This document shows, one piece after another, positions 1-64,000 of a DNA stretch of 64,000 nt. Source of the DNA: Candidatus Flexifilum affinis. GTDB lineage: Bacteria > Chloroflexota > Anaerolineae > Aggregatilineales > Phototrophicaceae. Location of the stretch: positions 248,001 through 312,000 of the forward strand of contig JADJPJ010000004.1 of the NCBI GenBank assembly GCA_016713325.1. Reading direction: 5' to 3'. Each line of letters starts with the position of its first letter. The first letter of the stretch is position 1. The position numbers were made by a program, and so were the translations under genes. The notes below the pieces were generated by a model, which searched no databases, was not told where the DNA came from, and saw only the letters and a program-made list of their open reading frames with translations.

Positions 1-1575
1 TCGATTCGCGCAGGTCGCGCAGTCGAACTTGCCGCGCATCCATCTCGCGCTGGACGGCTGCGATCTGTTCCAGGGGAGGCTGCAACGTGACCCGCCCCCG
101 GCTGCCGTCCAGGACGACCGTGAGGCCCTCGCGCAGATCGGCAATGTGCGTGCCCAGTCCGGCCACCATCGGAATGCCTCTGGCGCGGGCCAGGATGGCC
201 GCATGGGTCGCCGCGCCGCCGAACTGGAGGAGGATGCCCACCACCTGCCCAGGATCGAGCTGCGCGACCTCCGACGGCGTGAGATCCGACGCGACCAGGA
301 TGGTGTCCTCCGGGAATGCCGCGCCGCTTAGCAGATCGGGCATGAGGCGCTGCAAGACGCGCCGGCCCAGGTCGAGTACGTCGGCAGCACGCCCTTGCAG
401 CAGGGCGCTGGTGGCGCTGCGGTAGCGCTTCGCCATCGCCTCGACCGAGTCCCACCAGGCGGCCTCGGCGCTGCGCCCGTGGGCGATTCCGTCCAGCACG
501 GCGCGCAGCACATCCTCGTCGGCCAGCATCAGCCGCTGGGCCTCGAAAATGCCCGCTTCTTCAATGCCGACACGCCCGATCAGCCCGTCCAGTTCGCCCT
601 GGGCCGCGGCCACAGCGCCCCGGAAGCGCGCGATTTCGCCCTGCGCATCGCCGGATCGCTCCGGCAGGGTCGGGTGCGTCTGGCTGAGCAGTCTCACCTG
701 CCCAACTGCCGTGCCGCCCACTGCGGCTATACCAGCGAGAGTGTTGGTGGGGAGTGCATTGCCAGGTAGTGCGTTGGCTGGCAGATCGACGGCGCTGACC
801 GCGGCCGACGCAGAGGCCGGCACGCCGACCGGCCGGGCTTCGACGTCGCCGAAGCTCTCGGTCGCCAGTGCGGCGATGGCATCGAGCGCTGCCCGCGCAT
901 CGGGACCGGTCGCCGTGAATTCCAGCCTGTCGCCCTGGCGTGCGTCGAGCAGGGCCACGCCGTTGAGGCTGGCGGCGCTGACGGTACGGTCGCCTTTGCG
1001 GACGGCGACATCGGCGTGGAAGCCGCGCAGGATGCCGACCAGCCGCGCCGCCGGCCGCAGATGCAATCCCAACCGGTTGGGCACCGTCACCTGCAAGCGA
1101 AGCTGCCCTGTATTGTCTGCCTGGGTATCGGCGGCGTTCGACAACGCGGATGGGGTCTCACTGGCAGACAGATGACCCTGCTTGGCGGCCAGCGCGCCGC
1201 GCGCCTCGGCCAGCAGCACGTCGATCGGGCTGTCGATGCTCGCCTGTACGGCGGCGGCCAGTGCCCCTCGACAAACGGCGCGTCGCACAGATGCACGTGC
1301 GCCCGCTGGTCCTCGTCCATCAAATCCAGGGCAGTCTCGGCGCTGAGCAGGGCGCTGCCCAGGTCCATCAGAACGACCACATCGGAGACTCCGGCGTCGA
1401 ACAGCCCGGTTGCCGCCTCCAGCACACGGACCGGGTCGGTGCCGATGGGGTTCTCCGGGTCGTCGATGCCGGCGGCCAGCGCGATCGGCATGCGGCCCTG
1501 CGTCATCTGATCGATGAGCTGGCGCACGCCTTCGGCCAGGGCGGCGCTGTGCGACACCAATATCAGTCCGATCAT
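1..1575 (-). CDS. dhaM: PTS-dependent dihydroxyacetone kinase phosphotransfer subunit DhaM (partial, frameshifted)
   Basis: DhaM relays phosphate from PEP through EI/HPr to the ADP bound on DhaL. The N-terminal EIIA(Man)-like domain starts MIGLILVSHSAALAEGV, with His9 as the expected phospho-acceptor, and runs to about 1265. The protein then continues in another minus frame as an HPr-like domain (PNRLGLHLRPAARLV, active-site His in HLRPA) and an EI N-terminal/swivelling domain (LQFGGAATHAAILAR, phospho-His in GGAATHAA), still open at the left edge. The frame change lies at the C run 1264-1267: one more base restores VEGALAAAVQASIDSPIDV across the break. The domain order EIIA-HPr-EI matches long DhaM proteins such as that of E. 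coli. It is the last gene of the dhaKLM operon, one base after dhaL. The break is probably a homopolymer error, although a real mutation is possible. Confidence 0.85.
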
Positions 1576-1576
1576 G

Positions 1577-2206
<630 letters not shown>

Positions 2207-2209
2207 CGG

Positions 2210-3280
<1,071 letters not shown>

Positions 3281-3462
3281 CGTTCAGTTCCTTCACGAAA
3301 GGTCGTCGGTTGGACCCGCTCGCGGAAATGCCCCGATCTTAGCGCTGAAGTTGCAATCCGAAAACCGGAAGTGCGTTATCATCAATCCTGGGTACGCCAA
3401 ACCATTGGCGCCACCGTGGCGAGTTACTCGAACGGGTGTCGGGGATGTTGGGGAAAAGCGCA

Positions 3463-4342
3463 TGGACAAGCGTGTGGTATTCGACTTCGAGATCGCCTTC
3501 GCCAACGGCGGGGGAATCCAGGGGCAGGAGTTTCGTCTCGACCTGATGGGCGATGACATCACCGACGCAGCGCTGGCCGACTATATCGTCTCCGATCTGC
3601 GCCTGCTGATGGTCGACAGCGTGCGCATCCTGAACAAGCGCATCATCGAGAGTCGCACAAGCGCGCGGCGACGCCGGAGGCGAAGCTCTACGTCGACCTC
3701 AGCCATGTCATCTGGGACGGGTTGATCACCTACAAGGGGCTGCCGCCGCCGGTCATCTGCGACTATCTGTCGCGCGAGGAGTCGCGGACCCGCTATGCGC
3801 CGGGGACAGAATTTCAAATCGGCAAGATCGAGATGGTGTCCAATACCGGCACCTACGTCGATGTGCCTTTTCATCGCTACGCCCACGGACACGATCTGGC
3901 GCAGGTCGATCTGACGGCCTTCGTGGATCTACCGGCGGTGGTGATCCGCGCCGACTTCCGGCAGGGGCTGGCCGTCCACGTGGATGTACTGGCCGGCAAA
4001 CCGATCGACGGCAAGGCCGTGCTGATTCACACCGGTTGGGCGGAGCACTGGAACACGCCCGCCTACTTCGAGGGGCATCCGTATATGACGGCCGCGGCCG
4101 CCCAGTACTGCGTCGAGCGGGGAGTGCGGCTGGTCGGCATCGACTCGCACAACATCGACGACACGAAGGGCAACAGCCGGCCCGTGCATACGGCGCTGCT
4201 GGGGCACGACATCCTGATCTGCGAGCACATGTGCAATCTGGAGATGCTGCCCGACTCCGGCTTCACCTTCAGCGCCGTCCCGCCGAAGATTTCCGGCATG
4301 GGCACCTTCCCGGTACGCGCCTTCGCCCGGCTTCAAGCCTGA
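3463..4342 (+). CDS. Cyclase/kynurenine-formamidase-family metal-dependent hydrolase with N-terminal extension (frame broken)
   Basis: The main part reads KLYVDLSHVIWDGLITYKG..., then GTYVDVPFHRYAHG and the late IDSHNIDD segment. This is the Cyclase (PF04199, KynB-like) fold, in which HxGTHxDxPxH-type residues bind a divalent metal for amide or lactone hydrolysis. About 65 residues upstream in another frame (MDKRVVFDFEIAFANGGG...) encode a small segment I do not recognise. Near 3648-3655 that frame turns into an arginine-rich out-of-frame tail. A one-base change there would join it as ...IIEESHKRAATPEAKLYVDLSH. No start codon lies just before KLYVDLSH in its own frame, so either the two parts are one protein or a sequencing slip hides a stop/start pair. 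The RraA-like gene follows. Confidence 0.7.
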
Positions 4343-4396
4343 TCCGGCGACAACCCGCCAGGACACTTATCCTTCTCACCAGAAACGGACCCTTTC

Positions 4397-5209
4397 ATGA
4401 ATCTGATCACCCCCAAAGACATCCTGATCGAACTGACCCGCCTGAACCCGTTCGAGCGCTTCGACGACGGTCGGCCAAACGTGCCGGAGCACCTGATCGA
4501 GCGGATCAAGAATGCCACCACCGAGCAGGCCTGGGGCGTGCTGCGTCACCACGGCTACAATCTCCAGTTCGAGGGCAACTGGCTGCAAACCCACCCGGAC
4601 AAGATCCTGGTCGGGCGGGCGGTGACGGCCATGATGGTGCCGCACCGGCCGGATTTTCATGACCTGGTGCAGGAGACGGGTGTGGCCCAGGGACGCATTG
4701 GCGGCCAGAATTCGTGGGTGATCGACACGCTGGTCGAGGGCGATGTGCTGGTGGTCGATCTGTTCGGCAAGATCAAGAACGGCACCTTCGTCGGCGACAA
4801 CCTGTCGACGTCGATTCAGTCGCGGACCAAGCGTGGGGCCATCCTGCACTGCGGCATTCGCGACTACCAGGGCATCGTCGAACTTCAGGAGTCGGCCTTC
4901 TTCTGCCGCGGCGTCGATCCGACGGCCATCGCCGACGTAACATTGGCGGGCATCAACATGCCAATCCGCATCGGCGACGCGACGGTGCTGCCGGGCGATG
5001 TGGTGCTGGGCACGCCCACCGGGGTGATCTTCATTCCGCCGCATCTGGTGCAGGAAGTGGCCGACACGGCCGCGGACGTTCAGTCGCGCGACGAGTTTGG
5101 CAAGTACTGCCTGAGCATCGGCAAATACACGCCCGGCGAGATCGACGTGCCGACCTGGCCGGCGCACATCGAGGCCGATTATCAGGCGTGGCTGGGCAGG
5201 AAGGGATAG
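4397..5209 (+). CDS. RraA-family protein (aldolase/RraA-like fold)
   Basis: The 270-residue protein belongs to the RraA/HMG-aldolase fold formerly labelled dimethylmenaquinone methyltransferase. The family glycine-rich segment is seen as GRIGGQNSWVIDTLVEGDVLVVDLFGKIKNGTFVGDNLS, quoted here only as an area near residues 97-135; the later GVDPTAIADVTLAGIN and LGTPTGVIFIPP stretches also fit. Some members are pyruvate aldolases acting on 4-hydroxy-4-methyl-2-oxoglutarate or 4-carboxy-4-hydroxy-2-oxoadipate; others regulate RNase E. It has an N-terminal extension over the roughly 160-residue RraA core. It lies 54 bp after the cyclase gene in the same direction, which suggests a small catabolic operon, but the substrate cannot be told from sequence. 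Confidence 0.8.
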   Translation: MNLITPKDILIELTRLNPFERFDDGRPNVPEHLIERIKNATTEQAWGVLRHHGYNLQFEGNWLQTHPDKILVGRAVTAMMVPHRPDFHDLVQETGVAQGRIGGQNSWVIDTLVEGDVLVVDLFGKIKNGTFVGDNLSTSIQSRTKRGAILHCGIRDYQGIVELQESAFFCRGVDPTAIADVTLAGINMPIRIGDATVLPGDVVLGTPTGVIFIPPHLVQEVADTAADVQSRDEFGKYCLSIGKYTPGEIDVPTWPAHIEADYQAWLGRKG

Positions 5210-5373
5210 GAGCGAGCAGAGAATGAGGAACTGGGGAAGCGACCGGAATGAGGGAAATGAGGAAAAATGGTCCTTCGGGCCGGCTTTGGGGTGCGTCATC
5301 CCGTGAATGGCAGGGTGGCCAATGTGCCCGCCCGACAGGGGGCATTTGACAAGCACGCCTCATTTCTCGTCTC

Positions 5374-5784
5374 TCATTTCTCCTCACTCTTCTCCGCCAT
5401 GTACCGCCGTAGCGTTTCGTGATGCGTGGACAGCAGCGTGGCGGGGAGGGTATCGAAGGTGAAGAAACCGGCGTCAAGAATTTCGACCGGGTCGAGCTGG
5501 TACGTGCCGCCGGCGATGCGGGCGGTGTAGTAAACCTCCAGGCGCAGCGCGAACCCGGAGCGCACGTGCAGCAGGCGGATGTCGTCGACGATCAGGCCGG
5601 TTTCTTCCAGAAGTTCGCGGGCCAGTGCCTCCTCGAAGGACTCGCCGCGCTTGACCATGCCCCCAGGGAGGCCCCATGCCTTGTCCGGCCAGTAGCGGGG
5701 CTGGACCAGCAGCATGCGGCCGGCGTCGTCGGAGATGATGCCCGACACGCCGACGACGAACTTGCTGTTGATCTTTTTCAGCAA
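5374..5784 (-). CDS. Nudix hydrolase
   Basis: A 136-residue single-domain Nudix protein. The Nudix box is complete: GGMVKRGESFEEALARELLE followed by ETGL, carrying the G-x5-E-x7-R-E-x2-E-E-x-G pattern that binds Mg and hydrolyses a nucleoside diphosphate linked to a moiety X. The preceding RYWPDKAWGLP is typical of NUDIX proteins that act on nucleotides or nucleotide sugars. It is transcribed alone, convergent with the RraA-like gene and divergent from the metallo-hydrolase gene. The substrate is unknown. Confidence 0.88.
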   Translation of the reverse strand: MLKKINSKFVVGVSGIISDDAGRMLLVQPRYWPDKAWGLPGGMVKRGESFEEALARELLEETGLIVDDIRLLHVRSGFALRLEVYYTARIAGGTYQLDPVEILDAGFFTFDTLPATLLSTHHETLRRYMAEKSEEK

Positions 5785-5800
5785 CTCGTTCGGTTCAGGT

Positions 5801-5881
5801 GACCCTCACCCGCTGCGCTTCTCTTCGCCGCCCTCTCCCCTGCCACAGGAGAGGACACGACCGGAGGTCGGGGTGAGGGTC
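5801..5881. repeat. Nested inverted repeat in intergenic region
   Basis: GACCCTCACCC at 5801-5811 is the exact reverse complement of GGGTGAGGGTC at 5871-5881, and inside it CCTCTCC (5832-5838) pairs with GGAGAGG (5848-5854). The sequence lies between the divergently transcribed Nudix and metallo-hydrolase genes. It could form a cruciform or an RNA hairpin and resembles dispersed REP-type elements. No T run follows, so it is not a classical terminator. Confidence 0.6.
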
Positions 5882-5966
5882 GACAACGTTGCGCATCGAA
5901 CCGTCACGTTGTGATACTGTTGAATGAACGAAACCCGAACAGGGTCGATGGATAGCAGGAGAACAG

Positions 5967-6806
5967 ATGATGAGCGCGAAGAGCAGCCCGTTTCGAGTGG
6001 GAGAAATCGACTGCGTGGCGCTGCGCGACGGCGTGACCGTCATCGGCGCGGCGGGGATTCTGAAGCGCTATCCGGATGCCACCGAGACCGACTATCGTCA
6101 GGCCTTCGCCGACATCGGCCAGTCGCTGGATGAGGCGGAGAGCTCGCTGAACATCCTGCTGGCGCGGGTCGGCGGCGAGACGCTGCTGGTCGATGCGGGC
6201 GAGGGCGGACGGCCGCGCGGTGGTTTTCTGCTGGAGGGCATGGCACTGGCCGGGATCGCGCCTGAGTCGGTTACGCGGGTAATCCTTACCCACACGCACG
6301 GCGACCATGTGCAGGGGCTGCTGACCGCCGACGGCACGCCGACCTTCCCCAATGCCATCCATGTGATCTCCGCCGAGGAACTTGCCTTCTGGCGCGGCCG
6401 GATCGCGCAGGGCACGGCCGACCATGGGCCGATTCTCGCCATGATGGAAGCCAAAGGACTGCGCGCTATCGGCATGGACGAGGCGATCCTGCCCGGCGTA
6501 ACGGCGGTACCGCTGCCCGGCCATACCCCCGGACAGATCGGCGTGCTGCTGGAGAGCGAAGGCCAGCGGCTGATCCACATGGCGGATGCGCTGCACAGCC
6601 CGATGCAGTTCGCCCACCCGGAATGGTCGCCCAGCTTCGACGCCGATACCCGCTTCTCGGTGCCCACGCGGCGCCATGCGCTCGGCCGCGCCGCCGATCG
6701 GGAGATGCTGGCGATGTTCTACCATCTGCCTTTTCCGGGGGTGGGGCGCGTCCATCGAGCCGACCCGGGATTCCTTTGGGAGCCGCTGGAGAAAATTGAG
6801 AATTAG
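5967..6806 (+). CDS. Metallo-beta-lactamase-fold hydrolase
   Basis: The 279-residue protein has the metallo-beta-lactamase fold. The metal-binding motif is HTHGDH (His109, His111, Asp113, His114). It is followed by LPGHTPGQIGVLL with another metal-ligand histidine and by the HMADALHSP segment with the bridging aspartate. Such proteins bind two metal ions and hydrolyse esters, lactones or thioesters; the PGHTPG form is common in lactonase-like and glyoxalase-II-like members. No signal peptide is visible, so it is cytoplasmic. The start chosen follows AGGAGAA. It has no operon partner and the substrate is not predictable. Confidence 0.88.
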   Translation: MMSAKSSPFRVGEIDCVALRDGVTVIGAAGILKRYPDATETDYRQAFADIGQSLDEAESSLNILLARVGGETLLVDAGEGGRPRGGFLLEGMALAGIAPESVTRVILTHTHGDHVQGLLTADGTPTFPNAIHVISAEELAFWRGRIAQGTADHGPILAMMEAKGLRAIGMDEAILPGVTAVPLPGHTPGQIGVLLESEGQRLIHMADALHSPMQFAHPEWSPSFDADTRFSVPTRRHALGRAADREMLAMFYHLPFPGVGRVHRADPGFLWEPLEKIEN

Positions 6807-6851
6807 AATCTCAATGGGTTGCCAACAATTTTGCATCTACAATGAGCCTAG

Positions 6852-7958
6852 ATGACTCTGTCGATCTCCGACCTGGAGATCCGTGTCCGACCCGGTGGGC
6901 GGACACCTTCACCGAGGCCCAGCGTTGATGCTATGAAGACCCAGCGAACTCTCCCATTGCCCGATCCCGAGAGCGAAGACTTTGTCCGGCAGTATGTCCT
7001 GCGGCTCCTGATCTCCACTTTCGGCTATGCCGCCGCGGACATCGAGTGCGAGTTCCCCATCCACATTGGTTCGAAACGCGTGTACGTCGATATTGCCGTC
7101 TTTCCACGGGGCGCGCGACACACGCAGAAGAACATCTATATCCTGCTGGACTGCAAGCCCATGGACTTTGAGAAGCAGGAGGCCGCACTTCGGCAGGTGC
7201 TGTGGTTCATGTCGGCGTGCGAAGGGGTGAAGTACGGCGTGCTGGCGACCGAGCTCTGGACCGTTCTGGACAAGCACATGGCAGGCACTTCGGACGAGCC
7301 GCCGACCATCCCTGCGCTGATCGGTGCGGCAGGCGACCCCGTGGTGATTGTGTACGATCCCAGGCGGCAGATCGTGAAGCCGACTCAGGCGCCCGCCCCT
7401 GCGGCCAGGCCATCCGCCAAACGCGCGCCGGCCCGACGGCCGGTCGAAGATGACGACTTCGACGCCGACCTGCCCAGGCCGCGGCGCTTCAGGACGGCTT
7501 TCCGGTTGGTCGGGATCAGCACGATGCTGCTGGCGCTCCTGTTCACCGTGGCTATTGCCATCCCCGGCTTCAACCCGGCGGAAAGGCTCTCCCTGCTCGC
7601 CGGTTCCTTCGCCGAACTGCCGACCCTCAACCCTCAAATCGAAACGATCAGCGCCACGGTGGCGGCCCCGGTCGATCCTCAGGGCGCCCAGGACGATGCG
7701 GGAACTGAGGAAGCGGAAGCACCGCCTGCCTACCAGGGCAGGGCCATCAGCGACAAACTCTTCGGCATCGTGCAGGTCGAGGATACGATTAATGTGCGAA
7801 TAGAAGCGATCATGGGGTCCCCGGTGGTCACGGTACTGTACCCGGACGATCGCGTCGAGATCATCGGCGTGAACGAGGACGAGTCCTGGCTGAACGTCCG
7901 TCTGACCGACCGGACGGAGGGCTGGGTGGCCGCCTTCCTGATCGAGCTGGAACGGTAA
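6852..7958 (+). CDS. HsdR N-terminal-like nuclease domain fused to a membrane segment and an SH3-like domain
   Basis: Residues about 40-165 resemble the type I restriction HsdR_N domain, a PD-(D/E)xK fold: the acidic residue in RVYVDIAV is followed by ILLDCKPMD, giving D...DxK. Proline/alanine- and arginine-rich linkers follow, then one transmembrane helix near residues 220-238 (ISTMLLALLFTVAIAIPGF). The last 75 residues (YQGRAISDKLFGIVQVED... to GWVAAFLIEL) look like a bacterial SH3b domain. The predicted topology is a nuclease-like domain in the cytoplasm and SH3b outside. No helicase or methylase partner is nearby. A TACAAT eight bases before the ATG at 6852 hints at a leaderless start; 6933 (MKTQRTLPLP) is an alternative. 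The function is unknown. Confidence 0.65.
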   Translation: MTLSISDLEIRVRPGGRTPSPRPSVDAMKTQRTLPLPDPESEDFVRQYVLRLLISTFGYAAADIECEFPIHIGSKRVYVDIAVFPRGARHTQKNIYILLDCKPMDFEKQEAALRQVLWFMSACEGVKYGVLATELWTVLDKHMAGTSDEPPTIPALIGAAGDPVVIVYDPRRQIVKPTQAPAPAARPSAKRAPARRPVEDDDFDADLPRPRRFRTAFRLVGISTMLLALLFTVAIAIPGFNPAERLSLLAGSFAELPTLNPQIETISATVAAPVDPQGAQDDAGTEEAEAPPAYQGRAISDKLFGIVQVEDTINVRIEAIMGSPVVTVLYPDDRVEIIGVNEDESWLNVRLTDRTEGWVAAFLIELER

Positions 7959-7964
7959 CGACTC

Positions 7965-8075
7965 GACCAACTTCTCCTGGCCGGAGGCGGCGACGCGGCG
8001 CTTTGGCGCGTTGGTGCGCCACGCCCCTTCGAACAATTCGCGCAGCTCGATCGGGTCGACCAGGGGCCTGACCAT
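7965..8075 (-). other. Possible gene remnant
   Basis: Read on the minus strand from ATG 8075, this gives MVRPLVDPIELRELFEGAWR and then about 17 more protein-like residues before the frame runs into the antisense of the SH3 fusion gene. The codon and residue mix looks coding, but I recognise no family and see no ribosome-binding site. It may be the 5' stub of a gene lost by rearrangement. The support is weak. Confidence 0.2.
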
Positions 8076-8094
8076 TGCCGCAGATTTCCCGTCG

Positions 8095-8440
8095 GTAGGG
8101 GCGGTTCGTGAGATTCTGTTGAAAAAGGTGTGCCCTGCCTCGAAATCAGGCCGTTGTCGCCAGCGCGCCGCCGGAGAATCGAATTCTCCGGCTACCCCAA
8201 AAACGCGAGAAACCGACTCAAGTCGGTTCCGCTGGCGTGAACACTCGCCCGAGAAGTGCTTACCTCACGAATACCGCCAAAGGAACCCTTTTCAAAAGGT
8301 TTTCCGTGCGGTTCGTGGTAGCCTGACGTTTCTAACGTCAGGCGGAAGCGACATGCGCTGGCCCTTATTCAACAGAATCTCGCGAACCGCCCACGTTTGT
8401 GAACCCCCACCATTTCGGGCGCATCGCGTTGCACCCCTAC
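8095..8440 (+). mobile_element. Structured MITE-like composite repeat, copy 1
   Basis: The element begins GTAGGGG and ends CCCCTAC. Inside, GAGATTCTGTTGAAAAAGG (8110-8128) is repeated inverted as ccttattcaacagaatctc near 8363-8381, resembling IS ends. Between them lie four hairpins: GCCGGAGAAT/ATTCTCCGGC (8170-8192), AACCGACT/AGTCGGTT (8211-8228), AACCcTTTT/AAAAGGTT (8284-8301) and GCCTGACGTT/AACGTCAGGC (8321-8343). No open reading frame for a transposase exists. A second copy, inverted, is at 41290-41682 with the same order of parts and paired base changes in stems. The rest of the 528-bp gap holds only this element and a possible gene stub. Confidence 0.75.
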
Positions 8441-8486
8441 GAAGCATCCATGGCCAGATGACCGATGATGAAGCGATTACCCGGGA

Positions 8487-8921
8487 TCAGCGGCGTTTGG
8501 CCGACCCCCTTCGGGGCGATGGAGCGTCGTCGGTCAGCCCCTTGTCCTTCAGGTAGTCGGGCTCGTCCAGCCGATCGCCCGCATCGCGCTCGCGCCAGTT
8601 GTCGATGATCTCGTCCTCGGCGTCGTACTCCTGAATGGCCCGCACGACCAGCCAGTCTCTCGCCTGGAGGGTCCGCGCGATCAGCAGGTGGCCAACGAGG
8701 AACAGGGCCAGCACGACGGAGACGATCAGCCGGTCGGCGAAGAAATTGTTCTCGAACCCGACTCCGCGCGCTGCGTAGGAAGCGTACCAGTTGCCCCAGA
8801 CGGCGAACTGAATGCCGAGCGACAGGACCGCATGAAGGATCAGCTCGGTGCGCCGCCGGTGGTAGCGTTCGATATGGTTCAGCGCGCTCAGCAGATCGCG
8901 CTTGGCTTTTGTGTGGGACAT
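8487..8921 (-). CDS. Small membrane protein with two transmembrane helices
   Basis: A 144-residue protein that I do not recognise. An N-terminal basic amphipathic stretch (KAKRDLLSALNHIERYHRRR) precedes two hydrophobic helices near residues 28-50 and 63-83. The C-terminal half is charged and soluble (EYDAEDEIIDNWRERDAG...) and ends in a basic tail. This layout resembles small '2TM' domain proteins of unknown role. It is a single gene between the MITE-like repeat and the CheB gene and divergent from the latter. Confidence 0.6.
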   Translation of the reverse strand: MSHTKAKRDLLSALNHIERYHRRRTELILHAVLSLGIQFAVWGNWYASYAARGVGFENNFFADRLIVSVVLALFLVGHLLIARTLQARDWLVVRAIQEYDAEDEIIDNWRERDAGDRLDEPDYLKDKGLTDDAPSPRRGSAKRR

Positions 8922-9195
8922 CTCACATCTCCAAGATCATGCCCTCAGTATACGTCGCATGGAGCGGGGAAGTGTTCATATGGGAATTGCATTCCGGGCC
9001 TGGGAGAAAGCGCATGAGCCAGGAGGTGGATCGAACCCTGAGCCGAAAGTGGTTACGAAACCCTCAACCTGTGCGATAATGAATTGGAAAGTTGTTTACA
9101 GAAGTGCGCCCCGGTCGCCCTGAAACCGCATACTCGTCTCTCTGATGCCGCTCAAAGACGCTTACCGAGGGGTTCAGTGCGATAGGAGAATCGCG

Positions 9196-10245
9196 ATGCC
9201 AGGACACGACATCATCGTCATCGGAGCCTCCGCCGGCGGCGTGGAAGCGCTCAAAGCGCTGGTGGCCCGGCTTCCCGAAGACCTGCCTGCATCCCTCTTC
9301 ATCGTCTTGCATCTTTCACCCCATGGGACGAGTTTGCTGCCCAACATCCTGAATCGCGCGGGACCGCTGCTCGCCGTGCATCCGCAAGATAGGCAGCCTA
9401 TCGAAAACGGCCGCATCTACGCCGCCCCTTCCGACATGCATCTGCTGGTCAAGAATGGCTATGTGACCTTGAGCCGCGGACCCCGCGAAAACGGCCACCG
9501 GCCCGCCGTCGATCCGATGTTTCGGACCGCGGCCCGCTACTACGGATCCCGGGTGGTTGGCGTCATCCTGTCCGGCACACTGGACGATGGGACCGCGGGG
9601 ATGCTCGCCGTCAAGCTCCGGAACGGCGTGACGATCGTCCAGGACCCGGAGGAAGCGCTTTTCGCCGGGATGCCCAACAGCGCCATCGAGCACGTCAGCA
9701 TCGATCATGTGGCGCGTATCGAGCAAATCGCCGAACTCCTCATCCAATACGCACATGAACCCGTGCCGTCTGATGCCAACACCGTCGTCAGCGACACCCT
9801 GGAGGTGGAGACCGATATGGCCGAACTGGAGGATATTCATCACGGCTCTGACCAACTGGGCAATCCCTCTGCTTTTGCCTGCCCGGAATGCGGAGGCGCG
9901 TTGCGGGAGATTCACCATAAGGGTCTGGTGCGTTTTCGCTGCCGGGTGGGCCACTCTTATTCGGCACAGACGCTCCTGGCCGAACAGTCGGACGCCGTCG
10001 AGGATGCGCTGTGGGTGGCGCTGCGCGCACTCGAGGAGTCTGCGTCTCTGAGCGATCGGCTGGCGGAACGATCTCGCGAACAAGGCCGCCACTTCGGCGA
10101 ATCGCTTTTTGCAGAGCAGGCGGCCAGCGCCCGTGTCCGCGCGGAGGTCATCCGCCGTGCACTCCAGCGCGGCAGTTTGACCCTGAACGAGGAAAATGGG
10201 AAAATCAATCGTGAGCAGGCGATCGGGAATCTGGATATTGACTGA
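9196..10245 (+). CDS. cheB: CheB-type protein-glutamate methylesterase without receiver domain
   Basis: The methylesterase domain shows the full catalytic triad: Ser12 in GASAGGVEAL, His39 in VLHLSPHGTS and Asp131 in SGTLDDGTAGM. There is no N-terminal receiver domain, so it is not controlled by phosphorylation in cis. After residue 230 a small cysteine-rich segment (FACPECGG, then FRCRVGHSYS) looks like a zinc ribbon, and a helical tail follows. ATG 9196 is preferred over the upstream in-frame start because TAGGAG lies eight bases before it. The downstream CheR-PAS gene and a PAS-GAF kinase make this the CheB half of a chemosensory-like regulatory module, not a flagellar operon. Confidence 0.9.
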   Translation: MPGHDIIVIGASAGGVEALKALVARLPEDLPASLFIVLHLSPHGTSLLPNILNRAGPLLAVHPQDRQPIENGRIYAAPSDMHLLVKNGYVTLSRGPRENGHRPAVDPMFRTAARYYGSRVVGVILSGTLDDGTAGMLAVKLRNGVTIVQDPEEALFAGMPNSAIEHVSIDHVARIEQIAELLIQYAHEPVPSDANTVVSDTLEVETDMAELEDIHHGSDQLGNPSAFACPECGGALREIHHKGLVRFRCRVGHSYSAQTLLAEQSDAVEDALWVALRALEESASLSDRLAERSREQGRHFGESLFAEQAASARVRAEVIRRALQRGSLTLNEENGKINREQAIGNLDID

Positions 10246-10287
10246 TCCCGCCCTGACCTCGAACCGACCTAGAGTATTTGACGGCAA

Positions 10288-12168
10288 ATGACAATGAGCA
10301 GCTCCACCCCACAGCAACTACCCCCTGACTTTGAGGCACTCCTCAGCTACCTGAAGCGTAGTCGCGGATTTGATTTTGCCGGATACAAGCGTTCCAGCCT
10401 GGAACGCCGGATTCAGCGCCGGATGCAGACGATCAATGTTGAGAATTATGTCGACTACATCGACTACCTGGAAGTGCATCCGAACGAGTTCAGTTTTCTC
10501 TTTGACTCGATTCTGATCAATGTCACTAACTTCTTTCGCGATGCCGTGATGTGGGAGCATATACAGAATGAGGTGATCCCGCAGATCGTTTCCGCGAAGC
10601 GCCTGGATGAGAGCATTCGTGTCTGGAGCGCGGGCTGCTCGACTGGCGAAGAGGCTTACACCATCGCCATCCTGCTGGCGGAGGCGCTGGGCACCGAGCA
10701 GTACCGCGAGCGGGTCAAGATCTACGCGTCGGATGTCGATGAGGATGCCCTGGCGCATGCGCGCCAGGCCACCTATAGCAACCGGGATATCGCCAACGTC
10801 CCGGCGGCGCTGGCCGACAAGTACTTTGAACGCACCGACAATCGCTGCATCTTTCGCAAGGATCTGCGGCGGGCGCTGATCTTTGGACGGCACGATCTGG
10901 TGCAGGATGCGCCAATTTCGCGAATCGATCTGCTGGTCTGCCGCAACCTGCTGATGTATTTCAACCCGGACACGCAGGCGAAGATTCTGTCGAAGTTCCA
11001 CTTCGCCGTGAACGAAACCGGCTTCCTGATGCTCGGCAAGGCCGAGATGCTGTTCACGCACGCGAACCTGTTCCAGCCGGTCGATCTGCGCCGGCGGGTG
11101 TTCAAGAAGGTGCCGCGCATCACGCTGCGCGATCGGCTGCTGGTGATGGCGCAGTCCGGTGACAGGGAAGCGGCGAGTAACCTGTCGAAGCACGTGCGCT
11201 ATCGTGAGGCGGCCCTGGATACCAACCCGGTGGCGCAGGTCGTGGTCGATCTGAATGGATTTCTGGTGCTGGCCAACGAGCGGGCGCGGTCGCTGCTCGC
11301 CTTGAGCCTGAACGATGTGTCCCGCCCATTTCAGGAGCTGGAAGTGACCTATCGGGTCCCGGAGCTGCGCACTCGCATCCAGGAGGTCGCCGCTGACCGC
11401 CGGCCGGTTCTGCTCAAGGAGGTGGAGTGGCAGACTTCCTCGGGCGATGTGCGCATGATTGAAGTGCAGGTCTTTCCCCTCTTCGAGAACGGCGGCACCT
11501 TTCTCGGCGTCAGCATCATCTTTGGTGATATGACCCGCTACAAGCGCCTTCAGGAAGAGATCGAGCACTCCAACCAGGAACTCGAAACGGCCTTCGAAGA
11601 ACTCCAGTCGACCAACAAAGAGCTGGAGACGACCAATGAAGAGCTCCAGTCGACGGTCGAGGAGCTGGAGACGACCAACGAGGAACTCCAGTCGACCAAC
11701 GAAGAGCTGGAGACCATGAATGAGGAGCTGCAATCCGCCAACGAGGAATTGCAGACCATGAACGAAGAACTGCGCCGCCGCACCGATGACTTGGACGAGG
11801 TTAACGGATTCCTGGAGTCGATTCTGACCAGCATGGGCGGCGCGGTCGTGGTCGTCGATCAGGACGTGCACGTGCAGGTCTGGAGCGAGAAGGCCGAAGA
11901 TCTGTGGGGGCTGCGCGACAACGAAGCCGTGGGACGGAACTTCCTCAATCTGGAAATTGGCCTCCCGGTCGAGGGGATCAAGGGCACCATCCGCGCGATC
12001 CTGTCCGGCGAGAAAAAGAGCGACTCGATACAGCTCGAAGCCACAAACCGGCGCGGCAAGCGTATTCAGTGCAAGGTCACCTGCACGCCGCTTCTGAACA
12101 GCGGCGCCGACCCTATTCGCGGGGTGATCCTCCTGATGGAAGAGGTCGACAGTGCCACCGGACCATGA
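10288..12168 (+). CDS. CheR methyltransferase fused to PAS domains through a coiled coil
   Basis: Residues 1-275 are a CheR methyltransferase: the alpha-helical N-domain with ERRIQRRM, then the SAM-binding VWSAGCSTGEEAYTIA and the LLVCRNLLMYF motif. A PAS domain covers about 305-420. Residues about 425-500 are an extraordinarily regular coiled coil built of ELETTNEELQST-type units (about ten seven-residue repeats). A second PAS domain (FLESILTSMGGAVVVVDQDV onward) ends the protein. CheB-CheR-PAS-kinase sets are known in non-chemotactic sensory systems. The last bases overlap the next gene's start as ATGA, so the kinase is translationally coupled. Confidence 0.9.
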   Translation: MTMSSSTPQQLPPDFEALLSYLKRSRGFDFAGYKRSSLERRIQRRMQTINVENYVDYIDYLEVHPNEFSFLFDSILINVTNFFRDAVMWEHIQNEVIPQIVSAKRLDESIRVWSAGCSTGEEAYTIAILLAEALGTEQYRERVKIYASDVDEDALAHARQATYSNRDIANVPAALADKYFERTDNRCIFRKDLRRALIFGRHDLVQDAPISRIDLLVCRNLLMYFNPDTQAKILSKFHFAVNETGFLMLGKAEMLFTHANLFQPVDLRRRVFKKVPRITLRDRLLVMAQSGDREAASNLSKHVRYREAALDTNPVAQVVVDLNGFLVLANERARSLLALSLNDVSRPFQELEVTYRVPELRTRIQEVAADRRPVLLKEVEWQTSSGDVRMIEVQVFPLFENGGTFLGVSIIFGDMTRYKRLQEEIEHSNQELETAFEELQSTNKELETTNEELQSTVEELETTNEELQSTNEELETMNEELQSANEELQTMNEELRRRTDDLDEVNGFLESILTSMGGAVVVVDQDVHVQVWSEKAEDLWGLRDNEAVGRNFLNLEIGLPVEGIKGTIRAILSGEKKSDSIQLEATNRRGKRIQCKVTCTPLLNSGADPIRGVILLMEEVDSATGP

Positions 12169-14275
12169 CGAAAAATGATGAATTTACGCGCCGTGTGCAT
12201 CGGGCTGAGCAGCATGTCGAACGGCTGAGTCAGCAGATCGATGCGCTGGACTCCAAGAGTTCAGAACGACGTATGCTCGCCGAAGCGCTGCTGGAACTGA
12301 CCGGCGCGCTCGACGATTTGCGGACTGCCGACGACCAACTTGAAGAGCAGCATCAGACTCTCGTCGTCACCCGCGAAGCCCTGGAACAGGAGCGTGAACG
12401 CTTTCGCCATCTCTTCGATTATGCCCCGGATGGCCAGATCATCACGGATATCCGTGGGCGAATCCTGCGGGTCAATTCGGCGGCCAGTCTCTTGATGGAG
12501 GTGGATCCTCGTTTTCTGGTCAACAAACCCCTGGCGGTCTATATCGATCCGGAACACAAGCCGCTCTTCTGGAAGATGCTGCGAAATCTGCAATCCAGGA
12601 CCATCTCCGAGGCAGGGGAAAGTGTCATTGAGTCACGCACGGGTATCAGCATCGAGGTCATGATCCAGGCCGTGCGCAGCGAGGCCCATGACGCCGATGA
12701 GATTCACTGGCACTTCCAGAACATCAGCGAGCAGCGGCATCAGGAGCAGGTCGAGCGCGATCAGTATTTCCGCACGACTTTCGAGAACACGACCGTCGGC
12801 ATCGCCCACATTGGCAGCCGAGGGGAGTGGATTCGCGCCAATCAGCATCTGTGCGATCTGTTTGCCTGCACGCACGATGAGCTGATGCGTCTGACCTTCC
12901 GCGACTTCACACATCCCGATCAGCTTTCAGCCGCCGAGGAAACTCACCGTCAGTTGGTGACCGGCGAAAAAGACAGCGTGGTCGTCGAGCAGCGCTATCT
13001 GCGGCGCGACAAAGGTGTCTTCTGGGCCCTGGTCTCATACACGGCGGTTCGTTCCGCCCAGGGACTGTACCTGTACACCATTGCCGTGATCAACGACATC
13101 ACCGACAGGCTGACAATTGAGGCGATCGAACGGGAACAGCGCGCCATCGCCGAGGTGCTGCGCGACACGGCGCTGCTGTTGACGCGCACGCTGAACCTGC
13201 CAACGATCATCGACACCATTCGTGAAAGTATCGGGCGGTTGGTTCCCCACGACTTCGCGGTCGTGCTGCTGACGGACGGAGAACGCGCCTCGGTGATGGA
13301 GCCGAACGAGGCGCCGACGCCGTTGGCACAGGACGGCAACGGAATGGTCCGAACCCTGTCATGGCGCATCGCCGATATCCCGGTCCTGCAGTCGATGTTC
13401 GAAACTCAGTACCCGATTGTCGTGCCCCAGTGGCAGGACGACAGCGACATGACGACCGCTTTGGATCTGAAGTCGATGCGCTCGTTCGTCGGCGCGCCTA
13501 TCGTCGTGCGATCCGACGTGCTGGGGTTCGTGCTGCTGTACTGCCGGCAGGTCGGCTTTTTTGGAGAGCAGCACGCCCAACTGCTGAAAGTCTTTGCCTC
13601 GCAGGCGGCGAGCGCGGTTCAGAATGCCCGCGCCTATGAACAGGCGCAGACACTGGCCGTGATCGGCGAGCGCCAGCGCCTGGCACGTGAACTGCACGAC
13701 GCGGTCTCGCAGACCCTGTTTTCGGCCAGTATCGTGGCCGAAACGCTGCCACGGCTCTGGAAAAGTATCCCGACCCGGTTGAAAAACAGCTCGGCCAGCT
13801 GCAAGTGCTGACGCGCGGCGCGCTCGCCGAGATGCGCACCTTACTGCTGGAGCTTCGTCCCGACAAGCTGCCGCATATCAACATGCCCACGCAGCTCCAG
13901 CAGCTCACCGATGCGCTGAAGGCTCGAAAGCACATCAACATCCGGTTGGAAACCCGGGACACCCAGCTTACGCCGATCGAGGTGCGCATCGCCCTCTACC
14001 GCATCGCACAGGAAGCGCTGAACAACGTCGCCAAACATGCCGAGGCCACAGAACTGCTCGTCCAGTGGGAGGCCAGTGCCACCCAGGCGCGGCTCGTCGT
14101 CCAGGACAATGGCAATGGTTTCCGAATCGACGAACAGGCGGGGGCCAATAACTTTGGCCTGCAATCCATGAAGGAACGCGCACAGCAGATTCAAGCGGAT
14201 TTCCACGTAAGAAGCGCACATGGACGAGGCACCACCATCCGGGTGAAGTGGAAGGCGCTGGGTCAGGAGAGGTAG
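12165..14275 (+). CDS. PAS-PAS-GAF sensor histidine kinase, HisKA_3/NarL type (frameshifted)
   Basis: The order is N-terminal coiled coil, PAS (about 85-190), PAS (about 200-315), GAF (about 345-490), then the HisKA_3 H-box ERQRLARELHDAVSQTLFSA with His511 as phospho-acceptor. The frame breaks at 13759-13760. The sequence reads CTCTGGAAAAG, and one extra G gives LWEKYPDPVEKQLGQLQ and joins the HATPase part: N-box ALYRIAQEALNNVAKHA, then GNGFRID and FGLQSMKERA. Without the correction the kinase would lose its ATPase domain. No signal peptide or membrane helix is visible, so the sensor is cytosolic. A NarL-family response regulator is expected but none is in the window. Confidence 0.88.
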
Positions 14276-14311
14276 ACTCGCGGCGCGAACCGCAAGCCAG
14301 GAGGCCGCCGC

Positions 14312-14788
14312 ATGAAAATTCGCCAGGAGATCCCCATCAAGTCGTTTTCGATCTGCGCCTACCTGTGGCGCACCGCAGCGGGTGGGCCGCAGGTCCTGGT
14401 GCTGCTGCGCACCTCGAAGAATCTGAACAACACGTGGCAGATGGTGTCCGGCCGGTTGGAAAAGGACGAAACGGGCTGGCAGGCGGCGCTCCGCGAGATC
14501 GAAGAAGAGACGGGACTGAAACCCGACCGCTTCTACTCCACGGACAAAGTCGAATGCTTCTACGCGCCGGACCAGAACTGCATCAGTGTCGTCCCCGTGT
14601 TCATCGGCTTTGTCGATACGCCGCAAGAAGTACGCCTCTCTGATGAACACAGCGACTACCGCTGGATCTCCCCCGAGGAGGCGGAGGCGTATCTGAGCTT
14701 CGACCAGCAGGTCGAGATGGTGCAGTACCTTCGCGAGCGGTTTGTCGATCGGGAGCCAAAGCCGCTGCTCAGAATCCCGGTGCCGTGA
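14312..14788 (+). CDS. Nudix hydrolase (NudB-like)
   Basis: A 158-residue Nudix protein with the box GRLEKDETGWQAALREIEEE and then TGL, all catalytic positions intact. The beginning (IPIKSFSICAYLWR) and the SGRLEKDET context resemble the dihydroneopterin-triphosphate/dATP pyrophosphohydrolase group, although the true substrate is uncertain. It follows the kinase gene by 36 bp on the same strand and may be cotranscribed. Its 3' end overlaps the 3' end of the convergent PPTase gene by 20 bp. Confidence 0.85.
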   Translation: MKIRQEIPIKSFSICAYLWRTAAGGPQVLVLLRTSKNLNNTWQMVSGRLEKDETGWQAALREIEEETGLKPDRFYSTDKVECFYAPDQNCISVVPVFIGFVDTPQEVRLSDEHSDYRWISPEEAEAYLSFDQQVEMVQYLRERFVDREPKPLLRIPVP

Positions 14789-15452
14789 ACTCCTGGAGGG
14801 TGAAGCGCGGGTCCGGCGCACGGGTGACCAGCGCGGCGAGGTGATCGGGCAGGGGGGTGAAGCTGACGATCGACCAGTGCGTATCGTCGCTGTTAAATTC
14901 GTCGCCGTCGTTTGGCCGAAAGACCGCCTGGTCTTCGAGCGGGAACGGGATGGTCAGTGGGCCGAACAGCCCCACGCCGAGCGCCTTGAGATAGGCTTCC
15001 TTGCGCGTCCACAAATGAAAGAACAGCCGGCGCTGCTCGTCCGGCGGGGCGTCGCGCAGCAGGGCGAACTCCGCAGGGGCGAAGTACTGCTCGGCGATGG
15101 GCAGGATTTCGACCTCGCGCCGGGTGTCTTCCAGATCGACCCCCAGCGGATGGATGCGATCGATGGCGCACAGCATGACCCGATCGGTGTGGGCCAGGTT
15201 GAACTGCACGTCACTGCCGGGGAGGTAGGGTTTCTGGCGCTCCCCGGCGGCGATGACGAGCCGTTCCGGCGGCTGCCCGGTCGCTGCGGCGAGCATCAGC
15301 CGGAGCTGACCGCGACCCGCGACATAGCGGTCGCGCAGTTCGGAGGTGCGATAACGCGCCGCTCGTGCGTTTTCTTCGGCGCTCAGCAGGGCAGCGCAGC
15401 GGCTGAGCAGGTCGGCGGGCAGATCGAGCGGCGCGCGCCAGACGGTGATCAA
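14769..15452 (-). CDS. 4'-phosphopantetheinyl transferase, Sfp type
   Basis: It transfers phosphopantetheine from CoA to the serine of carrier-protein domains. The diagnostic motifs are GVDLED (Mg-binding Asp and Glu, family GVDxE/D) and LWTRKEAYLKALG (family WxxKEAxxK), with FNLAHTDRVMLCAI before them. The length of about 227 residues from the TTG at 15452 fits Sfp-type enzymes. No ATG is available, and a poly-G/C tract 45 bp upstream may hide the true start. It is the only PPTase in the window, so it is the natural candidate to activate the carrier domains encoded near 56-61 kb, though it is 40 kb away. Confidence 0.88.
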   Translation of the reverse strand: MITVWRAPLDLPADLLSRCAALLSAEENARAARYRTSELRDRYVAGRGQLRLMLAAATGQPPERLVIAAGERQKPYLPGSDVQFNLAHTDRVMLCAIDRIHPLGVDLEDTRREVEILPIAEQYFAPAEFALLRDAPPDEQRRLFFHLWTRKEAYLKALGVGLFGPLTIPFPLEDQAVFRPNDGDEFNSDDTHWSIVSFTPLPDHLAALVTRAPDPRFTLQEFTAPGF

Positions 15453-15497
15453 GGTCAGGCTCCCGGCGGACGGCAGCCAGGACCCATCATACCGCGT

Positions 15498-15538
15498 GGG
15501 GGGGCCGGGGGGGGGCCCCCGCCCCCGCCGCCCCGCGC
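15498..15538. other. Poly-G/poly-C tract, probable assembly artefact
   Basis: Runs of seven and nine Gs are followed by C runs and CG steps, with no A or T for about 40 bases. This is unlike the rest of the window apart from the tracts at 16864 and 37285. It lies directly upstream of the PPTase gene, whose start is unclear as a result, and just before the promoter region of the Fur-family gene. Confidence 0.6.
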
Positions 15539-15608
15539 CAAAAAGCCTGTTATGATTGTTGCAACTGAGCAGATAGGTCCGGCGGCAGCCGCTGCCGCAG
15601 CATAAACC

Positions 15609-16055
15609 ATGACGGAATACGAGCGAATTGTCCAGGCCGTTCGAGAGCACGGCGAACGCATGACCATTCAGCGACAGATGGTCATCGAAGCGGTGACTTC
15701 GACCGGTGCGCATATGACCATACAGGACATCAGCGCCGCCATCCGATCGCGCCACAACGGTCAGTCGCTCCCGGAGCCGACGATCTACCGCATCCTCCAG
15801 CGGCTGAAGGAGCTGGAGCTCATCTCGCAGACGGATATGGCCGAGTCCGGCATCGTCTACCAGGTTATTCATGCGCCACGGCATCACCACCTGATTTGCC
15901 TGCGCTGTGGCGTGACACAGGAAGTGCCAGATTCGCTTTTCGATCCCCTTCGCCGCCAACTGAAAGCCGACTACCAGTTTCAGGCCCGCATCGACCACAT
16001 GGCGATCTACGGTTACTGCGCCGCCTGCGCAGGGCATCACGACGCAAACGGCTGA
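15609..16055 (+). CDS. Fur-family metalloregulator
   Basis: The 148-residue protein has the Fur winged-helix domain (MTIQRQMVIEAV..., then LPEPTIYRILQRLKELELI as recognition region) and the dimerisation domain with HAPRHHHLICLRCG and CAAC. The two CxxC pairs (CLRC and CAAC) form the structural zinc site of Fur/Zur/PerR proteins, and the histidines next to the first pair belong to regulatory metal sites. Whether it senses iron, zinc, nickel or peroxide cannot be decided. The Ni/Co transport locus and the possible Fe transporter in the window are candidate targets. The last codons lie in the first copy of a 20-bp imperfect tandem repeat (GCTGAACCTCAT at 16051 and 16071). Confidence 0.9.
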   Translation: MTEYERIVQAVREHGERMTIQRQMVIEAVTSTGAHMTIQDISAAIRSRHNGQSLPEPTIYRILQRLKELELISQTDMAESGIVYQVIHAPRHHHLICLRCGVTQEVPDSLFDPLRRQLKADYQFQARIDHMAIYGYCAACAGHHDANG

Positions 16056-16671
16056 ACCTCATCTCAATCCGCTGAACCTCATTCCATTGAAACCCATGCG
16101 GATGCCGCGCCTGCCATTCTTCGCGCAGGATGCCATAACCCAGCGAGTCGTAGTGTTCGCCACCGACGATGCGCGCCTTGCGAAAGCGGCCTTCGAGCGT
16201 GAACCCCAGCCGGGTCGCCAGCGCCATCATCCCCGTGTTGCCTGACCAGGTTTGCAGATCGAGGCGCACGATGGGAGGTAAGGACTGGAAGAGGTAATCT
16301 GTCCACAGGCCGAGCGCTTCAGTGCCGTACCCTTGCCCCCACAGCGCCGGATCGTAGATGACGATGCCGGCGGCCAGCCAGTTCGTCTCCTTGCTGATCC
16401 AGTAACGCGAGACCATGCCGATCAGGCGGTCCTGCGCTGTCTCGGCGATGGCCAGATTCTGCCGGGGAGCGGCCAGGACGCCGTCCTCGATGCGCACCCG
16501 CATGCGCTCGATGATGCCGGGGATTTCTTCGGCGCTGGCATGGCCATAATAGGGTCCGTCGAGGTCCTGCCAGCGATGCCCCGGCTGCTGCCAGTGCGCG
16601 TATGCCTCCAGATCGTCCAGAGTCCAGTCTCGCAGTCGCACGCGGCTGCCTTCCAAAACGACGCGATCCAT
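15865..16671 (-). CDS. GNAT-family N-acetyltransferase, RimJ/RimL type, with antisense read-through
   Basis: From ATG 16671 the protein starts MDRVVLEGSRVRLRDWTLDD, which is typical of RimJ/RimL-like GNAT enzymes. The acetyl-CoA loop is seen as LWGQGYGTEALGLW, and the C-terminal GFTLEGRFRKARIVGGEHYD leads into LGYGILREEWQ. A homologous remnant at 21.8 kb stops right after LREAWQE, so the natural end should be near 16080. Instead the frame stays open for about 70 more residues, antisense to the last 190 bp of the Fur-family gene, with arginine-rich content that looks non-coding. A stop has probably been lost, perhaps through the local 20-bp tandem duplication. The substrate is unknown. Confidence 0.75.
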   Translation of the reverse strand: MDRVVLEGSRVRLRDWTLDDLEAYAHWQQPGHRWQDLDGPYYGHASAEEIPGIIERMRVRIEDGVLAAPRQNLAIAETAQDRLIGMVSRYWISKETNWLAAGIVIYDPALWGQGYGTEALGLWTDYLFQSLPPIVRLDLQTWSGNTGMMALATRLGFTLEGRFRKARIVGGEHYDSLGYGILREEWQARHPHGFQWNEVQRIEMRFSRLRRDALRRRRSNRRSPCGRCGPETGSRLSVGGEGDRKANLALPVSRHSAGKSGGDAVAHE

Positions 16672-16991
16672 GATTGTCCCACAGGGAGAGATGAGATACA
16701 CCGTGACGATCATACCGCATCCGGGTGCATACGGGATTGAGGCGGCGGGCGAACACAGGGTCGCCCTACGAGCTTTAGGATGTGGGGACGACCAGTGTGT
16801 CGTCCCGCATGAATGTAGAGCCTGCCCCAAGATCCGAATACACCCCGCATCCATGCCGGGTTTGGGGGGGGGGTTCGGACCGCCCGCCCCCCCGGGGGCC
16901 GGGGCCCGGGGCCCCCGCCGCCCCCCCCCCCCCCCCCCCCCCCCTTGTTTGCCCTGATCCGATTCTAGTGTGATATTTTCGATATTTCGTG
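16672..16991. other. Intergenic region with REP-like hairpin and poly-G/C tract
   Basis: No gene is visible. GGGACGAC (16785-16792) pairs with GTCGTCCC (16799-16806), one of a class of palindromes seen in several gaps of this window. From 16864 to 16944 the sequence is almost pure G and C runs, including 24 consecutive Cs at the end, and is best treated as unreliable. A drop in GC content begins just after it. Confidence 0.6.
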
Positions 16992-17195
16992 TATAATACT
17001 TGTTGTGAGGAGTATTAAGAGCTTCCAGACAGGTTAAGTACGTCCTTGCCTGTTTTGACTTCTCATCCCGCATGGTTTGTTGATGCCTGATGAATCTTCA
17101 TTGTCTTAAGTAAGATTCAGGCCCCGCTTGCTCACCAGACAAAACCCTAGACAACCCTTAACGAATCCGTTCGAGTTCTATGAAGGAGTTGTATT
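16992..17195 (+). promoter_or_regulatory. Predicted promoter and structured 5' leader
   Basis: A perfect -10 box TATAAT is at 16992-16997; no good -35 box is seen, only TGTGAT-like sequence 17 bp upstream. The roughly 190-bp stretch before the next start codon is AT-richer than its surroundings. It can fold: ACAGG/CCTGT around 17025-17054, and GCCTGA..GAATCTT pairing with AAGATTC.AGGC at about 17085-17117. This suggests a long structured leader or a small RNA. No known riboswitch consensus is evident. Confidence 0.4.
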
Positions 17196-17420
17196 ATGGG
17201 CGACAAGCGCACTCGCAAGAAGTCAGAAAAGATCAGTCCTCCAGTGGTCGAAACGCCGGATTCGGGTCAGGAACTACCAACTCTTCTTCCCAGGATCGCT
17301 CCAGTCTCCATTTCTGACAATCTGCCCACATGGTCACATCAACGGGCAGTACAACACGAATACCATCGTCAGGAGCGCGTCCGAAGCAAGCAAAACAACT
17401 ATCGATCGAAGAAAATCTAG
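17196..17420 (+). CDS. Small basic hypothetical protein
   Basis: A 74-residue frame beginning MGDKRTRKKSEKISPP and ending RSKQNNYRSKKI. A good ribosome-binding site (GAAGGAG, 17180-17186) precedes the ATG at proper spacing, and the promoter-like TATAAT lies upstream, so it may be expressed. It is very basic and hydrophilic, probably disordered, and without known motifs. It belongs to the lower-GC stretch with the glycosyltransferase/phosphorylase pair. I do not recognise it. Confidence 0.45.
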   Translation: MGDKRTRKKSEKISPPVVETPDSGQELPTLLPRIAPVSISDNLPTWSHQRAVQHEYHRQERVRSKQNNYRSKKI

Positions 17421-18027
17421 GCAGGTTCGCGAAACAAACCAACGGCTGATGCGCGGTAGCGCGTCCCTGCGGCATGTGATTTTTGTCGGGGCGTCCGTTG
17501 AAAACGTGCGTTAACTTGCTTGGAAATCCGTGTGGGCAACCTCTGCGTTGTCCACACTGGATTCAGGCACTTCGATTCTCTTGAGCACTCATGAAAAGGG
17601 TCACAGACAGCGATACTAGGTCAACCTGGGTGCGCATGTAGAGTGATCTCGACGAAAGCCAGAACCACGCTTATCGATGCTGCGGGTGACACCACCGTCA
17701 TCAGGGATTACCTTCAGACGCTGCAGACCGAAACCGAGCGATCCGCCAGCAACGACGAACATGAAAACTTCAGGATCCCATCAGGCAACCTGGGACGAGT
17801 CGGCGGATGAGAACGGGAATGTCCGCGGTGGAGTCGCAGCCCTGCTGAACGCAGTGAATGCGCAGGTTGTCGAACCATCTCTAACTGCTGCCTGACTGCG
17901 GTCGCATGCCCAAACCCGCTCGCGAATTCGATTAGAGACACAGTCACCAGGCTTTTTCTGCCCAGACCGAATGGGGATGGATGTGATCGACCAGAGCATG
18001 AGGATAACGAGTATAGAAGGATCGCGA
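17421..18027. other. Gap without a convincing gene
   Basis: About 600 bp of lower GC. A hairpin GTGTGG.CAAC/GTTG.CCACAC lies at about 17530-17560. Short frames exist (for instance 17677-17895), but none has a recognisable family or a good ribosome-binding site, and they mix compositions. The stretch may be decayed coding sequence or the regulatory region of the following two-gene operon. Confidence 0.4.
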
Positions 18028-20337
18028 ATGACTCAGTATAACGGAATGAATTCACCGATCAAGCGTATCGGATTCATCGGCAATCATTTACCGCGCCAGT
18101 GTGGGATTGCCACATTTACAACCGATCTGTGCGAAGCCATTGCGACAGAATTCAGCGAAACAACGTGCATTGTTCTGCCTGTCAACGACACCGCCGACGG
18201 CTACGTCTACCCGCCTAGTGTCCGCTTTGAAATCGCAGAAAGAGACATTGCCTCTTATCGTCGCGCGGCAGATTTTCTGAATATCAACAACGTCGATATT
18301 GTCAGCTTGCAGCATGAATATGGGATTTATGGCGGACCAGCAGGGAGTCATATTCTTGCCCTGTTGCGAGATTTGCAGATGCCGATCGTCACAACACTGC
18401 ACACGATTCTGGAGCATCCCAATCCCGATCAGTCTCGGGTGCTGCAAGAAGTGACCTCGCTGTCCGCACAGGTAATCGTCATGAGTGAGCGGGGGATCGA
18501 CTACCTGAAGCAAATTTACGGGGTCCCAGCTCAGAAAATCACTTACATTCCCCACGGTATTCCCGACGTGCCATTCACTGACTCCAGCTTTCACAAGGAT
18601 CTGTTTGGGGTCGAAGGAAAAATGGTGCTGCTTAGCTTTGGATTGTTATCCAGGGGTAAGGGAATCGAAGATGTCATTGCTGCGCTCCCTGCCATCGTTG
18701 CTCAGCATCCTGATGTCGTCTATCTCGTCCTTGGCGCAACCCATCCTCATGTCATACGAAACGAAGGCGAAGCCTATCGCCTGTCTCTACAGCGCCTGGC
18801 ACGCGATAAGGGTGTTGAAGGCAACGTCATTTTCTTCAACCGCTTCGTGACGCTGGCGGAACTCAATCAGTTCATAAGCGCAGCGGATATTTACCTCACC
18901 CCCTACCTGAATCCAGCGCAGATTACCTCTGGCACGCTTGCCTATACTCTTGGCGCCGGCAAAGCCATCATCTCGACTCCTTACTGGTATGCCGAAGAAA
19001 TTCTCGCCGATGAGCGCGGGGTGCTCATCCCCTTCAACGATTCAGGAAGTCTCGCAGAGGCGGTGATTGATCTGCTGGACAACGAAGCCAGGCGTGATGC
19101 GATGCGTAAACGGGCCTATATGTTTGGCCGCCAGATGATCTGGCCGGAGGTCGCACATCGCTATATGGAGAGTTTTGAACGCGCCCGAGCAAAACGGACG
19201 CATGCATCCCCGTCCAGCCTGGTGATCAAACCTTTGGATCAGCGCCCTGGTGAGTTGCCGCCTCTTAAACTTGACCATCTACAGCACATGACGGATGACA
19301 CCGGCATCCTTCAGCATGCCACATTCATCGTTCCCAATTATCATCACGGTTACTGTACTGACGACAATGCGCGTGCCTTGATTGTCACCACCTATCTTGC
19401 AGAACTGGAACTCGGCAATGGCCAATCGCTCTCCCTGGGAACCCGATATCTGGCCTTTGTCACGTATGCCTTCAACGATGAGACCGGCCGCTTTCGCAAT
19501 TTTATGGACTACCAACGGCATTGGCTGGAAGACAATGGATCAGAAGACAGCCATGGTCGTACCTTGTGGGCGTTAGGCACGGTGATAGGGCGTTCGAATA
19601 TGCCCGCCCTGACCAGTATGGCGAGCCAATTATTCGAACGCGCCTTGCCGGCCGTCCTTGAGTTCACCAGCCCGCGTGCATGGGCATTTGCGTTGATTGG
19701 AATTCACGAATACTTGCAGAGATTTGACGGCGATCGCCTGATCGGTCAAATCGGTGCTGAACTGGCTGAGCGATTGCATACCTTGTATCAGGCCAACCGC
19801 ACCGATCAATGGCACTGGTACGAAAAAGAACTGGCATATTGTAATGCCGTACTTCCGCATGCTCTGCTGATCTGCGGCGAGTGGCTATCGAATGAGGCAA
19901 TGACGTCCGCCGCGCTGGAGTCGCTGAATTGGCTGGTGGGCGCACACGGCGTCGGTACGCCGAGCGCGCATTTTGTGCCCGTCGGTTCCAATGGTTTCTA
20001 TCAACAGGGGGGTGAACGCGCCAGGTTCGACCAGCAGCCCGTTGAAGCACAGGCGATGGTTTCCGCTTCACTGGAAGCCTATCGATTGACCGGCGCCGCA
20101 TACTGGCGCTCAGAAGCCCAACGTGTTTTTGAGTGGTACCTGGGTCGAAACGATCTCAATCTATCCGTCTATGATCCGACAACCGGCGGTTGTCGGGATG
20201 GACTGCATCCTGACCGGGCGAATGAGAATCAAGGCGCTGAATCGACCCTGGCATTTTTGCAGTCCTCGTTAGAATTGCGACTGGCGGACAACATCTTACA
20301 AACAACGCACCAGCTGAAAGGAGAATTGGTGACCTGA
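18028..20337 (+). CDS. GT4-family glycosyltransferase with C-terminal alpha-helical glycosidase-like domain
   Basis: The first 400 residues are a GT-B glycosyltransferase of family 4: IGFIGNHLPRQCGIATFT (nucleotide-sugar glycine loop), VSLQHEYGIYGGPAG, YIPHGIPDVPF and LLSFGLLSRGKGIEDVI, with a late E-x7-E-type region near SGTLAYTLGAGKAIISTPYW. Residues about 410-770 form a helical region (TDDTGILQHA, YCTDDNARALI, HGRTLWALG) like an alpha/alpha-barrel carbohydrate domain. ATG 18028 is chosen because AGAAGGA precedes it; an upstream in-frame start at 17971 lacks a site. The stop overlaps the next ATG by one base. It probably builds or modifies a mannose-type glycan with the GH130 partner. Its GC content is clearly lower than that of its neighbours. 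Confidence 0.85.
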   Translation: MTQYNGMNSPIKRIGFIGNHLPRQCGIATFTTDLCEAIATEFSETTCIVLPVNDTADGYVYPPSVRFEIAERDIASYRRAADFLNINNVDIVSLQHEYGIYGGPAGSHILALLRDLQMPIVTTLHTILEHPNPDQSRVLQEVTSLSAQVIVMSERGIDYLKQIYGVPAQKITYIPHGIPDVPFTDSSFHKDLFGVEGKMVLLSFGLLSRGKGIEDVIAALPAIVAQHPDVVYLVLGATHPHVIRNEGEAYRLSLQRLARDKGVEGNVIFFNRFVTLAELNQFISAADIYLTPYLNPAQITSGTLAYTLGAGKAIISTPYWYAEEILADERGVLIPFNDSGSLAEAVIDLLDNEARRDAMRKRAYMFGRQMIWPEVAHRYMESFERARAKRTHASPSSLVIKPLDQRPGELPPLKLDHLQHMTDDTGILQHATFIVPNYHHGYCTDDNARALIVTTYLAELELGNGQSLSLGTRYLAFVTYAFNDETGRFRNFMDYQRHWLEDNGSEDSHGRTLWALGTVIGRSNMPALTSMASQLFERALPAVLEFTSPRAWAFALIGIHEYLQRFDGDRLIGQIGAELAERLHTLYQANRTDQWHWYEKELAYCNAVLPHALLICGEWLSNEAMTSAALESLNWLVGAHGVGTPSAHFVPVGSNGFYQQGGERARFDQQPVEAQAMVSASLEAYRLTGAAYWRSEAQRVFEWYLGRNDLNLSVYDPTTGGCRDGLHPDRANENQGAESTLAFLQSSLELRLADNILQTTHQLKGELVT

Positions 20338-21821
20338 TGGCTAAACTCACCCTGCCTCATCCCAACGTCAAACGCAACCGAGATAAGCTCGTTGGGGATT
20401 CTTCACGTGTCATTGCCCGGCCACTTCTTCCGGAGGATCCGCAGCGTATTGCCAGAATCATTCAACGCGTGATCGATCTGCCGGATGCAACCGCCGATGA
20501 ATTGCGGGCGCGGGTGATGACTGATTTTGCTGACCGGCACAAAGATATCCAGGCCATTTTTGCCCGACACTTGAATAAGGTCAAAGACTACCTGCCTGCT
20601 GATGGGGTGCTTACCGAGACGAAGAAAGCGCTCATTGGCGCTTATTTCACCATGGAGTATTCCATTGAGTCGGCTGCCTTGTTCAACCCCTCGATCGTGC
20701 CTCACCCTGACCAAAGCGGCGTAGTGGAAGGCAGTCTTCGCTTTGTGATGAGCCTGAGAGCAACAGGCGAAGGCCATTTGTCCTCCATCGTGTTTCGTAC
20801 CGGACTGCTGGACTCACACAACACACTTCTGGTCGATCCCATTAGCCACTATGTCGTCACCCCGGAGCTTCACCTGGATGCGGTTTACGATCTGAATCTA
20901 TTCCGGTTGACGCTTCAGGAAATGGGCGCCGATAACGAGGTCACGCGTTATCTTCTCAACCAACTGCATGGCAGTTTCTCATATTATGGCTTGCAGAGGA
21001 GCATCGAGTCGCTTCGTGCAGACCCTCGCTTTCCCGTGAAACGTCAAAACAAGTCACTTGAGGTTATCTCCTGGCTGGCGAATTCCAATTACGAGATTTA
21101 TTTCGAGCCGAATCACCTGATGTCTGAACGGGTTATCTTCCCTACCTCGAAAACGGAAAGTCGTGGCATTGAAGATGCTCGCTTCGTCCAGTTCTTCAAT
21201 GATGATGGTCAGGTGATGTACTATGCGACCTATACAGCGTATAACGGTGTGAACATTCTTCCCCAGTTGCTTGAAACGAGGGATTTCGTCAACTTCAAAA
21301 TATCGACCTTGAACGGCAAAGCGGTTCAAAACAAAGGCATGGCGCTGTTCCCACGAAAGATCCGGGACCGCTATGTCATGCTGTCGCGCCAGGATGGCGA
21401 GAATAACCGCATTATGTTCTCTGACAATATTCACTTCTGGCATGAATCTATGATCATTCAGGAACCCAGTCACCCCTGGGAATTCATCCAGCTTGGAAAC
21501 TGTGGATCTCCCCTTGAAACCGAGCAAGGTTGGATTGTCCTGACTCATGGGGTAGGACCCATTCGCCAGTATTCGATAGGGGCTATCCTGCTCGATCTTG
21601 AAAACCCGGCAAGGATCATTGCCTACCTGGAGGAGCCGTTGCTCGTGCCTCATAAAGAGGAACGTGAGGGTTATGTGCCGAATGTCGTGTATTCGTGTGG
21701 ATCACTGATCCACAATCATGAATTGGTCATCCCCTATGCAATGTCCGATGTGATGTCGGGAACGGCGACAGTGCGCGTCGATGAATTGCTGGCTGGCATG
21801 CGAAGGATCGAGGACAGTTAG
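20337..21821 (+). CDS. GH130-family glycoside phosphorylase
   Basis: A 494-residue five-bladed propeller-type protein of the GH130 family (beta-mannoside phosphorylases and relatives). Motifs seen are YEIYFEPNHLMSERVIFPTS with SRGIEDARFV, then NKGMALFPRKIRDRYVMLSR, and GNCGSPLETEQGWIVLTHGV. The E-D-A-R-F segment holds the aspartate used as the general acid in this family. About 80 N-terminal residues precede the propeller. It is translationally coupled to the GT4 gene by a one-base overlap. The pair is known from stress-related gene islands in other bacteria, as I recall. Substrate specificity (mannose linkage) is inference from the family. Confidence 0.85.
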   Translation: MAKLTLPHPNVKRNRDKLVGDSSRVIARPLLPEDPQRIARIIQRVIDLPDATADELRARVMTDFADRHKDIQAIFARHLNKVKDYLPADGVLTETKKALIGAYFTMEYSIESAALFNPSIVPHPDQSGVVEGSLRFVMSLRATGEGHLSSIVFRTGLLDSHNTLLVDPISHYVVTPELHLDAVYDLNLFRLTLQEMGADNEVTRYLLNQLHGSFSYYGLQRSIESLRADPRFPVKRQNKSLEVISWLANSNYEIYFEPNHLMSERVIFPTSKTESRGIEDARFVQFFNDDGQVMYYATYTAYNGVNILPQLLETRDFVNFKISTLNGKAVQNKGMALFPRKIRDRYVMLSRQDGENNRIMFSDNIHFWHESMIIQEPSHPWEFIQLGNCGSPLETEQGWIVLTHGVGPIRQYSIGAILLDLENPARIIAYLEEPLLVPHKEEREGYVPNVVYSCGSLIHNHELVIPYAMSDVMSGTATVRVDELLAGMRRIEDS

Positions 21822-21824
21822 CCG

Positions 21825-21890
21825 CCCAAAGCCATGCGTATGTCATTCCTGCCACGCTTCACGCAGGATGCCATAGCCCGGCGCGCGCCA
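21825..21890 (-). pseudogene. C-terminal remnant of a GNAT acetyltransferase
   Basis: On the minus strand the sequence reads YGILREAWQE followed by a stop, which matches LGYGILREEWQ near the end of the acetyltransferase at 16.1-16.7 kb. The nucleotide match (CTTCRCGCAGGATGCCATA) is also clear. Nothing upstream continues the protein, so only the 3' tip of a paralogous gene remains, joined to unrelated sequence at about 21890. Confidence 0.6.
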
Positions 21891-21903
21891 CCCTATACGA
21901 GTA

Positions 21904-22104
21904 TTAATTCCACCAGTTGTAGGCTGATATGCCCAGGCGGTCGATGGCCGGGGCATTGTGCAGCATCTGCGCCGCGACGAGCGCTTCCGCGCACCTGCCA
22001 GGACTGCGCTTGATCGCGAGCGATTTCAGGCAGTCGTTCAAGTAGTGCTTGAGCGAGCATCCGGACCTCTCCTCAAATGGACTCTCTTCTGCGTACGACC
22101 CCAC
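21904..22104 (-). CDS. Short frame, unrecognised, possibly a fragment
   Basis: A 66-residue frame (MGSYAEESPFEERSGCSLKH... ending LGISAYNWWN). The mix of residues is protein-like and ends with a clean stop, but I see no ribosome-binding site and recognise no family. Next to the GNAT remnant, it may be another piece of a decayed gene or mobile element. The remaining part of this 440-bp gap is the PHO-box promoter. Confidence 0.25.
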   Translation of the reverse strand: MGSYAEESPFEERSGCSLKHYLNDCLKSLAIKRSPGRCAEALVAAQMLHNAPAIDRLGISAYNWWN

Positions 22105-22186
22105 GGCATTCGGGCAGATTCCCTGCCCTGATTGCGAAATAGGCCCAAGGACTCCGCAAGATCGGCCACCTGGCCCATCTCACTTC

Positions 22187-22225
22187 TTGACCTTTGCTTA
22201 ACATTCTCTTAAAATAGATTTAACA
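22187..22225 (+). promoter_or_regulatory. PHO box (four direct repeats, 11-bp period)
   Basis: TTGACC (22187), TTAACA (22198), TTAAAA (22209) and TTAACA (22220) are spaced exactly 11 bp start to start, with 5-bp spacers. This is the arrangement bound by PhoP/PhoB-type response regulators. TATAGG at 22249-22254 could be the -10, and it would place transcription start almost at the ATG 22262, giving a leaderless message. The gene controlled is a phosphate permease, which agrees with a phosphate-starvation promoter. Confidence 0.75.
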
Positions 22226-22261
22226 ATCGAGGCTGGACCTAGTGTTTGTATAGGCATACCC

Positions 22262-23248
22262 ATGGCGGTATTGAGTTTAGCGGCCATCCTCATCCTGACT
22301 TTTGCTTTCGGATATCTGAACGGCCTGAATGGCGCCGGAAGCATCGTCGCGACGATGATCTCCACCCGGGCGCTCAAGCCCAGCACTGCAAAGCTTCTGA
22401 CGATCCTGTGTCTGTGCATCGGACCCTTCATCTTCGGCCTGGCCGTCACCGGCTCGATCAGCGTCAACCTGGTGCGCTGGTATGCCGTGACCACGCCGGT
22501 CATGATCGCAGCGCTCGCCGGCGCCGTCGGTTGGATTGGCTTCGCGGCCTGGCTCAAGATTCCGTGCAGCGCCACGCAGGCCTTCATCGGCAGCCTGGTC
22601 GGCGCGGTGTGGGCCGGGTTCGGCGCGCAGGCGATCATCGCCGACGGCGTGCTGCGGTCGATGGCGGCGCTCTTCCTGTCGCCCGTGCTCGGCATTGTCG
22701 CCGGGTACTTCATCGTCAAGCTCTCCTACCGAGCCAGCCTCACCGCGACCCCGCGCGTGAATCGCTGGTTCAGGAACGCACAGGTGCCGATGAGTCTGCT
22801 GGTGGCGCTGTCGTTCGGCTCGAATGACGGTCAGAAGCTGATGGGCATCCTGGCACTCGGTCTGGCCGCTACCAGCGGCAGCGATTACTCGGTGCCGTAC
22901 TGGGCGGCGGCGTTCAGCGCCGTGGCGATGGCCGTGGGCACGATGGTCGGCAGCCAGCGCGTCAGCCACAAATTGGGGAAGCAGTTGTGCAGCGTTCAGC
23001 CGATCCACGGGTTTGGCGCGCAGACCGCATCCGGTATCGTCATCTTCAGCGCCTCCCTGTTGGGCAGTCCGGTCAGCGGCTCGCAGGTGATCGCCTCTGC
23101 CATTGTCGGCGCGGGCAGCGCAGAACGGCTGCGTCACGTCCGCTGGGGGGAGTTCCGCCAGATTCTCCGCGCATGGTTGTTTACGATTCCCCTTTCCGCG
23201 CTGGTGGGGGCGGTCGTCTATCTGCTCATGCACGGGCTGTTTACATGA
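22262..23248 (+). CDS. Low-affinity inorganic phosphate transporter, Pit family
   Basis: A polytopic membrane protein of 328 residues with the PiT repeat signature twice: FGYLNGLNGAGSIVATMIST near the N-terminus and LSFGSNDGQKLMGILAL in the middle, the G-x-N-D-G/A-type segments that line the phosphate path. About ten hydrophobic helices are evident. Uptake of metal-phosphate is driven by protons or sodium. It overlaps the DUF47 gene (ATGA), the usual partner. Note that the first repeat has NGLNGAG where the canonical form is NGxNDxA, so one Asp is replaced by Gly. Confidence 0.92.
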   Translation: MAVLSLAAILILTFAFGYLNGLNGAGSIVATMISTRALKPSTAKLLTILCLCIGPFIFGLAVTGSISVNLVRWYAVTTPVMIAALAGAVGWIGFAAWLKIPCSATQAFIGSLVGAVWAGFGAQAIIADGVLRSMAALFLSPVLGIVAGYFIVKLSYRASLTATPRVNRWFRNAQVPMSLLVALSFGSNDGQKLMGILALGLAATSGSDYSVPYWAAAFSAVAMAVGTMVGSQRVSHKLGKQLCSVQPIHGFGAQTASGIVIFSASLLGSPVSGSQVIASAIVGAGSAERLRHVRWGEFRQILRAWLFTIPLSALVGAVVYLLMHGLFT

Positions 23249-23898
23249 AGCTGACGTCGCCCTTCAAAACATTTCCGTTCAAATGGACGAGAACCCGTAA
23301 GCCCGACCCGTTTCTGACGGCGCTGCTCGATCAAACCCAGCAGGTGATCGAAGGCGCGAAGGCCGTCCTGACCTATATGGACGAGCCGACCGGCCAGAAT
23401 GCCCGGCAGGTGTACCTGATCGAGAAGGATGCCGACGAGGTCCGCCGCTTGCTGATCGTGCAGCTCAAGCGAGCGTTTATCACGCCGATCGACCGTGAGG
23501 ATCTGTTTGGCCTGTCGCGAGCCATCGACGACGTGCTCGACTATCTTTTCTCGCTGGTGCGCGAGATGCACCTGCTCAAAGTGCCGCCGAACGAGCACCT
23601 CAAACGTATGGCCGAGGTACTGGCGCAGTGCGCCGGTGAACTGCACCAGGCGATCGCGCATATGGAGCATCAGGCCGACCGGGCCATCGAGCATTCGGTG
23701 CGCGTGCGCCGCCTGGAAAATGAAATGGATAAGCGTTACGTGGCTGCGCTGAAGGATCTCTACGAAAAGGTCGAGACGTCCGAAGAGGTCGTGACGGTGC
23801 TGAAGATGCGCGAGATCTACCGCCACATGATTCACGCGGCGAACAGCGCCGAACAGGCTGCCAACCTGATCAACGACGTGCTGGTCAAGCTCACATAA
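23245..23898 (+). CDS. DUF47/PhoU-like phosphate transport regulator
   Basis: A 217-residue all-helical protein of the DUF47 (PhoU_div) family: IEKDADEVRRLLIVQLKRAFITPIDREDLFGLSRAIDDVLDYL is the characteristic region near residues 55-100, with acidic metal-binding E-x3-D and D-x3-D patterns. Such proteins are encoded beside Pit permeases and are thought to regulate them. The gene starts inside the pit stop codon (ATGA), so the two are translationally coupled and share the PHO-box promoter. Confidence 0.92.
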   Translation: MKLTSPFKTFPFKWTRTRKPDPFLTALLDQTQQVIEGAKAVLTYMDEPTGQNARQVYLIEKDADEVRRLLIVQLKRAFITPIDREDLFGLSRAIDDVLDYLFSLVREMHLLKVPPNEHLKRMAEVLAQCAGELHQAIAHMEHQADRAIEHSVRVRRLENEMDKRYVAALKDLYEKVETSEEVVTVLKMREIYRHMIHAANSAEQAANLINDVLVKLT

Positions 23899-23902
23899 CC
23901 GC

Positions 23903-23930
23903 TTGCGAATGTTAAGGTGGCCGCTATAAT
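23903..23930 (+). promoter_or_regulatory. Predicted sigma70-type promoter for the following ABC operon
   Basis: TTGCGA at 23903-23908 and TATAAT at 23925-23930 are separated by 16 bp. Downstream lie several TTAA words (23933, 23942 and 23954), the last two close to 11 bp apart, reminiscent of the PHO box upstream of pit but less regular. AGAGGAGG before the TTG start codon is the ribosome-binding site. Confidence 0.6.
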
Positions 23931-23963
23931 CGGTTAAAGTGTTTAAGAGGAGGTTAAGTTACG

Positions 23964-25046
23964 TTGAAGAAGCTAGCATTTGCACTCACTGTACTGCTGC
24001 TCCTGGTCACCCTGCTGCCCGTAGTGGCACAGGAAGACACTCTCACCGTGCTCTGCACCCCGCAGGAAGACTGGTGCGTCGCCATGACGCAGGCGTTCCA
24101 GGAAGAGACCGGGATTGCGACGAGCTACGTCCGCCTGTCCTCCGGCGAGTCCCTGGCCCGCATCCGCGCCACGGCTGACAATCCCGATTTCTCGGTGTGG
24201 TGGGGCGGTCCTGCCGACGCATTCATTGCCGGCAATGAAGAAGGATTGCTGGAAGCCTACGAGTCCCCGAATGCCGAACTGATTGACCCCGCCTACCTGG
24301 GCGCCGACAACAGTTGGGCCGGCGTCTATGTCGGCGCGCTGGGCTTCTGCTCCAACGTCGAACTGCTGGAAGAACTGGGCCTGGAAGCGCCGAATTCGTG
24401 GGAAGATCTGCTGGACCCGGCGCTGGGAGGCAATGTCGCCATGGCCCACCCCGCGACTTCCGGCACGGCCTTCACCGCTTTTTGGACAATGGTCACGCTG
24501 AAGGCGGATGAATTGGAAGCTGCTGCGGCCGGCACCGGCTACGACGACAGCGGCGCGCCCACGCAGGAAGCGATCGACTCCGCGTTCGAATACTTCACAG
24601 CGCTGCACCAGAACATCCTCCAGTACACCCGCTCCGGCTCGGCTCCTGGGCGCATGGCCGGCACCGGCGAGGTGGCCGTGGCCATCATCTTCTCGCATGA
24701 CTGCGTGAAGCTCCAGGTCGAAGGCTTCGAGGGCATCGTCGTCAACACGTTCCCCGAAGAGGGCACCGGCTACGAGATCGGCGGCATGGCCATCATCAAG
24801 AATGCGCCGGAACCTGAGTCGGCCCGGATGTGGTTCGATTGGGCGCTGACCGCGGATGCGCAGGCGATCGCCCAGACCGTGAACTCGCTCCAGCTTTCGA
24901 CCAATCCTGAGACTCCCGTGTCGGACCTGTCGGTCAATCTGTCCGAGGTGAACCTGGTGGAATACAACTTTGCCGCCGCCGGGGCGAACCGCACGGCGCT
25001 GGTCGAGCGCTTCGACGCCGAGGTCGCGCCGACCCCGGTCGAGTAG
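23964..25046 (+). CDS. ABC transporter substrate-binding protein, Fe(III)/2-aminoethylphosphonate type
   Basis: A TTG start (after AGGAGG) gives a signal peptide KKLAFALTVLLLLVTLLPVVAQ with cleavage after VVA and no lipobox. The mature part (DTLTVLCTPQEDWCVAMTQA..., FSVWWGGPADAFIAGNEEG, GMAIIKNAPEPESARMWFDW) is the FbpA-like class-II binding-protein fold, which is used for ferric iron and for 2-aminoethylphosphonate (the PhnS2 group). The adjoining phosphate genes make phosphonate attractive, but the tyrosine ligands of iron binders cannot be ruled out by eye. A hairpin separates it from the permease gene, as is common where the binding protein is made in excess. Confidence 0.85.
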   Translation: MKKLAFALTVLLLLVTLLPVVAQEDTLTVLCTPQEDWCVAMTQAFQEETGIATSYVRLSSGESLARIRATADNPDFSVWWGGPADAFIAGNEEGLLEAYESPNAELIDPAYLGADNSWAGVYVGALGFCSNVELLEELGLEAPNSWEDLLDPALGGNVAMAHPATSGTAFTAFWTMVTLKADELEAAAAGTGYDDSGAPTQEAIDSAFEYFTALHQNILQYTRSGSAPGRMAGTGEVAVAIIFSHDCVKLQVEGFEGIVVNTFPEEGTGYEIGGMAIIKNAPEPESARMWFDWALTADAQAIAQTVNSLQLSTNPETPVSDLSVNLSEVNLVEYNFAAAGANRTALVERFDAEVAPTPVE

Positions 25047-25065
25047 TCTTCTCTCAAAACAGCGC

Positions 25066-25089
25066 GGGGACGTTCACCAGAACGTCCCC
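25066..25089 (+). terminator. Hairpin between binding-protein and permease genes
   Basis: GGGGACGTTC (25066-25075) and GAACGTCCCC (25080-25089) form a perfect 10-bp stem with loop ACCA, followed by ATTTGTTATTT. It is probably an attenuating terminator or an mRNA 3' stabiliser that keeps binding-protein message above permease message. Confidence 0.75.
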
Positions 25090-25091
25090 AT

Positions 25092-26879
25092 TTGTTATTT
25101 CAGGACGCTTCATTGAACCAACTGAGACGCACCCTCAAGGACTTTTCGCGCACCTTCCGGGACCCTGTGCTGGCGATCGGCCTGCTGATCGCCGTGCTGT
25201 TTGTCGTGGTGACCATCCTGCTGCCACTGCTGTCGATGATCGCAACCGGTGTTTCGGGCGAAGGGCTCACCGATCTCCAGCGATTCGTGACTGACCCGGT
25301 CTACCTGAACATCATCCGCAATACGATCGTGCTGGGCCTGACGGTGGCCATCGGCGGGACGCTGCTCGGCTTTCTTTTTGCCTACGTACAGGTGAAAGTG
25401 AAAGCGCCATTCAAAGGCTTCATGCACATCATCGCTCTGGTGCCGATCATCTCCCCGCCTTTCGCCCTGGCCAGCGCCATCATTCTGCTCTTTGGCCGCA
25501 ATGGCCTCATCACGCGCGACATCTTTGGCACGCGCTGCCTGTGGGGCGAGGGGCGCGGCTGTAACGACATTTATGGGCTGGACGGCCTGACACTCGTCCT
25601 GGCCCTGTCGCTGTTCACCGTCGCCTACATGAACCTGAAAGGCATGCTGGAGGCGCTTGACCCGGCGCTGGACGAGGCGGCCACCAATCTGGGCGGCAGC
25701 AAGTGGCACATCTTCCGCACGGTCACCGTTCCGATGCTGGTCCCGGGCATTGCCGGCTCCTTCCTGCTGCTGTTCGTCGAGGCGATCGCCGACCTTGGCA
25801 ACCCCCTGGTGCTGGGCGGCAACTACGAGGTGTTGGCCACGCGCATCTACGTCTCAATCGTCGGCCTGTTCGACACCAACGCGGCAGCGGCGCTGTCGAT
25901 CGTCCTGCTCATCCCGTCGCTGACCGTCTTCATGGTGCAGCGCTACTGGATCAACCGGGCATCGGTAGTCTCCGTGACCGGCAAGCCGACGGGCAAGCCC
26001 CAGCAGATCGATCACCCGGTGGTGCGCTGGGTGTTGTTCGCCATGGTCATGGCGGTCTGCCTGCTGATTGTCGCCATCTACGGGACGATCTTCGTCGGTG
26101 CGTTCACCGAAGTGCTGGGGGTCAACAATTCGTTCACCCTGTCCCACTTCGACTTCGTGATCAACGGCTATGGCGCGGAAGCGATGACCGACACCACCAT
26201 TCTGTCGTCGATCGCCACGCCCATCGCCGGCTTGCTGGGCATCTTCATCGCCTTCCTGGTCGTGCGCAAGCCGTTCCCCGGCCGCGGCACCCTCGACTTT
26301 GCGACGATGCTCGGCATCGCGCTGCCCGGCACTATCCTGGGTATCGGCTACGTGATTGTCTTCAACAACCCGTGGGAGATCACGCTGCCCATTGGCGACC
26401 CACCGACGGTGATCACCCTCTTACCCAAACTGGCGGGAGGGCGCGGCCTGCTGGGCGGCGCGCTGGCCATCATCCTGGTGTATATCGTGCGCAGCGTCCC
26501 GGCGGCGCTGCGATCTGGCGTGTCGCTCCTATCGCAGATCGACCCGGCTATCGAAGAAGCCTCGACCAGCCTGGGGGCCGACAACGCGCAGACCTTCCGG
26601 CGCATCACCCTGCCGCTGATCCGGCCGGCATTTTTGTCTGGCCTGATGTATGCCTTCGCCCGTTCGATGACGACGATCTCCGCCATCGTCTTTCTGACCA
26701 CCCCGCAGACGAAGATCATGACGGCGCAGATTCTGAACGAGGTCGAGAACGGACGCTTCGGCAATGCTTTTGCCTACTGCGTCATCCTTATTCTGATCGT
26801 GCTGATTTCAATCGGTATCCTGACGGTGCTGGTGGGTGGCTCCAGTTCGGCTAGCCGCGGTCTGCAAGGAGGAGCCTGA
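25092..26879 (+). CDS. ABC transporter permease, two fused FbpB-type domains
   Basis: The 595-residue membrane protein has two homologous halves of about six helices each. Each half has an EAA loop for the ATPase: DEAATNLGGSKWHIFRTVTV near residue 195 and EEASTSLGADNAQTFRRITL near residue 495. Fused permeases of this kind occur in ferric-iron and 2-aminoethylphosphonate (PhnU2) importers. The start is a TTG, either at 25092 or, perhaps better, at 25113 (LNQLRRTLKDF), since no strong ribosome-binding site decides. The ATPase gene follows after 2 bp. Confidence 0.88.
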   Translation: MLFQDASLNQLRRTLKDFSRTFRDPVLAIGLLIAVLFVVVTILLPLLSMIATGVSGEGLTDLQRFVTDPVYLNIIRNTIVLGLTVAIGGTLLGFLFAYVQVKVKAPFKGFMHIIALVPIISPPFALASAIILLFGRNGLITRDIFGTRCLWGEGRGCNDIYGLDGLTLVLALSLFTVAYMNLKGMLEALDPALDEAATNLGGSKWHIFRTVTVPMLVPGIAGSFLLLFVEAIADLGNPLVLGGNYEVLATRIYVSIVGLFDTNAAAALSIVLLIPSLTVFMVQRYWINRASVVSVTGKPTGKPQQIDHPVVRWVLFAMVMAVCLLIVAIYGTIFVGAFTEVLGVNNSFTLSHFDFVINGYGAEAMTDTTILSSIATPIAGLLGIFIAFLVVRKPFPGRGTLDFATMLGIALPGTILGIGYVIVFNNPWEITLPIGDPPTVITLLPKLAGGRGLLGGALAIILVYIVRSVPAALRSGVSLLSQIDPAIEEASTSLGADNAQTFRRITLPLIRPAFLSGLMYAFARSMTTISAIVFLTTPQTKIMTAQILNEVENGRFGNAFAYCVILILIVLISIGILTVLVGGSSSASRGLQGGA

Positions 26880-26881
26880 TC

Positions 26882-27976
26882 ATGAACAACACCCCTACCA
26901 GTCTGCGTCTCGATAAGGTGGTCAAAAAGTTTCCATCACGCGATGGCAGCGGCGAGTTCACCGCGGTCGAACAGGTGTCGCTGGAGATCAACAAAGGTGA
27001 ATTTGTCACTCTGCTGGGACCATCCGGCTGCGGCAAGACGACCACCCTGCGCCTGGTTGCCGGGTTCGAGTCGCCGACCTCCGGCAAGATCTACCTAAAT
27101 GGCAAGGACATTACGTCGCAGCCGCCGAACAAGCGCGATATGGCCATGGTGTTCCAGAGCTACGCGCTCTTCCCGCACATGACGGTCTTCGACAACGTGG
27201 CCTATGGCCTGCAAATCAAGCGGCTGTCCAAGGCGGATATTCAGACCAAGGTGCGCTCTACGCTCGATCTGATGGGGTTGGGTGCCCTGGCCCACCGCCG
27301 CCCGAACCAGCTTTCCGGCGGGCAGCAGCAGCGCGTGGCTCTGGCGCGGGCGCTGGTCATGGAGCCGAGCATTCTGCTCTTCGACGAGCCGCTGTCGAAC
27401 CTGGACGCCAAACTGCGCGTGCAGATGCGCAGCGAGATCCACCAGCTTCAGCGTCGCCTGAACATCACCAGCGTCTACGTCACACACGACCAGGACGAGG
27501 CTATGGCGCTCTCCGACCGCATTGTGGTGATGAACGCCGGCCGGATCGAGCAGATGGGGCAGCCCGAAGAAATCTACCGCTATCCCACCACCCGGTTTGT
27601 CGCCGACTTCATCGGCCGGGCCAACTTCTTCGAGTCGAGCGTCGACGGCATCGAAAACGGCTGCGCGCTGGTCCAGATGTTCGGCAAGACGCTGCGCATC
27701 CCCCTGCATCAGACGACCTTCCGCGCCGGCGAAAAAGTCACGGCCATGATGCGCCCCGAGGCGGTCAAGCTGGCCGCCGACCCGACCCTGAAGCAGGTCA
27801 AAATCGAGCAGGTCATGTACCTGGGGTCGGAAGTCGAGTACACCATCGCCTTCGATGGACAGGTCTGGGCCGTATCGGATAGCGATCCGCGCGCCGGACG
27901 CGCCTTTGCCGAGGGGGATATGGCCGGCGTAACGGTCATCGACGATGCTGTGCACCTCCTGAAGACGGAGAGCTGA
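26882..27976 (+). CDS. ABC transporter ATP-binding protein (FbpC/PotA type)
   Basis: The 364-residue ATPase shows Walker [12 protein letters not shown], the signature [15 protein letters not shown], Walker [13 protein letters not shown] and the H-loop VTHDQDEA. The last 110 residues are a TOBE-type regulatory domain (MMRPEAVKL...). This architecture is shared by importers of ferric iron, spermidine, sugars and aminoethylphosphonate; the context fixes it to the preceding permease and binding protein. It is preceded by AAGGAGG and lies 2 bp after the permease stop. Confidence 0.93.
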
Positions 27977-28023
27977 GCGCCGCACCGAGCGTGTTGGCAG
28001 AGTCGCGATGCGGCGGTTTTTCC

Positions 28024-28102
28024 GGGAGCACACTCGGGTGCTCCCCTGCGATCACAAATCTTTCACGCGCACCGGCGCGAGGGTGGACCCACGTGTCCAC
28101 CC
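28024..28102. repeat. Two adjacent REP-like hairpins
   Basis: GGGAGCAC (28024-28031) pairs with GTGCTCCC (28038-28045), and GGGTGGAC (28081-28088) pairs with GTCCACCC (28095-28102), followed by GTAG. Their form (GGG-stem-loop-stem-CCC, near GTAG) matches other gaps in this window. The first could end transcription of the ABC operon, but there is no T run. Confidence 0.55.
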
Positions 28103-28234
28103 GTAGTGGCAAGTGTCCCTGGTCCGCTCACACGTTATATCCAATCCGCTTTTCCGGCCGTCCCTTTCCGCGTTACACTGATGCCCATAATTCGAATGCA
28201 CGGCATGAATGCAACACGGAGATAGACGACTATC

Positions 28235-29173
28235 ATGAAGACACAGCCGCTCGGCAAAACCGGCATCGAAGTCAGCGCGCTCTGTCTGGGCGCGATGTAT
28301 TTCGGCAGCCGCAACGACACCGCCACCTCCCATCGCATCCTCGACGCGTACCTCGACGCGGGTGGGACGTTCATCGATACCGCCAATATCTACGCCTGGT
28401 GGGTGGAAGGGTTCCACGGCGGCGAGAGCGAGATCCTGCTCGGCGAATGGATGCAGGCCCGCGGCAACCGCGACAAGCTGTTCATCGCCTCCAAAGTGGG
28501 CTTCGGTTATGGCGAGGTTCCGAAGCGCCTGCGAGCCAGCGACATCGAGCAGGAGTGCGACAAGAGCCTGCGGCACATGAAGATTGACACTATCGATCTC
28601 TACTACGCCCATGTCGACGACCGCACGACGCCCCTGGAAGAGACAATGGAAGCCTTCGACCGTCTGGTCAAGGCGGGCAAGGTGCGCTTCGTCGGTGCCA
28701 GCAACTACCTGGCATGGCGTCTGGAAGAAGCCCGTTGGGTGAGCGAGTCGCACGGCTGGCAGCCGTTCTGCTGCGTCCAGCAGCATTACACCTATCTGCG
28801 CCTGCGGCCGGGGATGAACGTCGCCCCGCAGGAGATGGTCAACGACGACCTGCTGGACTGGGTGAAGGCGCGCGGGAGTACGCTGCTGGCTTACAGCGTC
28901 CTGCAATCCGGCGCCTACTCGCGCTCCGACCGGTCCGTGCGCAAGGAATTGCACTTCGACGACAATACTCGCCGGCTGGAGACGCTGCGCGCCGTCGCTC
29001 AGGAGACGGGCGCGACCGTCAATCAGGTCATCCTCAAGTGGATGCTCGACCGCTCGATCATCCCGCTGATTGCCGCCAGCAGCGAGGAACAACTGGCGGA
29101 GAACCTGGGCGCGCTGGAGGTCCACCTCAGCGCCGAGCAGACTGAACGGCTGAATCGAGCGGGGACGGAATAA
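28235..29173 (+). CDS. Aldo/keto reductase
   Basis: A 312-residue NADPH-dependent (beta/alpha)8 oxidoreductase. The catalytic tetrad is complete: Asp48 (FIDTANIY), Tyr53, Lys87 (IASKVGFG) and His126 (YYAHVDD). It is close to the YghZ/Tas-like AKRs that reduce sugars or small aldehydes. GAGAT before the ATG acts as ribosome-binding site. It is followed immediately (1 bp) by an NAD-dependent epimerase gene, so the two probably act on the same carbohydrate-like compound. Confidence 0.9.
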   Translation: MKTQPLGKTGIEVSALCLGAMYFGSRNDTATSHRILDAYLDAGGTFIDTANIYAWWVEGFHGGESEILLGEWMQARGNRDKLFIASKVGFGYGEVPKRLRASDIEQECDKSLRHMKIDTIDLYYAHVDDRTTPLEETMEAFDRLVKAGKVRFVGASNYLAWRLEEARWVSESHGWQPFCCVQQHYTYLRLRPGMNVAPQEMVNDDLLDWVKARGSTLLAYSVLQSGAYSRSDRSVRKELHFDDNTRRLETLRAVAQETGATVNQVILKWMLDRSIIPLIAASSEEQLAENLGALEVHLSAEQTERLNRAGTE

Positions 29174-29174
29174 C

Positions 29175-30128
29175 ATGCGCATTGTCATCATCGGCGGCAG
29201 CGGCCACATCGGCACCTATCTGGTCCCGATGCTGGTCGAGAGCGGGCACGAGGTTATCAACGTCACGCGCGGGCAGCGCGATCCGTATCTGCCGCACGGC
29301 GCCTGGAAGCAGGTCCGGCAGATCGCCGCCGACCGTGACGCGGAGGACCGGGCAGGGACGTTCGGCGCGCGCATTCGCGATCTGGAGCCGGAGGTCGTCG
29401 TCGACCTGATCTGTTTCACCGAGGACAGCAACCGCCAGATCGTCGAGGCGCTGCGCGGCCGGGTCAGCCATTTTCTGCACTGCGGCACGATCTGGGCGCA
29501 CGGCCATAGTACCACTGTGCCGGCGACGGAAGATCAGCCTCGCCAGCCGTTCGGCGAGTACGGCATCCGGAAGTGGGCGATCGAGTCGACATTACTGAGC
29601 GAGGCGAGGCAGGGGCGGTTTCCCGCCACGGTGCTGATGCCGGGCCACATTGTCGGACCGGGCTACGCGCCACTCAACCCGGCCGGGCACTTCAACCCGG
29701 CGGTCTTCGGCCAGATCGCGCGCGGCGAGCCTTTGACCCTGGCCAACCTCGGTCTGGAGACGGTGCATCACGTCCACGCGTCGGACGTGGCCCAGGCTTT
29801 CTACAAGGCCATGACCCGTTGGAGCACCAGTGTGGGCGAAAACTTCCACACCGTGTCGCCGGCGGCGCTCACCCTGCGCGGCTATGCTGAGGCGATGTAC
29901 GCCTGGTTTGGCCCGACGCCCTCCCTGAGCTATCTGCCCTGGGAAGAGTGGCGCAAGACGGTCAGCGAGGGGGAGGCCTCCGCCACCTGGGATCACATCG
30001 CCCACAGCCCGAATGCCAGTGTCGAGAAGGCGCGCCGGCTGATCGGCTACGAGCCGCGCTACTCGTCCCTGGCGGCGGTGCAGGAGGCGGTGGGGTGGTT
30101 GATCGCGCAGGGCGTCGTGAAGGTTTGA
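29175..30128 (+). CDS. NAD-dependent epimerase/dehydratase family protein
   Basis: An extended short-chain dehydrogenase of 317 residues: the Rossmann glycine motif GGSGHIGTYL at residues 7-16 and the catalytic pair in YGIRKWAIE (Y-x3-K). The serine/threonine position falls in HCGTIWAHG. The substrate-binding half (MPGHIVGPGYAPLNP, HHVHASDVAQAF) is like nucleotide-sugar epimerases or sugar dehydrogenases. It forms an operon with the aldo/keto reductase. The exact reaction is unknown. Confidence 0.88.
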   Translation: MRIVIIGGSGHIGTYLVPMLVESGHEVINVTRGQRDPYLPHGAWKQVRQIAADRDAEDRAGTFGARIRDLEPEVVVDLICFTEDSNRQIVEALRGRVSHFLHCGTIWAHGHSTTVPATEDQPRQPFGEYGIRKWAIESTLLSEARQGRFPATVLMPGHIVGPGYAPLNPAGHFNPAVFGQIARGEPLTLANLGLETVHHVHASDVAQAFYKAMTRWSTSVGENFHTVSPAALTLRGYAEAMYAWFGPTPSLSYLPWEEWRKTVSEGEASATWDHIAHSPNASVEKARRLIGYEPRYSSLAAVQEAVGWLIAQGVVKV

Positions 30129-30136
30129 TTTCCCCT

Positions 30137-30181
30137 TCCTGTGCAGATTGCAGGCGAAAGATCGGCAATCTGCACAGGAAA
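30137..30181. terminator. Strong 16-bp inverted repeat
   Basis: TTCCTGTGCAGATTGC (30137-30152) and GCAATCTGCACAGGAA (30166-30181) pair perfectly around a 13-base loop. It lies just after the epimerase stop codon, a usual place for a terminator, although no T run follows. It is longer and more perfect than the REP-like hairpins elsewhere. Confidence 0.55.
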
Positions 30182-30282
30182 CTTGAAACGTTTGACAAGC
30201 CCCTCATTGCTGGATAATCTTGAGCAGCATTACAAAACATTACAGTTGTGCAACCCCTACTCTCAATTCAAGGATGGCGTCC

Positions 30283-31854
30283 ATGAGTAATCGTTTTCTG
30301 CAAGTTCTGATCCTGGCCATCGGTTTGCTGGTGCTGTTTGCCGTGCCGGTGAGCTTTGCGCAGGATGAGAACGTTCTCCTGTATGGCGGCAACCAGGATA
30401 TCGACAATATCGACCCGGCGACGGGAGAGAACTACTCGATCAATGCGGCGCTGGTCTCCCTGTACGACGCGCTCTTCATCGTCCGCGGCGAAGAACTCCA
30501 GCCGAACCTGGTCGACACCTGGGAAGTCAATGAAGACGCCACCGTCTGGACGTTCAACCTGAAGCCGAATGCCGTCTTCCATGATGGCAGCCCGGTCAAT
30601 GCCGACGCCGTGGTCTACAGCTTCAATCGCATCATGACCCTCCAGGGACCCCCGACCTACCGCTGGGCAGGTGTCGCCGACGCGGATAGCGCCGTCGCCC
30701 TGGACGAGGATACCGTGCAGTTCACACTGCTCCAGCCGTTCGCGCCGTTCCTGGGCACGCTGAGCCAACTCTACATCGTCAACCCGGCCATCGTCGAAGC
30801 CAACAAGGGCGATGACTTCGGTCAGACCTACCTGCGCACCAGCGAAGCCGGCTCCGGCCCCTACACCATGGGCCGCTGGGAAATCGGCAACGTCTATGAA
30901 TTCGTCGCCGTTCAGGATTACTGGGGCGGTTGGCGCTCGGAGAATCACCCCGACCGCGCGCTGTGGATCATCCGCCGCGACAGCGCCTCGCAGGTCAACT
31001 CGCTGTTGGCCAACGAAACGCACATCGCCGACACCATCGACCTGAACGATGCGGCGCGCATCGGTGAGACCCCCGGCTACTACATCGAGAACAACGGCGG
31101 TCTGTTCACCAACTCGCTCAAGATGAACACGCAGGGCGAGTACATGAGCGACATCAATCTGCGCATGGCCGTCGCCTACGCCATGAACTACGAAGCGCTG
31201 CCCCAGGTGCTCGACGTGCCGGTGCAGCTGATGTTCGGTCCCACCCCCGCCGGCTTCCCCGGTGCGGTCGAGGGCCTGGATGTGCCGACCTACGATCTGG
31301 ACAAGGCTCGCGAGTATCTGGCGCAGTCCGCGTGGCCGGAAGGCGGCATCGCGCTCGACTACGTCTACGTCAGCGGCCTGACCTTCGAAGAAGTGACCGG
31401 CCTGGTCCTGCTCGAAGGACTGGCGGAAATCGGCATCACGTTGAACATGACCCCGATGCTGTGGCCCGACATGGTGGCGGCCTGCTCTGATCCCGCGTCC
31501 GGCCCGGACCTCATCAACATCTTCACGCAGCCGGCCTACCTGGACATGGACGCCCACCTGTACAACCAGTACCACAGCACACAGTGGGGCAGCTACAACT
31601 CGTGCAGCTTCTACAAGAACGAGCGCGTCGATGAGCTGCTGGATCTGGCCCGCGTGACCGGCGATCCTGCCGCCCGCACCGAGTTGTACAACGAGGCGCA
31701 GACTCTGATCGCCGCCGACCAGCCCTCCGTCTGGACATTCACGCAGAACTCCGTGCTGGCCTTCAACGAATGCGTGCAGGGGTATGACTTCCGCCCGCTG
31801 GAGAGCCTCTCGGTGCTCTTCCAGGACCTTGAACTGAACAGCTGCCCTGTGTAG
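30283..31854 (+). CDS. ABC transporter substrate-binding protein, peptide/nickel family (SBP_bac_5)
   Basis: A DppA/OppA-type binding protein. The signal peptide MSNRFLQVLILAIGLLVLFA continues to VSFAQ and has no lipobox. The mature protein starts DENVLLYGGNQDIDNIDPAT, with the family's LQPNLVDTWEVNEDATVWTF segment and FHDGSPVNADAVVYSFNRI. ATG 30283 has AAGGA at good spacing; 30274 is an in-frame alternative. It is separated by 275 bp from the permease and ATPase genes that complete the importer. Given the hydantoinase and DUF917 genes downstream, the cargo may be a small cyclic amide or dipeptide-like compound rather than true peptides. Confidence 0.9.
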   Translation: MSNRFLQVLILAIGLLVLFAVPVSFAQDENVLLYGGNQDIDNIDPATGENYSINAALVSLYDALFIVRGEELQPNLVDTWEVNEDATVWTFNLKPNAVFHDGSPVNADAVVYSFNRIMTLQGPPTYRWAGVADADSAVALDEDTVQFTLLQPFAPFLGTLSQLYIVNPAIVEANKGDDFGQTYLRTSEAGSGPYTMGRWEIGNVYEFVAVQDYWGGWRSENHPDRALWIIRRDSASQVNSLLANETHIADTIDLNDAARIGETPGYYIENNGGLFTNSLKMNTQGEYMSDINLRMAVAYAMNYEALPQVLDVPVQLMFGPTPAGFPGAVEGLDVPTYDLDKAREYLAQSAWPEGGIALDYVYVSGLTFEEVTGLVLLEGLAEIGITLNMTPMLWPDMVAACSDPASGPDLINIFTQPAYLDMDAHLYNQYHSTQWGSYNSCSFYKNERVDELLDLARVTGDPAARTELYNEAQTLIAADQPSVWTFTQNSVLAFNECVQGYDFRPLESLSVLFQDLELNSCPV

Positions 31855-32034
31855 CTGGTGAAGGAATGAGCGATGAGGGATGAGAAATGAGGAAAAACGG
31901 TTTTGACCTCGTGACTTGTCCCTCATTCACGGTGATATCCCAGACGCGGAATGTCCGCTGCATGCTCTGAGGTGTCGCAAAGCACAAGGATTCAAAGGGC
32001 CGGCGTAAAGGTCGGTCCGGTCCTAATCTTTATC

Positions 32035-32059
32035 GTAGGGGCGACCCAGCGGGTCGCCC
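32035..32059. repeat. REP-like palindrome
   Basis: GTAG is followed by GGGCGACCC, AGC and GGGTCGCCC: a 9-bp perfect stem. It belongs to the same class as the outer ends of the two MITE-like copies (GTAGGGGCG...). Upstream in the same gap, the GATGAGGGATGAGAAATGAGG stretch (about 31870) resembles the sequence at 5220-5265, another dispersed low-complexity repeat. Confidence 0.55.
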
Positions 32060-32129
32060 ATGCGTCATCGTCGTCGGTCCTCACTCCGCAGTCATGTAGG
32101 GTTACGCGCGTGATGGAGCGCAGTCGCAA

Positions 32130-33143
32130 ATGAGTATCCGCCTCTATGTCCTGCGGCGGCTGGTGCTGATCATTCCGCTTTTGATCGGGCTGACGCTGCT
32201 CACGTTCACCGTCTCGCGCGTCCTGCCCGGCGACCCGGTCGGTCTGGCGGCAGGCCCGCAGGCGACCACCGAAATCAAAGACACGCTCCGCCGTGAGTTC
32301 GGTCTGGATCAGCCGCTGCCGGTGCAGTACGTCAACTACCTCACCGGGGTGCTGCGCGGCGACTGGGGCGAATCGCTCTACTCGCGCCGGTCGGTGATCG
32401 CCGACATCTCGGTCTACTTCCCGGCGACGCTGGAACTCACCGTCACCGCCATCGTCATTGCCACGGCGCTGGGCGTGCCCGCCGGCGTGGTTTCGGCGCT
32501 GTATCGGAACAAGCTGCCCGATCAGATCGCCCGGGTCATGGCGCTGTTCTTCGTCAGCTTCCCAGCCTTCTGGCTGGCCATGATCTTCCAGCTCATCTTC
32601 GGGCTGGAACTGGGCTGGTTTCCCATTGGTCGACGCTTCGGCGCCATCGACGCGCCGCCGCTGGCCATCACCGGCATGTACAGTATCGACAGCCTGCTCC
32701 GCCTCGACTTCGAGTCACTGCGCACGGCGCTGTCCCATCTGTTCGTCCCGGCGCTGGTGCTCTCCTTTGGATCGCTGGCCAGCATCACCCGCATCACCCG
32801 CGCCAGCATGCTGGAAGCGCTCGACAAAGACTTCGTGCGTATGGAACGGGCGATCGGCATCCCCAACCGGGTGATCGTCACCAAGTACGTGCTGCGCAAC
32901 GCCATGATCGCCACCATCACCATCATCTCGCTGGAATTCGGCTGGCTGCTGGCCGGCGCGGTGCTGGTGGAGACAATCTTCGACTTCCCCGGCATGGGCT
33001 TGTACGCCGTCGAGTCGTCGCTGCGGCTCGACTTCCAGCCGATCATGGGCATTACCCTGATCTACGGGGTGGTCTTCAGTCTGATCAACATTCTCACAGA
33101 CGTCGTGTACGGTATTCTGGACCCACGAATTCGCTATGGCTGA
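32130..33143 (+). CDS. Peptide-type ABC transporter permease, DppB-like
   Basis: A 337-residue inner-membrane protein with six helices, opening MSIRLYVLRRLVLIIPLLIG and followed by the family's TFTVSRVLPGDPVG. The EAA-like loop is RASMLEALDKDFVRMERAIG, and the C-terminus DVVYGILDPRIRYG is typical of DppB. It overlaps the next gene by 8 bp, so stoichiometric production of both permeases is likely. Confidence 0.93.
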   Translation: MSIRLYVLRRLVLIIPLLIGLTLLTFTVSRVLPGDPVGLAAGPQATTEIKDTLRREFGLDQPLPVQYVNYLTGVLRGDWGESLYSRRSVIADISVYFPATLELTVTAIVIATALGVPAGVVSALYRNKLPDQIARVMALFFVSFPAFWLAMIFQLIFGLELGWFPIGRRFGAIDAPPLAITGMYSIDSLLRLDFESLRTALSHLFVPALVLSFGSLASITRITRASMLEALDKDFVRMERAIGIPNRVIVTKYVLRNAMIATITIISLEFGWLLAGAVLVETIFDFPGMGLYAVESSLRLDFQPIMGITLIYGVVFSLINILTDVVYGILDPRIRYG

Positions 33144-34050
33144 ACAAAGTCTGGGACCCAAAGCTCTGGAACCTGCGGCGGTTAATCTCGGTTCCGCGCG
33201 CTGGGAAAACGTCAAGCGCGCCGCTTACCGGTTCCGTGCCAATCCGCTGGCGATGATCGGCCTGATCACGCTGATCTTCATCCTGGTGATCGCCATCACC
33301 GCGCCGGCTATTGTGCCGTTCCCAGAGGACGCCGCCGGCAAGGTCCGCCCGACCGCGCGCCTTCAGGCGCCGAACGAGACCTACTATTTCGGCACGGACA
33401 ATGTCGGTCGTGACATCTTCAGCCGCACGCTGATGGGTACCGGGCTGGCGCTCATGGTCGGCGTGGTGATCATCTTCCTGGCGACCACCATCGGCGTGAC
33501 CATCGGCGCGCTGGCCGGCTACTTCGGCGGCTGGACCGACGACGTGCTGATGCGCCTCACCGACATCTTCCTGACGGTTCCAGCGCTGGTTCTGGCCATC
33601 GCCGTGACGGCGGCGCTGGGCAAGGGCATCCTGAACGTGATGATCGGCATCGCGCTGGTCTGGTGGCCCGGTTTCGCCCGCATGACGCGCGGCCTGGTGC
33701 TGTCGCTGAAGGAAGAGCCGTTCGTAGAAGCGGCGCGCGGTCTGGGCGGCGGGCACCTGCGGGTGCTGTTCCGCCACATCCTGCCCAATGCCCTGTCGCC
33801 GATCATCGTCAAGATGAGCACCGACTTCGGGTTCGCCGTGCTGACGGCCGCAGCGCTCGGCTTCATTGGTCTGGGCGCGCAGCCGCCGACGCCAGAGTGG
33901 GGCGCCATGATCAACGAGGGGCGCGACTACTTCCCGGCGCAGTGGTGGGTGGCAACCTTCCCCGGCATGGCCATTTTCCTGGTGGTGTTCAGCTGGAATC
34001 TGCTTGGCGACGGGCTGCGGGATGTGCTCGATCCCCGGTCGCGGCGATGA
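33136..34050 (+). CDS. Peptide-type ABC transporter permease, DppC-like
   Basis: A 304-residue partner permease. FRANPLAMIGLITLIFILVI is the first helix, FGTDNVGRDIFSRTLMGTG is the hallmark DppC/OppC segment, and EEPFVEAARGLGGGHLRVLF is the EAA loop. It ends with LLGDGLRDVLDPRSRR, the usual family ending. The gene overlaps dppB-like and is 10 bp before the first ATPase gene. Confidence 0.94.
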   Translation: MAEQSLGPKALEPAAVNLGSARWENVKRAAYRFRANPLAMIGLITLIFILVIAITAPAIVPFPEDAAGKVRPTARLQAPNETYYFGTDNVGRDIFSRTLMGTGLALMVGVVIIFLATTIGVTIGALAGYFGGWTDDVLMRLTDIFLTVPALVLAIAVTAALGKGILNVMIGIALVWWPGFARMTRGLVLSLKEEPFVEAARGLGGGHLRVLFRHILPNALSPIIVKMSTDFGFAVLTAAALGFIGLGAQPPTPEWGAMINEGRDYFPAQWWVATFPGMAIFLVVFSWNLLGDGLRDVLDPRSRR

Positions 34051-34060
34051 GGCCAAGACG

Positions 34061-35089
34061 ATGACTCCGCCGCTGCTCGACATTCAGAACCTGCATCTGG
34101 AATTCAAGACGTACGATGGCGTGGCGCGTGTGCTGGCCGGCGTCAACCTGACCATGCAGCGCGGCGACGTGCTGGGATTGGTGGGGGAGACGGGCTGCGG
34201 CAAGTCGATGACGGCGCTGTCCGTGCCGCGGCTGATCCCGATGCCGCCGGGCAGGATCACCGAAGGGCGCGTGCTGTTCAACGGCGAGGACGTGCTCAGC
34301 AAGTCCAACGACGAGATGCAGCGGTTCCGCGCCAAACACCTGGGCATGATCTTTCAGGACCCGACGACCAACCTCAACCCGCTGTTCACCATTCGCGAGC
34401 AGTTGATCGACGCGGTGCTGTACCAGACGATGGACGCGCAGAAGGTGCCCGGCCGCTGGAAAGGCTTCCTTCCGTCCACCCGGCAGGTGCGCCTGCTTGC
34501 CAACCAGCGCGCCATCGAGCTGATGGGGCTGGTCGGCATCCCCGACGGCGACCAGCGCCTGAGCGACTACCCGCATCAATTCAGCGGCGGCATGCGCCAG
34601 CGCGTGCTGATCGCCATGGCGCTGGCCGGCAAACCCGATCTGCTGATCGCCGACGAGCCGACGACCGCGCTCGACGTGACGATTCAGGCGCAGATCCTGC
34701 GGTTGATCACCGGGCTGGTCGATCGGCTGGGCGTGACGGTGCTGCTGATCACCCACAACCTGGGCGTGGTGGCGCAGTCGTGCCAGCACGTGGCCGTGAT
34801 GTACGCCGGCCGCGTGATCGAGCAGGCGCCGGCGCGCGAGCTGTTCAAAAACCCGAAGCACCCGTACACGCGCGGGCTGCTGAATGCCGTCCCCACCCGC
34901 CGCATCGAACGCGGGCAGTTGAGCGGCATCCCCGGCACTATTCCCAACCTGGCCAATCCACCGCCGGGCTGCCGTTTCCATCCGCGCTGCGCCCATGCCA
35001 CTGACGCCTGCCGCGCCGCCGTGCCGCCACCCTACACGGTCGGCCCGAGCCACACAGCGGAATGCGTTTTGTATGCGGAGGGATCATGA
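34061..35089 (+). CDS. Peptide-type ABC transporter ATPase, DppD-like
   Basis: The 342-residue ATPase has Walker [12 protein letters not shown], signature [15 protein letters not shown], Walker [13 protein letters not shown] and H-loop [11 protein letters not shown]. The C-terminal Oligo_HPY region contains [17 protein letters not shown], the cysteine pattern that in DppD/F proteins can bind an Fe-S cluster. ATG 34061 is preferred, since the upstream 19 codons overlap the end of the permease gene. Its stop overlaps the start of the second ATPase gene (ATGA). Confidence 0.93.
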
Positions 35090-36072
35090 GCGGCGACGCG
35101 ATTCTTGAGGTGCGCGGGCTGAGCAAGCACTTTCCGGTGCGCGGTGGGCTGCTCAACCGGCCAGTGGGCGCTTTCAAAGCCGTTGACGACGTCAGCTTCA
35201 GCGTGCCGCGCGGCAAGACGCTGGGCATTGTCGGCGAATCCGGCTCCGGCAAGACGACGGTGGGCAAGTGCGCCATCCGCCTGATCGAGCCGACGGCCGG
35301 GGAGATCCTGTTCGAAGGCGATGATCTGCGCAAGCTGTCGTCGGGCGACCTGCGGCGCAAGCGCACCGACATGCAGATGATCTACCAGTCACCGGCCGCT
35401 TCGCTGAATAGCCGCATGACCGTCGGGCAGATCGTCGGCGAGGCGCTCTGGCTGCACGAGCGGCTGAATGGCTCGAAGGCGCGCGACCGGGCGATGGAGT
35501 TGCTGAATGTCGTCGGTCTGAAGCCGGAACACTACTACCGCTTCCCGCATGAGTTCAGCGGCGGGCAGCAGCAGCGCGTCGGCATCGCCCGCGCGCTGGC
35601 TGTCCGCCCCAAGCTGCTGGTGCTGGACGAGCCGACTTCGGCGCTGGACGTGTCGGTGCAGGCGCAGGTGCTGAACCTGCTGCACGAGCTCCAGCGGGAA
35701 TTCGGCCTGACCTATCTGTTCATCTCCCACGATCTGGGCGTGGTGCGCTACCTGTGCGATCAGGTGGCGCTGATGTACCTGGGCAAGATCGTCGAGGTCG
35801 CCGATGTGAACCTGATCTTCGACGAGCCGAAGCACCCGTACACCCAGGCGCTGATCTCGGCCATCCCCGAGCCGGACCCCGACGAGGTTCGCGAGCAGAT
35901 CATGCTGCGCGGGGATCTGACGCTGGGCCGTCCGGCACGCGGCTGTCCGTTTGCGCCGCGCTGCCAGGCGCCCAAGATCGCCGACTGTGACACTGTCGAG
36001 CCGCCCCTGGCCGACACCGAAACCGGCCACTATGTGGCCTGCCATCTGCATCCTGGAGCCTTCGTCAGATGA
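35086..36072 (+). CDS. Peptide-type ABC transporter ATPase, DppF-like
   Basis: The second nucleotide-binding subunit, 328 residues: FPVRGGLLNRPVGAFKAVDD is typical of DppF, Walker A is GESGSGKTTVG, the signature is [15 protein letters not shown], Walker B is LLVLDEPTSALD, and the tail includes CPFAPRCQAPKIADC. The start at 35086 is within the stop of the preceding gene. The 3' end overlaps the first DUF917 gene (ATGACTTTG at 36069), which places transporter and catabolic enzymes in one operon. Confidence 0.94.
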   Translation: MSGDAILEVRGLSKHFPVRGGLLNRPVGAFKAVDDVSFSVPRGKTLGIVGESGSGKTTVGKCAIRLIEPTAGEILFEGDDLRKLSSGDLRRKRTDMQMIYQSPAASLNSRMTVGQIVGEALWLHERLNGSKARDRAMELLNVVGLKPEHYYRFPHEFSGGQQQRVGIARALAVRPKLLVLDEPTSALDVSVQAQVLNLLHELQREFGLTYLFISHDLGVVRYLCDQVALMYLGKIVEVADVNLIFDEPKHPYTQALISAIPEPDPDEVREQIMLRGDLTLGRPARGCPFAPRCQAPKIADCDTVEPPLADTETGHYVACHLHPGAFVR

Positions 36073-37169
36073 CTTTGAAGACCGTTACGCTGGACGATAT
36101 CGACGCGATCGCGCTTGGGGCAGGCATCCTGGGGACGGGCGGCGGGGGCAATCCCTACCTGGGCAGCCTGCACCTGCGCGAGGTCATCCGCAAGCATGGA
36201 CCCGCCCGCGTGATCGACCCGTTCGACCTGGACGACGATGCCATGGTGGTGATGGCCGGCTTCATCGGCGCGCCGACGGCCAGCATCGAGAAGATCGAGC
36301 AGGGCGAGGAACTGCTGACGGCCCTGCGCGCCTTCGAGCAGCACATGGGCCGCAAGGCGGCCGCCATTGGCATTGCCGAGATCGGCGGGTCAAATTCCTT
36401 CGCGCCGGTGGTGCTGGCGATTCAGGCCGGCGTGCCGGTGGTCGACTGTGACGCCATGGGCCGCGCCTTCCCCGAGCTGCCGATGTCGGTCTTCTTCTTC
36501 GAGGCCGAACTGCCGGTCACGCCGCTGGCCATGGTCGATGCCGGCGGCAACCGTGTCATCATTCCGCGGACGGCCGATGCCAAATGGGCGGAGCGGCTGG
36601 CGCGCACGCTGGCGACGCGTATGGGCGGCACGGCCGGGCTGATCGCCAGCTTCGTCCCCGGCAGCGCCATCAAGACCTACGGCGTTCACTACACCCTCTC
36701 GCTGGCCCGCGACCTGGGCCGTCGGGTGATGACCGCCGACATCGACGACGCGCCGGGCGCCATCGCCGAGGCGCTGCAAGGGAAGGTCATCCTGCGCGGA
36801 AAGATCGTCGACCTGGAGCGGCGCACCACGCGGGGGTTCGCGCGGGGCACGCTGACGATCGAGGGTTTCAGCGGCCGGGAGCAGTTGTACATCGAGTTTC
36901 AGAACGAGTTTCTGATCGCCCAGCTCAACGGTGAGGTGGTGGCCACGGTCCCGGACCTGATCTCCATCGTCACCGAGGACACGGGCGAACCCGTCTCCAC
37001 CGAGGTGCTGCGCTACGGCATGCGCGTGGCGGTGCTGGGTATCCCGGCGGCGCGGGGGCTGAAGACGCCGAAGGGGCTGGCCGTGGTCGGGCCGCGCGCC
37101 TTCGGCTATGACGTCGACTTCAACCCCATGCCCGGCGGAATCATCGGGCTGCGGCCGGATGGTCTGTAA
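36069..37169 (+). CDS. DUF917 (S-methyl-thiohydantoin-desulfurase-like) protein, paralog 1
   Basis: A 366-residue member of the DUF917 family, now called S-Me-THD in Pfam as I recall. The shared N-terminus is LGAGILGTGGGGNPYLG; later come AEIGGSNSFAPV, VVDCDAMGRAFPELPMS and the C-terminal VPDLISIVTEDTGEPV. Members accompany hydantoinase/oxoprolinase genes, and one has been linked to removing sulfur from thiohydantoins, so a role with cyclic amides is likely. It overlaps the DppF-like gene by 4 bp, which ties enzyme and importer together. Two further paralogs follow the hydantoinase gene. Confidence 0.85.
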   Translation: MTLKTVTLDDIDAIALGAGILGTGGGGNPYLGSLHLREVIRKHGPARVIDPFDLDDDAMVVMAGFIGAPTASIEKIEQGEELLTALRAFEQHMGRKAAAIGIAEIGGSNSFAPVVLAIQAGVPVVDCDAMGRAFPELPMSVFFFEAELPVTPLAMVDAGGNRVIIPRTADAKWAERLARTLATRMGGTAGLIASFVPGSAIKTYGVHYTLSLARDLGRRVMTADIDDAPGAIAEALQGKVILRGKIVDLERRTTRGFARGTLTIEGFSGREQLYIEFQNEFLIAQLNGEVVATVPDLISIVTEDTGEPVSTEVLRYGMRVAVLGIPAARGLKTPKGLAVVGPRAFGYDVDFNPMPGGIIGLRPDGL

Positions 37170-37511
37170 TGTGTCGGGGAGATGAGTTCTGGGGGGGTTG
37201 GTCGGTGGTCGTCGGGACAGCATTCTTGCTGTCCGTCCAGAACGGACGCGATTTTTCGCGTCCCATGTGCACCAAGATAAGTCTGGGGGGCGCCAGGGCG
37301 GGGGCGGCCCGGGGGGGGCCCCCGCGGCGCGGGCCCCCGGGGCGGGGCGGGGGGGGGGGGCGGCGGCGGGGGGGGCGCTGCGGCGCGTACGGGACGCGAT
37401 TTATCGCGTCCCGACCAACACCGTCGCTGTGCTCCAGACTTCGGATGCCCGACGGACACTTCAGCGGATAACTTTTTGTCGTGACACTTCTGTCGTGAAA
37501 GGAACAGGGCA
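37170..37511. other. Intergenic hairpin cluster with poly-G/C tract
   Basis: No gene is seen. GGACAGCATTCTTGCTGTCC (37215-37234), GGACGCGA/TCGCGTCC (37244-37263) and GGGACGCGAT/ATCGCGTCCC (37391-37412) are REP-like hairpins. Between the last two lies an implausible G/C-only tract (37285-37378). The two flanking hairpins have the same stem, so the tract may replace a repeat that could not be assembled. Confidence 0.6.
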
Positions 37512-39056
37512 GTGCGAATTGGAATTGACGTAGGCGGCACGAACACCGACGCCGTCCTCATGGATGGTCAGCAAATCGTTGCTTCGACCAAGACCCCGAC
37601 GACGCCCAACGTCAGCGATGGCATCATCGCCGCGCTGAAGAACCTGGTGGCGGAATCGGGCGTCGACGTCACCACGCTGGACGGCGTGATGATCGGTACG
37701 ACGCACTTCACCAACGCCGTCGTCGAGCGGCGGCGTTTGCAGCCGACGGCCTGCATTCGCCTCGGCCTGCCGGCGACGGTCTGCCTGCCGCCGATGGTCG
37801 ACTGGCCGGATGACCTGCGCGACGTCGTGGGTGGCACTTACTATCTGGCGCACGGCGGGCACGAGTTCGACGGGCGCGAGATCTCGCCGTTCGAGCCGGA
37901 CGAGATTCGCCAGTTCGCCGAGGATATCGGCCGCAAGGGCATCAACGCCATCGCCATTTCGTCGGTCTTCTCGCCGGTTAACGTGAGCTTCGAGGAGCGC
38001 GCCGCCGCTATCGTGCGCGAAGTGCTTCCCAACGCGCACATCACGCTGTCCAGCACCATCGGCCGCATCGGCCTGCTGGAACGCGAGAACGCCGCCATCA
38101 TGAACGCCTGCCTGCGCGAACTGGCCATCAAGACGGTGGGCGGCTTCAAGGCGGCGCTGGCCGAGTTGAAGATCACCGCGCCGTTCTACATCAGCCAGAA
38201 CGACGGCACGCTGATGAACGCCGACTTTGCCACCGATCACCCGGTGCTGACGTTTGCCTCCGGCCCGACCAACTCGATGCGCGGCGCGGCCTTTCTGAGC
38301 GGCCTGAAGGATGCCATCGTCATCGACGTAGGCGGCACGACCACCGACGTCGGCGTCCTGCAGAACGGCTTCCCGCGCGTGGCGGCGCTGGCCGTGAGCA
38401 TCGGCGGTGTGCGCACCAACTTCCGCATGCCCGACACCCTGTCGATCGGTCTGGGCGGCGGCTCGATCGTCGTGACGGATCCGCTCAAGGTCGGCCCGCA
38501 AAGCGTCGGCTACGAGATCACCAGCAAGGCGCTGGTCTTCGGCGGCGACGTGCTGACCACGACCGACATCGCCGTGGCCGGCGGCAAGGCCGATATCGGT
38601 GATGGTTCGAAGGTGGCGCACATCGACCAGGCGACGGTCACGGCCGTCGAGGACCGTATCGAGGAGATGGTCAATGTCGCCGTCGACCGCATGAAGACCA
38701 GCGCGGCCCTGGTGCCGGTGGTGGTCGTCGGCGGCGGCAGCATCCTGATCCACCGTCCGGTTGCCGGCGCGAGCGAGATCCTCAAGCCCGGCCACTTCGC
38801 CGTCGCCAACGCCATCGGCGCGGCCATTGCGCAGATCGGCGGCGAGACGGATCGCATCTTCTCGCTGGCCGAGATGAGCCGCGAGAAGGCGCTGGAAATG
38901 GCCAAGCAGGAAGCGTCCGACCGCGCGGTTGCCGCCGGCGCGGATGCCAACAGCGTCGAAATTGTCGAGGTCGAAGAGGTGCCGCTGGCTTACCTGCCCG
39001 GCAACGCCACCCGCATCATGGTCAAGGCCGTCGGCGATCTGGCGGCGGGGAGATAA
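37512..39056 (+). CDS. Hydantoinase/oxoprolinase family protein (HyuA-like, half-size)
   Basis: A 514-residue acetate/sugar-kinase/Hsc70-fold ATPase. The N-terminal hydantoinase A domain starts RIGIDVGGTNTDAVLMDG (phosphate-1 loop), continues with MIGTTHFTNAVVERR, and the main domain carries VIDVGGTTTDVGVLQNGFP. Family members use ATP to open hydantoin, oxoproline or acetone-type substrates together with a HyuB partner; here no HyuB is seen, only DUF917 proteins. The start is GTG after GGAACAGGGCA. It is the second enzyme in the group, before two more DUF917 genes. Confidence 0.88.
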   Translation: MRIGIDVGGTNTDAVLMDGQQIVASTKTPTTPNVSDGIIAALKNLVAESGVDVTTLDGVMIGTTHFTNAVVERRRLQPTACIRLGLPATVCLPPMVDWPDDLRDVVGGTYYLAHGGHEFDGREISPFEPDEIRQFAEDIGRKGINAIAISSVFSPVNVSFEERAAAIVREVLPNAHITLSSTIGRIGLLERENAAIMNACLRELAIKTVGGFKAALAELKITAPFYISQNDGTLMNADFATDHPVLTFASGPTNSMRGAAFLSGLKDAIVIDVGGTTTDVGVLQNGFPRVAALAVSIGGVRTNFRMPDTLSIGLGGGSIVVTDPLKVGPQSVGYEITSKALVFGGDVLTTTDIAVAGGKADIGDGSKVAHIDQATVTAVEDRIEEMVNVAVDRMKTSAALVPVVVVGGGSILIHRPVAGASEILKPGHFAVANAIGAAIAQIGGETDRIFSLAEMSREKALEMAKQEASDRAVAAGADANSVEIVEVEEVPLAYLPGNATRIMVKAVGDLAAGR

Positions 39057-39061
39057 GCAAC

Positions 39062-40144
39062 ATGCGCATCATTGACGAACAGGCAGTCGAGAACATTGCG
39101 CTGGGCGCGGCCGTGCTGGGCACTGGCGGCGGCGGCGATCCGTACATCGGCATGCTGATGGCGCGCAAAGCCATCCGCGACCACGGCCCGATCGAGCTGT
39201 ACACCCTGGACGAACTGAACGACGACGATCTGATCGTGCCGGCGGCCATGATGGGCGCGCCGACGGTCATGGTCGAGAAGATGCCCAACGGCGACGACAT
39301 CGTCAACGCCTTTCAGGTGATCGGCAAGTACCTGAACAAGCCGATCCGCGCCGTCATGAGCATCGAGGCGGGCGGCCTGAACTCGGTCGTGCCGATCTAC
39401 GTGGCGGCCCGTCTGCGCCTGCCGATGGTCGACTGCGACGGCATGGGCCGCGCCTTTCCGGAAATTCAGATGGTGACCCATACGCTTTACGGCATCAAGT
39501 CGACACCGTTCTCGATGGCCGACGAACGCGGCAACATCGTCATCATGGAGACGGTCAATAACCGCTGGACGGAGACCTTCGCCCGCAGCGTGGCGGTCAA
39601 TATGGGCGCCATGGCCATGATCGCCTGCTACCCGGCGACCGTTGCCCAGCTCAAGGAAGCGTCGGTGCAGGGCACGCTCAGTTTTGCCGAGCGCATCGGC
39701 CAGACGATTCGGCGCGCCCGCGTCGAAGAGGACGACCCGGTGACGACGGTGCGCGAGGTGGTCGGCGGCTTCGAGGTCTTCAAGGGCAAGATCGGCGATG
39801 TCGCGCGGCGCACCGAGGCGGGTTTCGCCAAGGGCGAGGCGACGCTGGCGGGCATCGACGAGTACGCCGGGCAGACGCTCAAGCTCAACTTCCAGAACGA
39901 ACACCTGGCCGTGCGCATCGACGGCGAGTACAGAGTCACGGTTCCCGACCTGATTGCGCTGCTGGACATCGACACCGGCGAGCCGATCACCACCGAGGCC
40001 ATGCGTTACGGCTACCGCGTCACCGTGATCGCCATCCCCTGCGACGAAAAGTGGCGCACACCGGCCGGCCTGGACCTGGCGGGGCCGCACTACTTCGGCT
40101 ATGACGTGGAATACGTCCCGGTCGAACAGCGCTACGGACGCTGA
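39062..40144 (+). CDS. DUF917-family protein, paralog 2
   Basis: 360 residues; MRIIDEQAVENIALGAAVLG leads to GTGGGGDPYIG. It shares MMGAPTVMVEKM, EAGGLNSVVPIYVA, VDCDGMGRAFPEIQM and the C-terminal DLIALLDIDTGEPITTEAMR with the other two copies, but differs enough to be an old duplicate. It is 5 bp after the hydantoinase gene and 11 bp before paralog 3. DUF917 proteins bind metal as far as I recall; conserved Asp/His residues could not be checked structurally. It may form a hetero-complex with its paralogs or handle a different intermediate. Confidence 0.85.
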   Translation: MRIIDEQAVENIALGAAVLGTGGGGDPYIGMLMARKAIRDHGPIELYTLDELNDDDLIVPAAMMGAPTVMVEKMPNGDDIVNAFQVIGKYLNKPIRAVMSIEAGGLNSVVPIYVAARLRLPMVDCDGMGRAFPEIQMVTHTLYGIKSTPFSMADERGNIVIMETVNNRWTETFARSVAVNMGAMAMIACYPATVAQLKEASVQGTLSFAERIGQTIRRARVEEDDPVTTVREVVGGFEVFKGKIGDVARRTEAGFAKGEATLAGIDEYAGQTLKLNFQNEHLAVRIDGEYRVTVPDLIALLDIDTGEPITTEAMRYGYRVTVIAIPCDEKWRTPAGLDLAGPHYFGYDVEYVPVEQRYGR

Positions 40145-40155
40145 ACGGGACGCGG

Positions 40156-41244
40156 ATGGAACGACTTTTTACGCTCAACGAGACGAGGGCGGCGGCGCTC
40201 GGCGCGGGCATCCTGGGGACGGGCGGCGGCGGCAATACCTACATCGGGCAGACCTGGCTGGAGAAGGAACTGCGCGAGCGGGGCACCGCCTGCCGCATTA
40301 TCGACGCCGAGGATGTGCCCGACGACGCGCTTTTCTGCTGCGCCGGCACGATGGGCGCGCCGACCGTGAGCAACGAGAAGCTGCTGCGCGGTGACGAGTT
40401 CGTGGTCGGCGTGCGGGCATTGGAGGAACACCTGAAGGCGCCCATCACGGGCGTGCTGATCAGCGAGATCGGCGGCTCGAACGGGCTCAAGGCGCTGATC
40501 GCCGGGCTTCAGCTCGACGTGCCGGTGGTCGATGGCGATCCGATGGGCCGCGCCTTTCCTGAACTGCAAATGGACACCTTCGCCATTGGCGGGGTGTCGC
40601 TGTCGCCCTTCGCGCTGGTCGACTCGCACGGCAACGTGGTCATCATGGATCACGTGGATTCGCCGCTGCGTGCCGAGAGCTACGCTCGCGCCCTGACCAT
40701 CGAAATGGGCGGCAGCGCCGCGCTGTTGATGCCGGTGGTCACCGGACGCGAAGTCAAGGCGCACCTGATTCGCGGCACGCTGTCGCTGGCCGAGAAGCTG
40801 GGCAGGGCAGTGCTGACGGCACGCGTCGACGGCCAGGACCCGGCGGAGACGGTGGCCGCGCTCGGCAACGGACGGGTGCTGTTCCGCGGCAAGATCGTCG
40901 ACATCGAGCGGCGGACGGTGCAGGGTTTCGCGCGCGGCCGGATGCAGCTGACCGGTTTCGGCGCGGGGGCTGATCAGATGGAGATCGTCTTCCAGAACGA
41001 AAACCTGATCGCCTGGCACAACGGGAAGATCGTCTGCACCGTGCCGGACCTGATCTGCGTGCTCAGCCTGGACGACGGCGAGCCGATCGGCACTGAGTCG
41101 CTGCGCTACGGGTTGCGAGTTGCCGTGATCGGCATGCCAGCGGCGAAAGAACTGAAGACGCCAACGGCGCTAGAAAGCGTCGGGCCGGCGGCGTTCGGCT
41201 ACCCGGAGATCACCTACGAGCCGATGCCGGGGGATTTGCTGTAG
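40156..41244 (+). CDS. DUF917-family protein, paralog 3
   Basis: 362 residues, beginning MERLFTLNETRAAALGAGIL and GTGGGGNTYIG, with MGAPTVSNEKL, SEIGGSNGLKALIA, VDGDPMGRAFPELQMDTF and DLICVLSLDDGEPIGTESLR. By eye it is nearer to paralog 1 (SEIGGSN, GAGILGTGGGGN) than to paralog 2. It is the last gene of the importer-hydantoinase operon, followed by a 574-bp gap holding the second MITE-like element and the ROK promoter. Confidence 0.85.
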   Translation: MERLFTLNETRAAALGAGILGTGGGGNTYIGQTWLEKELRERGTACRIIDAEDVPDDALFCCAGTMGAPTVSNEKLLRGDEFVVGVRALEEHLKAPITGVLISEIGGSNGLKALIAGLQLDVPVVDGDPMGRAFPELQMDTFAIGGVSLSPFALVDSHGNVVIMDHVDSPLRAESYARALTIEMGGSAALLMPVVTGREVKAHLIRGTLSLAEKLGRAVLTARVDGQDPAETVAALGNGRVLFRGKIVDIERRTVQGFARGRMQLTGFGAGADQMEIVFQNENLIAWHNGKIVCTVPDLICVLSLDDGEPIGTESLRYGLRVAVIGMPAAKELKTPTALESVGPAAFGYPEITYEPMPGDLL

Positions 41245-41289
41245 AACCTTGTGCATGATGAGCATCATGGGTGAAGGGGGAGACGCGGC

Positions 41290-41682
41290 GTAGGGGCGCA
41301 TCGCGATGCGCCCCTGATGGCGGGCGGTTCACGAACGGACGGTTCACGAGATTCTGTTGAAAAAGGGAAAATACGGGAAAAGAGGTAGGATCAAGCGACA
41401 GACAGAGAGAGCCAATAGGCAGCGCATGGCGGTTCCGCCCGACGTTGGCGCAAAACTGCGCAACGTCGGGCTACCCTCAAACCCCCGAAAAACCCTCTGA
41501 AGAGGGTTCCTCCAGCGGAATTCAAGGGATGAGCGATTCCTGGTGCAACCGACTTCAGTCGGTTTCTCGCGTCTTTGGAGGGTAGCCGGAGAATTCTATT
41601 CTCCGGCGGCGCATCGGCGACATCAGCGCGTTTTCGGGCAGCGCTGACCCTTTTTCAACAGAATCTCACGAACCGCCCCTAC
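41290..41682 (-). mobile_element. Structured MITE-like composite repeat, copy 2
   Basis: Bounded by GTAGGGGCG and its inverse (CCCCTAC ends at 41682). It contains TTCACGAGATTCTGTTGAAA (from about 41350) and the inverted CCCTTTTTCAACAGAATCTC near 41648-41667. Read on the minus strand, it has the same hairpin order as copy 1: GCCGGAGAAT/ATTCTCCGGC, AACCGACT/AGTCGGTT, AACCCTCT/AGAGGGTT and GCCCGACGTT/AACGTCGGGC. Relative to copy 1, stems 3 and 4 carry compensating base-pair changes. The outer palindrome GGGGCGCATCGCGATGCGCCCC-like arm is at 41291-41315. No transposase is encoded. Confidence 0.75.
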
Positions 41683-41754
41683 AACGCCACAATGTCTCTT
41701 CTCAAATTATCGCGGAATTAGATGCGTTTGCCCGAACCCCTTGTCGTGGACCTC

Positions 41755-41816
41755 TTGACATCCTCCCCAACCCGATTTATAGTGGAGATAACTTCTTTCA
41801 CTGAATGAAATAAGTT
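41755..41816 (+). promoter_or_regulatory. Consensus promoter with ROK operator at the transcription start
   Basis: TTGACA (41755-41760) and TATAGT (41778-41783) are separated by exactly 17 bp. Just downstream, AACTTCTTTCA (41790-41800) and TGAAATAAGTT (41806-41816) form an 11-bp inverted repeat with one mismatch around CTGAA. This is a typical repressor position overlapping +1. A close copy of the operator stands before the sugar permease gene at 43034. It is therefore the probable autoregulatory site of the ROK repressor that follows. Confidence 0.75.
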
Positions 41817-41818
41817 TG

Positions 41819-43019
41819 ATGAGCACGTTCGTACGCGGCAACAAAGACCTGATTAAAGCCATCAACCGCAACCTGATCCTCAACACGGTCAGGCGGCATG
41901 GCGCCCTGTCGCGCACGCAGATCACCGAGATCTCCCGGCTGAGCGTCGGGGCGGTCTCGCAGATCACCAACGAGCTGCTCAACGACGAATGGCTGCTGGA
42001 AGGCGGCGAGGGCGACTACACCGGGGGGGCGGCGGCAGACGCTGCTGCGGCTCAACCCGGCGGCCGGGTGCGCTGTCGGCGTCAAGCTGATGGAGCGGCG
42101 CATCGTTTGCGCCGTGACCGACCTCGAATCGCGCGTCCTCCACTATTTTGACGTGCCTGTCCCGCTGGAGCAGGACCCCAGTCGGATCGCCGCCGCGCTG
42201 GCCGACGCCGTCGAGGCGGCCGTCGACAGCTCCGGCGTCGACCGTCGCAAGCTGCTGGGCGTTGGTATCGGGCTGGCCGGTGTCATCCACCCGCAGACGG
42301 GCGTGGTCCACTACTCACCCTATTTCGGCTGGCGCGACGTATCCCTGGCCGATCTGGTCCGGGTGCGGCTGCATCTTCCTGTTTACATCGAAAACGACGT
42401 CAACACGCTCACGCTGAGCGAGATGCTCTTTGGCGCCGGGCGGCATATCGACAATTTCGCCGTCGTCACCATCGGGCGCGGCATTGGCATGGGGCTGGTC
42501 GTCAACCAGCAGCTCTACCAGGGTGCGAAGGGCGGCATGGGCGAGCTTGGCCACATCACCTTCGACCCGGCCGGCCCGATCTGCACCTGCGGCAAACGCG
42601 GTTGTCTGGAAGCCTTCGCCGCCGATCCGGCTGTAATTGCCTACGTGCGGCAGTCGCGGTCGGCGCATGACGCTCCGCGGTCGCTGGATGATGTCATTGC
42701 GCTGGCGACTGGCGGCGATACGCTGGCCCGGTCGGCGCTGGCCCGCAGCGGCGAGATCCTGGGAGTCGGCATGTCCACCGTGATCAATCTGTTCTGCCCC
42801 TCGCTGCTGCTGATCAGCGGGGAAGGGGTGGCGGCCGGCGATTTCCGGAACGGCCCACTGCTGGATTCGCTGAAGGCCCACACCTTCAACGGCCTGCTCG
42901 ACGACGTGCAGGTGATCATCGAACCGACCGACGATCAGGCGTGGGCGCGCGGCGCGGCCAGCATCGTCATCAGCAAAGTGTTCGAATCGCCGCTGATCGA
43001 GGCCGGCGCATCGGTCTGA
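41819..43019 (+). CDS. ROK-family transcriptional repressor (frameshifted)
   Basis: The N-terminal winged helix reads MSTFVRGNKDLIKAINRNLI and RTQITEISRLSVGAVSQITN. The frame then breaks in the G run 42023-42029: seven Gs are present, and with six the reading becomes GDYTGGRRQTLLRLNPAAGC and joins the ROK sugar-kinase-like domain in the frame ending at 43019. That domain has YIENDVNTLTLSEMLFGAGR, the zinc motif CTCGKRGCLE and GELGHITFD. XylR/NagC-type ROK proteins repress sugar genes and release DNA on binding the sugar. The sugar transporter and GH31 genes follow directly, so an alpha-glucoside-type ligand is likely. The break is probably a homopolymer error. Confidence 0.85.
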
Positions 43020-43033
43020 GCTTCTTGTTGTCT

Positions 43034-43060
43034 AAGTTTTTTCACTGGATGAAAGAAGAT
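43034..43060 (+). promoter_or_regulatory. Second ROK operator copy before the sugar ABC operon
   Basis: AAGTTTTTTCA, CTGGA and TGAAAGAAGAT reproduce the inverted repeat at 41790-41816 (TTTCACTG.ATGAAA core identical). The right half covers the ribosome-binding region (GAAAGAAG) and its last bases are the ATG at 43059, so a bound repressor could also hinder a local promoter or read-through from the regulator gene. Confidence 0.7.
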
Positions 43061-43952
43061 GGCGTGGCAAACCGGGTGGCACAAATGGAAATGGGTGGGG
43101 TTCTTCCTCGCGCCCAGCCTGATCGGTCTGTTGACGTTCGTCGTCCTGCCTATCGCGTCCTCGTTCTGGATGGCCCTCCAGGATTGGAACCTGCTATCCC
43201 CACCGGAATACGTCGGCATCGCCAACTTCCAGGAGCTGTTCGCCGATACCGCCTTCTGGAGCGCGCTTCGGAACACGCTGGGCTACATCGTCCTCTACAT
43301 TCCGCTGGTCTTTCTGACGGCGCTGCCGGTGGCGGTGCTGCTCAACCAGAAGCTGCGCGGCGTGCTTATCGTGCGCACCGCCACCTATCTGCCGGTCGTC
43401 GCCTCCTGGGTGGTCGTCTCGCTGATCTGGAAGTGGATCTTCAACCCGCAGTACGGCCTGATCAACCCGCCGCTCGGCATCCTGGGCATTCAGATGCCTG
43501 CCTGGCTGTTCGAGCCGGGGAGCGCCCTGGTGGCCATCGTGCTGACCAGTGTGTGGAAGGATCTGGGCTACATCGCCGTCATGCTCCTGGGCGGTTTGCA
43601 GGCCATCGACGAGACGCTGTACGAGGCGGCGCGCATCGACGGGGCCAGTGCCATGCAGCGCTTCCTCCGCATCACGCTGCCGCTGCTCACGCCGACGCTC
43701 TTCTTCGTCGTGATCATCCTGCTGATCAATTCGTTCCAGGTCTTCGATCAGGTCTGGCTGATGCCGATGCGCGACAGCGCCGCCGACCGCCAGGTCGAGA
43801 CGATCGTGACGGAGGTCGTCAAGAACGCGTTCAGCTACAACCGCATGGGCTACGCCTCGGCCATGTCCTGGGTGTTGTTCGTCATCATCTTCGCCATCAC
43901 CTTTGTGCAGCTTCGTCTGCAGAAGCGGTGGGTGCATTATGACGCTGAGTAG
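43059..43952 (+). CDS. Sugar ABC transporter permease, MalF/UgpA type
   Basis: A 297-residue permease with six helices. KWVGFFLAPSLIGLLTFVVL is the first, and the EAA loop is DETLYEAARIDGASAMQRFL. The family context (WNLLSPPEYVGIANFQELF) is typical for CUT1 importers of di- and oligosaccharides. The gene is preceded by a ROK operator and overlaps the second permease gene by 14 bp. No CUT1 ATPase gene is in the operon, so a shared MsmK/UgpC-type ATPase encoded elsewhere is expected. Confidence 0.92.
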   Translation: MAWQTGWHKWKWVGFFLAPSLIGLLTFVVLPIASSFWMALQDWNLLSPPEYVGIANFQELFADTAFWSALRNTLGYIVLYIPLVFLTALPVAVLLNQKLRGVLIVRTATYLPVVASWVVVSLIWKWIFNPQYGLINPPLGILGIQMPAWLFEPGSALVAIVLTSVWKDLGYIAVMLLGGLQAIDETLYEAARIDGASAMQRFLRITLPLLTPTLFFVVIILLINSFQVFDQVWLMPMRDSAADRQVETIVTEVVKNAFSYNRMGYASAMSWVLFVIIFAITFVQLRLQKRWVHYDAE

Positions 43953-44823
43953 ACGCATGCCCCTGGAGACGACGTCGACGACTGGCGCAGCACGTCGCAG
44001 CGCCGGACTGGGCCGGATCGCCCTCACCATCCTCATGATCGCTCTGGTGATCGTCATGGTTGCGCCTTTCGCCTGGATGGTCAGCACCTCGCTCAAGGCG
44101 CAGCAGTACATCCTGGAGACACCGCCGCGTCTGCTGCCGAACCCGGTCACACTGGAGAGCTACACCGGCCTGTTCGAACGCATGAACATCGGCCGGATGC
44201 TGTTCAACAGCACCTTCGTCGCCGTCATGACCACCGCCGGGCAGATCCTGTTCTCGGCCATGGCCGCCTTTGCCTTCTCGCGATTGCAGTGGCGCGGCCG
44301 CAACGTCGTCTTCACGCTCTATCTTGCGACGATGATGGTGCCGTCGGTGGTGCTGGTCATCCCGCAGTTCATCCTCATCCGCCAGCTCGGCTGGATGAAC
44401 ACCTATGCCGCGCTGATCGTGCCGGGCTTGTTCAATGCCTTCGGGACCTTCCTGCTGCGCCAGTCCTTCCTGAGTCTGCCGAAGGACTTCGAAGAGGCGG
44501 CCTATGTGGACGGGGCGAACCCGTTCACGATCTTCTGGCGCGTCCTCCTGCCGCTCAATTTGCCGGCCATCGCGACGCTGGTCGTGCTGAGCTTCATGGG
44601 GTCGTGGAATGCCTATCTGCTGCCGCTGTTCGTCGCCCGCAAGGATGACGTGGTGACGCTGCCCGTGGCTCTGGCCACCTTGCAGGGCGGTCCGCGCGCA
44701 CTCACCGAATGGAATATGGTCATGGCCGGCGCGGTGATCACCGTCCTGCCGATCCTGATTACCTACCTGCTGGCGCAGAAGTGGTTCGTGAGCAGCGCCG
44801 TCGCCAGCGGCATCAAGGGGTAG
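43939..44823 (+). CDS. Sugar ABC transporter permease, MalG/UgpE type
   Basis: A 294-residue second permease: VMVAPFAWMVSTSLKAQQYI is the classical MalG N-terminal segment, the EAA loop is PKDFEEAAYVDGANPFTIFW, and the end FVSSAVASGIKG is the family's usual G-A-V-K-G-like tail. ATG 43939 lies inside the end of the preceding gene. A 177-bp gap with a palindrome follows before the binding-protein gene. Confidence 0.93.
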   Translation: MTLSRRMPLETTSTTGAARRSAGLGRIALTILMIALVIVMVAPFAWMVSTSLKAQQYILETPPRLLPNPVTLESYTGLFERMNIGRMLFNSTFVAVMTTAGQILFSAMAAFAFSRLQWRGRNVVFTLYLATMMVPSVVLVIPQFILIRQLGWMNTYAALIVPGLFNAFGTFLLRQSFLSLPKDFEEAAYVDGANPFTIFWRVLLPLNLPAIATLVVLSFMGSWNAYLLPLFVARKDDVVTLPVALATLQGGPRALTEWNMVMAGAVITVLPILITYLLAQKWFVSSAVASGIKG

Positions 44824-44956
44824 CCCCTCAGCCCCAGGCGAGCCTGCGCGCACCGCCTCGCCCGCATACCCATGCGCGGGGAGAGGGCCTGCCGGAGGGT
44901 AAAGCGTTTTCTGGTTTTGGTTGCGTTCGCAACGAGGTTGCGTGAGTACGTAGCGT

Positions 44957-44971
44957 GAACACGTAGTGTTC
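44957..44971. promoter_or_regulatory. Perfect palindrome upstream of the sugar-binding-protein gene
   Basis: GAACAC, GTA, GTGTTC: a 6-bp perfect dyad about 30 bp before the start codon at 45001, with AAGGGAG as ribosome-binding site between. It may be an operator for a LacI-like or other dimeric regulator. It does not resemble the ROK operators nearby. Confidence 0.35.
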
Positions 44972-45000
44972 AAACAAACATAAGGGAGAAAGAACGTATC

Positions 45001-46221
45001 ATGGCTCGTAAACTGTTTTTGATCGGTCTGCTGCTCCTGGCTATCGGCATCATGCCGGCGCTGGCGCAGGAGACCACTGTCCGTTACTTCACGTTCTCGG
45101 CGGCGCCGGATCATCTGGAAGACCTGGACGCCATCATCGCGGACTTTGAAGCCGCCAATCCCGGCATCAACGTCGAGGTCGAGACCGCGCCGTTCGCCGA
45201 CTACTTCACCCTCCTGCAGGCGGATGTGGTCAGCGGTGACGCGCCCGACGTTTTCGAACTCAACTACGAAAACTTCGTCACCTACGCCGCCAACGGCACG
45301 CTGCTCGACGTCAGCAGCTACCTGAACGCCGACACCCCGTTCTATCCCCGCGCGCTGGAAGCCTTCCAGTATGACGGTGCGCAGATGGCGCTGCCGGCGA
45401 CCTTCTCGACCGTGCTGATGTTCTACAACTCGGATCTGTTCGACGCCGCCGGCGTGGAATATCCGACTGCCGACTGGACCTGGGAAGATGTCCGCGCCGC
45501 CGCCACCGCCATCCGCGCGCTGGGGAGCGACACCTGGGGCGTCTTCTCGCCCGTGCAGTTCTGGGAGTTCTACAAGAAGGCCGGGCAGAACGGTGAATGC
45601 GAGTTCTTCAATGCCGAGATGACCGAGTCGACGATCAACTCCCCCGCCTGCGTGGCGACCCTGGAGACGATGGTCAGCTTCCTGGATGAGGACCTGATGC
45701 CGACCGCCGCCGAGCTTTCCGGCGTCAGCGATGGCGACCTGTTCAACAGCGGCAAGCTGGGCATGCTGGTCACCGGCATCTGGATGTTCGGCGCCTTCGC
45801 CGAAGCGCCCTTCGCCTGGAACGTGGAAGTCGAGCCGATGATGAATCAGCACGCCAACCACTTCTTCGCCAACGGCGTGGCCGTCAGCGCCACCACCGCC
45901 AACCCCGACGCCGCCGCTGCCTGGGCGCAGTTCCTGGCCGGCAGCGAAACCGCCGCCCGCGTGCGCGTCGCCTCGGCGTGGGAACTGCCCGCGCTCGATC
46001 AGCCCGCGTACTTCGAGGAATACCTGACCCTGACGCCGCCGGCCAACCGCGCCGCCGTCTTCGCCGCGCTGGAAAACCCGGTCACCCCGCCGGTCATCGA
46101 GCGCCAGAACGAGATGCAGGATGCCGTCAATGCCGCGCTGACCCGCGTGGTCGATGGCGAAATCTCCGCGCAGGAAGCGCTCGACGGCGTGAAGGCCGAA
46201 CTCGACGCGCTGGTACAGTAG
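45001..46221 (+). CDS. Sugar ABC transporter substrate-binding protein (CUT1 family)
   Basis: A 406-residue extracellular solute-binding protein type 1. The signal peptide MARKLFLIGLLLLAIGIMPA runs on to LAQ without a lipobox cysteine. The mature part shows TTVRYFTFSAAPDHLEDLDA, the DVVSGDAPDVFELNYENF ligand-site region and LPATFSTVLMFYNSDLFDAA. It belongs to the preceding two permease genes and is separated from the glucosidase gene by a strong hairpin, so its message may be more abundant. Confidence 0.92.
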   Translation: MARKLFLIGLLLLAIGIMPALAQETTVRYFTFSAAPDHLEDLDAIIADFEAANPGINVEVETAPFADYFTLLQADVVSGDAPDVFELNYENFVTYAANGTLLDVSSYLNADTPFYPRALEAFQYDGAQMALPATFSTVLMFYNSDLFDAAGVEYPTADWTWEDVRAAATAIRALGSDTWGVFSPVQFWEFYKKAGQNGECEFFNAEMTESTINSPACVATLETMVSFLDEDLMPTAAELSGVSDGDLFNSGKLGMLVTGIWMFGAFAEAPFAWNVEVEPMMNQHANHFFANGVAVSATTANPDAAAAWAQFLAGSETAARVRVASAWELPALDQPAYFEEYLTLTPPANRAAVFAALENPVTPPVIERQNEMQDAVNAALTRVVDGEISAQEALDGVKAELDALVQ

Positions 46222-46244
46222 TTCGATCCGCTTTTCCTCTCCAA

Positions 46245-46270
46245 GGGGCATGGACAATCGTCCATGCCCC
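46245..46270 (+). terminator. Hairpin after the sugar-binding-protein gene
   Basis: GGGGCATGGAC (46245-46255) and GTCCATGCCCC (46260-46270) form a perfect 11-bp stem with loop AATC, followed by TTCTGTT. It resembles the hairpin at 25066 after the other binding-protein gene and could terminate part of the transcripts or protect the mRNA 3' end. Confidence 0.75.
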
Positions 46271-46293
46271 TTCTGTTACCCTAAGGACGCCTC

Positions 46294-48600
46294 ATGACTC
46301 TTGCCATCCATACTCCGTTTGGTCAGGAACACCCCTACGAGCAGGTTCCCGAAGAGCGCTTCCCCCGTCAGCCGCTGGCCGGCCAGCCGTTCACCGTCGG
46401 GATCGTCACCCGTCCGCCCGGTCAGGTTCAGCGCGTGCGCGTGCTGACCTCTGTCGACGGCGTCGATGGGCCGCCGGTCGAAGCGGCTGCGCTCCCCAGT
46501 TGGCAGCAGGAGGCCGAGCACGGGGTCGGAGCGGAATTCCTGGAGCGCATCGTCCGCGTCGAGCAGGATGTCTGGCGGGCGCAGTTGAACGCGCCGGCGC
46601 ATGGGAGCGCCCTCACTTACACCGTCGAAGCCGATGGCATCCCTCAGGGCAGCTACCGCCTGAGCGGTGAGGCCTGGGAGACGGGAGGCGGCACAGTCTA
46701 CGAGGCCGATGGCAGGATGATGGTGAGGCGCGGGAATGCTCACCCCCCGGTCGCGACAGTGAGCGGGGGAAACGGCCTGCTGCCTGCTATTCGCAGCATT
46801 GAATGGCTGACGGAGGCGCCGGGTGGTAAGGCTCGCCGGGTGCGCGTCACGTTTGCCGCACAGCCGGATGAAGCCTTCTTCGGCCTGGGCGAGCGCTACA
46901 ACGCCCTCGACCAGCGCGGCGAGGTGCTCGACGTGCGCCTGTACGAGCAGTACAAGTCGCAGGGCAAGCGGACGTACATGCCGATCCCCTTCCTGCTGTC
47001 GTCGGCGGGGTGGGGCGCCTGGGTCGAGAGCTCTCGCTGGATGCAGTTCGACCTGTGCGCCGGCGCGCCCGACGTCTGGACGCTGGAAGCCGATCTGGGC
47101 GAGGCGGAGTCGCTCACCCTGCATTGGTTTGCCGACGCCGATCCGCTGGCCATCATCCGCGCCTTCAGCGCCAGGACAGGCAAGACGGTCCTGCCGCCGC
47201 TGTGGTCGTTCGGCCTGTGGATGAGCGGCAACGAGTGGAATTCGCAGGCGCGCGTCGAAGCCGAGGTGCAGGCCAGCTTCGAGCATCGCATCACGCCATC
47301 GGTGATGGTGATCGAGGCGTGGAGCGACGAGAACACCTTCTACATCTGGAACGATGCCCAGTACACCCCGAAGCCTGGCGATCAGGCCTTTACCTACAGC
47401 GATTTCACCTTCCCGCCCGACGGCAAGTGGACGGATCCGAAGGCGATGATCGACCGGCTGCACGCGCAGAACATCCGCCTGATCCTGTGGCAGATCCCGG
47501 CGGTCAAGCGCCTGGAGGAGCCGCACGCGCAGCACGAAGCCGACCGGGCGACCTTCGAGGCCAAGGGATACGGGATCAAAGACCCCGACGGATCGCTGCA
47601 CACCATCCGGCCGTTCTGGTTCCGGCACGGCTGGATCTGGGATGTGACCAACCCGGCGGCCCGCGACTGGTGGTTCAACAAGCGCGCCTACCTGGTGGAC
47701 GAGCTCGGCGTGGATGGCTTCAAGACCGATGGCGGTGAGCACCTGTGGAGCACCCAGGTGAGCTTTGCCGACGGCCGCAGCGGCGCGGAGGTGTGGAACG
47801 AGTATCCGAAGTTGTACACCCAGGCCTACTATGACTTTGTCACCGCGCACCGGGGCGGCGACGGATTGACCTTCAGCCGCGCGGGCTTCACCGGCTCACA
47901 GTCCTGTCCGTCACACTGGGCAGGCGACGAAAACTCGACCTGGGAAGCCTTCCGCCATACCATCCTGGGCGGGTTGTCGGCGGCGGCGTCGGGAATCTCG
48001 TTCTGGGGGTGGGATATCGGCGGCTTCAGCGGCGACCTGCCGTCCTCCGAACTTTTCCTGCGCGGGACGGCGATGGCCGCCTTCTGCCCGATCTTCCAGT
48101 ACCACTCGGAGTACAACGCCCACCGCCTGCCGATCAAGGACCGCACGCCCTGGCATATCCAGGAGGCCAGCGGCGACGAGCGGGTGATCCCGACGTTCCG
48201 CTTCTTCACCGACGTGCGCCACAACCTGATGCCCTACATCTGGCAGGAGGCGCAGCACAGCGCCGCGGCAGGCGAGCCGATGATGCGCGCTCTGCGCTGG
48301 ACCGATCCGCGTGCCGGCGACATGCAGTATTTCTTCGGCCGCTCGCTGCTGGTCTGCCCGATCACTGAGCCGGGGGTGACTCAGGCGTCGGTCTATCTGC
48401 CGGAGGGGGTGTGGCACGATCTGTGGACGGGCAAGGCTTACACGGGCGGCGGGACCGTAACGATTGACGCGCCGCTGGACCGGATTCCTGTGTTCGTGCC
48501 AGCCGGTGCGCGTATTCCGGTGCGCTGGGGTGCCAATGGCCTGCTCGGCGAACCGGTGCCGTTGTCCGGCGAGGCCAATGGGGAGTTAGCGTTCGCTTAA
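46294..48600 (+). CDS. GH31-family alpha-glucosidase
   Basis: A 768-residue retaining glycosidase. An N-terminal beta-sandwich contains FFGLGERYNALDQRG, the standard GH31 substrate-loop motif. The barrel contains the nucleophile Asp479 in GFKTDGGEH and the acid/base Asp545 in HWAGDENSTWEAF. GISFWGWDIGGFSG and SPIFQYHSE-like CPIFQYHSEYNAHR segments follow, then C-terminal beta domains. There is no signal peptide, so it acts in the cytoplasm on oligosaccharides brought in by the preceding importer. The KTDGGE form is shared by alpha-xylosidase/alpha-glucosidase subgroups, so xylosidase activity is possible. Expression should follow the ROK-controlled operon. Confidence 0.92.
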   Translation: MTLAIHTPFGQEHPYEQVPEERFPRQPLAGQPFTVGIVTRPPGQVQRVRVLTSVDGVDGPPVEAAALPSWQQEAEHGVGAEFLERIVRVEQDVWRAQLNAPAHGSALTYTVEADGIPQGSYRLSGEAWETGGGTVYEADGRMMVRRGNAHPPVATVSGGNGLLPAIRSIEWLTEAPGGKARRVRVTFAAQPDEAFFGLGERYNALDQRGEVLDVRLYEQYKSQGKRTYMPIPFLLSSAGWGAWVESSRWMQFDLCAGAPDVWTLEADLGEAESLTLHWFADADPLAIIRAFSARTGKTVLPPLWSFGLWMSGNEWNSQARVEAEVQASFEHRITPSVMVIEAWSDENTFYIWNDAQYTPKPGDQAFTYSDFTFPPDGKWTDPKAMIDRLHAQNIRLILWQIPAVKRLEEPHAQHEADRATFEAKGYGIKDPDGSLHTIRPFWFRHGWIWDVTNPAARDWWFNKRAYLVDELGVDGFKTDGGEHLWSTQVSFADGRSGAEVWNEYPKLYTQAYYDFVTAHRGGDGLTFSRAGFTGSQSCPSHWAGDENSTWEAFRHTILGGLSAAASGISFWGWDIGGFSGDLPSSELFLRGTAMAAFCPIFQYHSEYNAHRLPIKDRTPWHIQEASGDERVIPTFRFFTDVRHNLMPYIWQEAQHSAAAGEPMMRALRWTDPRAGDMQYFFGRSLLVCPITEPGVTQASVYLPEGVWHDLWTGKAYTGGGTVTIDAPLDRIPVFVPAGARIPVRWGANGLLGEPVPLSGEANGELAFA

Positions 48601-48763
48601 TGCTGTGGCGCCCGGTAGGCTGCTGATCCAGTGGCCGCCCCAGGCGCCAATCGGCAGTGTGCTAGACTGGAAGCACGTTTTCATCGCGGATACCCTTCGT
48701 GCCCGCTCGGGCGCGTGAACGGAGCGCAGTCGAACGACCAGACGAGTGAGAGGGGAGACTTCT

Positions 48764-49759
48764 ATGTCCGATACGGCTAGGCGCGTTTTCGTGGCGATAG
48801 TCATTGCCTATCTGGTGTCACTCCTGCTGATCTTGCTCGGATCCTACGTCATGCCGCGTCCGGAAGCGCGCGGAGTGCTGCGCACGCTGTTCGGGCTGCT
48901 GCTCTTTCCATCGCTGATTCTGTTCCCGCTCAGCGCCTTGCTGCGCCGGGGTCGTCTGGCGCTGCCGCTCGCGCCGGCGGTGATCGTGTGGATGGTGGTT
49001 TTCGGCATGCTCCTCCTGCCGCGCTCGCCGAACGCTCCCCAGGGGGCCGCACGCTTCACGATTCTGACGTTCAATGTGCAGACCGCCACCGAAAACCTGG
49101 ACTCGTTGGCTGCATTGATCCGCGCTGCCGACGCAGATATCGTCGCCCTCCAGGAGCTAAGCGCCCCCGCCGCAGCGTTTCTGGGAGAGGCGCTGGCCGA
49201 TCTATACCCTGAACAGGCGCTGCATCCGCAAGAGGTCCCGAACTGGGGTCAGGGTATTCTGACCCGGTTTCCCTTGCTGGCGAACGAGTTCTGGCGCAAT
49301 GAGCAGATCGAGGTGGCTCAGGGGCATATGTGGGCGCAAATCGAGATCGCGGGGCAGGCGGTGACCGTTTTCAGCACGCACCCGGTGCCACCCCTGTCGT
49401 TTGAAAAAGGACTAACGCTCCAGCAGCACAGCCGCGAAATCGCGATCCTTCTGGAACGCGCCGCACAGCACGATACGCCTCAGCTGCTCGTCGGGGATTT
49501 CAACATGACGGAACTCATGGACGAATACCAGCGTGTGACCGAGCGCTATGTCGATACGTTTCGTCAGGCCGGGAGCGGCGGCCTGGGATTCACCTTTCCC
49601 GCAGGGCAGCGCCTGCCTCTGCCCCCGGTGATTCGCATTGACTATATCTTCCACACAGACGAATTTCAGGGCCTGAATGCCTATCCGCTTGCGCGATCGA
49701 GCGAGTCCGACCACTTGCCATTCTGGGCGGAGCTTGCATTCTCGCCGGAAGACGGCTAA
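48764..49759 (+). CDS. Membrane-anchored endonuclease/exonuclease/phosphatase-family hydrolase
   Basis: Three hydrophobic helices (about residues 8-28, 40-60 and 68-90) precede an EEP domain: FTILTFNVQTATENLD, DIVALQELSA (metal-binding Glu), QLLVGDFNMTE (catalytic Asp and Asn) and SSESDHLPFWAEL (catalytic His). The domain should lie outside the membrane and cleave phosphodiesters of DNA, lipid or sugar. ATG 48764 follows AGGGGAG; the in-frame start at 48746 lies upstream of that site. It is convergent with the cation exporter gene and has no obvious operon partner. Confidence 0.88.
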   Translation: MSDTARRVFVAIVIAYLVSLLLILLGSYVMPRPEARGVLRTLFGLLLFPSLILFPLSALLRRGRLALPLAPAVIVWMVVFGMLLLPRSPNAPQGAARFTILTFNVQTATENLDSLAALIRAADADIVALQELSAPAAAFLGEALADLYPEQALHPQEVPNWGQGILTRFPLLANEFWRNEQIEVAQGHMWAQIEIAGQAVTVFSTHPVPPLSFEKGLTLQQHSREIAILLERAAQHDTPQLLVGDFNMTELMDEYQRVTERYVDTFRQAGSGGLGFTFPAGQRLPLPPVIRIDYIFHTDEFQGLNAYPLARSSESDHLPFWAELAFSPEDG

Positions 49760-49761
49760 CG

Positions 49762-51327
49762 CTACAGCTTCTTGGCCGCGTCGACGTGTTCCTGCCAGTA
49801 GTGGGTGGTCTTTGCGATCACCGTCACCACGTTCTTGATCTCTTTCTCCAGGCGGAAGTCGGCGCCGGCCGGGAAGAAAAGGGTCTTGTCCTCGCGGCGC
49901 ACGCTGACGTTCTCGACCACGATGGCGCGCAGCAGCCACAGCGCCATCTCTTCGCTGTCGCACACCATGCCGATCCAGCCGGGCAGGGCCGGACGCACGG
50001 TCTCGAGGCCGGTCACCATGTGGATGCCGCGCTCGATTTCGGACAGCACCTTTTCATAGGCCTCGGGATTGGCCTCGATTTTGACCGGGTCGCCCGGTTC
50101 GAGCAGCGTGCCGCGATGGGGCGGTCCGCCGGCCAGCGCCAGATCGCAGAAGTCGGTCCAGATCTCGTCCCAGGCCACTGCCCCGTCCCCGTCGAATTTC
50201 AGGCCGGCGGCGCCCATCGGCGCTGCGCTCGGCACCAGCTGCTGGTAGCGCGGCGGCAGCAGGCTGGCCAGGCCGGGCGAAACAGTTGGGATCGCCTCCT
50301 TGCGCGCATTGGCCGCGTAGGCCGGTTTGATGCTGACCACGACTTCGCCCATGGCCGGGATGGCGTCGTACAGCGACTTGCGGATGTTCTGCGTGACGCT
50401 GTAGCCCTCGACCAGAGAGCGCGTCTCGTCTACTGTGGCCACGATTTCGGCGAACAGGCGGTGGCCGATCCAGCGGATGCGCAGGCTTTCAATGCTCTCC
50501 ACGCCGGGGGCCGTCTCGGCGAAGTGCTCCACGCGGTTCATGACCGACGGATCGACGCCGTCCATCAGGCGGAGGAACATCTTGCGGGTGGCCTGAATGG
50601 CGATGCCGATGATGGCCACGCCGATCACCATGCCGACGATCGGGTCGAGGATGGGCACGTTGAGCGCCGTGCCGATCACCGCGACCAGCACCGCCAGCGA
50701 CGTCACGCCGTCGATGCGGGCATGCTGTCCGTCGGCGATCATCGCCTCCGAGCCGATGCGCTTGCCGGTGCGAATCTGGAGAATGGCCACGGCCTCGTTG
50801 CCGATGAAGCCGATGATCGCGCCCAGGACGACCAGTTCCAGGTTCTCCAGGGGGCGAGGGTTGAGGAAGCGGTTGACCGATTCGACCATGATGTGAATGG
50901 CGCTGTAGATGATCGACAGCACGATGAAGATGCCGGCGATATCTTCCGCCCGCCCGAATCCGTATGTGAAGCGCCGGGTGGCAACGCGGCGCGCCAGGTA
51001 GAAGGCGATCAGCAGGGGGATGGAGTTGAGCGCGTCGACCAGGTTGTGCGCCGTGTCGGCGAGCAGGGCCACACTGTTGCTGTAGGTGTAGAGGATGGCC
51101 TGAATGACGGTCGTCAGCCAGAGCGCGCCGAGCGCCAGCCAGACCGTGATGATGCCGATATTGTTGTCGCGCATGGCCCGGTCGACGACCAGATTGTCGG
51201 TCTCGCCGTGATCGTGCTCAAACCCCGGCAGGTGGAGCGCGCTGCCGATCCAGCCTACGATCCCTTCGGGGTGCTGATGCCCTACGAATGCTTTTTTGGT
51301 CGTACTGGAAGTCGTCTCAGACACCAC
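49762..51327 (-). CDS. Cation diffusion facilitator with an extra C-terminal domain
   Basis: Residues about 50-260 are the six-helix CDF exporter: NSVALLADTAHNLVDALNSI carries the first metal site (H-x3-D type) and ADGQHARIDGVTSL the second. A CDF cytoplasmic domain follows to about 345. The remaining 175 residues (AWDEIWTDFCDLALAGGPPH..., MVTGLETVRPALPGWIGMVC, VSVRREDKTLFFPAGADF) are not part of normal CDF proteins, and I do not know their function. The protein has a His-rich N-terminus (GHQHPEG, FEHDHGE). It lies 200 bp after the Ni/Co importer genes on the same strand, which suggests metal homeostasis with Ni or Co. Confidence 0.85.
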   Translation of the reverse strand: MVSETTSSTTKKAFVGHQHPEGIVGWIGSALHLPGFEHDHGETDNLVVDRAMRDNNIGIITVWLALGALWLTTVIQAILYTYSNSVALLADTAHNLVDALNSIPLLIAFYLARRVATRRFTYGFGRAEDIAGIFIVLSIIYSAIHIMVESVNRFLNPRPLENLELVVLGAIIGFIGNEAVAILQIRTGKRIGSEAMIADGQHARIDGVTSLAVLVAVIGTALNVPILDPIVGMVIGVAIIGIAIQATRKMFLRLMDGVDPSVMNRVEHFAETAPGVESIESLRIRWIGHRLFAEIVATVDETRSLVEGYSVTQNIRKSLYDAIPAMGEVVVSIKPAYAANARKEAIPTVSPGLASLLPPRYQQLVPSAAPMGAAGLKFDGDGAVAWDEIWTDFCDLALAGGPPHRGTLLEPGDPVKIEANPEAYEKVLSEIERGIHMVTGLETVRPALPGWIGMVCDSEEMALWLLRAIVVENVSVRREDKTLFFPAGADFRLEKEIKNVVTVIAKTTHYWQEHVDAAKKL

Positions 51328-51530
51328 AGGCTCCGTAAATAGTGGATGGTCGATGGAACGTACTGGGTACGCGCTGTTGTTGGATTGTTCAGGGATTGAG
51401 CTTCGTCGCTATTCTAGACCGAATAAGGAAAACACGCATCGCTTAAATGCTGTCCCTGCGCATTCCAGAAGGGGCGGGTGGTCATGGATCTGCCCCTTCC
51501 CTACAATCGACACAGGATGTATGGGAAGAC

Positions 51531-53030
51531 TCATGTGTCGTTGCGGAGCGCAGCCGGCGCCTCGACTTCAACGGGCGCGAGAGGATGGTGGCTGCCGTCG
51601 GAGTGAAGGTGCGGCACCAGCGAGTGCGGTTTTTCCAGACCATGCGCTTCCATCAATTCGACATCCGCCATGATGTCAGATGGCGGGCCATCGGCGATGA
51701 TCTGCCCGCCGTCGAGGAGGATGACGCGGTCACACACTTCCAGAATCATCTCCAGATCGTGTGAGGCGACGATCAGCGTGTGCGGCGCGTGCTGCAAAAA
51801 GTGAATCAGACGGCGGCGGGCGCGCATGTCGAGGTTGGCATCCGGCTCGTCGTACAACACCAGGCCGGGCTTCATGGCCAGCACACCGGCGATCGACACC
51901 ATCCGCTTCTCGCCGCCGGACAGGTGGTGTGGCGCCCGGTCGATCAGGTGCTCCATGCCGGTCAGTTGCAGCGCCTCCTGGGTGCGCTTTTCGACTTCCG
52001 CCTCGTCCAGGCCCAGGTTGACCGGGCCAAAGGCAATGTCTTCGCGCACGGTGGGCGAGAAAAGCTGGTCGTCGGTGTTCTGAAAGACCAGCCCGATCGC
52101 CGGGTGGTATTTGCCGCTGACCACCGGCTGATCGTACAGCATGACCGTGCCCCCGCTCGGCTTCAGGACTCCGCAGATGGCCAGGAAGAGCGAGGTCTTG
52201 CCCGCGCCGTTGGGACCAATCAGCCCGACGCGCTCACCCTGCTCGATGCGCAGGCTGACGCTGTTCAGCGCCGGCGGCCGGCCGGGGTAGGCGAACATCA
52301 CGTCGGCCAGGTTGAGCGCCAGGGCGCCGGTGTGATAATCGGTGATGTGCATCGCCTGTTCCTTGTCTGCCGCGGTGGCGCCGTAACCCCGCAGTCGCAT
52401 CGCTTTATAAACCCGCTCTGCCTGTTCGTAACTGCGAATCAGCAGCGTGCCCATCAGCCCGGCAAGCTGGCTCATGCCGCGGCGGTTCAGTTTGGACATC
52501 TCGAAGCCGCGCATCCGCATGGCACGCTGCATGCGCGACAGCATGTCGGCGAATTCAAAAATGTAGCGCACCGTCAGCAGCAGCATGTCGGTGAGCAGGG
52601 GTGGAATGCCGATCAGGCGCAGTGTGCGGACGGTGACGATGAACGTCGTCGTCCCGAAAATCAGCAGTGACATCGTCAGGATGGAGACGAAGCGGCTGAC
52701 CACCAGCAGCATGTATTCCACGCCCTCGGACTGGATGCTGATCGGCCCCAGACGGGCGATGACCGTCTGACCGGTGAACACCGGCAGAATCACGATCAGC
52801 GCCAGCAGGAAGAAACCGGGATAGCGCAGTCGCGAGATCAGGAAGTGCAGCGGCATGTTCGAGATCGCGTACAGCACGGCGGTGATCGCCAGCATAATCG
52901 GCGCCAGACGCAGATCCTGGACCAGCGAAAAGGCGATGATCAGCAGGAAGAGCGCGGTGAACTTGACTCGCGGGTTCCAGCGGTGGATGGGCGAATCCAG
53001 CCCCGCGTACTCGTCAATGTGCAGGTGCAT
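51531..53030 (-). CDS. Fused energy-coupling-factor permease and ATPase (CbiQ-CbiO) for Ni/Co uptake
   Basis: The N-terminal 250 residues are an EcfT/CbiQ membrane protein: HIDEYAGLDSPIHRWNPRVK, and the two coupling motifs MRMRGF and MRLRGYG. The C-terminal half is a CbiO ATPase: Walker A GPNGAGKTSLF, Q-loop FQNTDDQLF, signature LSGGEKRMVSIAGVL and Walker B LVLYDEPDANLD. Fusion of the two parts is uncommon but known. The start at 53030 (MHLHIDEY) is preferred, as the upstream codons overlap the cbiM-like gene. The end is histidine-rich (PHLHSDGSHH), which may bind metal. Together with CbiM it forms a group-I ECF importer. Confidence 0.9.
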   Translation of the reverse strand: MHLHIDEYAGLDSPIHRWNPRVKFTALFLLIIAFSLVQDLRLAPIMLAITAVLYAISNMPLHFLISRLRYPGFFLLALIVILPVFTGQTVIARLGPISIQSEGVEYMLLVVSRFVSILTMSLLIFGTTTFIVTVRTLRLIGIPPLLTDMLLLTVRYIFEFADMLSRMQRAMRMRGFEMSKLNRRGMSQLAGLMGTLLIRSYEQAERVYKAMRLRGYGATAADKEQAMHITDYHTGALALNLADVMFAYPGRPPALNSVSLRIEQGERVGLIGPNGAGKTSLFLAICGVLKPSGGTVMLYDQPVVSGKYHPAIGLVFQNTDDQLFSPTVREDIAFGPVNLGLDEAEVEKRTQEALQLTGMEHLIDRAPHHLSGGEKRMVSIAGVLAMKPGLVLYDEPDANLDMRARRRLIHFLQHAPHTLIVASHDLEMILEVCDRVILLDGGQIIADGPPSDIMADVELMEAHGLEKPHSLVPHLHSDGSHHPLAPVEVEAPAALRNDT

Positions 53031-53667
53031 GGCCGTCCAGCATCTCCGGTCGGACTCGCAACAGGAACGAGACAATCAGCACAGTGAAGACGCCCTCGAT
53101 GATGGCCAGCGGCACGTGCGCCAGCGAGAGCGCGGTGATCGCCGCCTGCTCGGCGGCCACGTCGATGTAGGTGGGGATACTGGTGATCAAAATGGTGAAG
53201 GCGAGCAGAGCGCCCAACCCCAGGCCCAGGCCGCCGCCCAGAAAAGCGAAGATCGCCGTATTCACCGGACCCGTCAGATGGAACCGGGTGCGCAGTTGAA
53301 AGATGAAGAAGGCGGCCAGCGCGGGCAGGCCCATCATCGTCACGTTCACCCCCAGCGTGGTCAGCCCGCCATGCTGGAACATGATCGCCTGCAGGAACAA
53401 CCCGACCAGCATGGCCGGGAAGGCGTACCAGCCCAGCACCACGCCCATCAGACCGTTCAAGACCAGATGCACGCTGGTCGGCGGGACCGGGATGTGAATC
53501 CACGAGGCGACGAAGAAGGCGGCGGTCATCAGCGCCGCTTTGGGGATCTGCGCCTCGGGGTCGGGCTGCTGCTGAATCTTGCGCAGCGAATACCAGGTCA
53601 CCGCGCCGGCGACCACGTAGCCGCCGATCGCCGCCGCCGGGGTCAGAATACCATCTGGAATGTGCAT
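53014..53667 (-). CDS. Cobalt/nickel ECF transporter substrate component CbiM/NikM
   Basis: The 217-residue membrane protein begins MHIPDGIL. In CbiM/NikM the free N-terminus with His2 is part of the metal site, which fixes the start at 53667 rather than the longer frame. Other metal-site parts are WIHIPVPPTSVHLVLNGLMG and MFQHGGLTTLGVN. LAHVPLAIIEGVFT is the conserved C-terminal helix. It overlaps the CbiQ-CbiO gene by 17 bp. Whether Ni or Co is carried cannot be told from this sequence; the CbiL/NikL-like gene upstream and lack of a B12 riboswitch lean towards nickel. Confidence 0.92.
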   Translation of the reverse strand: MHIPDGILTPAAAIGGYVVAGAVTWYSLRKIQQQPDPEAQIPKAALMTAAFFVASWIHIPVPPTSVHLVLNGLMGVVLGWYAFPAMLVGLFLQAIMFQHGGLTTLGVNVTMMGLPALAAFFIFQLRTRFHLTGPVNTAIFAFLGGGLGLGLGALLAFTILITSIPTYIDVAAEQAAITALSLAHVPLAIIEGVFTVLIVSFLLRVRPEMLDGHAPAH

Positions 53668-53680
53668 GTGTGTTGTCTCT

Positions 53681-54325
53681 CTACTTCTTCCGACGTCCCG
53701 CAAAGTAAAGCGCTGTACCGACAAATCCCCAGATCACCGCCGCCGACATGATGGCCACCTGCGCCGGGGTGAAGCCGCCGCCCAGCGGGGGCGCAGCCAG
53801 TTCGCTCCCTGCGCCGCTCTCGACGACGCTTCCCGATGCGGTGATGACCACATCGCCGCTCACCACGAATTCGGCATTGCCGTTGATCACCACCTGGGTG
53901 GCGCCGTCCAGCATCCCGGCTTGAGCCGCCGACGTTCCCGCCCCCTCGGTGGCTTCCGGCGGAGCAGCCGGCGCCATGTCGGCGCGAATCTCCAGGTTGA
54001 TCAGGCCGCCATGCCCGGCCAGCCGCATCTGGATCTCCCAGTAGCCTTCGATGGTGTAGTCCGGCAGGAAGGTGTAGACCCCGTCGGCATTGGCGACGCC
54101 CGTCGCCCAGGGGGTGACCAGATCGCTGGGTGCGAAGATGATCACCTGGGCATCGGCGAACGGCTCCCCGGTATCGAACGCGCCGGTGAGCGTGACCTCA
54201 CCGGTGGTCGGGTCGATGGTATGCGTGACGCGCACGCCGTGCGCCAGGACGGGCATTGCGGCCGCCAGCGCGACCAGGAGAATGGTGACGGCGAGCGTCC
54301 GGGTGGCGCGCGCAAGCTGTTTCAT
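53681..54325 (-). CDS. Exported accessory protein of the Ni/Co transporter (CbiL/NikL-like)
   Basis: The 214-residue protein has a signal peptide (MKQLARATRTLAVTILLVAL...PVLAHG), so the mature form starts near HGVRVTHTIDPTTGEVTL, with a histidine at the very N-terminus. A carboxypeptidase-regulatory-like beta domain follows (YTFLPDYTIEGYWEIQMRLAGHGG). One C-terminal helix (IMSAAVIWGFVGTALYFAG) before RRKK anchors it. This is the layout of NikL/CbiL partners of NikM. The start is at ATG 54325; 54355 is an alternative. It is 13 bp before cbiM. Confidence 0.75.
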   Translation of the reverse strand: MKQLARATRTLAVTILLVALAAAMPVLAHGVRVTHTIDPTTGEVTLTGAFDTGEPFADAQVIIFAPSDLVTPWATGVANADGVYTFLPDYTIEGYWEIQMRLAGHGGLINLEIRADMAPAAPPEATEGAGTSAAQAGMLDGATQVVINGNAEFVVSGDVVITASGSVVESGAGSELAAPPLGGGFTPAQVAIMSAAVIWGFVGTALYFAGRRKK

Positions 54326-54398
54326 AGTGGCGTCCTTCAACATGAGACACTGCACGCCAACCCGTGGCGTGCAGCGTCAGCAGCAGCTTCGCAAATCG

Positions 54399-55187
54399 TT
54401 ACGACTCGTGACAATGCCCTTCGCCGACATGGCCGAGCGAAGGAAGCACGGCGCTGAACATCTGGAAATCGTCGGCTGACAGGCTCGCCTCCAGGTCGCT
54501 GAGCGAGACGTCGACCGCGCCATCGAGCGCCAGTGCCGCCAGCATGTCGAAGCCGGGCGCGCCGGTATTCAGCGAGTCGTCCAGCGGCGTGTCGGCGTCG
54601 CCAAAGATGTGGTCGAAGTGGAAGGTCATCTCGACCTGGCCGGTAGCCTCAGCGGAAACCACCCCCTTGCGCTCGTCACCCAGGAAGGCGCCGCAGGAGA
54701 AGGCGAATTCCTCGTCGATCCGGATCACGAAGGGGATCGTCTGTCCGTCTTTGGCCGCCGTGCCGTCGATCCACAGCGAGTAGCCGGCGCTGGGGCCAGA
54801 TTCTGCCGGGGTCATGACCCATTCCACGGCATTGTAGTAGCCGGCTGGCGCGACTTCGACGACCCCGACCAGCAGGGTGTCGGCGTTTTCATCACCCTCG
54901 GCGAGATCGATCACCATCTCGCCCGGAAGCCCGACCATGTGACTACTGGCCGTCAGTTCGCCGGAAAACGCATCGTAGGGCGGGTTGGTCTGGTGCGCGC
55001 GCACCCGCGTCAGGTTCACGTAGATGGCGTCGAAGGCGATGCTCCAGCCATCTTTCGACACAAACCCCTCGCGGACAAATCCTTCCCCGTTGGCGCGGAA
55101 TTCCAGGCTACCTGTCGCGTCATCCTGGGCGGATGCCGAGAGAACTCCGAGCGCGAGCATGAGAAGCAGCAAGGTGATGAAGCGCAT
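54399..55187 (-). CDS. Exported protein of the Ni/Co locus, unknown function
   Basis: 262 residues with a signal peptide MRFITLLLLMLALGVLSASA and a beta-rich mature part (GSLEFRANGEGFVREGFVSKDGW..., SIAFDAIYVNLTRVRAHQ). The histidines in MTFHFDHIFGDAD and the end SLGHVGEGHCHES look like metal ligands. It is the first gene of the minus-strand metal locus, 73 bp before the CbiL-like gene, so it probably delivers or senses the transported metal outside the cell. The region upstream (55188-55396) contains ACATATGT-like words but no operator that I can assign with confidence. Confidence 0.6.
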   Translation of the reverse strand: MRFITLLLLMLALGVLSASAQDDATGSLEFRANGEGFVREGFVSKDGWSIAFDAIYVNLTRVRAHQTNPPYDAFSGELTASSHMVGLPGEMVIDLAEGDENADTLLVGVVEVAPAGYYNAVEWVMTPAESGPSAGYSLWIDGTAAKDGQTIPFVIRIDEEFAFSCGAFLGDERKGVVSAEATGQVEMTFHFDHIFGDADTPLDDSLNTGAPGFDMLAALALDGAVDVSLSDLEASLSADDFQMFSAVLPSLGHVGEGHCHES

Positions 55188-55396
55188 ATTCAGGTTTCCT
55201 CACATATCGTCATGATTCGAACAATGCACTGCTTCGACAGATTCTGACATATGTAAGATATTACGGCAAGCGCGCTAAAGGTCTTCTCATTTGTTGAACG
55301 GCGGCAACCTGTCGCATAATGGTCATGCCCGTGAGCGAAACGCCGTCCAGACTGTCCGAGCCGCCGGCACCTGCTGGCAGGGGATTGATCACGCAT

Positions 55397-56440
55397 ATGA
55401 AGACCACACTTGTGACCGTCGACGACATCCGCCGTATCGTACAGACTGTCGGCATACACCAACTGATGCGCAGCATGATCGATGCTCTGGAACGGGCCTT
55501 CGTCGCCTATGACGAGCGCATCGACATCATCCCACCCCGCGATGGCTTTTCCTACGACGAGCCCTACCCCGGCCTGATCGAGTGGATGCCCTCGCTCAAG
55601 CGCGGCGGCTCGGCTACCCTCAAGATGGTCGGCTACCACCCGCACAACCCGGTTCAGCACGAACTGCCGACGATCGTGTCGTCCATCGGCGTGTACGACG
55701 TCAGCACCGGCCACCTCAAGGGACTGCTCGATGGCACTTTCCTGACCGCGCTGCGCACGGGCGCGGCCTCGGCGCTGGCCAGCAAAGTCCTGGCGCGGCC
55801 GGATTCGCGAATCGTTGGTCTGGTCGGGGCAGGCGCCCAGGCCGTGACTCAGCTTCACGCCCTGGCGACCCTCTTCGAACTGGAACAGGTCTACGTCTAT
55901 GATATCGACTCGTCGGCAGCAGAAAGTTTCATCCACCGCACGGCTTTTCTGAAACTGCCCGTCTCCGTCGTCCGCACCGGGCAGTTGGAGGGCATGGTGT
56001 CGGGTGTGGACATCTTGGTGACGGCCACCTCGACAGAGGTCGGCGCGCCGCCGGTCATCCCCGATGTCGAGACGCGGCCGTGGCTGCATATCAACGCCAT
56101 CGGCTCCGATTTTCCCGGCAAGACCGAGATGCCGCGTGCCCTGCTGGAGCGCGCTTTCGTCGTGCCCGACTTCCCGGAGCAGGCCCAACTGGAAGGGGAA
56201 TGCCAGCAGCTCCCGCCCGATCGGATCGGGCCGGCGCTGCACCTGCTGATCAAGGACCCGGCCGCCTATGCGGACCGGCGGGACCATCTGACGGTCTTCG
56301 ACTCCACCGGTTGGGCGCTGGAGGATGCCGTCGCCGCTCAGTTGATGCTCGATCTGGTGCGCGAACAGGGGTTGGGACGCGATCTGGCCATCCAGCACAT
56401 GCCGACTGACCCCATGAATCCCTACGATTTTTCGCGCTGA
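55397..56440 (+). CDS. Ornithine cyclodeaminase/mu-crystallin family protein
   Basis: A 347-residue NAD(P)-dependent enzyme. The Rossmann motif GLVGAGAQAVTQLHAL is near residue 140, preceded by FLTALRTGAASALASKVLA and followed by DILVTATSTEVGAPPVI and HINAIGSDFPGKTEMP, all family hallmarks. True ornithine cyclodeaminases turn L-ornithine into L-proline plus ammonia; other members are alanine or opine-type dehydrogenases (as SbnB in siderophore synthesis). It is tail-to-tail with the NRPS gene, 14 bp apart. Because that cluster seems to activate proline, supplying proline is an attractive role, but a separate function is possible. ATG 55397 is used. Confidence 0.85.
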   Translation: MKTTLVTVDDIRRIVQTVGIHQLMRSMIDALERAFVAYDERIDIIPPRDGFSYDEPYPGLIEWMPSLKRGGSATLKMVGYHPHNPVQHELPTIVSSIGVYDVSTGHLKGLLDGTFLTALRTGAASALASKVLARPDSRIVGLVGAGAQAVTQLHALATLFELEQVYVYDIDSSAAESFIHRTAFLKLPVSVVRTGQLEGMVSGVDILVTATSTEVGAPPVIPDVETRPWLHINAIGSDFPGKTEMPRALLERAFVVPDFPEQAQLEGECQQLPPDRIGPALHLLIKDPAAYADRRDHLTVFDSTGWALEDAVAAQLMLDLVREQGLGRDLAIQHMPTDPMNPYDFSR

Positions 56441-56454
56441 CGGCTGCCTGAGTT

Positions 56455-59400
56455 TCATGGTGCGCCGTTCCGCCCGAGCAGCGCCTCGACCTCGGCATCG
56501 CTGAGTCCGGCGATCTCGGCCATTACGATGTCTTCGACAGCCTGTGCGAGCTGCGTGACGGTCGGGTTGGCGAAGAAAGTCTCCAGCGGCAGCTTGATCT
56601 CGTAGGCCGCGTTGATGCGCGCGGCGATGCGCACCGCCGGCAACGAGTGCCCGCCCAGCGCGAAGAAGTTGTCGTGCCGGCCGACCTGTTCCAGCCCCAT
56701 CACCGTCCGCCAGATGTCGGCGATCGTTTCTTCGACCTCGCCTTCGGGCGGTTCGAAGCCGGCGGCAGTCGAAGGTACCCCCTGCATATCGCGCAGCGCC
56801 GCCCGGTCGACCTTGCCGCTGGGGGCCAGGGGCATGGCCTCAAGCTGCACGAAGAACGACGGGATCATCACTTCCGGCAGGCGTTCGGCCAGGAAAGCAT
56901 GCAGGTCTTCGCTGCTCAGCGGCTGCTCGGCGACAAAGTAGGCCGCCAACCGCGCCGCCGAGGACGTGTCGGCTGTATCTGGCGCGACCGGCTCGTCGAA
57001 GCCGATCTCGTCCAGGATGCGACGCACGCGGGCCGGATCGATGTCGTCTTCCAGTTCGTCGATGGCTTCCTCGCGCGTCTTGTGCCCCATGCGCACATCC
57101 CAACTGTAGGGAAGCGCGTAGTTGTGAAAGCCGCGCCGCTGCTGGTGGACGAAGATGCCCACCTCGTTGATCAGGCAGTTGGTCGACCGGCCGGTATCCG
57201 CCGGGCGCTGCCACAGGCCGCTCGATTCCAGGAAGGCGTAGACCTCGCGCAGGTCGACATCGCAGTAGCGGTAGAAATCGACAAACGTGATGTCTTCGAA
57301 GCCGCTGCCGGCCCGGAACAGGTCGACCTGGAGCGAGCGTGAGATGGCATCGTCACGCTGGTGGTAGGCACGGCGCATCTGCTCGATTTCGGCGTCGATA
57401 TCGGCGACGCTGAAACTCGGCTGTATGAAGAGCTCCTCCGTCAGGCGCGTTTCGAAGAACTGCCCGCGTGACAGGCCGGTGACGATGGTCGAGATGCCTT
57501 TCTCACGCGCCAGCCCCGCCGCCAGGGTGTAGATCGTCTTGAAGCAGCCGTTGCAGACATTGGCGAACTGCTTCAGGCTGTCCACGAAGATGGCGTTCAT
57601 GTGCGGCGTGGCCCCGTAGACGTGCTCGACGCCGAGGGCCTCGCAGGCGCGCCGGATATTGTCCTTGGCCGTGTCGGAGATGTAGCCGTTGTCCAGCGTG
57701 AAGGCCAGCGGTCGAAGGCCCAGCCTGACCAACTGGTAGAGCATGTAGGTGCTGTCCTTGCCGCCGCTCAGCAGCGCGACCACGTCGTACGTCCCGGTCG
57801 ACCGCGCCCGGATCTGCGCGGCCAGCGCCTCCAGCTCGTCGAACGGCTTGAAGTACTGCGCGGCCCGGTCCTCGTAGCCGTCGTAGGCCGCGCAGGTGCT
57901 GCACAGCCCTGACGCGTCGAAGCGCACGCCGGGGAAGTTGGACGGCAGGCCGCAGCGACGGCAGCGCATCACCGATTCCTGCTCCCGCTGCCGGGGCGAT
58001 GTCTGGGGCTGACGTACCTCGACCACAGCCTCGCGAATGGCCGGGTGGCTGAGCAGGGTCGCCTCGACTTCGCCCAGCTCGATGCGCGCCCCGCCGATCT
58101 TCACCTGCTGGTCGGCGCGTCCCAGGAATTCCAGCCGGCTGTCGTCCGTCCAGCGGGCCAGATCGCCAGTGCGGTACCTGCGCGCGCCGGGCACAAACGG
58201 ATCGTCGACGAAGCGTTCGGCGGTCAGCTCCGGTCGGTTGAAGTACCCGCGCGCCACGTTAGCTCCGGCCAGTGCCATTTCGCCGATCACGCCGGGCGCC
58301 GCCGGCATGCCGAAGCGGTCCAGCACGTATACCCGCATGTTGTCCGACGGCGTGCCGATCGGAACTGAGGCCGCTCGGTCGCGCTCCGGATCGAAGGTGT
58401 GGATCATGCAGGCGACCGTCGCCTCGGTCGGGCCGTATTCATTGTGCTGCGCCAGCCGCCCCCCGGTTTTCTCGTCAAACGCCCGCGCCAGCTCCGTCTT
58501 AAAGTCTTCGCCGCCGACGATCAACTGGCTGATGCGCGTATTGGACAGGTCCATGTCGCGCACCAGCGCCATGTGTGAGGGTGTCAGCTTGACGACGTCG
58601 ACCTGATTCTCGGCGAAGATGTCGCGCACGACCGTGCCGCGTTTGCCGGCGTCGGGATAGATGCGGATGGTCCCGCTGCTGATCAGCGGTACGAAGATCG
58701 AGGTCACGGTCAGATCGAAAGCCATCGACGAGAAGAAGGCGAAGGTGGTGGGTTGCCCGCCCGTGTAGAAGCGCTGCGCCCAGTTCAGATAGTTGGCGAG
58801 GCCGCCGTGCTCGACCATGACGCCTTTGGGCGTCCCGGTGCTGCCGGAGGTGTAGATGACGTAGGCGAGATCGCCGGGTCCGGCTGCGGCCGGCGGATTG
58901 GTTCTCGGCGCCAGCGTCCGACTCACGGCGACAGGCGGCAGATCGGCTTCCAGGACGACGGCGGCCGCGTCGCGGAAGCGATCGGCAAGGTGCGGCTGCG
59001 TGACCACGACAGGCGTCCGGCCCAGGTCGTTCAGGATGACGCGGGCGCGTTCCGGTGGGTGCAGCGGGTCGAGCGGGACGTAGGCTGCGCCGGTCTTGAG
59101 GATGGCCATCAGCGCGACCACCAGTTCCAGGCTGTGATCCATGCACAGCGGGATCAGTGTACCGACCCCTGCGCCGGCCGCGCGCAGATCGACCGCCAGC
59201 GCATTGGCCGCGCCGTTCACCGCCGCGAAGGTCAGCGTCTGCTCGCCAAGCGAGGCGGCGATGTGGTCGGGCGTGTGTGCCGCCTGCGCCTCGAACCGCT
59301 GGACCACCGTCTTCGCTTCAGGATCGGGGTGGGCGGTCGCGTTGAAATCCTCGATCAGCCGCGCCTGCTCGTCCGCGGTCAGCAAGTCGATCCGGCCAAT

Positions 59401-60669
59401 CTCGATCTCCGGGTCGGCCAGGCAGGCGTCGAACACGGCCAGGAAGTGCCGGATGGCGCGCGCGCGGTCGGTGTCGGAAAAGGCATGCAGGTTGAAGTCG
59501 AAATCCAGCTCGAACGCGCCGCGACGGGGGATGTCATGGACTTGCAGGCGCAGGATGTGGCCGCTGTCGTTGTGCCCGGCGTGCAGCCAGGCGGCGCGCG
59601 CCGGCATCCCGGCGAACGGCCCGAAGCGGACGGTGATGAAGTTTAGCACGGCGCCGGCGGTGCGGTTGAGCGCGGCGCTGCCCACGCCCGGCGCCAGATT
59701 CTGGATGGCGCGGATGTTCCCGGCCGCCGCCTGCCTGAACAGCGAAGCGAAGGTCTCACCCGGATTCAACGCCAGGTCGATTGCCAGCACTTCGATGAAC
59801 AGGCCGGGCATGGCGCGATATTCTGGCGTGGTCCGGTTGGCATAGGGCACGCCGAGGCGCACCCGGTCGGCTTCGCCCAGGCGCAGCAGGAACGCGCCGA
59901 AGAGGGCATTGAAGAGGTTGGCGTAGGTCAGATCCTCGCTCAGCCCGCGGAACCCCGGCCGTGACGCCAGCGCCCGCAGACGCTCCATGCGCGCCTCGTC
60001 CAGCACGACGATCTGCCGGGTCGCCGCGGTGGTGCCGCCGGTATCGCGCCCGCGGTACAGGCGCAGCGGCGGCGGCGGATCTTCAGCCCGAGTCTGCCAG
60101 AAGGCGTCGGCGTCGCGGATGGTCGCTCGCTCATCCGCTTCGTGCGCGACGTAGCGCTCGAACGGCGGCACGTCGATAGACGAAACCGGCTCGCCGGCGG
60201 CCAGCCGCGTGTAGACATCGCTCATCAACTGGTAGATCAACTGCGCCGAGGTGACATCCATCAGGATGTGGTGCTGGTTGAGGAACCACGCCCAGCGCGT
60301 CGGGCCGAGCCTGAGCAGGGCGCTGTCGTACAGGCCGGCATCGAGGCGGAACTGTCGCGCCATCCGGCGGTCGATCCAGGCCTCAAGCGCGGCATCCGGG
60401 TCGGGCGACGTCGACAGATCGACCGTCTCCAGGTCGGCCGGTTGCACGTCGAGCACGACCTGAACCGCTTCGCCGTCGATCTCGCGGATTACCGTCCGCA
60501 GCAAGTCCGACGAGGCCACGAGAATATCGAAGCCACGGCGGAAAAGTCTTTCATCCAGCAGACCCTCGACGACAAAGACGAAGGGCATGTTGTAAAGCGG
60601 GGCATCGGGCGTGAGCCGCTGGCCCAGCCACATCAGTTCCTGCTCGCGCGTCAGGTTGTGCTGCGGCAT
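56455..60669 (-). CDS. Nonribosomal peptide synthetase C-A-PCP with a PP-loop ATPase inserted in the A domain
   Basis: 1404 residues. The condensation domain (about 1-440) has HHILMDV, with the catalytic histidine present but the usual last Gly changed to Val. The A-domain core follows: YVIYTSGSTGTPKGVM (A3), NEYGPTEATV (A5), YRTGDLARW (A7) and QVKIGGARIELGEVEATLL (A8). From about residue 901, MRCRRCG and CSTC form a zinc ribbon, then ALLSGGKDSTYML (968-973 PP-loop) and NVCNGCFK: a complete ATP-pyrophosphatase of the WbpG/PseA amidotransferase or sulfur-transfer type. The A domain resumes near 1238 with LPEVMIP (A9) and LAPSGKVDR (A10), and a PCP has Ser1342 in FFALGGHSL. Pocket residues read by hand: D-L-T-K-I-G-E-V-A-K, near the asparagine code. 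No thioesterase is present. Confidence 0.92.
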   Translation of the reverse strand: MPQHNLTREQELMWLGQRLTPDAPLYNMPFVFVVEGLLDERLFRRGFDILVASSDLLRTVIREIDGEAVQVVLDVQPADLETVDLSTSPDPDAALEAWIDRRMARQFRLDAGLYDSALLRLGPTRWAWFLNQHHILMDVTSAQLIYQLMSDVYTRLAAGEPVSSIDVPPFERYVAHEADERATIRDADAFWQTRAEDPPPPLRLYRGRDTGGTTAATRQIVVLDEARMERLRALASRPGFRGLSEDLTYANLFNALFGAFLLRLGEADRVRLGVPYANRTTPEYRAMPGLFIEVLAIDLALNPGETFASLFRQAAAGNIRAIQNLAPGVGSAALNRTAGAVLNFITVRFGPFAGMPARAAWLHAGHNDSGHILRLQVHDIPRRGAFELDFDFNLHAFSDTDRARAIRHFLAVFDACLADPEIEIGRIDLLTADEQARLIEDFNATAHPDPEAKTVVQRFEAQAAHTPDHIAASLGEQTLTFAAVNGAANALAVDLRAAGAGVGTLIPLCMDHSLELVVALMAILKTGAAYVPLDPLHPPERARVILNDLGRTPVVVTQPHLADRFRDAAAVVLEADLPPVAVSRTLAPRTNPPAAAGPGDLAYVIYTSGSTGTPKGVMVEHGGLANYLNWAQRFYTGGQPTTFAFFSSMAFDLTVTSIFVPLISSGTIRIYPDAGKRGTVVRDIFAENQVDVVKLTPSHMALVRDMDLSNTRISQLIVGGEDFKTELARAFDEKTGGRLAQHNEYGPTEATVACMIHTFDPERDRAASVPIGTPSDNMRVYVLDRFGMPAAPGVIGEMALAGANVARGYFNRPELTAERFVDDPFVPGARRYRTGDLARWTDDSRLEFLGRADQQVKIGGARIELGEVEATLLSHPAIREAVVEVRQPQTSPRQREQESVMRCRRCGLPSNFPGVRFDASGLCSTCAAYDGYEDRAAQYFKPFDELEALAAQIRARSTGTYDVVALLSGGKDSTYMLYQLVRLGLRPLAFTLDNGYISDTAKDNIRRACEALGVEHVYGATPHMNAIFVDSLKQFANVCNGCFKTIYTLAAGLAREKGISTIVTGLSRGQFFETRLTEELFIQPSFSVADIDAEIEQMRRAYHQRDDAISRSLQVDLFRAGSGFEDITFVDFYRYCDVDLREVYAFLESSGLWQRPADTGRSTNCLINEVGIFVHQQRRGFHNYALPYSWDVRMGHKTREEAIDELEDDIDPARVRRILDEIGFDEPVAPDTADTSSAARLAAYFVAEQPLSSEDLHAFLAERLPEVMIPSFFVQLEAMPLAPSGKVDRAALRDMQGVPSTAAGFEPPEGEVEETIADIWRTVMGLEQVGRHDNFFALGGHSLPAVRIAARINAAYEIKLPLETFFANPTVTQLAQAVEDIVMAEIAGLSDAEVEALLGRNGAP

Positions 60670-60905
60670 TACTGACTCTCTAAATAATGGACAATCGCAT
60701 TGATCGTCGAGAAATTCTCAAAAACGACATCTTCAGGCGGTACGTCCACCCCGAACCGCTCCTGGATGAAGGCCAGCAGGCGGATCACGTTCAGCGAATC
60801 CAGCAGGCCGCTCAGCAGCAGGTCGTCGTCATAGCCGATGGCCTTGTTCATGCCGAAGACCAACCGGTTCTGGATGAATTCGCGCATCGCTTCGTGTCTG
60901 TCCAT
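60669..60905 (-). CDS. Stand-alone acyl/peptidyl carrier protein
   Basis: A 78-residue carrier protein; the phosphopantetheine serine is Ser37 in LLSGLLDSLNVIRLLAF. Its stop overlaps the NRPS start by one base (TAATG), and the adenylation gene ends 16 bp upstream, so all are cotranslated. A discrete carrier between an adenylating enzyme and a dehydrogenase matches the proline-loading carriers of pyrrole pathways (PltL, PigG, RedO) and AnaD of anatoxin synthesis. Conversion to the holo form would need a PPTase such as that at 14.8 kb. Confidence 0.9.
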   Translation of the reverse strand: MDRHEAMREFIQNRLVFGMNKAIGYDDDLLLSGLLDSLNVIRLLAFIQERFGVDVPPEDVVFENFSTINAIVHYLESQ

Positions 60906-60921
60906 AGAGTTCTATCCTGTC

Positions 60922-62502
60922 TCATTCAGCATGCAGCGCCGCGACATGCAGGGCTTTGCGATCAATCTTGCCCGTGCCGGTCCGCGGCATTGCTTCCAGA
61001 AAGTAGATGGCCGCCGGCACCGCGTAGACCGGCAGACGGTCGCGGAGATAAGCGATCAGGGTCTCAGCGCTTACCTGGGCGTTCGGCTTGAGCATGACCG
61101 CGCCGGCCAGCACATCGCCTTCCTCGCGCCGGATGACGAAGGCCGCGCCATGCTCGATGGCCTCGTGCGAAGAAAGGGCGGTATCAACCTCGGCCAGTTC
61201 GACCCGGAAGCCGCGGATCTTCACCTGATGGTCCTTGCGCCCCAGGAATTCCAGCAGCCCGTCGGCGTTCTCGCGCACCAGGTCGCCGGTGCGGTAGTAC
61301 ACCGCTTCAAAGTCCGGGAAAACCTCGCGGCGGTAGAAGGCCCTGGCGTTCAGATCCGGCCGGCGCCAGTAGCCGCGCATCATGGTCGGGGTGCGCACCA
61401 CCAGTTCGCCCACCGCTCCTGGCGGGACCGGCTGGTCCTCGGTGTCGACGATCAGGCTGTCGGCATTGTCCCAGATCACGCCGAGCGGGATGTTGTCCCA
61501 GTCCGCCGGCCACGCAGTCGGCGGCGGCAGGTGGTAGTAGGTGCACTGGTTGACCTCGGCTGGGCCGTACACGTTGCTGAAGCGGGCCTGGGGAAGCCGA
61601 TCCATCAGGGCGCGCAGATGCCCCAGCGGGAAGGGTTCGCCGCCGTACAGCACCCAGCGGATCGCGCTGAGATCGCGTTCTTCCAGCACGCCGCGGGTGA
61701 TGAGCTGAATCAGCGCGAACGGCACAGAGTACCAGATGGTCAGCCGGTCGGCTTCGATCAGTTTGGCCAGGTTGACCGGGAAGAGGGTGTAGGCTTCGGG
61801 GATGATGGTCGTCGTCGCGCCGCACAGCACAGCCGTCAGATAGTCGAAGGTGGACATGTCGAAGTGCAGAGGTGAGTGATTGCTCAGCCGGTCGTCGTGG
61901 TTCACGTCGTAGGTCGCCGCCGACATGCGGGCGTAGCTCAGGCCGCTGCTGTGCGTGTGCATGATGCCCTTCGGCTTGCCCGTCGAGCCGGAGGTGTACA
62001 TGATGTAAGCCAGGTCCTGTTCCATCAGCCGGACCGGCGAGAGCAGCCCTGGCGGCTGCGCCTCGACCTCCTGCCAGGAGACGGACCGCACGCTGCTCGC
62101 CGTCGTCGCTTGAGTACCGACGACGAAGCGCAGAATGGGCGTCAGGCCGGCCGCCTCGTCCAGCACCTGTGCCCGGCTGTCCTGGGCGATGATGCCGGTG
62201 AGCTGGCAGTCCTCGATAATGCTGACCAGCCGCGTGACCGGCGACTTCGGATCGAGCGGGATGTAGGCGCCGCCGGCCATCATGATCCCGTATATGGAGA
62301 TGGCCGTCTCCAGGCTCTTGTCCAGGAACACGCCAACCCGGTCGTGCTTGCCGATGCCCTGCTCCTGCAGCGTCCGCGCCAACTGGGCCGCCCGGCGCGC
62401 CAGATCGGCGTAGGTCAGTGCCTGGTTCTGGAAGCGAAACGCGGGATGATCGGGGTAGCGCAGAGCCGATTCTTCGAGCGCCTGGTGCAGCAGATAGATC
62501 AT
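60922..62502 (-). CDS. Stand-alone amino-acid adenylation enzyme, probably prolyl-AMP ligase
   Basis: A 526-residue adenylation domain without carrier: YIMYTSGSTGKPKGIMHTHS (A3), NVYGPAEVNQCTYY (A5), YYRTGDLVRE (A7), QVKIRGFRVELAEVDTAL (A8) and RTGTGKIDRKAL (A10) with the catalytic lysine. Pocket residues aligned by hand to GrsA are D-M-F-Y-L-G-V-Q-C-K. This shares D, Y, L, C and K with the proline code D-L-L-Y-L-A-L-V-C-K of the pyrrole pathway enzymes, and other positions are mostly hydrophobic. Together with the carrier and dehydrogenase genes it suggests loading of L-proline. It starts 3 bp after the dehydrogenase stop. The reading of the code is manual and needs alignment. Confidence 0.82.
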   Translation of the reverse strand: MIYLLHQALEESALRYPDHPAFRFQNQALTYADLARRAAQLARTLQEQGIGKHDRVGVFLDKSLETAISIYGIMMAGGAYIPLDPKSPVTRLVSIIEDCQLTGIIAQDSRAQVLDEAAGLTPILRFVVGTQATTASSVRSVSWQEVEAQPPGLLSPVRLMEQDLAYIMYTSGSTGKPKGIMHTHSSGLSYARMSAATYDVNHDDRLSNHSPLHFDMSTFDYLTAVLCGATTTIIPEAYTLFPVNLAKLIEADRLTIWYSVPFALIQLITRGVLEERDLSAIRWVLYGGEPFPLGHLRALMDRLPQARFSNVYGPAEVNQCTYYHLPPPTAWPADWDNIPLGVIWDNADSLIVDTEDQPVPPGAVGELVVRTPTMMRGYWRRPDLNARAFYRREVFPDFEAVYYRTGDLVRENADGLLEFLGRKDHQVKIRGFRVELAEVDTALSSHEAIEHGAAFVIRREEGDVLAGAVMLKPNAQVSAETLIAYLRDRLPVYAVPAAIYFLEAMPRTGTGKIDRKALHVAALHAE

Positions 62503-62505
62503 GGT

Positions 62506-63651
62506 TCAGCTCCCCAGCAGACCGGCGATCAGGTTGCGCTGAATGTCCGAGGTGCCGGAGTAGATCACCCCGCCCATCGCGTCGCGCAGATCGCGTTCCA
62601 CTTCGTAGTCGGTCAGGACGCCCTGCCCGCCGTGAATGCGGATGGCATCTTCGCTGTTGCGCAGGAAATTCTCGCCGATCACCAGCTTGGCCATGGCCGC
62701 GTCCAGCGTCGCGTCATCGCCCTGGTCCAACCGCCAGGCGGCTCGGTAGAGGAAGTGGCGCGCGGTCTCCAGCCGGACTTTCATGTCTGCCAGCCGGTTG
62801 GTCACGGACTGGTAGCGGCTGATCGGCTGGCCGCCGACCTCGCGACTGTTCACGAAGCGGACCGTCTCGTCGAGCTGGCGCGCCATCGATCCGACATGGC
62901 TGGCGAAGATAAAACTGCGCTCGTACTGCATGGCGGCATTAAAGATGCTGGCGCCGGCGCCTTCCGGCCCGAGGCGGTCATCGTCCGCCACGAAGACGTC
63001 CTCGAAGGTGATCTCGCCCATCGGGTTGGTGCGCAGACCCATCTTGCCGCGCGGCGCGCCCTGCGTCACGCCTTCGGCCCGTGCGTCGACCAGAAAGGCG
63101 GTGATCCCCCAGCGGCCGCGCGCCGGGTTGACGGTGGCGAAGGCCAGGATCAGATCGGCGATCGGCCCCATGCCAATGTAGACCTTCTCGCCGGAGAGCC
63201 GGTAGCCGCCCTCGACTTTGCGCGCCACCGTTTGCAGGGCGAAGGCGTTGGAGCCGGAGTCGCGTTCGGTCATGCCGTGCGCGCCGATCATGCGCCCGTC
63301 GAGCAGCGGGGGCAGGTAGCGCATTTTCTGGGCCTCGGTGCCGAAATGGAGGATCGGCTCCTGGACCGCCCACATCTGACCGTTGACCGCCAGCGTGAAG
63401 CCGTTGTCCGTGCAGCCGTAGCCGAGTGCCTCCATGGCGTGGATGGTCGTCACCATGTCCAGGCCAGATCCGCCGTACTGCGACGGGATGTACAAGCCGA
63501 GAATGCCTTTGGCGGCGCCCTTCTGCCAGGCATCGCGCGGGAATATCCCCTCGCGGTCGCGGGCGATTACGTCTTCGCAAAGCTGATCGCGGGCGAACTG
63601 AAGCACATCATCCCAGAGCTGCTGTTGAGCCGGTGTGCAGCCAAAGTCCAT
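62506..63651 (-). CDS. Acyl-CoA-dehydrogenase-like flavoprotein, probably prolyl-carrier dehydrogenase
   Basis: 381 residues of the acyl-CoA dehydrogenase fold: FAD-binding GAHGMTERDSGSNAFAL, IHGGQGVLTDYEVERDLRDA and the C-terminal YSGTSDIQRNLIAGLLG. The glutamate of MQYERSFIFA is residue 244, where, as I recall, the anatoxin enzyme AnaB and the PigA/RedW/PltE group keep their catalytic base. As first gene of the minus-strand cluster, directly before the adenylation and carrier genes, it most likely oxidises carrier-bound proline to pyrroline or pyrrole-2-carboxylate. An ordinary fatty-acid role is less likely given this context. Confidence 0.85.
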   Translation of the reverse strand: MDFGCTPAQQQLWDDVLQFARDQLCEDVIARDREGIFPRDAWQKGAAKGILGLYIPSQYGGSGLDMVTTIHAMEALGYGCTDNGFTLAVNGQMWAVQEPILHFGTEAQKMRYLPPLLDGRMIGAHGMTERDSGSNAFALQTVARKVEGGYRLSGEKVYIGMGPIADLILAFATVNPARGRWGITAFLVDARAEGVTQGAPRGKMGLRTNPMGEITFEDVFVADDDRLGPEGAGASIFNAAMQYERSFIFASHVGSMARQLDETVRFVNSREVGGQPISRYQSVTNRLADMKVRLETARHFLYRAAWRLDQGDDATLDAAMAKLVIGENFLRNSEDAIRIHGGQGVLTDYEVERDLRDAMGGVIYSGTSDIQRNLIAGLLGS

Positions 63652-63884
63652 TGGGTCATCTCGTCAGTTCTGTCAGGAGCGGGCAGGGCGCAGCCAGATG
63701 CGCACAGGTGTACGTGGCTCGTGCGCTTCGATTACTTTTGTAAGGTCTTACGTTTCGGGGTGCTGGGGTATCTGGTGCAGGTCTGGCTAGGGTCACGTGG
63801 GGGGGAAGCTCGAAGCCGCGGGAACCGTGTTGGGTCATCGATCGACTGATCTGCTCCTATAACGATCGGAGGGACAGCGCTGCA
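63652..63884. other. Intergenic region upstream of the NRPS operon
   Basis: About 230 bp hold the presumed minus-strand promoter of the cluster. Read in that direction there are AT-richer words around 63725-63755 (for example CTTACAAAAGTAATCG) that could include a -35/-10 pair, but none matches consensus well. No gene is visible. Confidence 0.3.
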
Positions 63885-64000
63885 TCAGAGCTGACCTATG
63901 AACAACACGCCCGCCGCCGCGATGGCGATGCCGGCCACGCGCATCACGTTGAGCCCGCGCGGGTTGCGCAGCGCGATATAGCCGATCAGCGCGCCGACCA
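63885..64000 (-). CDS. C-terminal end of a membrane protein (DMT/EamA-like), partial
   Basis: The minus strand reads VGALIGYIALRNPRGLNVMR and VAGIAIAAAGVLFIGQL before the stop at 63885-63887. A short basic loop followed by a final hydrophobic helix of the form GIAIAAAGVLF is typical for the last segment of drug/metabolite transporters, but other membrane proteins end alike. The gene continues past the right edge, and 38 residues are visible. Next to the NRPS cluster, it might be an exporter, which is speculation. Confidence 0.5.
   Translation of the reverse strand, partial: VGALIGYIALRNPRGLNVMRVAGIAIAAAGVLFIGQL

Follow-up and report, generated by a model that had tools for sequence, protein, structure and literature searches.

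Adenylation (A) domains of nonribosomal peptide synthetases (NRPS) that are interrupted between the motifs a8 and a9 are known from TioS, KtzH and IndC, in which the excerpts available from two sources describe methyltransferase, oxidase or ketoreductase domains at this place (PMC11355689, PMC8949500). The closthioamide thioamide synthetase CtaC, a [4Fe-4S] adenine nucleotide alpha hydrolase, thioamidates the backbone (beta-alanine) of a peptide bound to a peptidyl carrier protein (PCP); thioamide-containing nonribosomal peptides have been described as exceedingly rare, and CtaC as the first thioamide synthetase reported for this class of compounds (PMC6772006). No A domain interrupted by a PP-loop domain is described in the literature searched, which did not include the review by Lundy et al. 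2020, the likeliest to list new interrupted families.

Such an NRPS is encoded in the window, the whole stretch of 64,000 nucleotides of Candidatus Flexifilum affinis DNA that was analysed. We tentatively propose, at somewhat short of an even chance, that its insert is an embedded PP-loop thioamide synthetase that acts on the side chain of PCP-bound asparagine; the A domain would load Asn and a predicted [4Fe-4S] cluster would hold the sulfide.

Gene and domain organization

The NRPS (P0001) is encoded by an ORF that covers exactly 56455..60669 on the minus strand, the strand not having been given in the earlier note. ORF and profile searches delivered a module of 1404 amino acids with the organization C-A[PP-loop]-A-PCP, all parts of which are located on the minus strand. 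The condensation (C) domain with the motif HHILMD covers residues 6-440 (59350..60654), the end being set by us and the best Pfam stretch, the Condensation match, covering residues 6-317. The N-terminal part of the A domain up to A8 (QVKIGGARIELGEVEATLL) covers residues 453-889 (58003..59313), with matches to AMP-binding (459-810) and TIGR01733 (480-883, 409 bits). The remaining A subdomain with A9/A10 (A10: LAPSGKVDR) covers residues 1239-1298 (56776..56955), where the AMP-binding_C match (1239-1286) begins only at profile position 27 of 76, and is followed by the PCP domain, a profile match at residues 1315-1378 (56536..56727). The gap between the two A parts is occupied by a TIGR03573 match (residues 902-1221, 114 bits, E 7e-33), and the insert, a zinc-ribbon PP-loop domain, is assigned to residues 901-1228 (56986..57969). 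The profile matches on either side bear out the claim of the earlier note that the stretch from A8 to A9 is interrupted by a PP-loop domain, which comprises about 330 amino acids, and that both A parts are present; the motifs CRRC/CSTC, SGGKDS, CNGC, A8 and A10 quoted there were located.

In the predicted model the insert is placed between two strands of the A subdomain and has the zinc ribbon and PP-loop fold of the TIGR03573 type. The A domain of the model superposes on EntF over 505 residues at 1.9 A, and 471 residues of the model superpose on TioS (5wmm) at 2.0 A, in both cases across the insert. Structure prediction, which had been suggested as a check, thus indicates at the level of predicted models and these two superpositions that the insert folds separately and that the A fold is preserved around it.

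Distribution of the fusion

The search for the same fusion in other genomes yielded 315 relatives and a widespread family, not a rarity: at all 80 species-genome loci examined the fusion is in frame, the insert being preceded by A3 or A8 in one open frame. The 50 rows placed in a tree cover 14 phyla. By pattern, A3 was matched at 76 and A8 at 59 of the 80 loci, several frames ending at contig ends. When the search was restricted to proteins of about 772-2457 amino acids, at least 1990 of the 7993 candidates scored matched the insert at E<=1e-5. Among the matches listed, 120 of 120 proteins, the window protein included, have a zinc ribbon and SGG[KR]D after the A3 motif, and 116 match the A8 pattern. 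Cultured Zobellia, Arenibacter, Leptolyngbya and Bradyrhizobium are among the carriers.

A chimera or misjoin is ruled out because the fusion is in frame at 80/80 loci. The same loci rule out that the PP-loop protein is always a separate gene. The separately standing relatives that were found belong to a more distant sister family, or to Streptomyces, where the PP-loop heads a protein annotated as condensation-domain-containing or stands alone (L084). Proteins close to the length of the insert itself gave 436 matches; most of the 120 inspected retain A8 upstream, or C-terminal A or PCP parts downstream, and so have the look of gene fragments or of split genes.

Specificity of the A domain

The specificity code of the window protein (D652, L653, T656, K694, I717, G719, E744, V752, A753) is asparagine-like, and we take it to be the Asn code, the reference being DLTK(L/V)GEVGK. 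An Asn-like code occurs in all 119 fully readable proteins of the 120 listed, and by locus in the window protein and at 42/42 loci. From these residues the A domain is predicted to load Asn, and since the code is Asn-like throughout, the likely substrate of the insert is the side-chain amide of Asn.

This near-invariant code would be left unexplained if the insert, in the manner of CtaC in closthioamide, thioamidated the backbone amide made by the C domain instead of the Asn side chain. Such a reaction has a precedent in CtaC, whose target is the backbone of the peptide that the PCP carries (PMC6772006), and a Condensation domain is present in many of the fused proteins; other versions, however, are without a Condensation match, and we regard backbone thioamidation as improbable.

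Cysteines and PP-loop of the insert

The zinc ribbon is formed by C903, C906, C923 and C926 (57892..57963). The motif CNGC (57544..57555) contains C1039 and C1042, the predicted [4Fe-4S] ligands 1 and 2, and C1165 (57175..57177) is the predicted third ligand. All seven cysteines (ribbon and CxxC...C triad) and the PP-loop SGGKDS (S968-S973, 57751..57768) are kept in 120/120 listed proteins. The CxxC is aligned with the [4Fe-4S] ligand CxxC of LarE (mmLarE) and of TtcA, the latter represented by one sequence; the equivalence of C1165 to a cluster ligand is drawn from its spacing, which resembles that of C157 to C284 in CtaC. TIGR00269, used to look for TtuA, had matches in none of 6 genomes.

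The CNGC pair of the earlier note makes up two thirds of an invariant three-Cys site, which resembles the one in PP-loop enzymes that insert sulfur by means of [4Fe-4S]. Because of this likeness the triad speaks for sulfur rather than ammonia, but it is no proof. As the chemistry of the superfamily is diverse, the insert might also have lost its catalytic function, or have another ATP-dependent one such as ring closure, with metals that are structural; the complete conservation of S968-G-G-K-D-S973 and of the seven cysteines in the listed proteins counts against this, and we regard it as improbable.

Relation to sugar amidotransferases

By sequence and by fold the nearest named family is the WbuX N-acetyl sugar amidotransferase (TIGR03573), for which the window insert scores 114-119 bits compared to a curated cut-off of 203.2 bits. 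Of the families named earlier for a profile search, the WbpG type was thus matched, below its cut-off, whereas PF02540 and PF01171 gave no match to the window protein at E<=1. BLAST with two HisH and two HisF queries detected neither partner at any of the 80 fused loci, several of which are short. The low score and the missing HisH/HisF partners rule out plain membership in WbuX. In Roseovarius (L081) HisH/HisF belong to a polysaccharide operon at a distance of about 12 kb, which has an amidotransferase of its own. A link to sugars is not wholly absent, given a glycosyltransferase community at 15/80 loci.

The main rival to the thioamide is an ammonia-dependent amidotransferase like WbpG/WbuX, because WbuX is nearest in sequence and fold and one WbuX-type protein, encoded beside HisH/HisF (L109), also has the triad. 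The insert would adenylate the side-chain amide of Asn on the PCP, and ammonia would displace AMP to give an amidine (3-amidinoalanine), which might go on to cyclize to an aminopyrimidine; the triad would then have a structural or redox-sensing role. L109 weakens the triad as a mark that separates sulfur from ammonia enzymes. Against the amidine stand the score below the cut-off, the 80 loci without HisH/HisF and the absence of the triad from 7 of the 8 sugar-cluster WbuX proteins checked. In the tree the triad PP-loops are placed apart from the sugar enzymes (97/91); L109 is the exception, on a very long branch. On balance we consider the amidine unlikely, but a serious alternative.

Gene neighborhood

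Three genes on the minus strand adjoin the NRPS: a free-standing carrier protein of 78 amino acids (60669..60905; relatives at 36/80 loci), a free-standing adenylation enzyme of 526 amino acids (60922..62502; its community at 44/80 loci) and an acyl-CoA dehydrogenase that resembles, below the cut-offs, the prolyl-PCP dehydrogenases PigA/RedW (62506..63651; relatives at 40/80 loci). An ornithine cyclodeaminase / mu-crystallin family protein (55319..56440, plus strand; relatives at 20/80 loci) is convergent with the NRPS. HupE/UreJ occurs at 46/80 loci and a TonB receptor community at 26/80, as raw counts; the 64,000-nucleotide window contains neither HupE nor a thioesterase module. The cross-phylum neighbors (acyl-CoA dehydrogenase, A, PCP, HupE/UreJ transporter and TonB receptor) suggest a metallophore. 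Sulfur supply or glutaminase genes were looked for in 95 neighbor proteins, taken from 115 listed of 255 unassigned ORFs; among neighbor families with at least two members (108 families matched) there was no cysteine desulfurase or sulfur carrier, and AsnB had 2 members.

Proposed function

An amidine or a thioamide on the carrier-bound amino acid, as the earlier note supposed, remains the best class of explanation for the sequence. For the thioamide, the A domain would load Asn onto the PCP, whose arm would then present the primary carboxamide to the insert; the insert would adenylate this side-chain amide, and sulfide on the predicted [4Fe-4S] cluster would replace the amide oxygen. The sulfide may come from the general cysteine desulfurase of the cell, as the neighborhood showed no recurring gene for sulfur supply. 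The C domain could then link the modified residue to the acyl group upstream, for which pyrrole-2-carbonyl from the A/PCP/acyl-CoA dehydrogenase set is one candidate, and within a small metallophore the thioamide would serve to bind the metal. A further alternative, to which we assign a low probability, is dehydration of the Asn side-chain amide, in which the adenylated amide would lose AMP with no nucleophile being added, leaving PCP-bound beta-cyanoalanine (a nitrile).

Should the thioamide apply, the known repertoire of A-domain interruptions would gain ATP-dependent amide chemistry, in the form of a domain that makes thioamides from within an A domain, spread over at least 80 species-genome loci and recognizable from sequence alone. 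It would supply a transferable module for modifying side-chain amides, and would direct attention to a small molecule, widely shared and as yet unexplored, with a possible role in metal handling. The most far-reaching version, which we hold to be doubtful, is a new NRPS domain class, an Fe-S thioamide synthetase built into an Asn-activating domain that makes carrier-bound thio-asparagine, with the cross-phylum gene set (acyl-CoA dehydrogenase, free A and PCP, HupE/UreJ transporter, TonB receptor) producing metallophores with sulfur donors, a family not yet described, which may carry copper or nickel.

Comparison with known systems

The window NRPS shares with TioS, KtzH and IndC, as far as the excerpts of the sources describe them, the insertion site, the preserved A fold and the expected action on a PCP-bound residue, but differs in the insert, a PP-loop ATP-pyrophosphatase type that these excerpts do not name (PMC11355689, PMC8949500). 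WbuX/WbpG (TIGR03573; 8wex) has the zinc ribbon, PP-loop and overall fold of the insert and is set apart by the family cut-off, the HisH/HisF partners and the triad, as given above. TtcA, TtuA, NcsA and LarE follow the CXXC-C logic predicted for the insert, with the CxxC in an aligned position for TtcA and LarE, but act on tRNA or a nucleotide and not on carrier-bound amino acids, and their sequence similarity is much lower. The standalone sister family (L103, L104, L116 and L117; part matches DUF7411) has all seven cysteines in 30/30 aligned members, of 120 listed, but is encoded by a separate gene beside AMP-ligase and AsnB; the NRPS adjoining L104 is without an Asn-type code. CtaC, compared by its description, has a PP-loop, a CxxC...C triad with similar spacing and a thiotemplated setting (PMC6772006); it is a separate protein that acts on a beta-alanine backbone, whereas the insert is built into, and associated with, an A domain of the Asn type.

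Domain organization

The feature at 56455-60669 of the window lies on the minus strand as a single open frame, 1404 codons long, in which, as an earlier note had proposed, a zinc-ribbon PP-loop domain interrupts the adenylation (A) domain of a nonribosomal peptide synthetase; profiles and motifs bear out this layout and extend it to a family of relatives. Profile searches place a condensation domain at residues 6-317 (HHILMD found), the A domain at 459-810 (Pfam) or 480-883 (TIGR01733), its C-terminal subdomain at 1239-1286, where the match begins at profile position 27 of 76, and a carrier domain (PCP) at 1315-1378. The insert (902-1221) matches TIGR03573, the WbuX N-acetyl sugar amidotransferases, with 114 bits, below the family cut-off of 203 bits. 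It carries a cysteine ribbon (C903, C906, C923 and C926), the PP-loop SGGKDS (968-973), the motif CNGC (1039-1042) and an additional conserved cysteine, C1165.

Distribution of the fusion

When proteins of 0.55-1.75 times 1404 aa were searched with the insert as query, 7993 candidates were scored, and at least 1990 matched at E<=1e-5. Among the matches listed, window included, ribbon and PP-loop follow A3 in 120/120, and A8 is recognized by pattern in 116/120. Relatives numbered 315 in a scan that took a single genome for each species; at all of the best 80 of these, to which the locus counts below refer, the insert stands in one open frame with A3 or A8. Within the family sampled around the Zobellia genome L044, matches at E<=1e-40 occur in 17 of 199 genomes, each with a single frame of 1373-1417 aa. 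The sampled class of the Anaerolineae relative L001 contributes matches in 4 of 199 genomes: three lie in frames of 1406-1932 aa, and the fourth, with a 379-aa frame, is a standalone sister. The 50 fused rows of the tree (window plus 49 of the 80 loci) represent 14 phyla by printed organism names. No PP-loop-interrupted A domain was found in the literature searched; a 2020 catalogue of interrupted A domains, outside that coverage, may already list this fusion type.

Predicted substrate of the adenylation domain

At the nine code positions, 119 of the 120 proteins among the matches listed have D[LM]TK[IV]GEV[GA], the remaining code being partly unreadable; the window and 42/42 aligned loci (42 of the 80) have D-L-[TS]-K-[IV]-G-E-V-[GA]. 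We take this to be the asparagine code (DLTKLGEVGK or DLTKVGEVGK), from which the aspartate code departs at the seventh position. Because a fixed amino acid with a primary carboxamide is here combined with an enzyme type that adenylates a carbonyl or amide oxygen, the Asn side chain is pointed to as the target of the predicted insert reaction; consistent with this, some fused versions from the insert search have no Condensation match. The favored, still tentative reading is that the insert is an embedded predicted thioamide synthetase acting on PCP-bound Asn. Nitrile formation on the same side chain appears improbable, and a function of some other kind is given just as little weight.

Standalone relatives and possible origin of the carboxamide

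For L103, a standalone relative of 338 aa, 2870 proteins match at E<=1e-15; ribbon, PP-loop and the triad corresponding to C1039, C1042 and C1165 are found by pattern in 118/120 of those listed, and all seven cysteines are conserved in 30/30 aligned sister members. A tree split (97/91) separates fused inserts, a Streptomyces form and standalone sisters from the sugar enzymes. The fused group needs two label changes and may have had a single origin; several branches of the tree are very long.

An AsnB-type protein adjoins the standalone PP-loop gene at 4/4 loci read (L103, L104, L114/L116, L115/L117), whereas AsnB lies near only 5/80 fused genes, one match being weak. This scarcity would fit a scheme in which the carboxamide is made by AsnB in the sister pathway and supplied by asparagine in the fused enzyme. 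Against this scheme, AsnB also stands beside triad-less PP-loop proteins of sugar clusters (L085, L086, L107), so that it could instead be an ammonia donor and the product an amidine; this shifts a little weight from the thioamide to the amidine. We regard amidine formation as rather unlikely.

Three genomes of the sampled L001 class carry a cassette of AMP-ligase, AsnB, standalone triad PP-loop and DUF362 protein (L103:16-5127, L116:5020-11094, L117:3237-10377); the DUF362 protein has a TAT signal in two of the three, and a glycosyltransferase intervenes in L117. The Bradyrhizobium jicamae genome of L009, which has a fused gene, contains a second cluster (L104:236-9057) that encodes AMP-ligase, a standalone triad PP-loop protein, AsnB and acyl-CoA dehydrogenase; the C-A-PCP protein of this cluster is uninterrupted, and its code is not of the Asn type. 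In a Streptomyces plasmid operon (L083:11190-17882) the PP-loop heads a condensation-domain-containing protein instead of lying within an A domain; AsnB is one gene away, and an uninterrupted A-PCP and an amino acid racemase are also encoded.

Gene neighborhood

The minus-strand order in the window is acyl-CoA dehydrogenase, free A enzyme, free PCP and fusion; a gene of the ornithine cyclodeaminase family is oriented convergently to the latter. Relatives occur at 40, 44, 36 and 20 of the 80 loci for dehydrogenase, free A, free PCP and cyclodeaminase, respectively, and at 28, 34, 27 and 17 of the 51 loci flanked on each side by 6 kb or more. Because the dehydrogenase resembles PigA (367 bits) and RedW (362 bits), though neither score reaches its cut-off, our guess by analogy is a proline-derived pyrrole starter. 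In the kin of the window the fusion is followed by a second synthetase module (thioesterase-bearing in L027), which is missing from the window.

A HupE/UreJ_2 protein (PF13795) is encoded at 46/80 loci (36/51), in both orientations and across 11 phyla by organism names; none was found in the window or its Chloroflexota kin L001-L004. Nickel transport is the function described for HupE/UreJ proteins (PMC4771312). A TonB-dependent receptor community recurs at 26/80 loci and a glycosyltransferase community at 15/80; the recurrent neighbors may point to metal handling, although the window and L001-L004 lack HupE. Between fusion and TonB-dependent receptor, Bacteroidota encode a small conserved protein of about 155 aa (L059:11461-11928), with relatives at 18/80 loci and no Pfam or NCBIfam match in the members scanned.

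Elsewhere in the window, 14811-15476 (minus strand), about 41 kb from the synthetase, resembles phosphopantetheinyl transferases of related clusters. Two S-Me-THD_N/C genes stand in tandem at 39062-41244 (plus strand), and a row of ROK protein, ABC-transporter membrane and solute-binding proteins and GH31 glycosidase at 42090-48600 (plus strand) is probably an ordinary sugar-use operon.

Comparison with sulfur-transfer enzymes

The triad C1039, C1042 and C1165 is conserved in 120/120 proteins among the matches listed and absent from 7/8 sugar-cluster WbuX proteins. An N-acetyl sugar amidotransferase adjoining HisH and HisF (L109:1995-4537) nevertheless has it, for which reason the triad is to be taken with caution as a sulfur marker. 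With regard to the proposed side-chain thioamide synthetase, a profile of 50 inserts matched the [4Fe-4S] enzyme LarE (8cnz, E 7e-9), aligning LarE CYNC on the insert CNGC, on which TtcA CGLC was also aligned (hhalign, probability 83%). In Thermotoga LarE, according to PMC9283937, the cluster needed for sulfur transfer is bound by CXXC-C cysteines. CtaC, as described in PMC6772006, thioamidates a PCP-bound peptide using C154, C157 and C284 together with PP-loop D77/S78; a corresponding backbone thioamide appears improbable for the fused protein. The spacing from cysteine pair to third cysteine is 127 in CtaC and 123 in the window insert.
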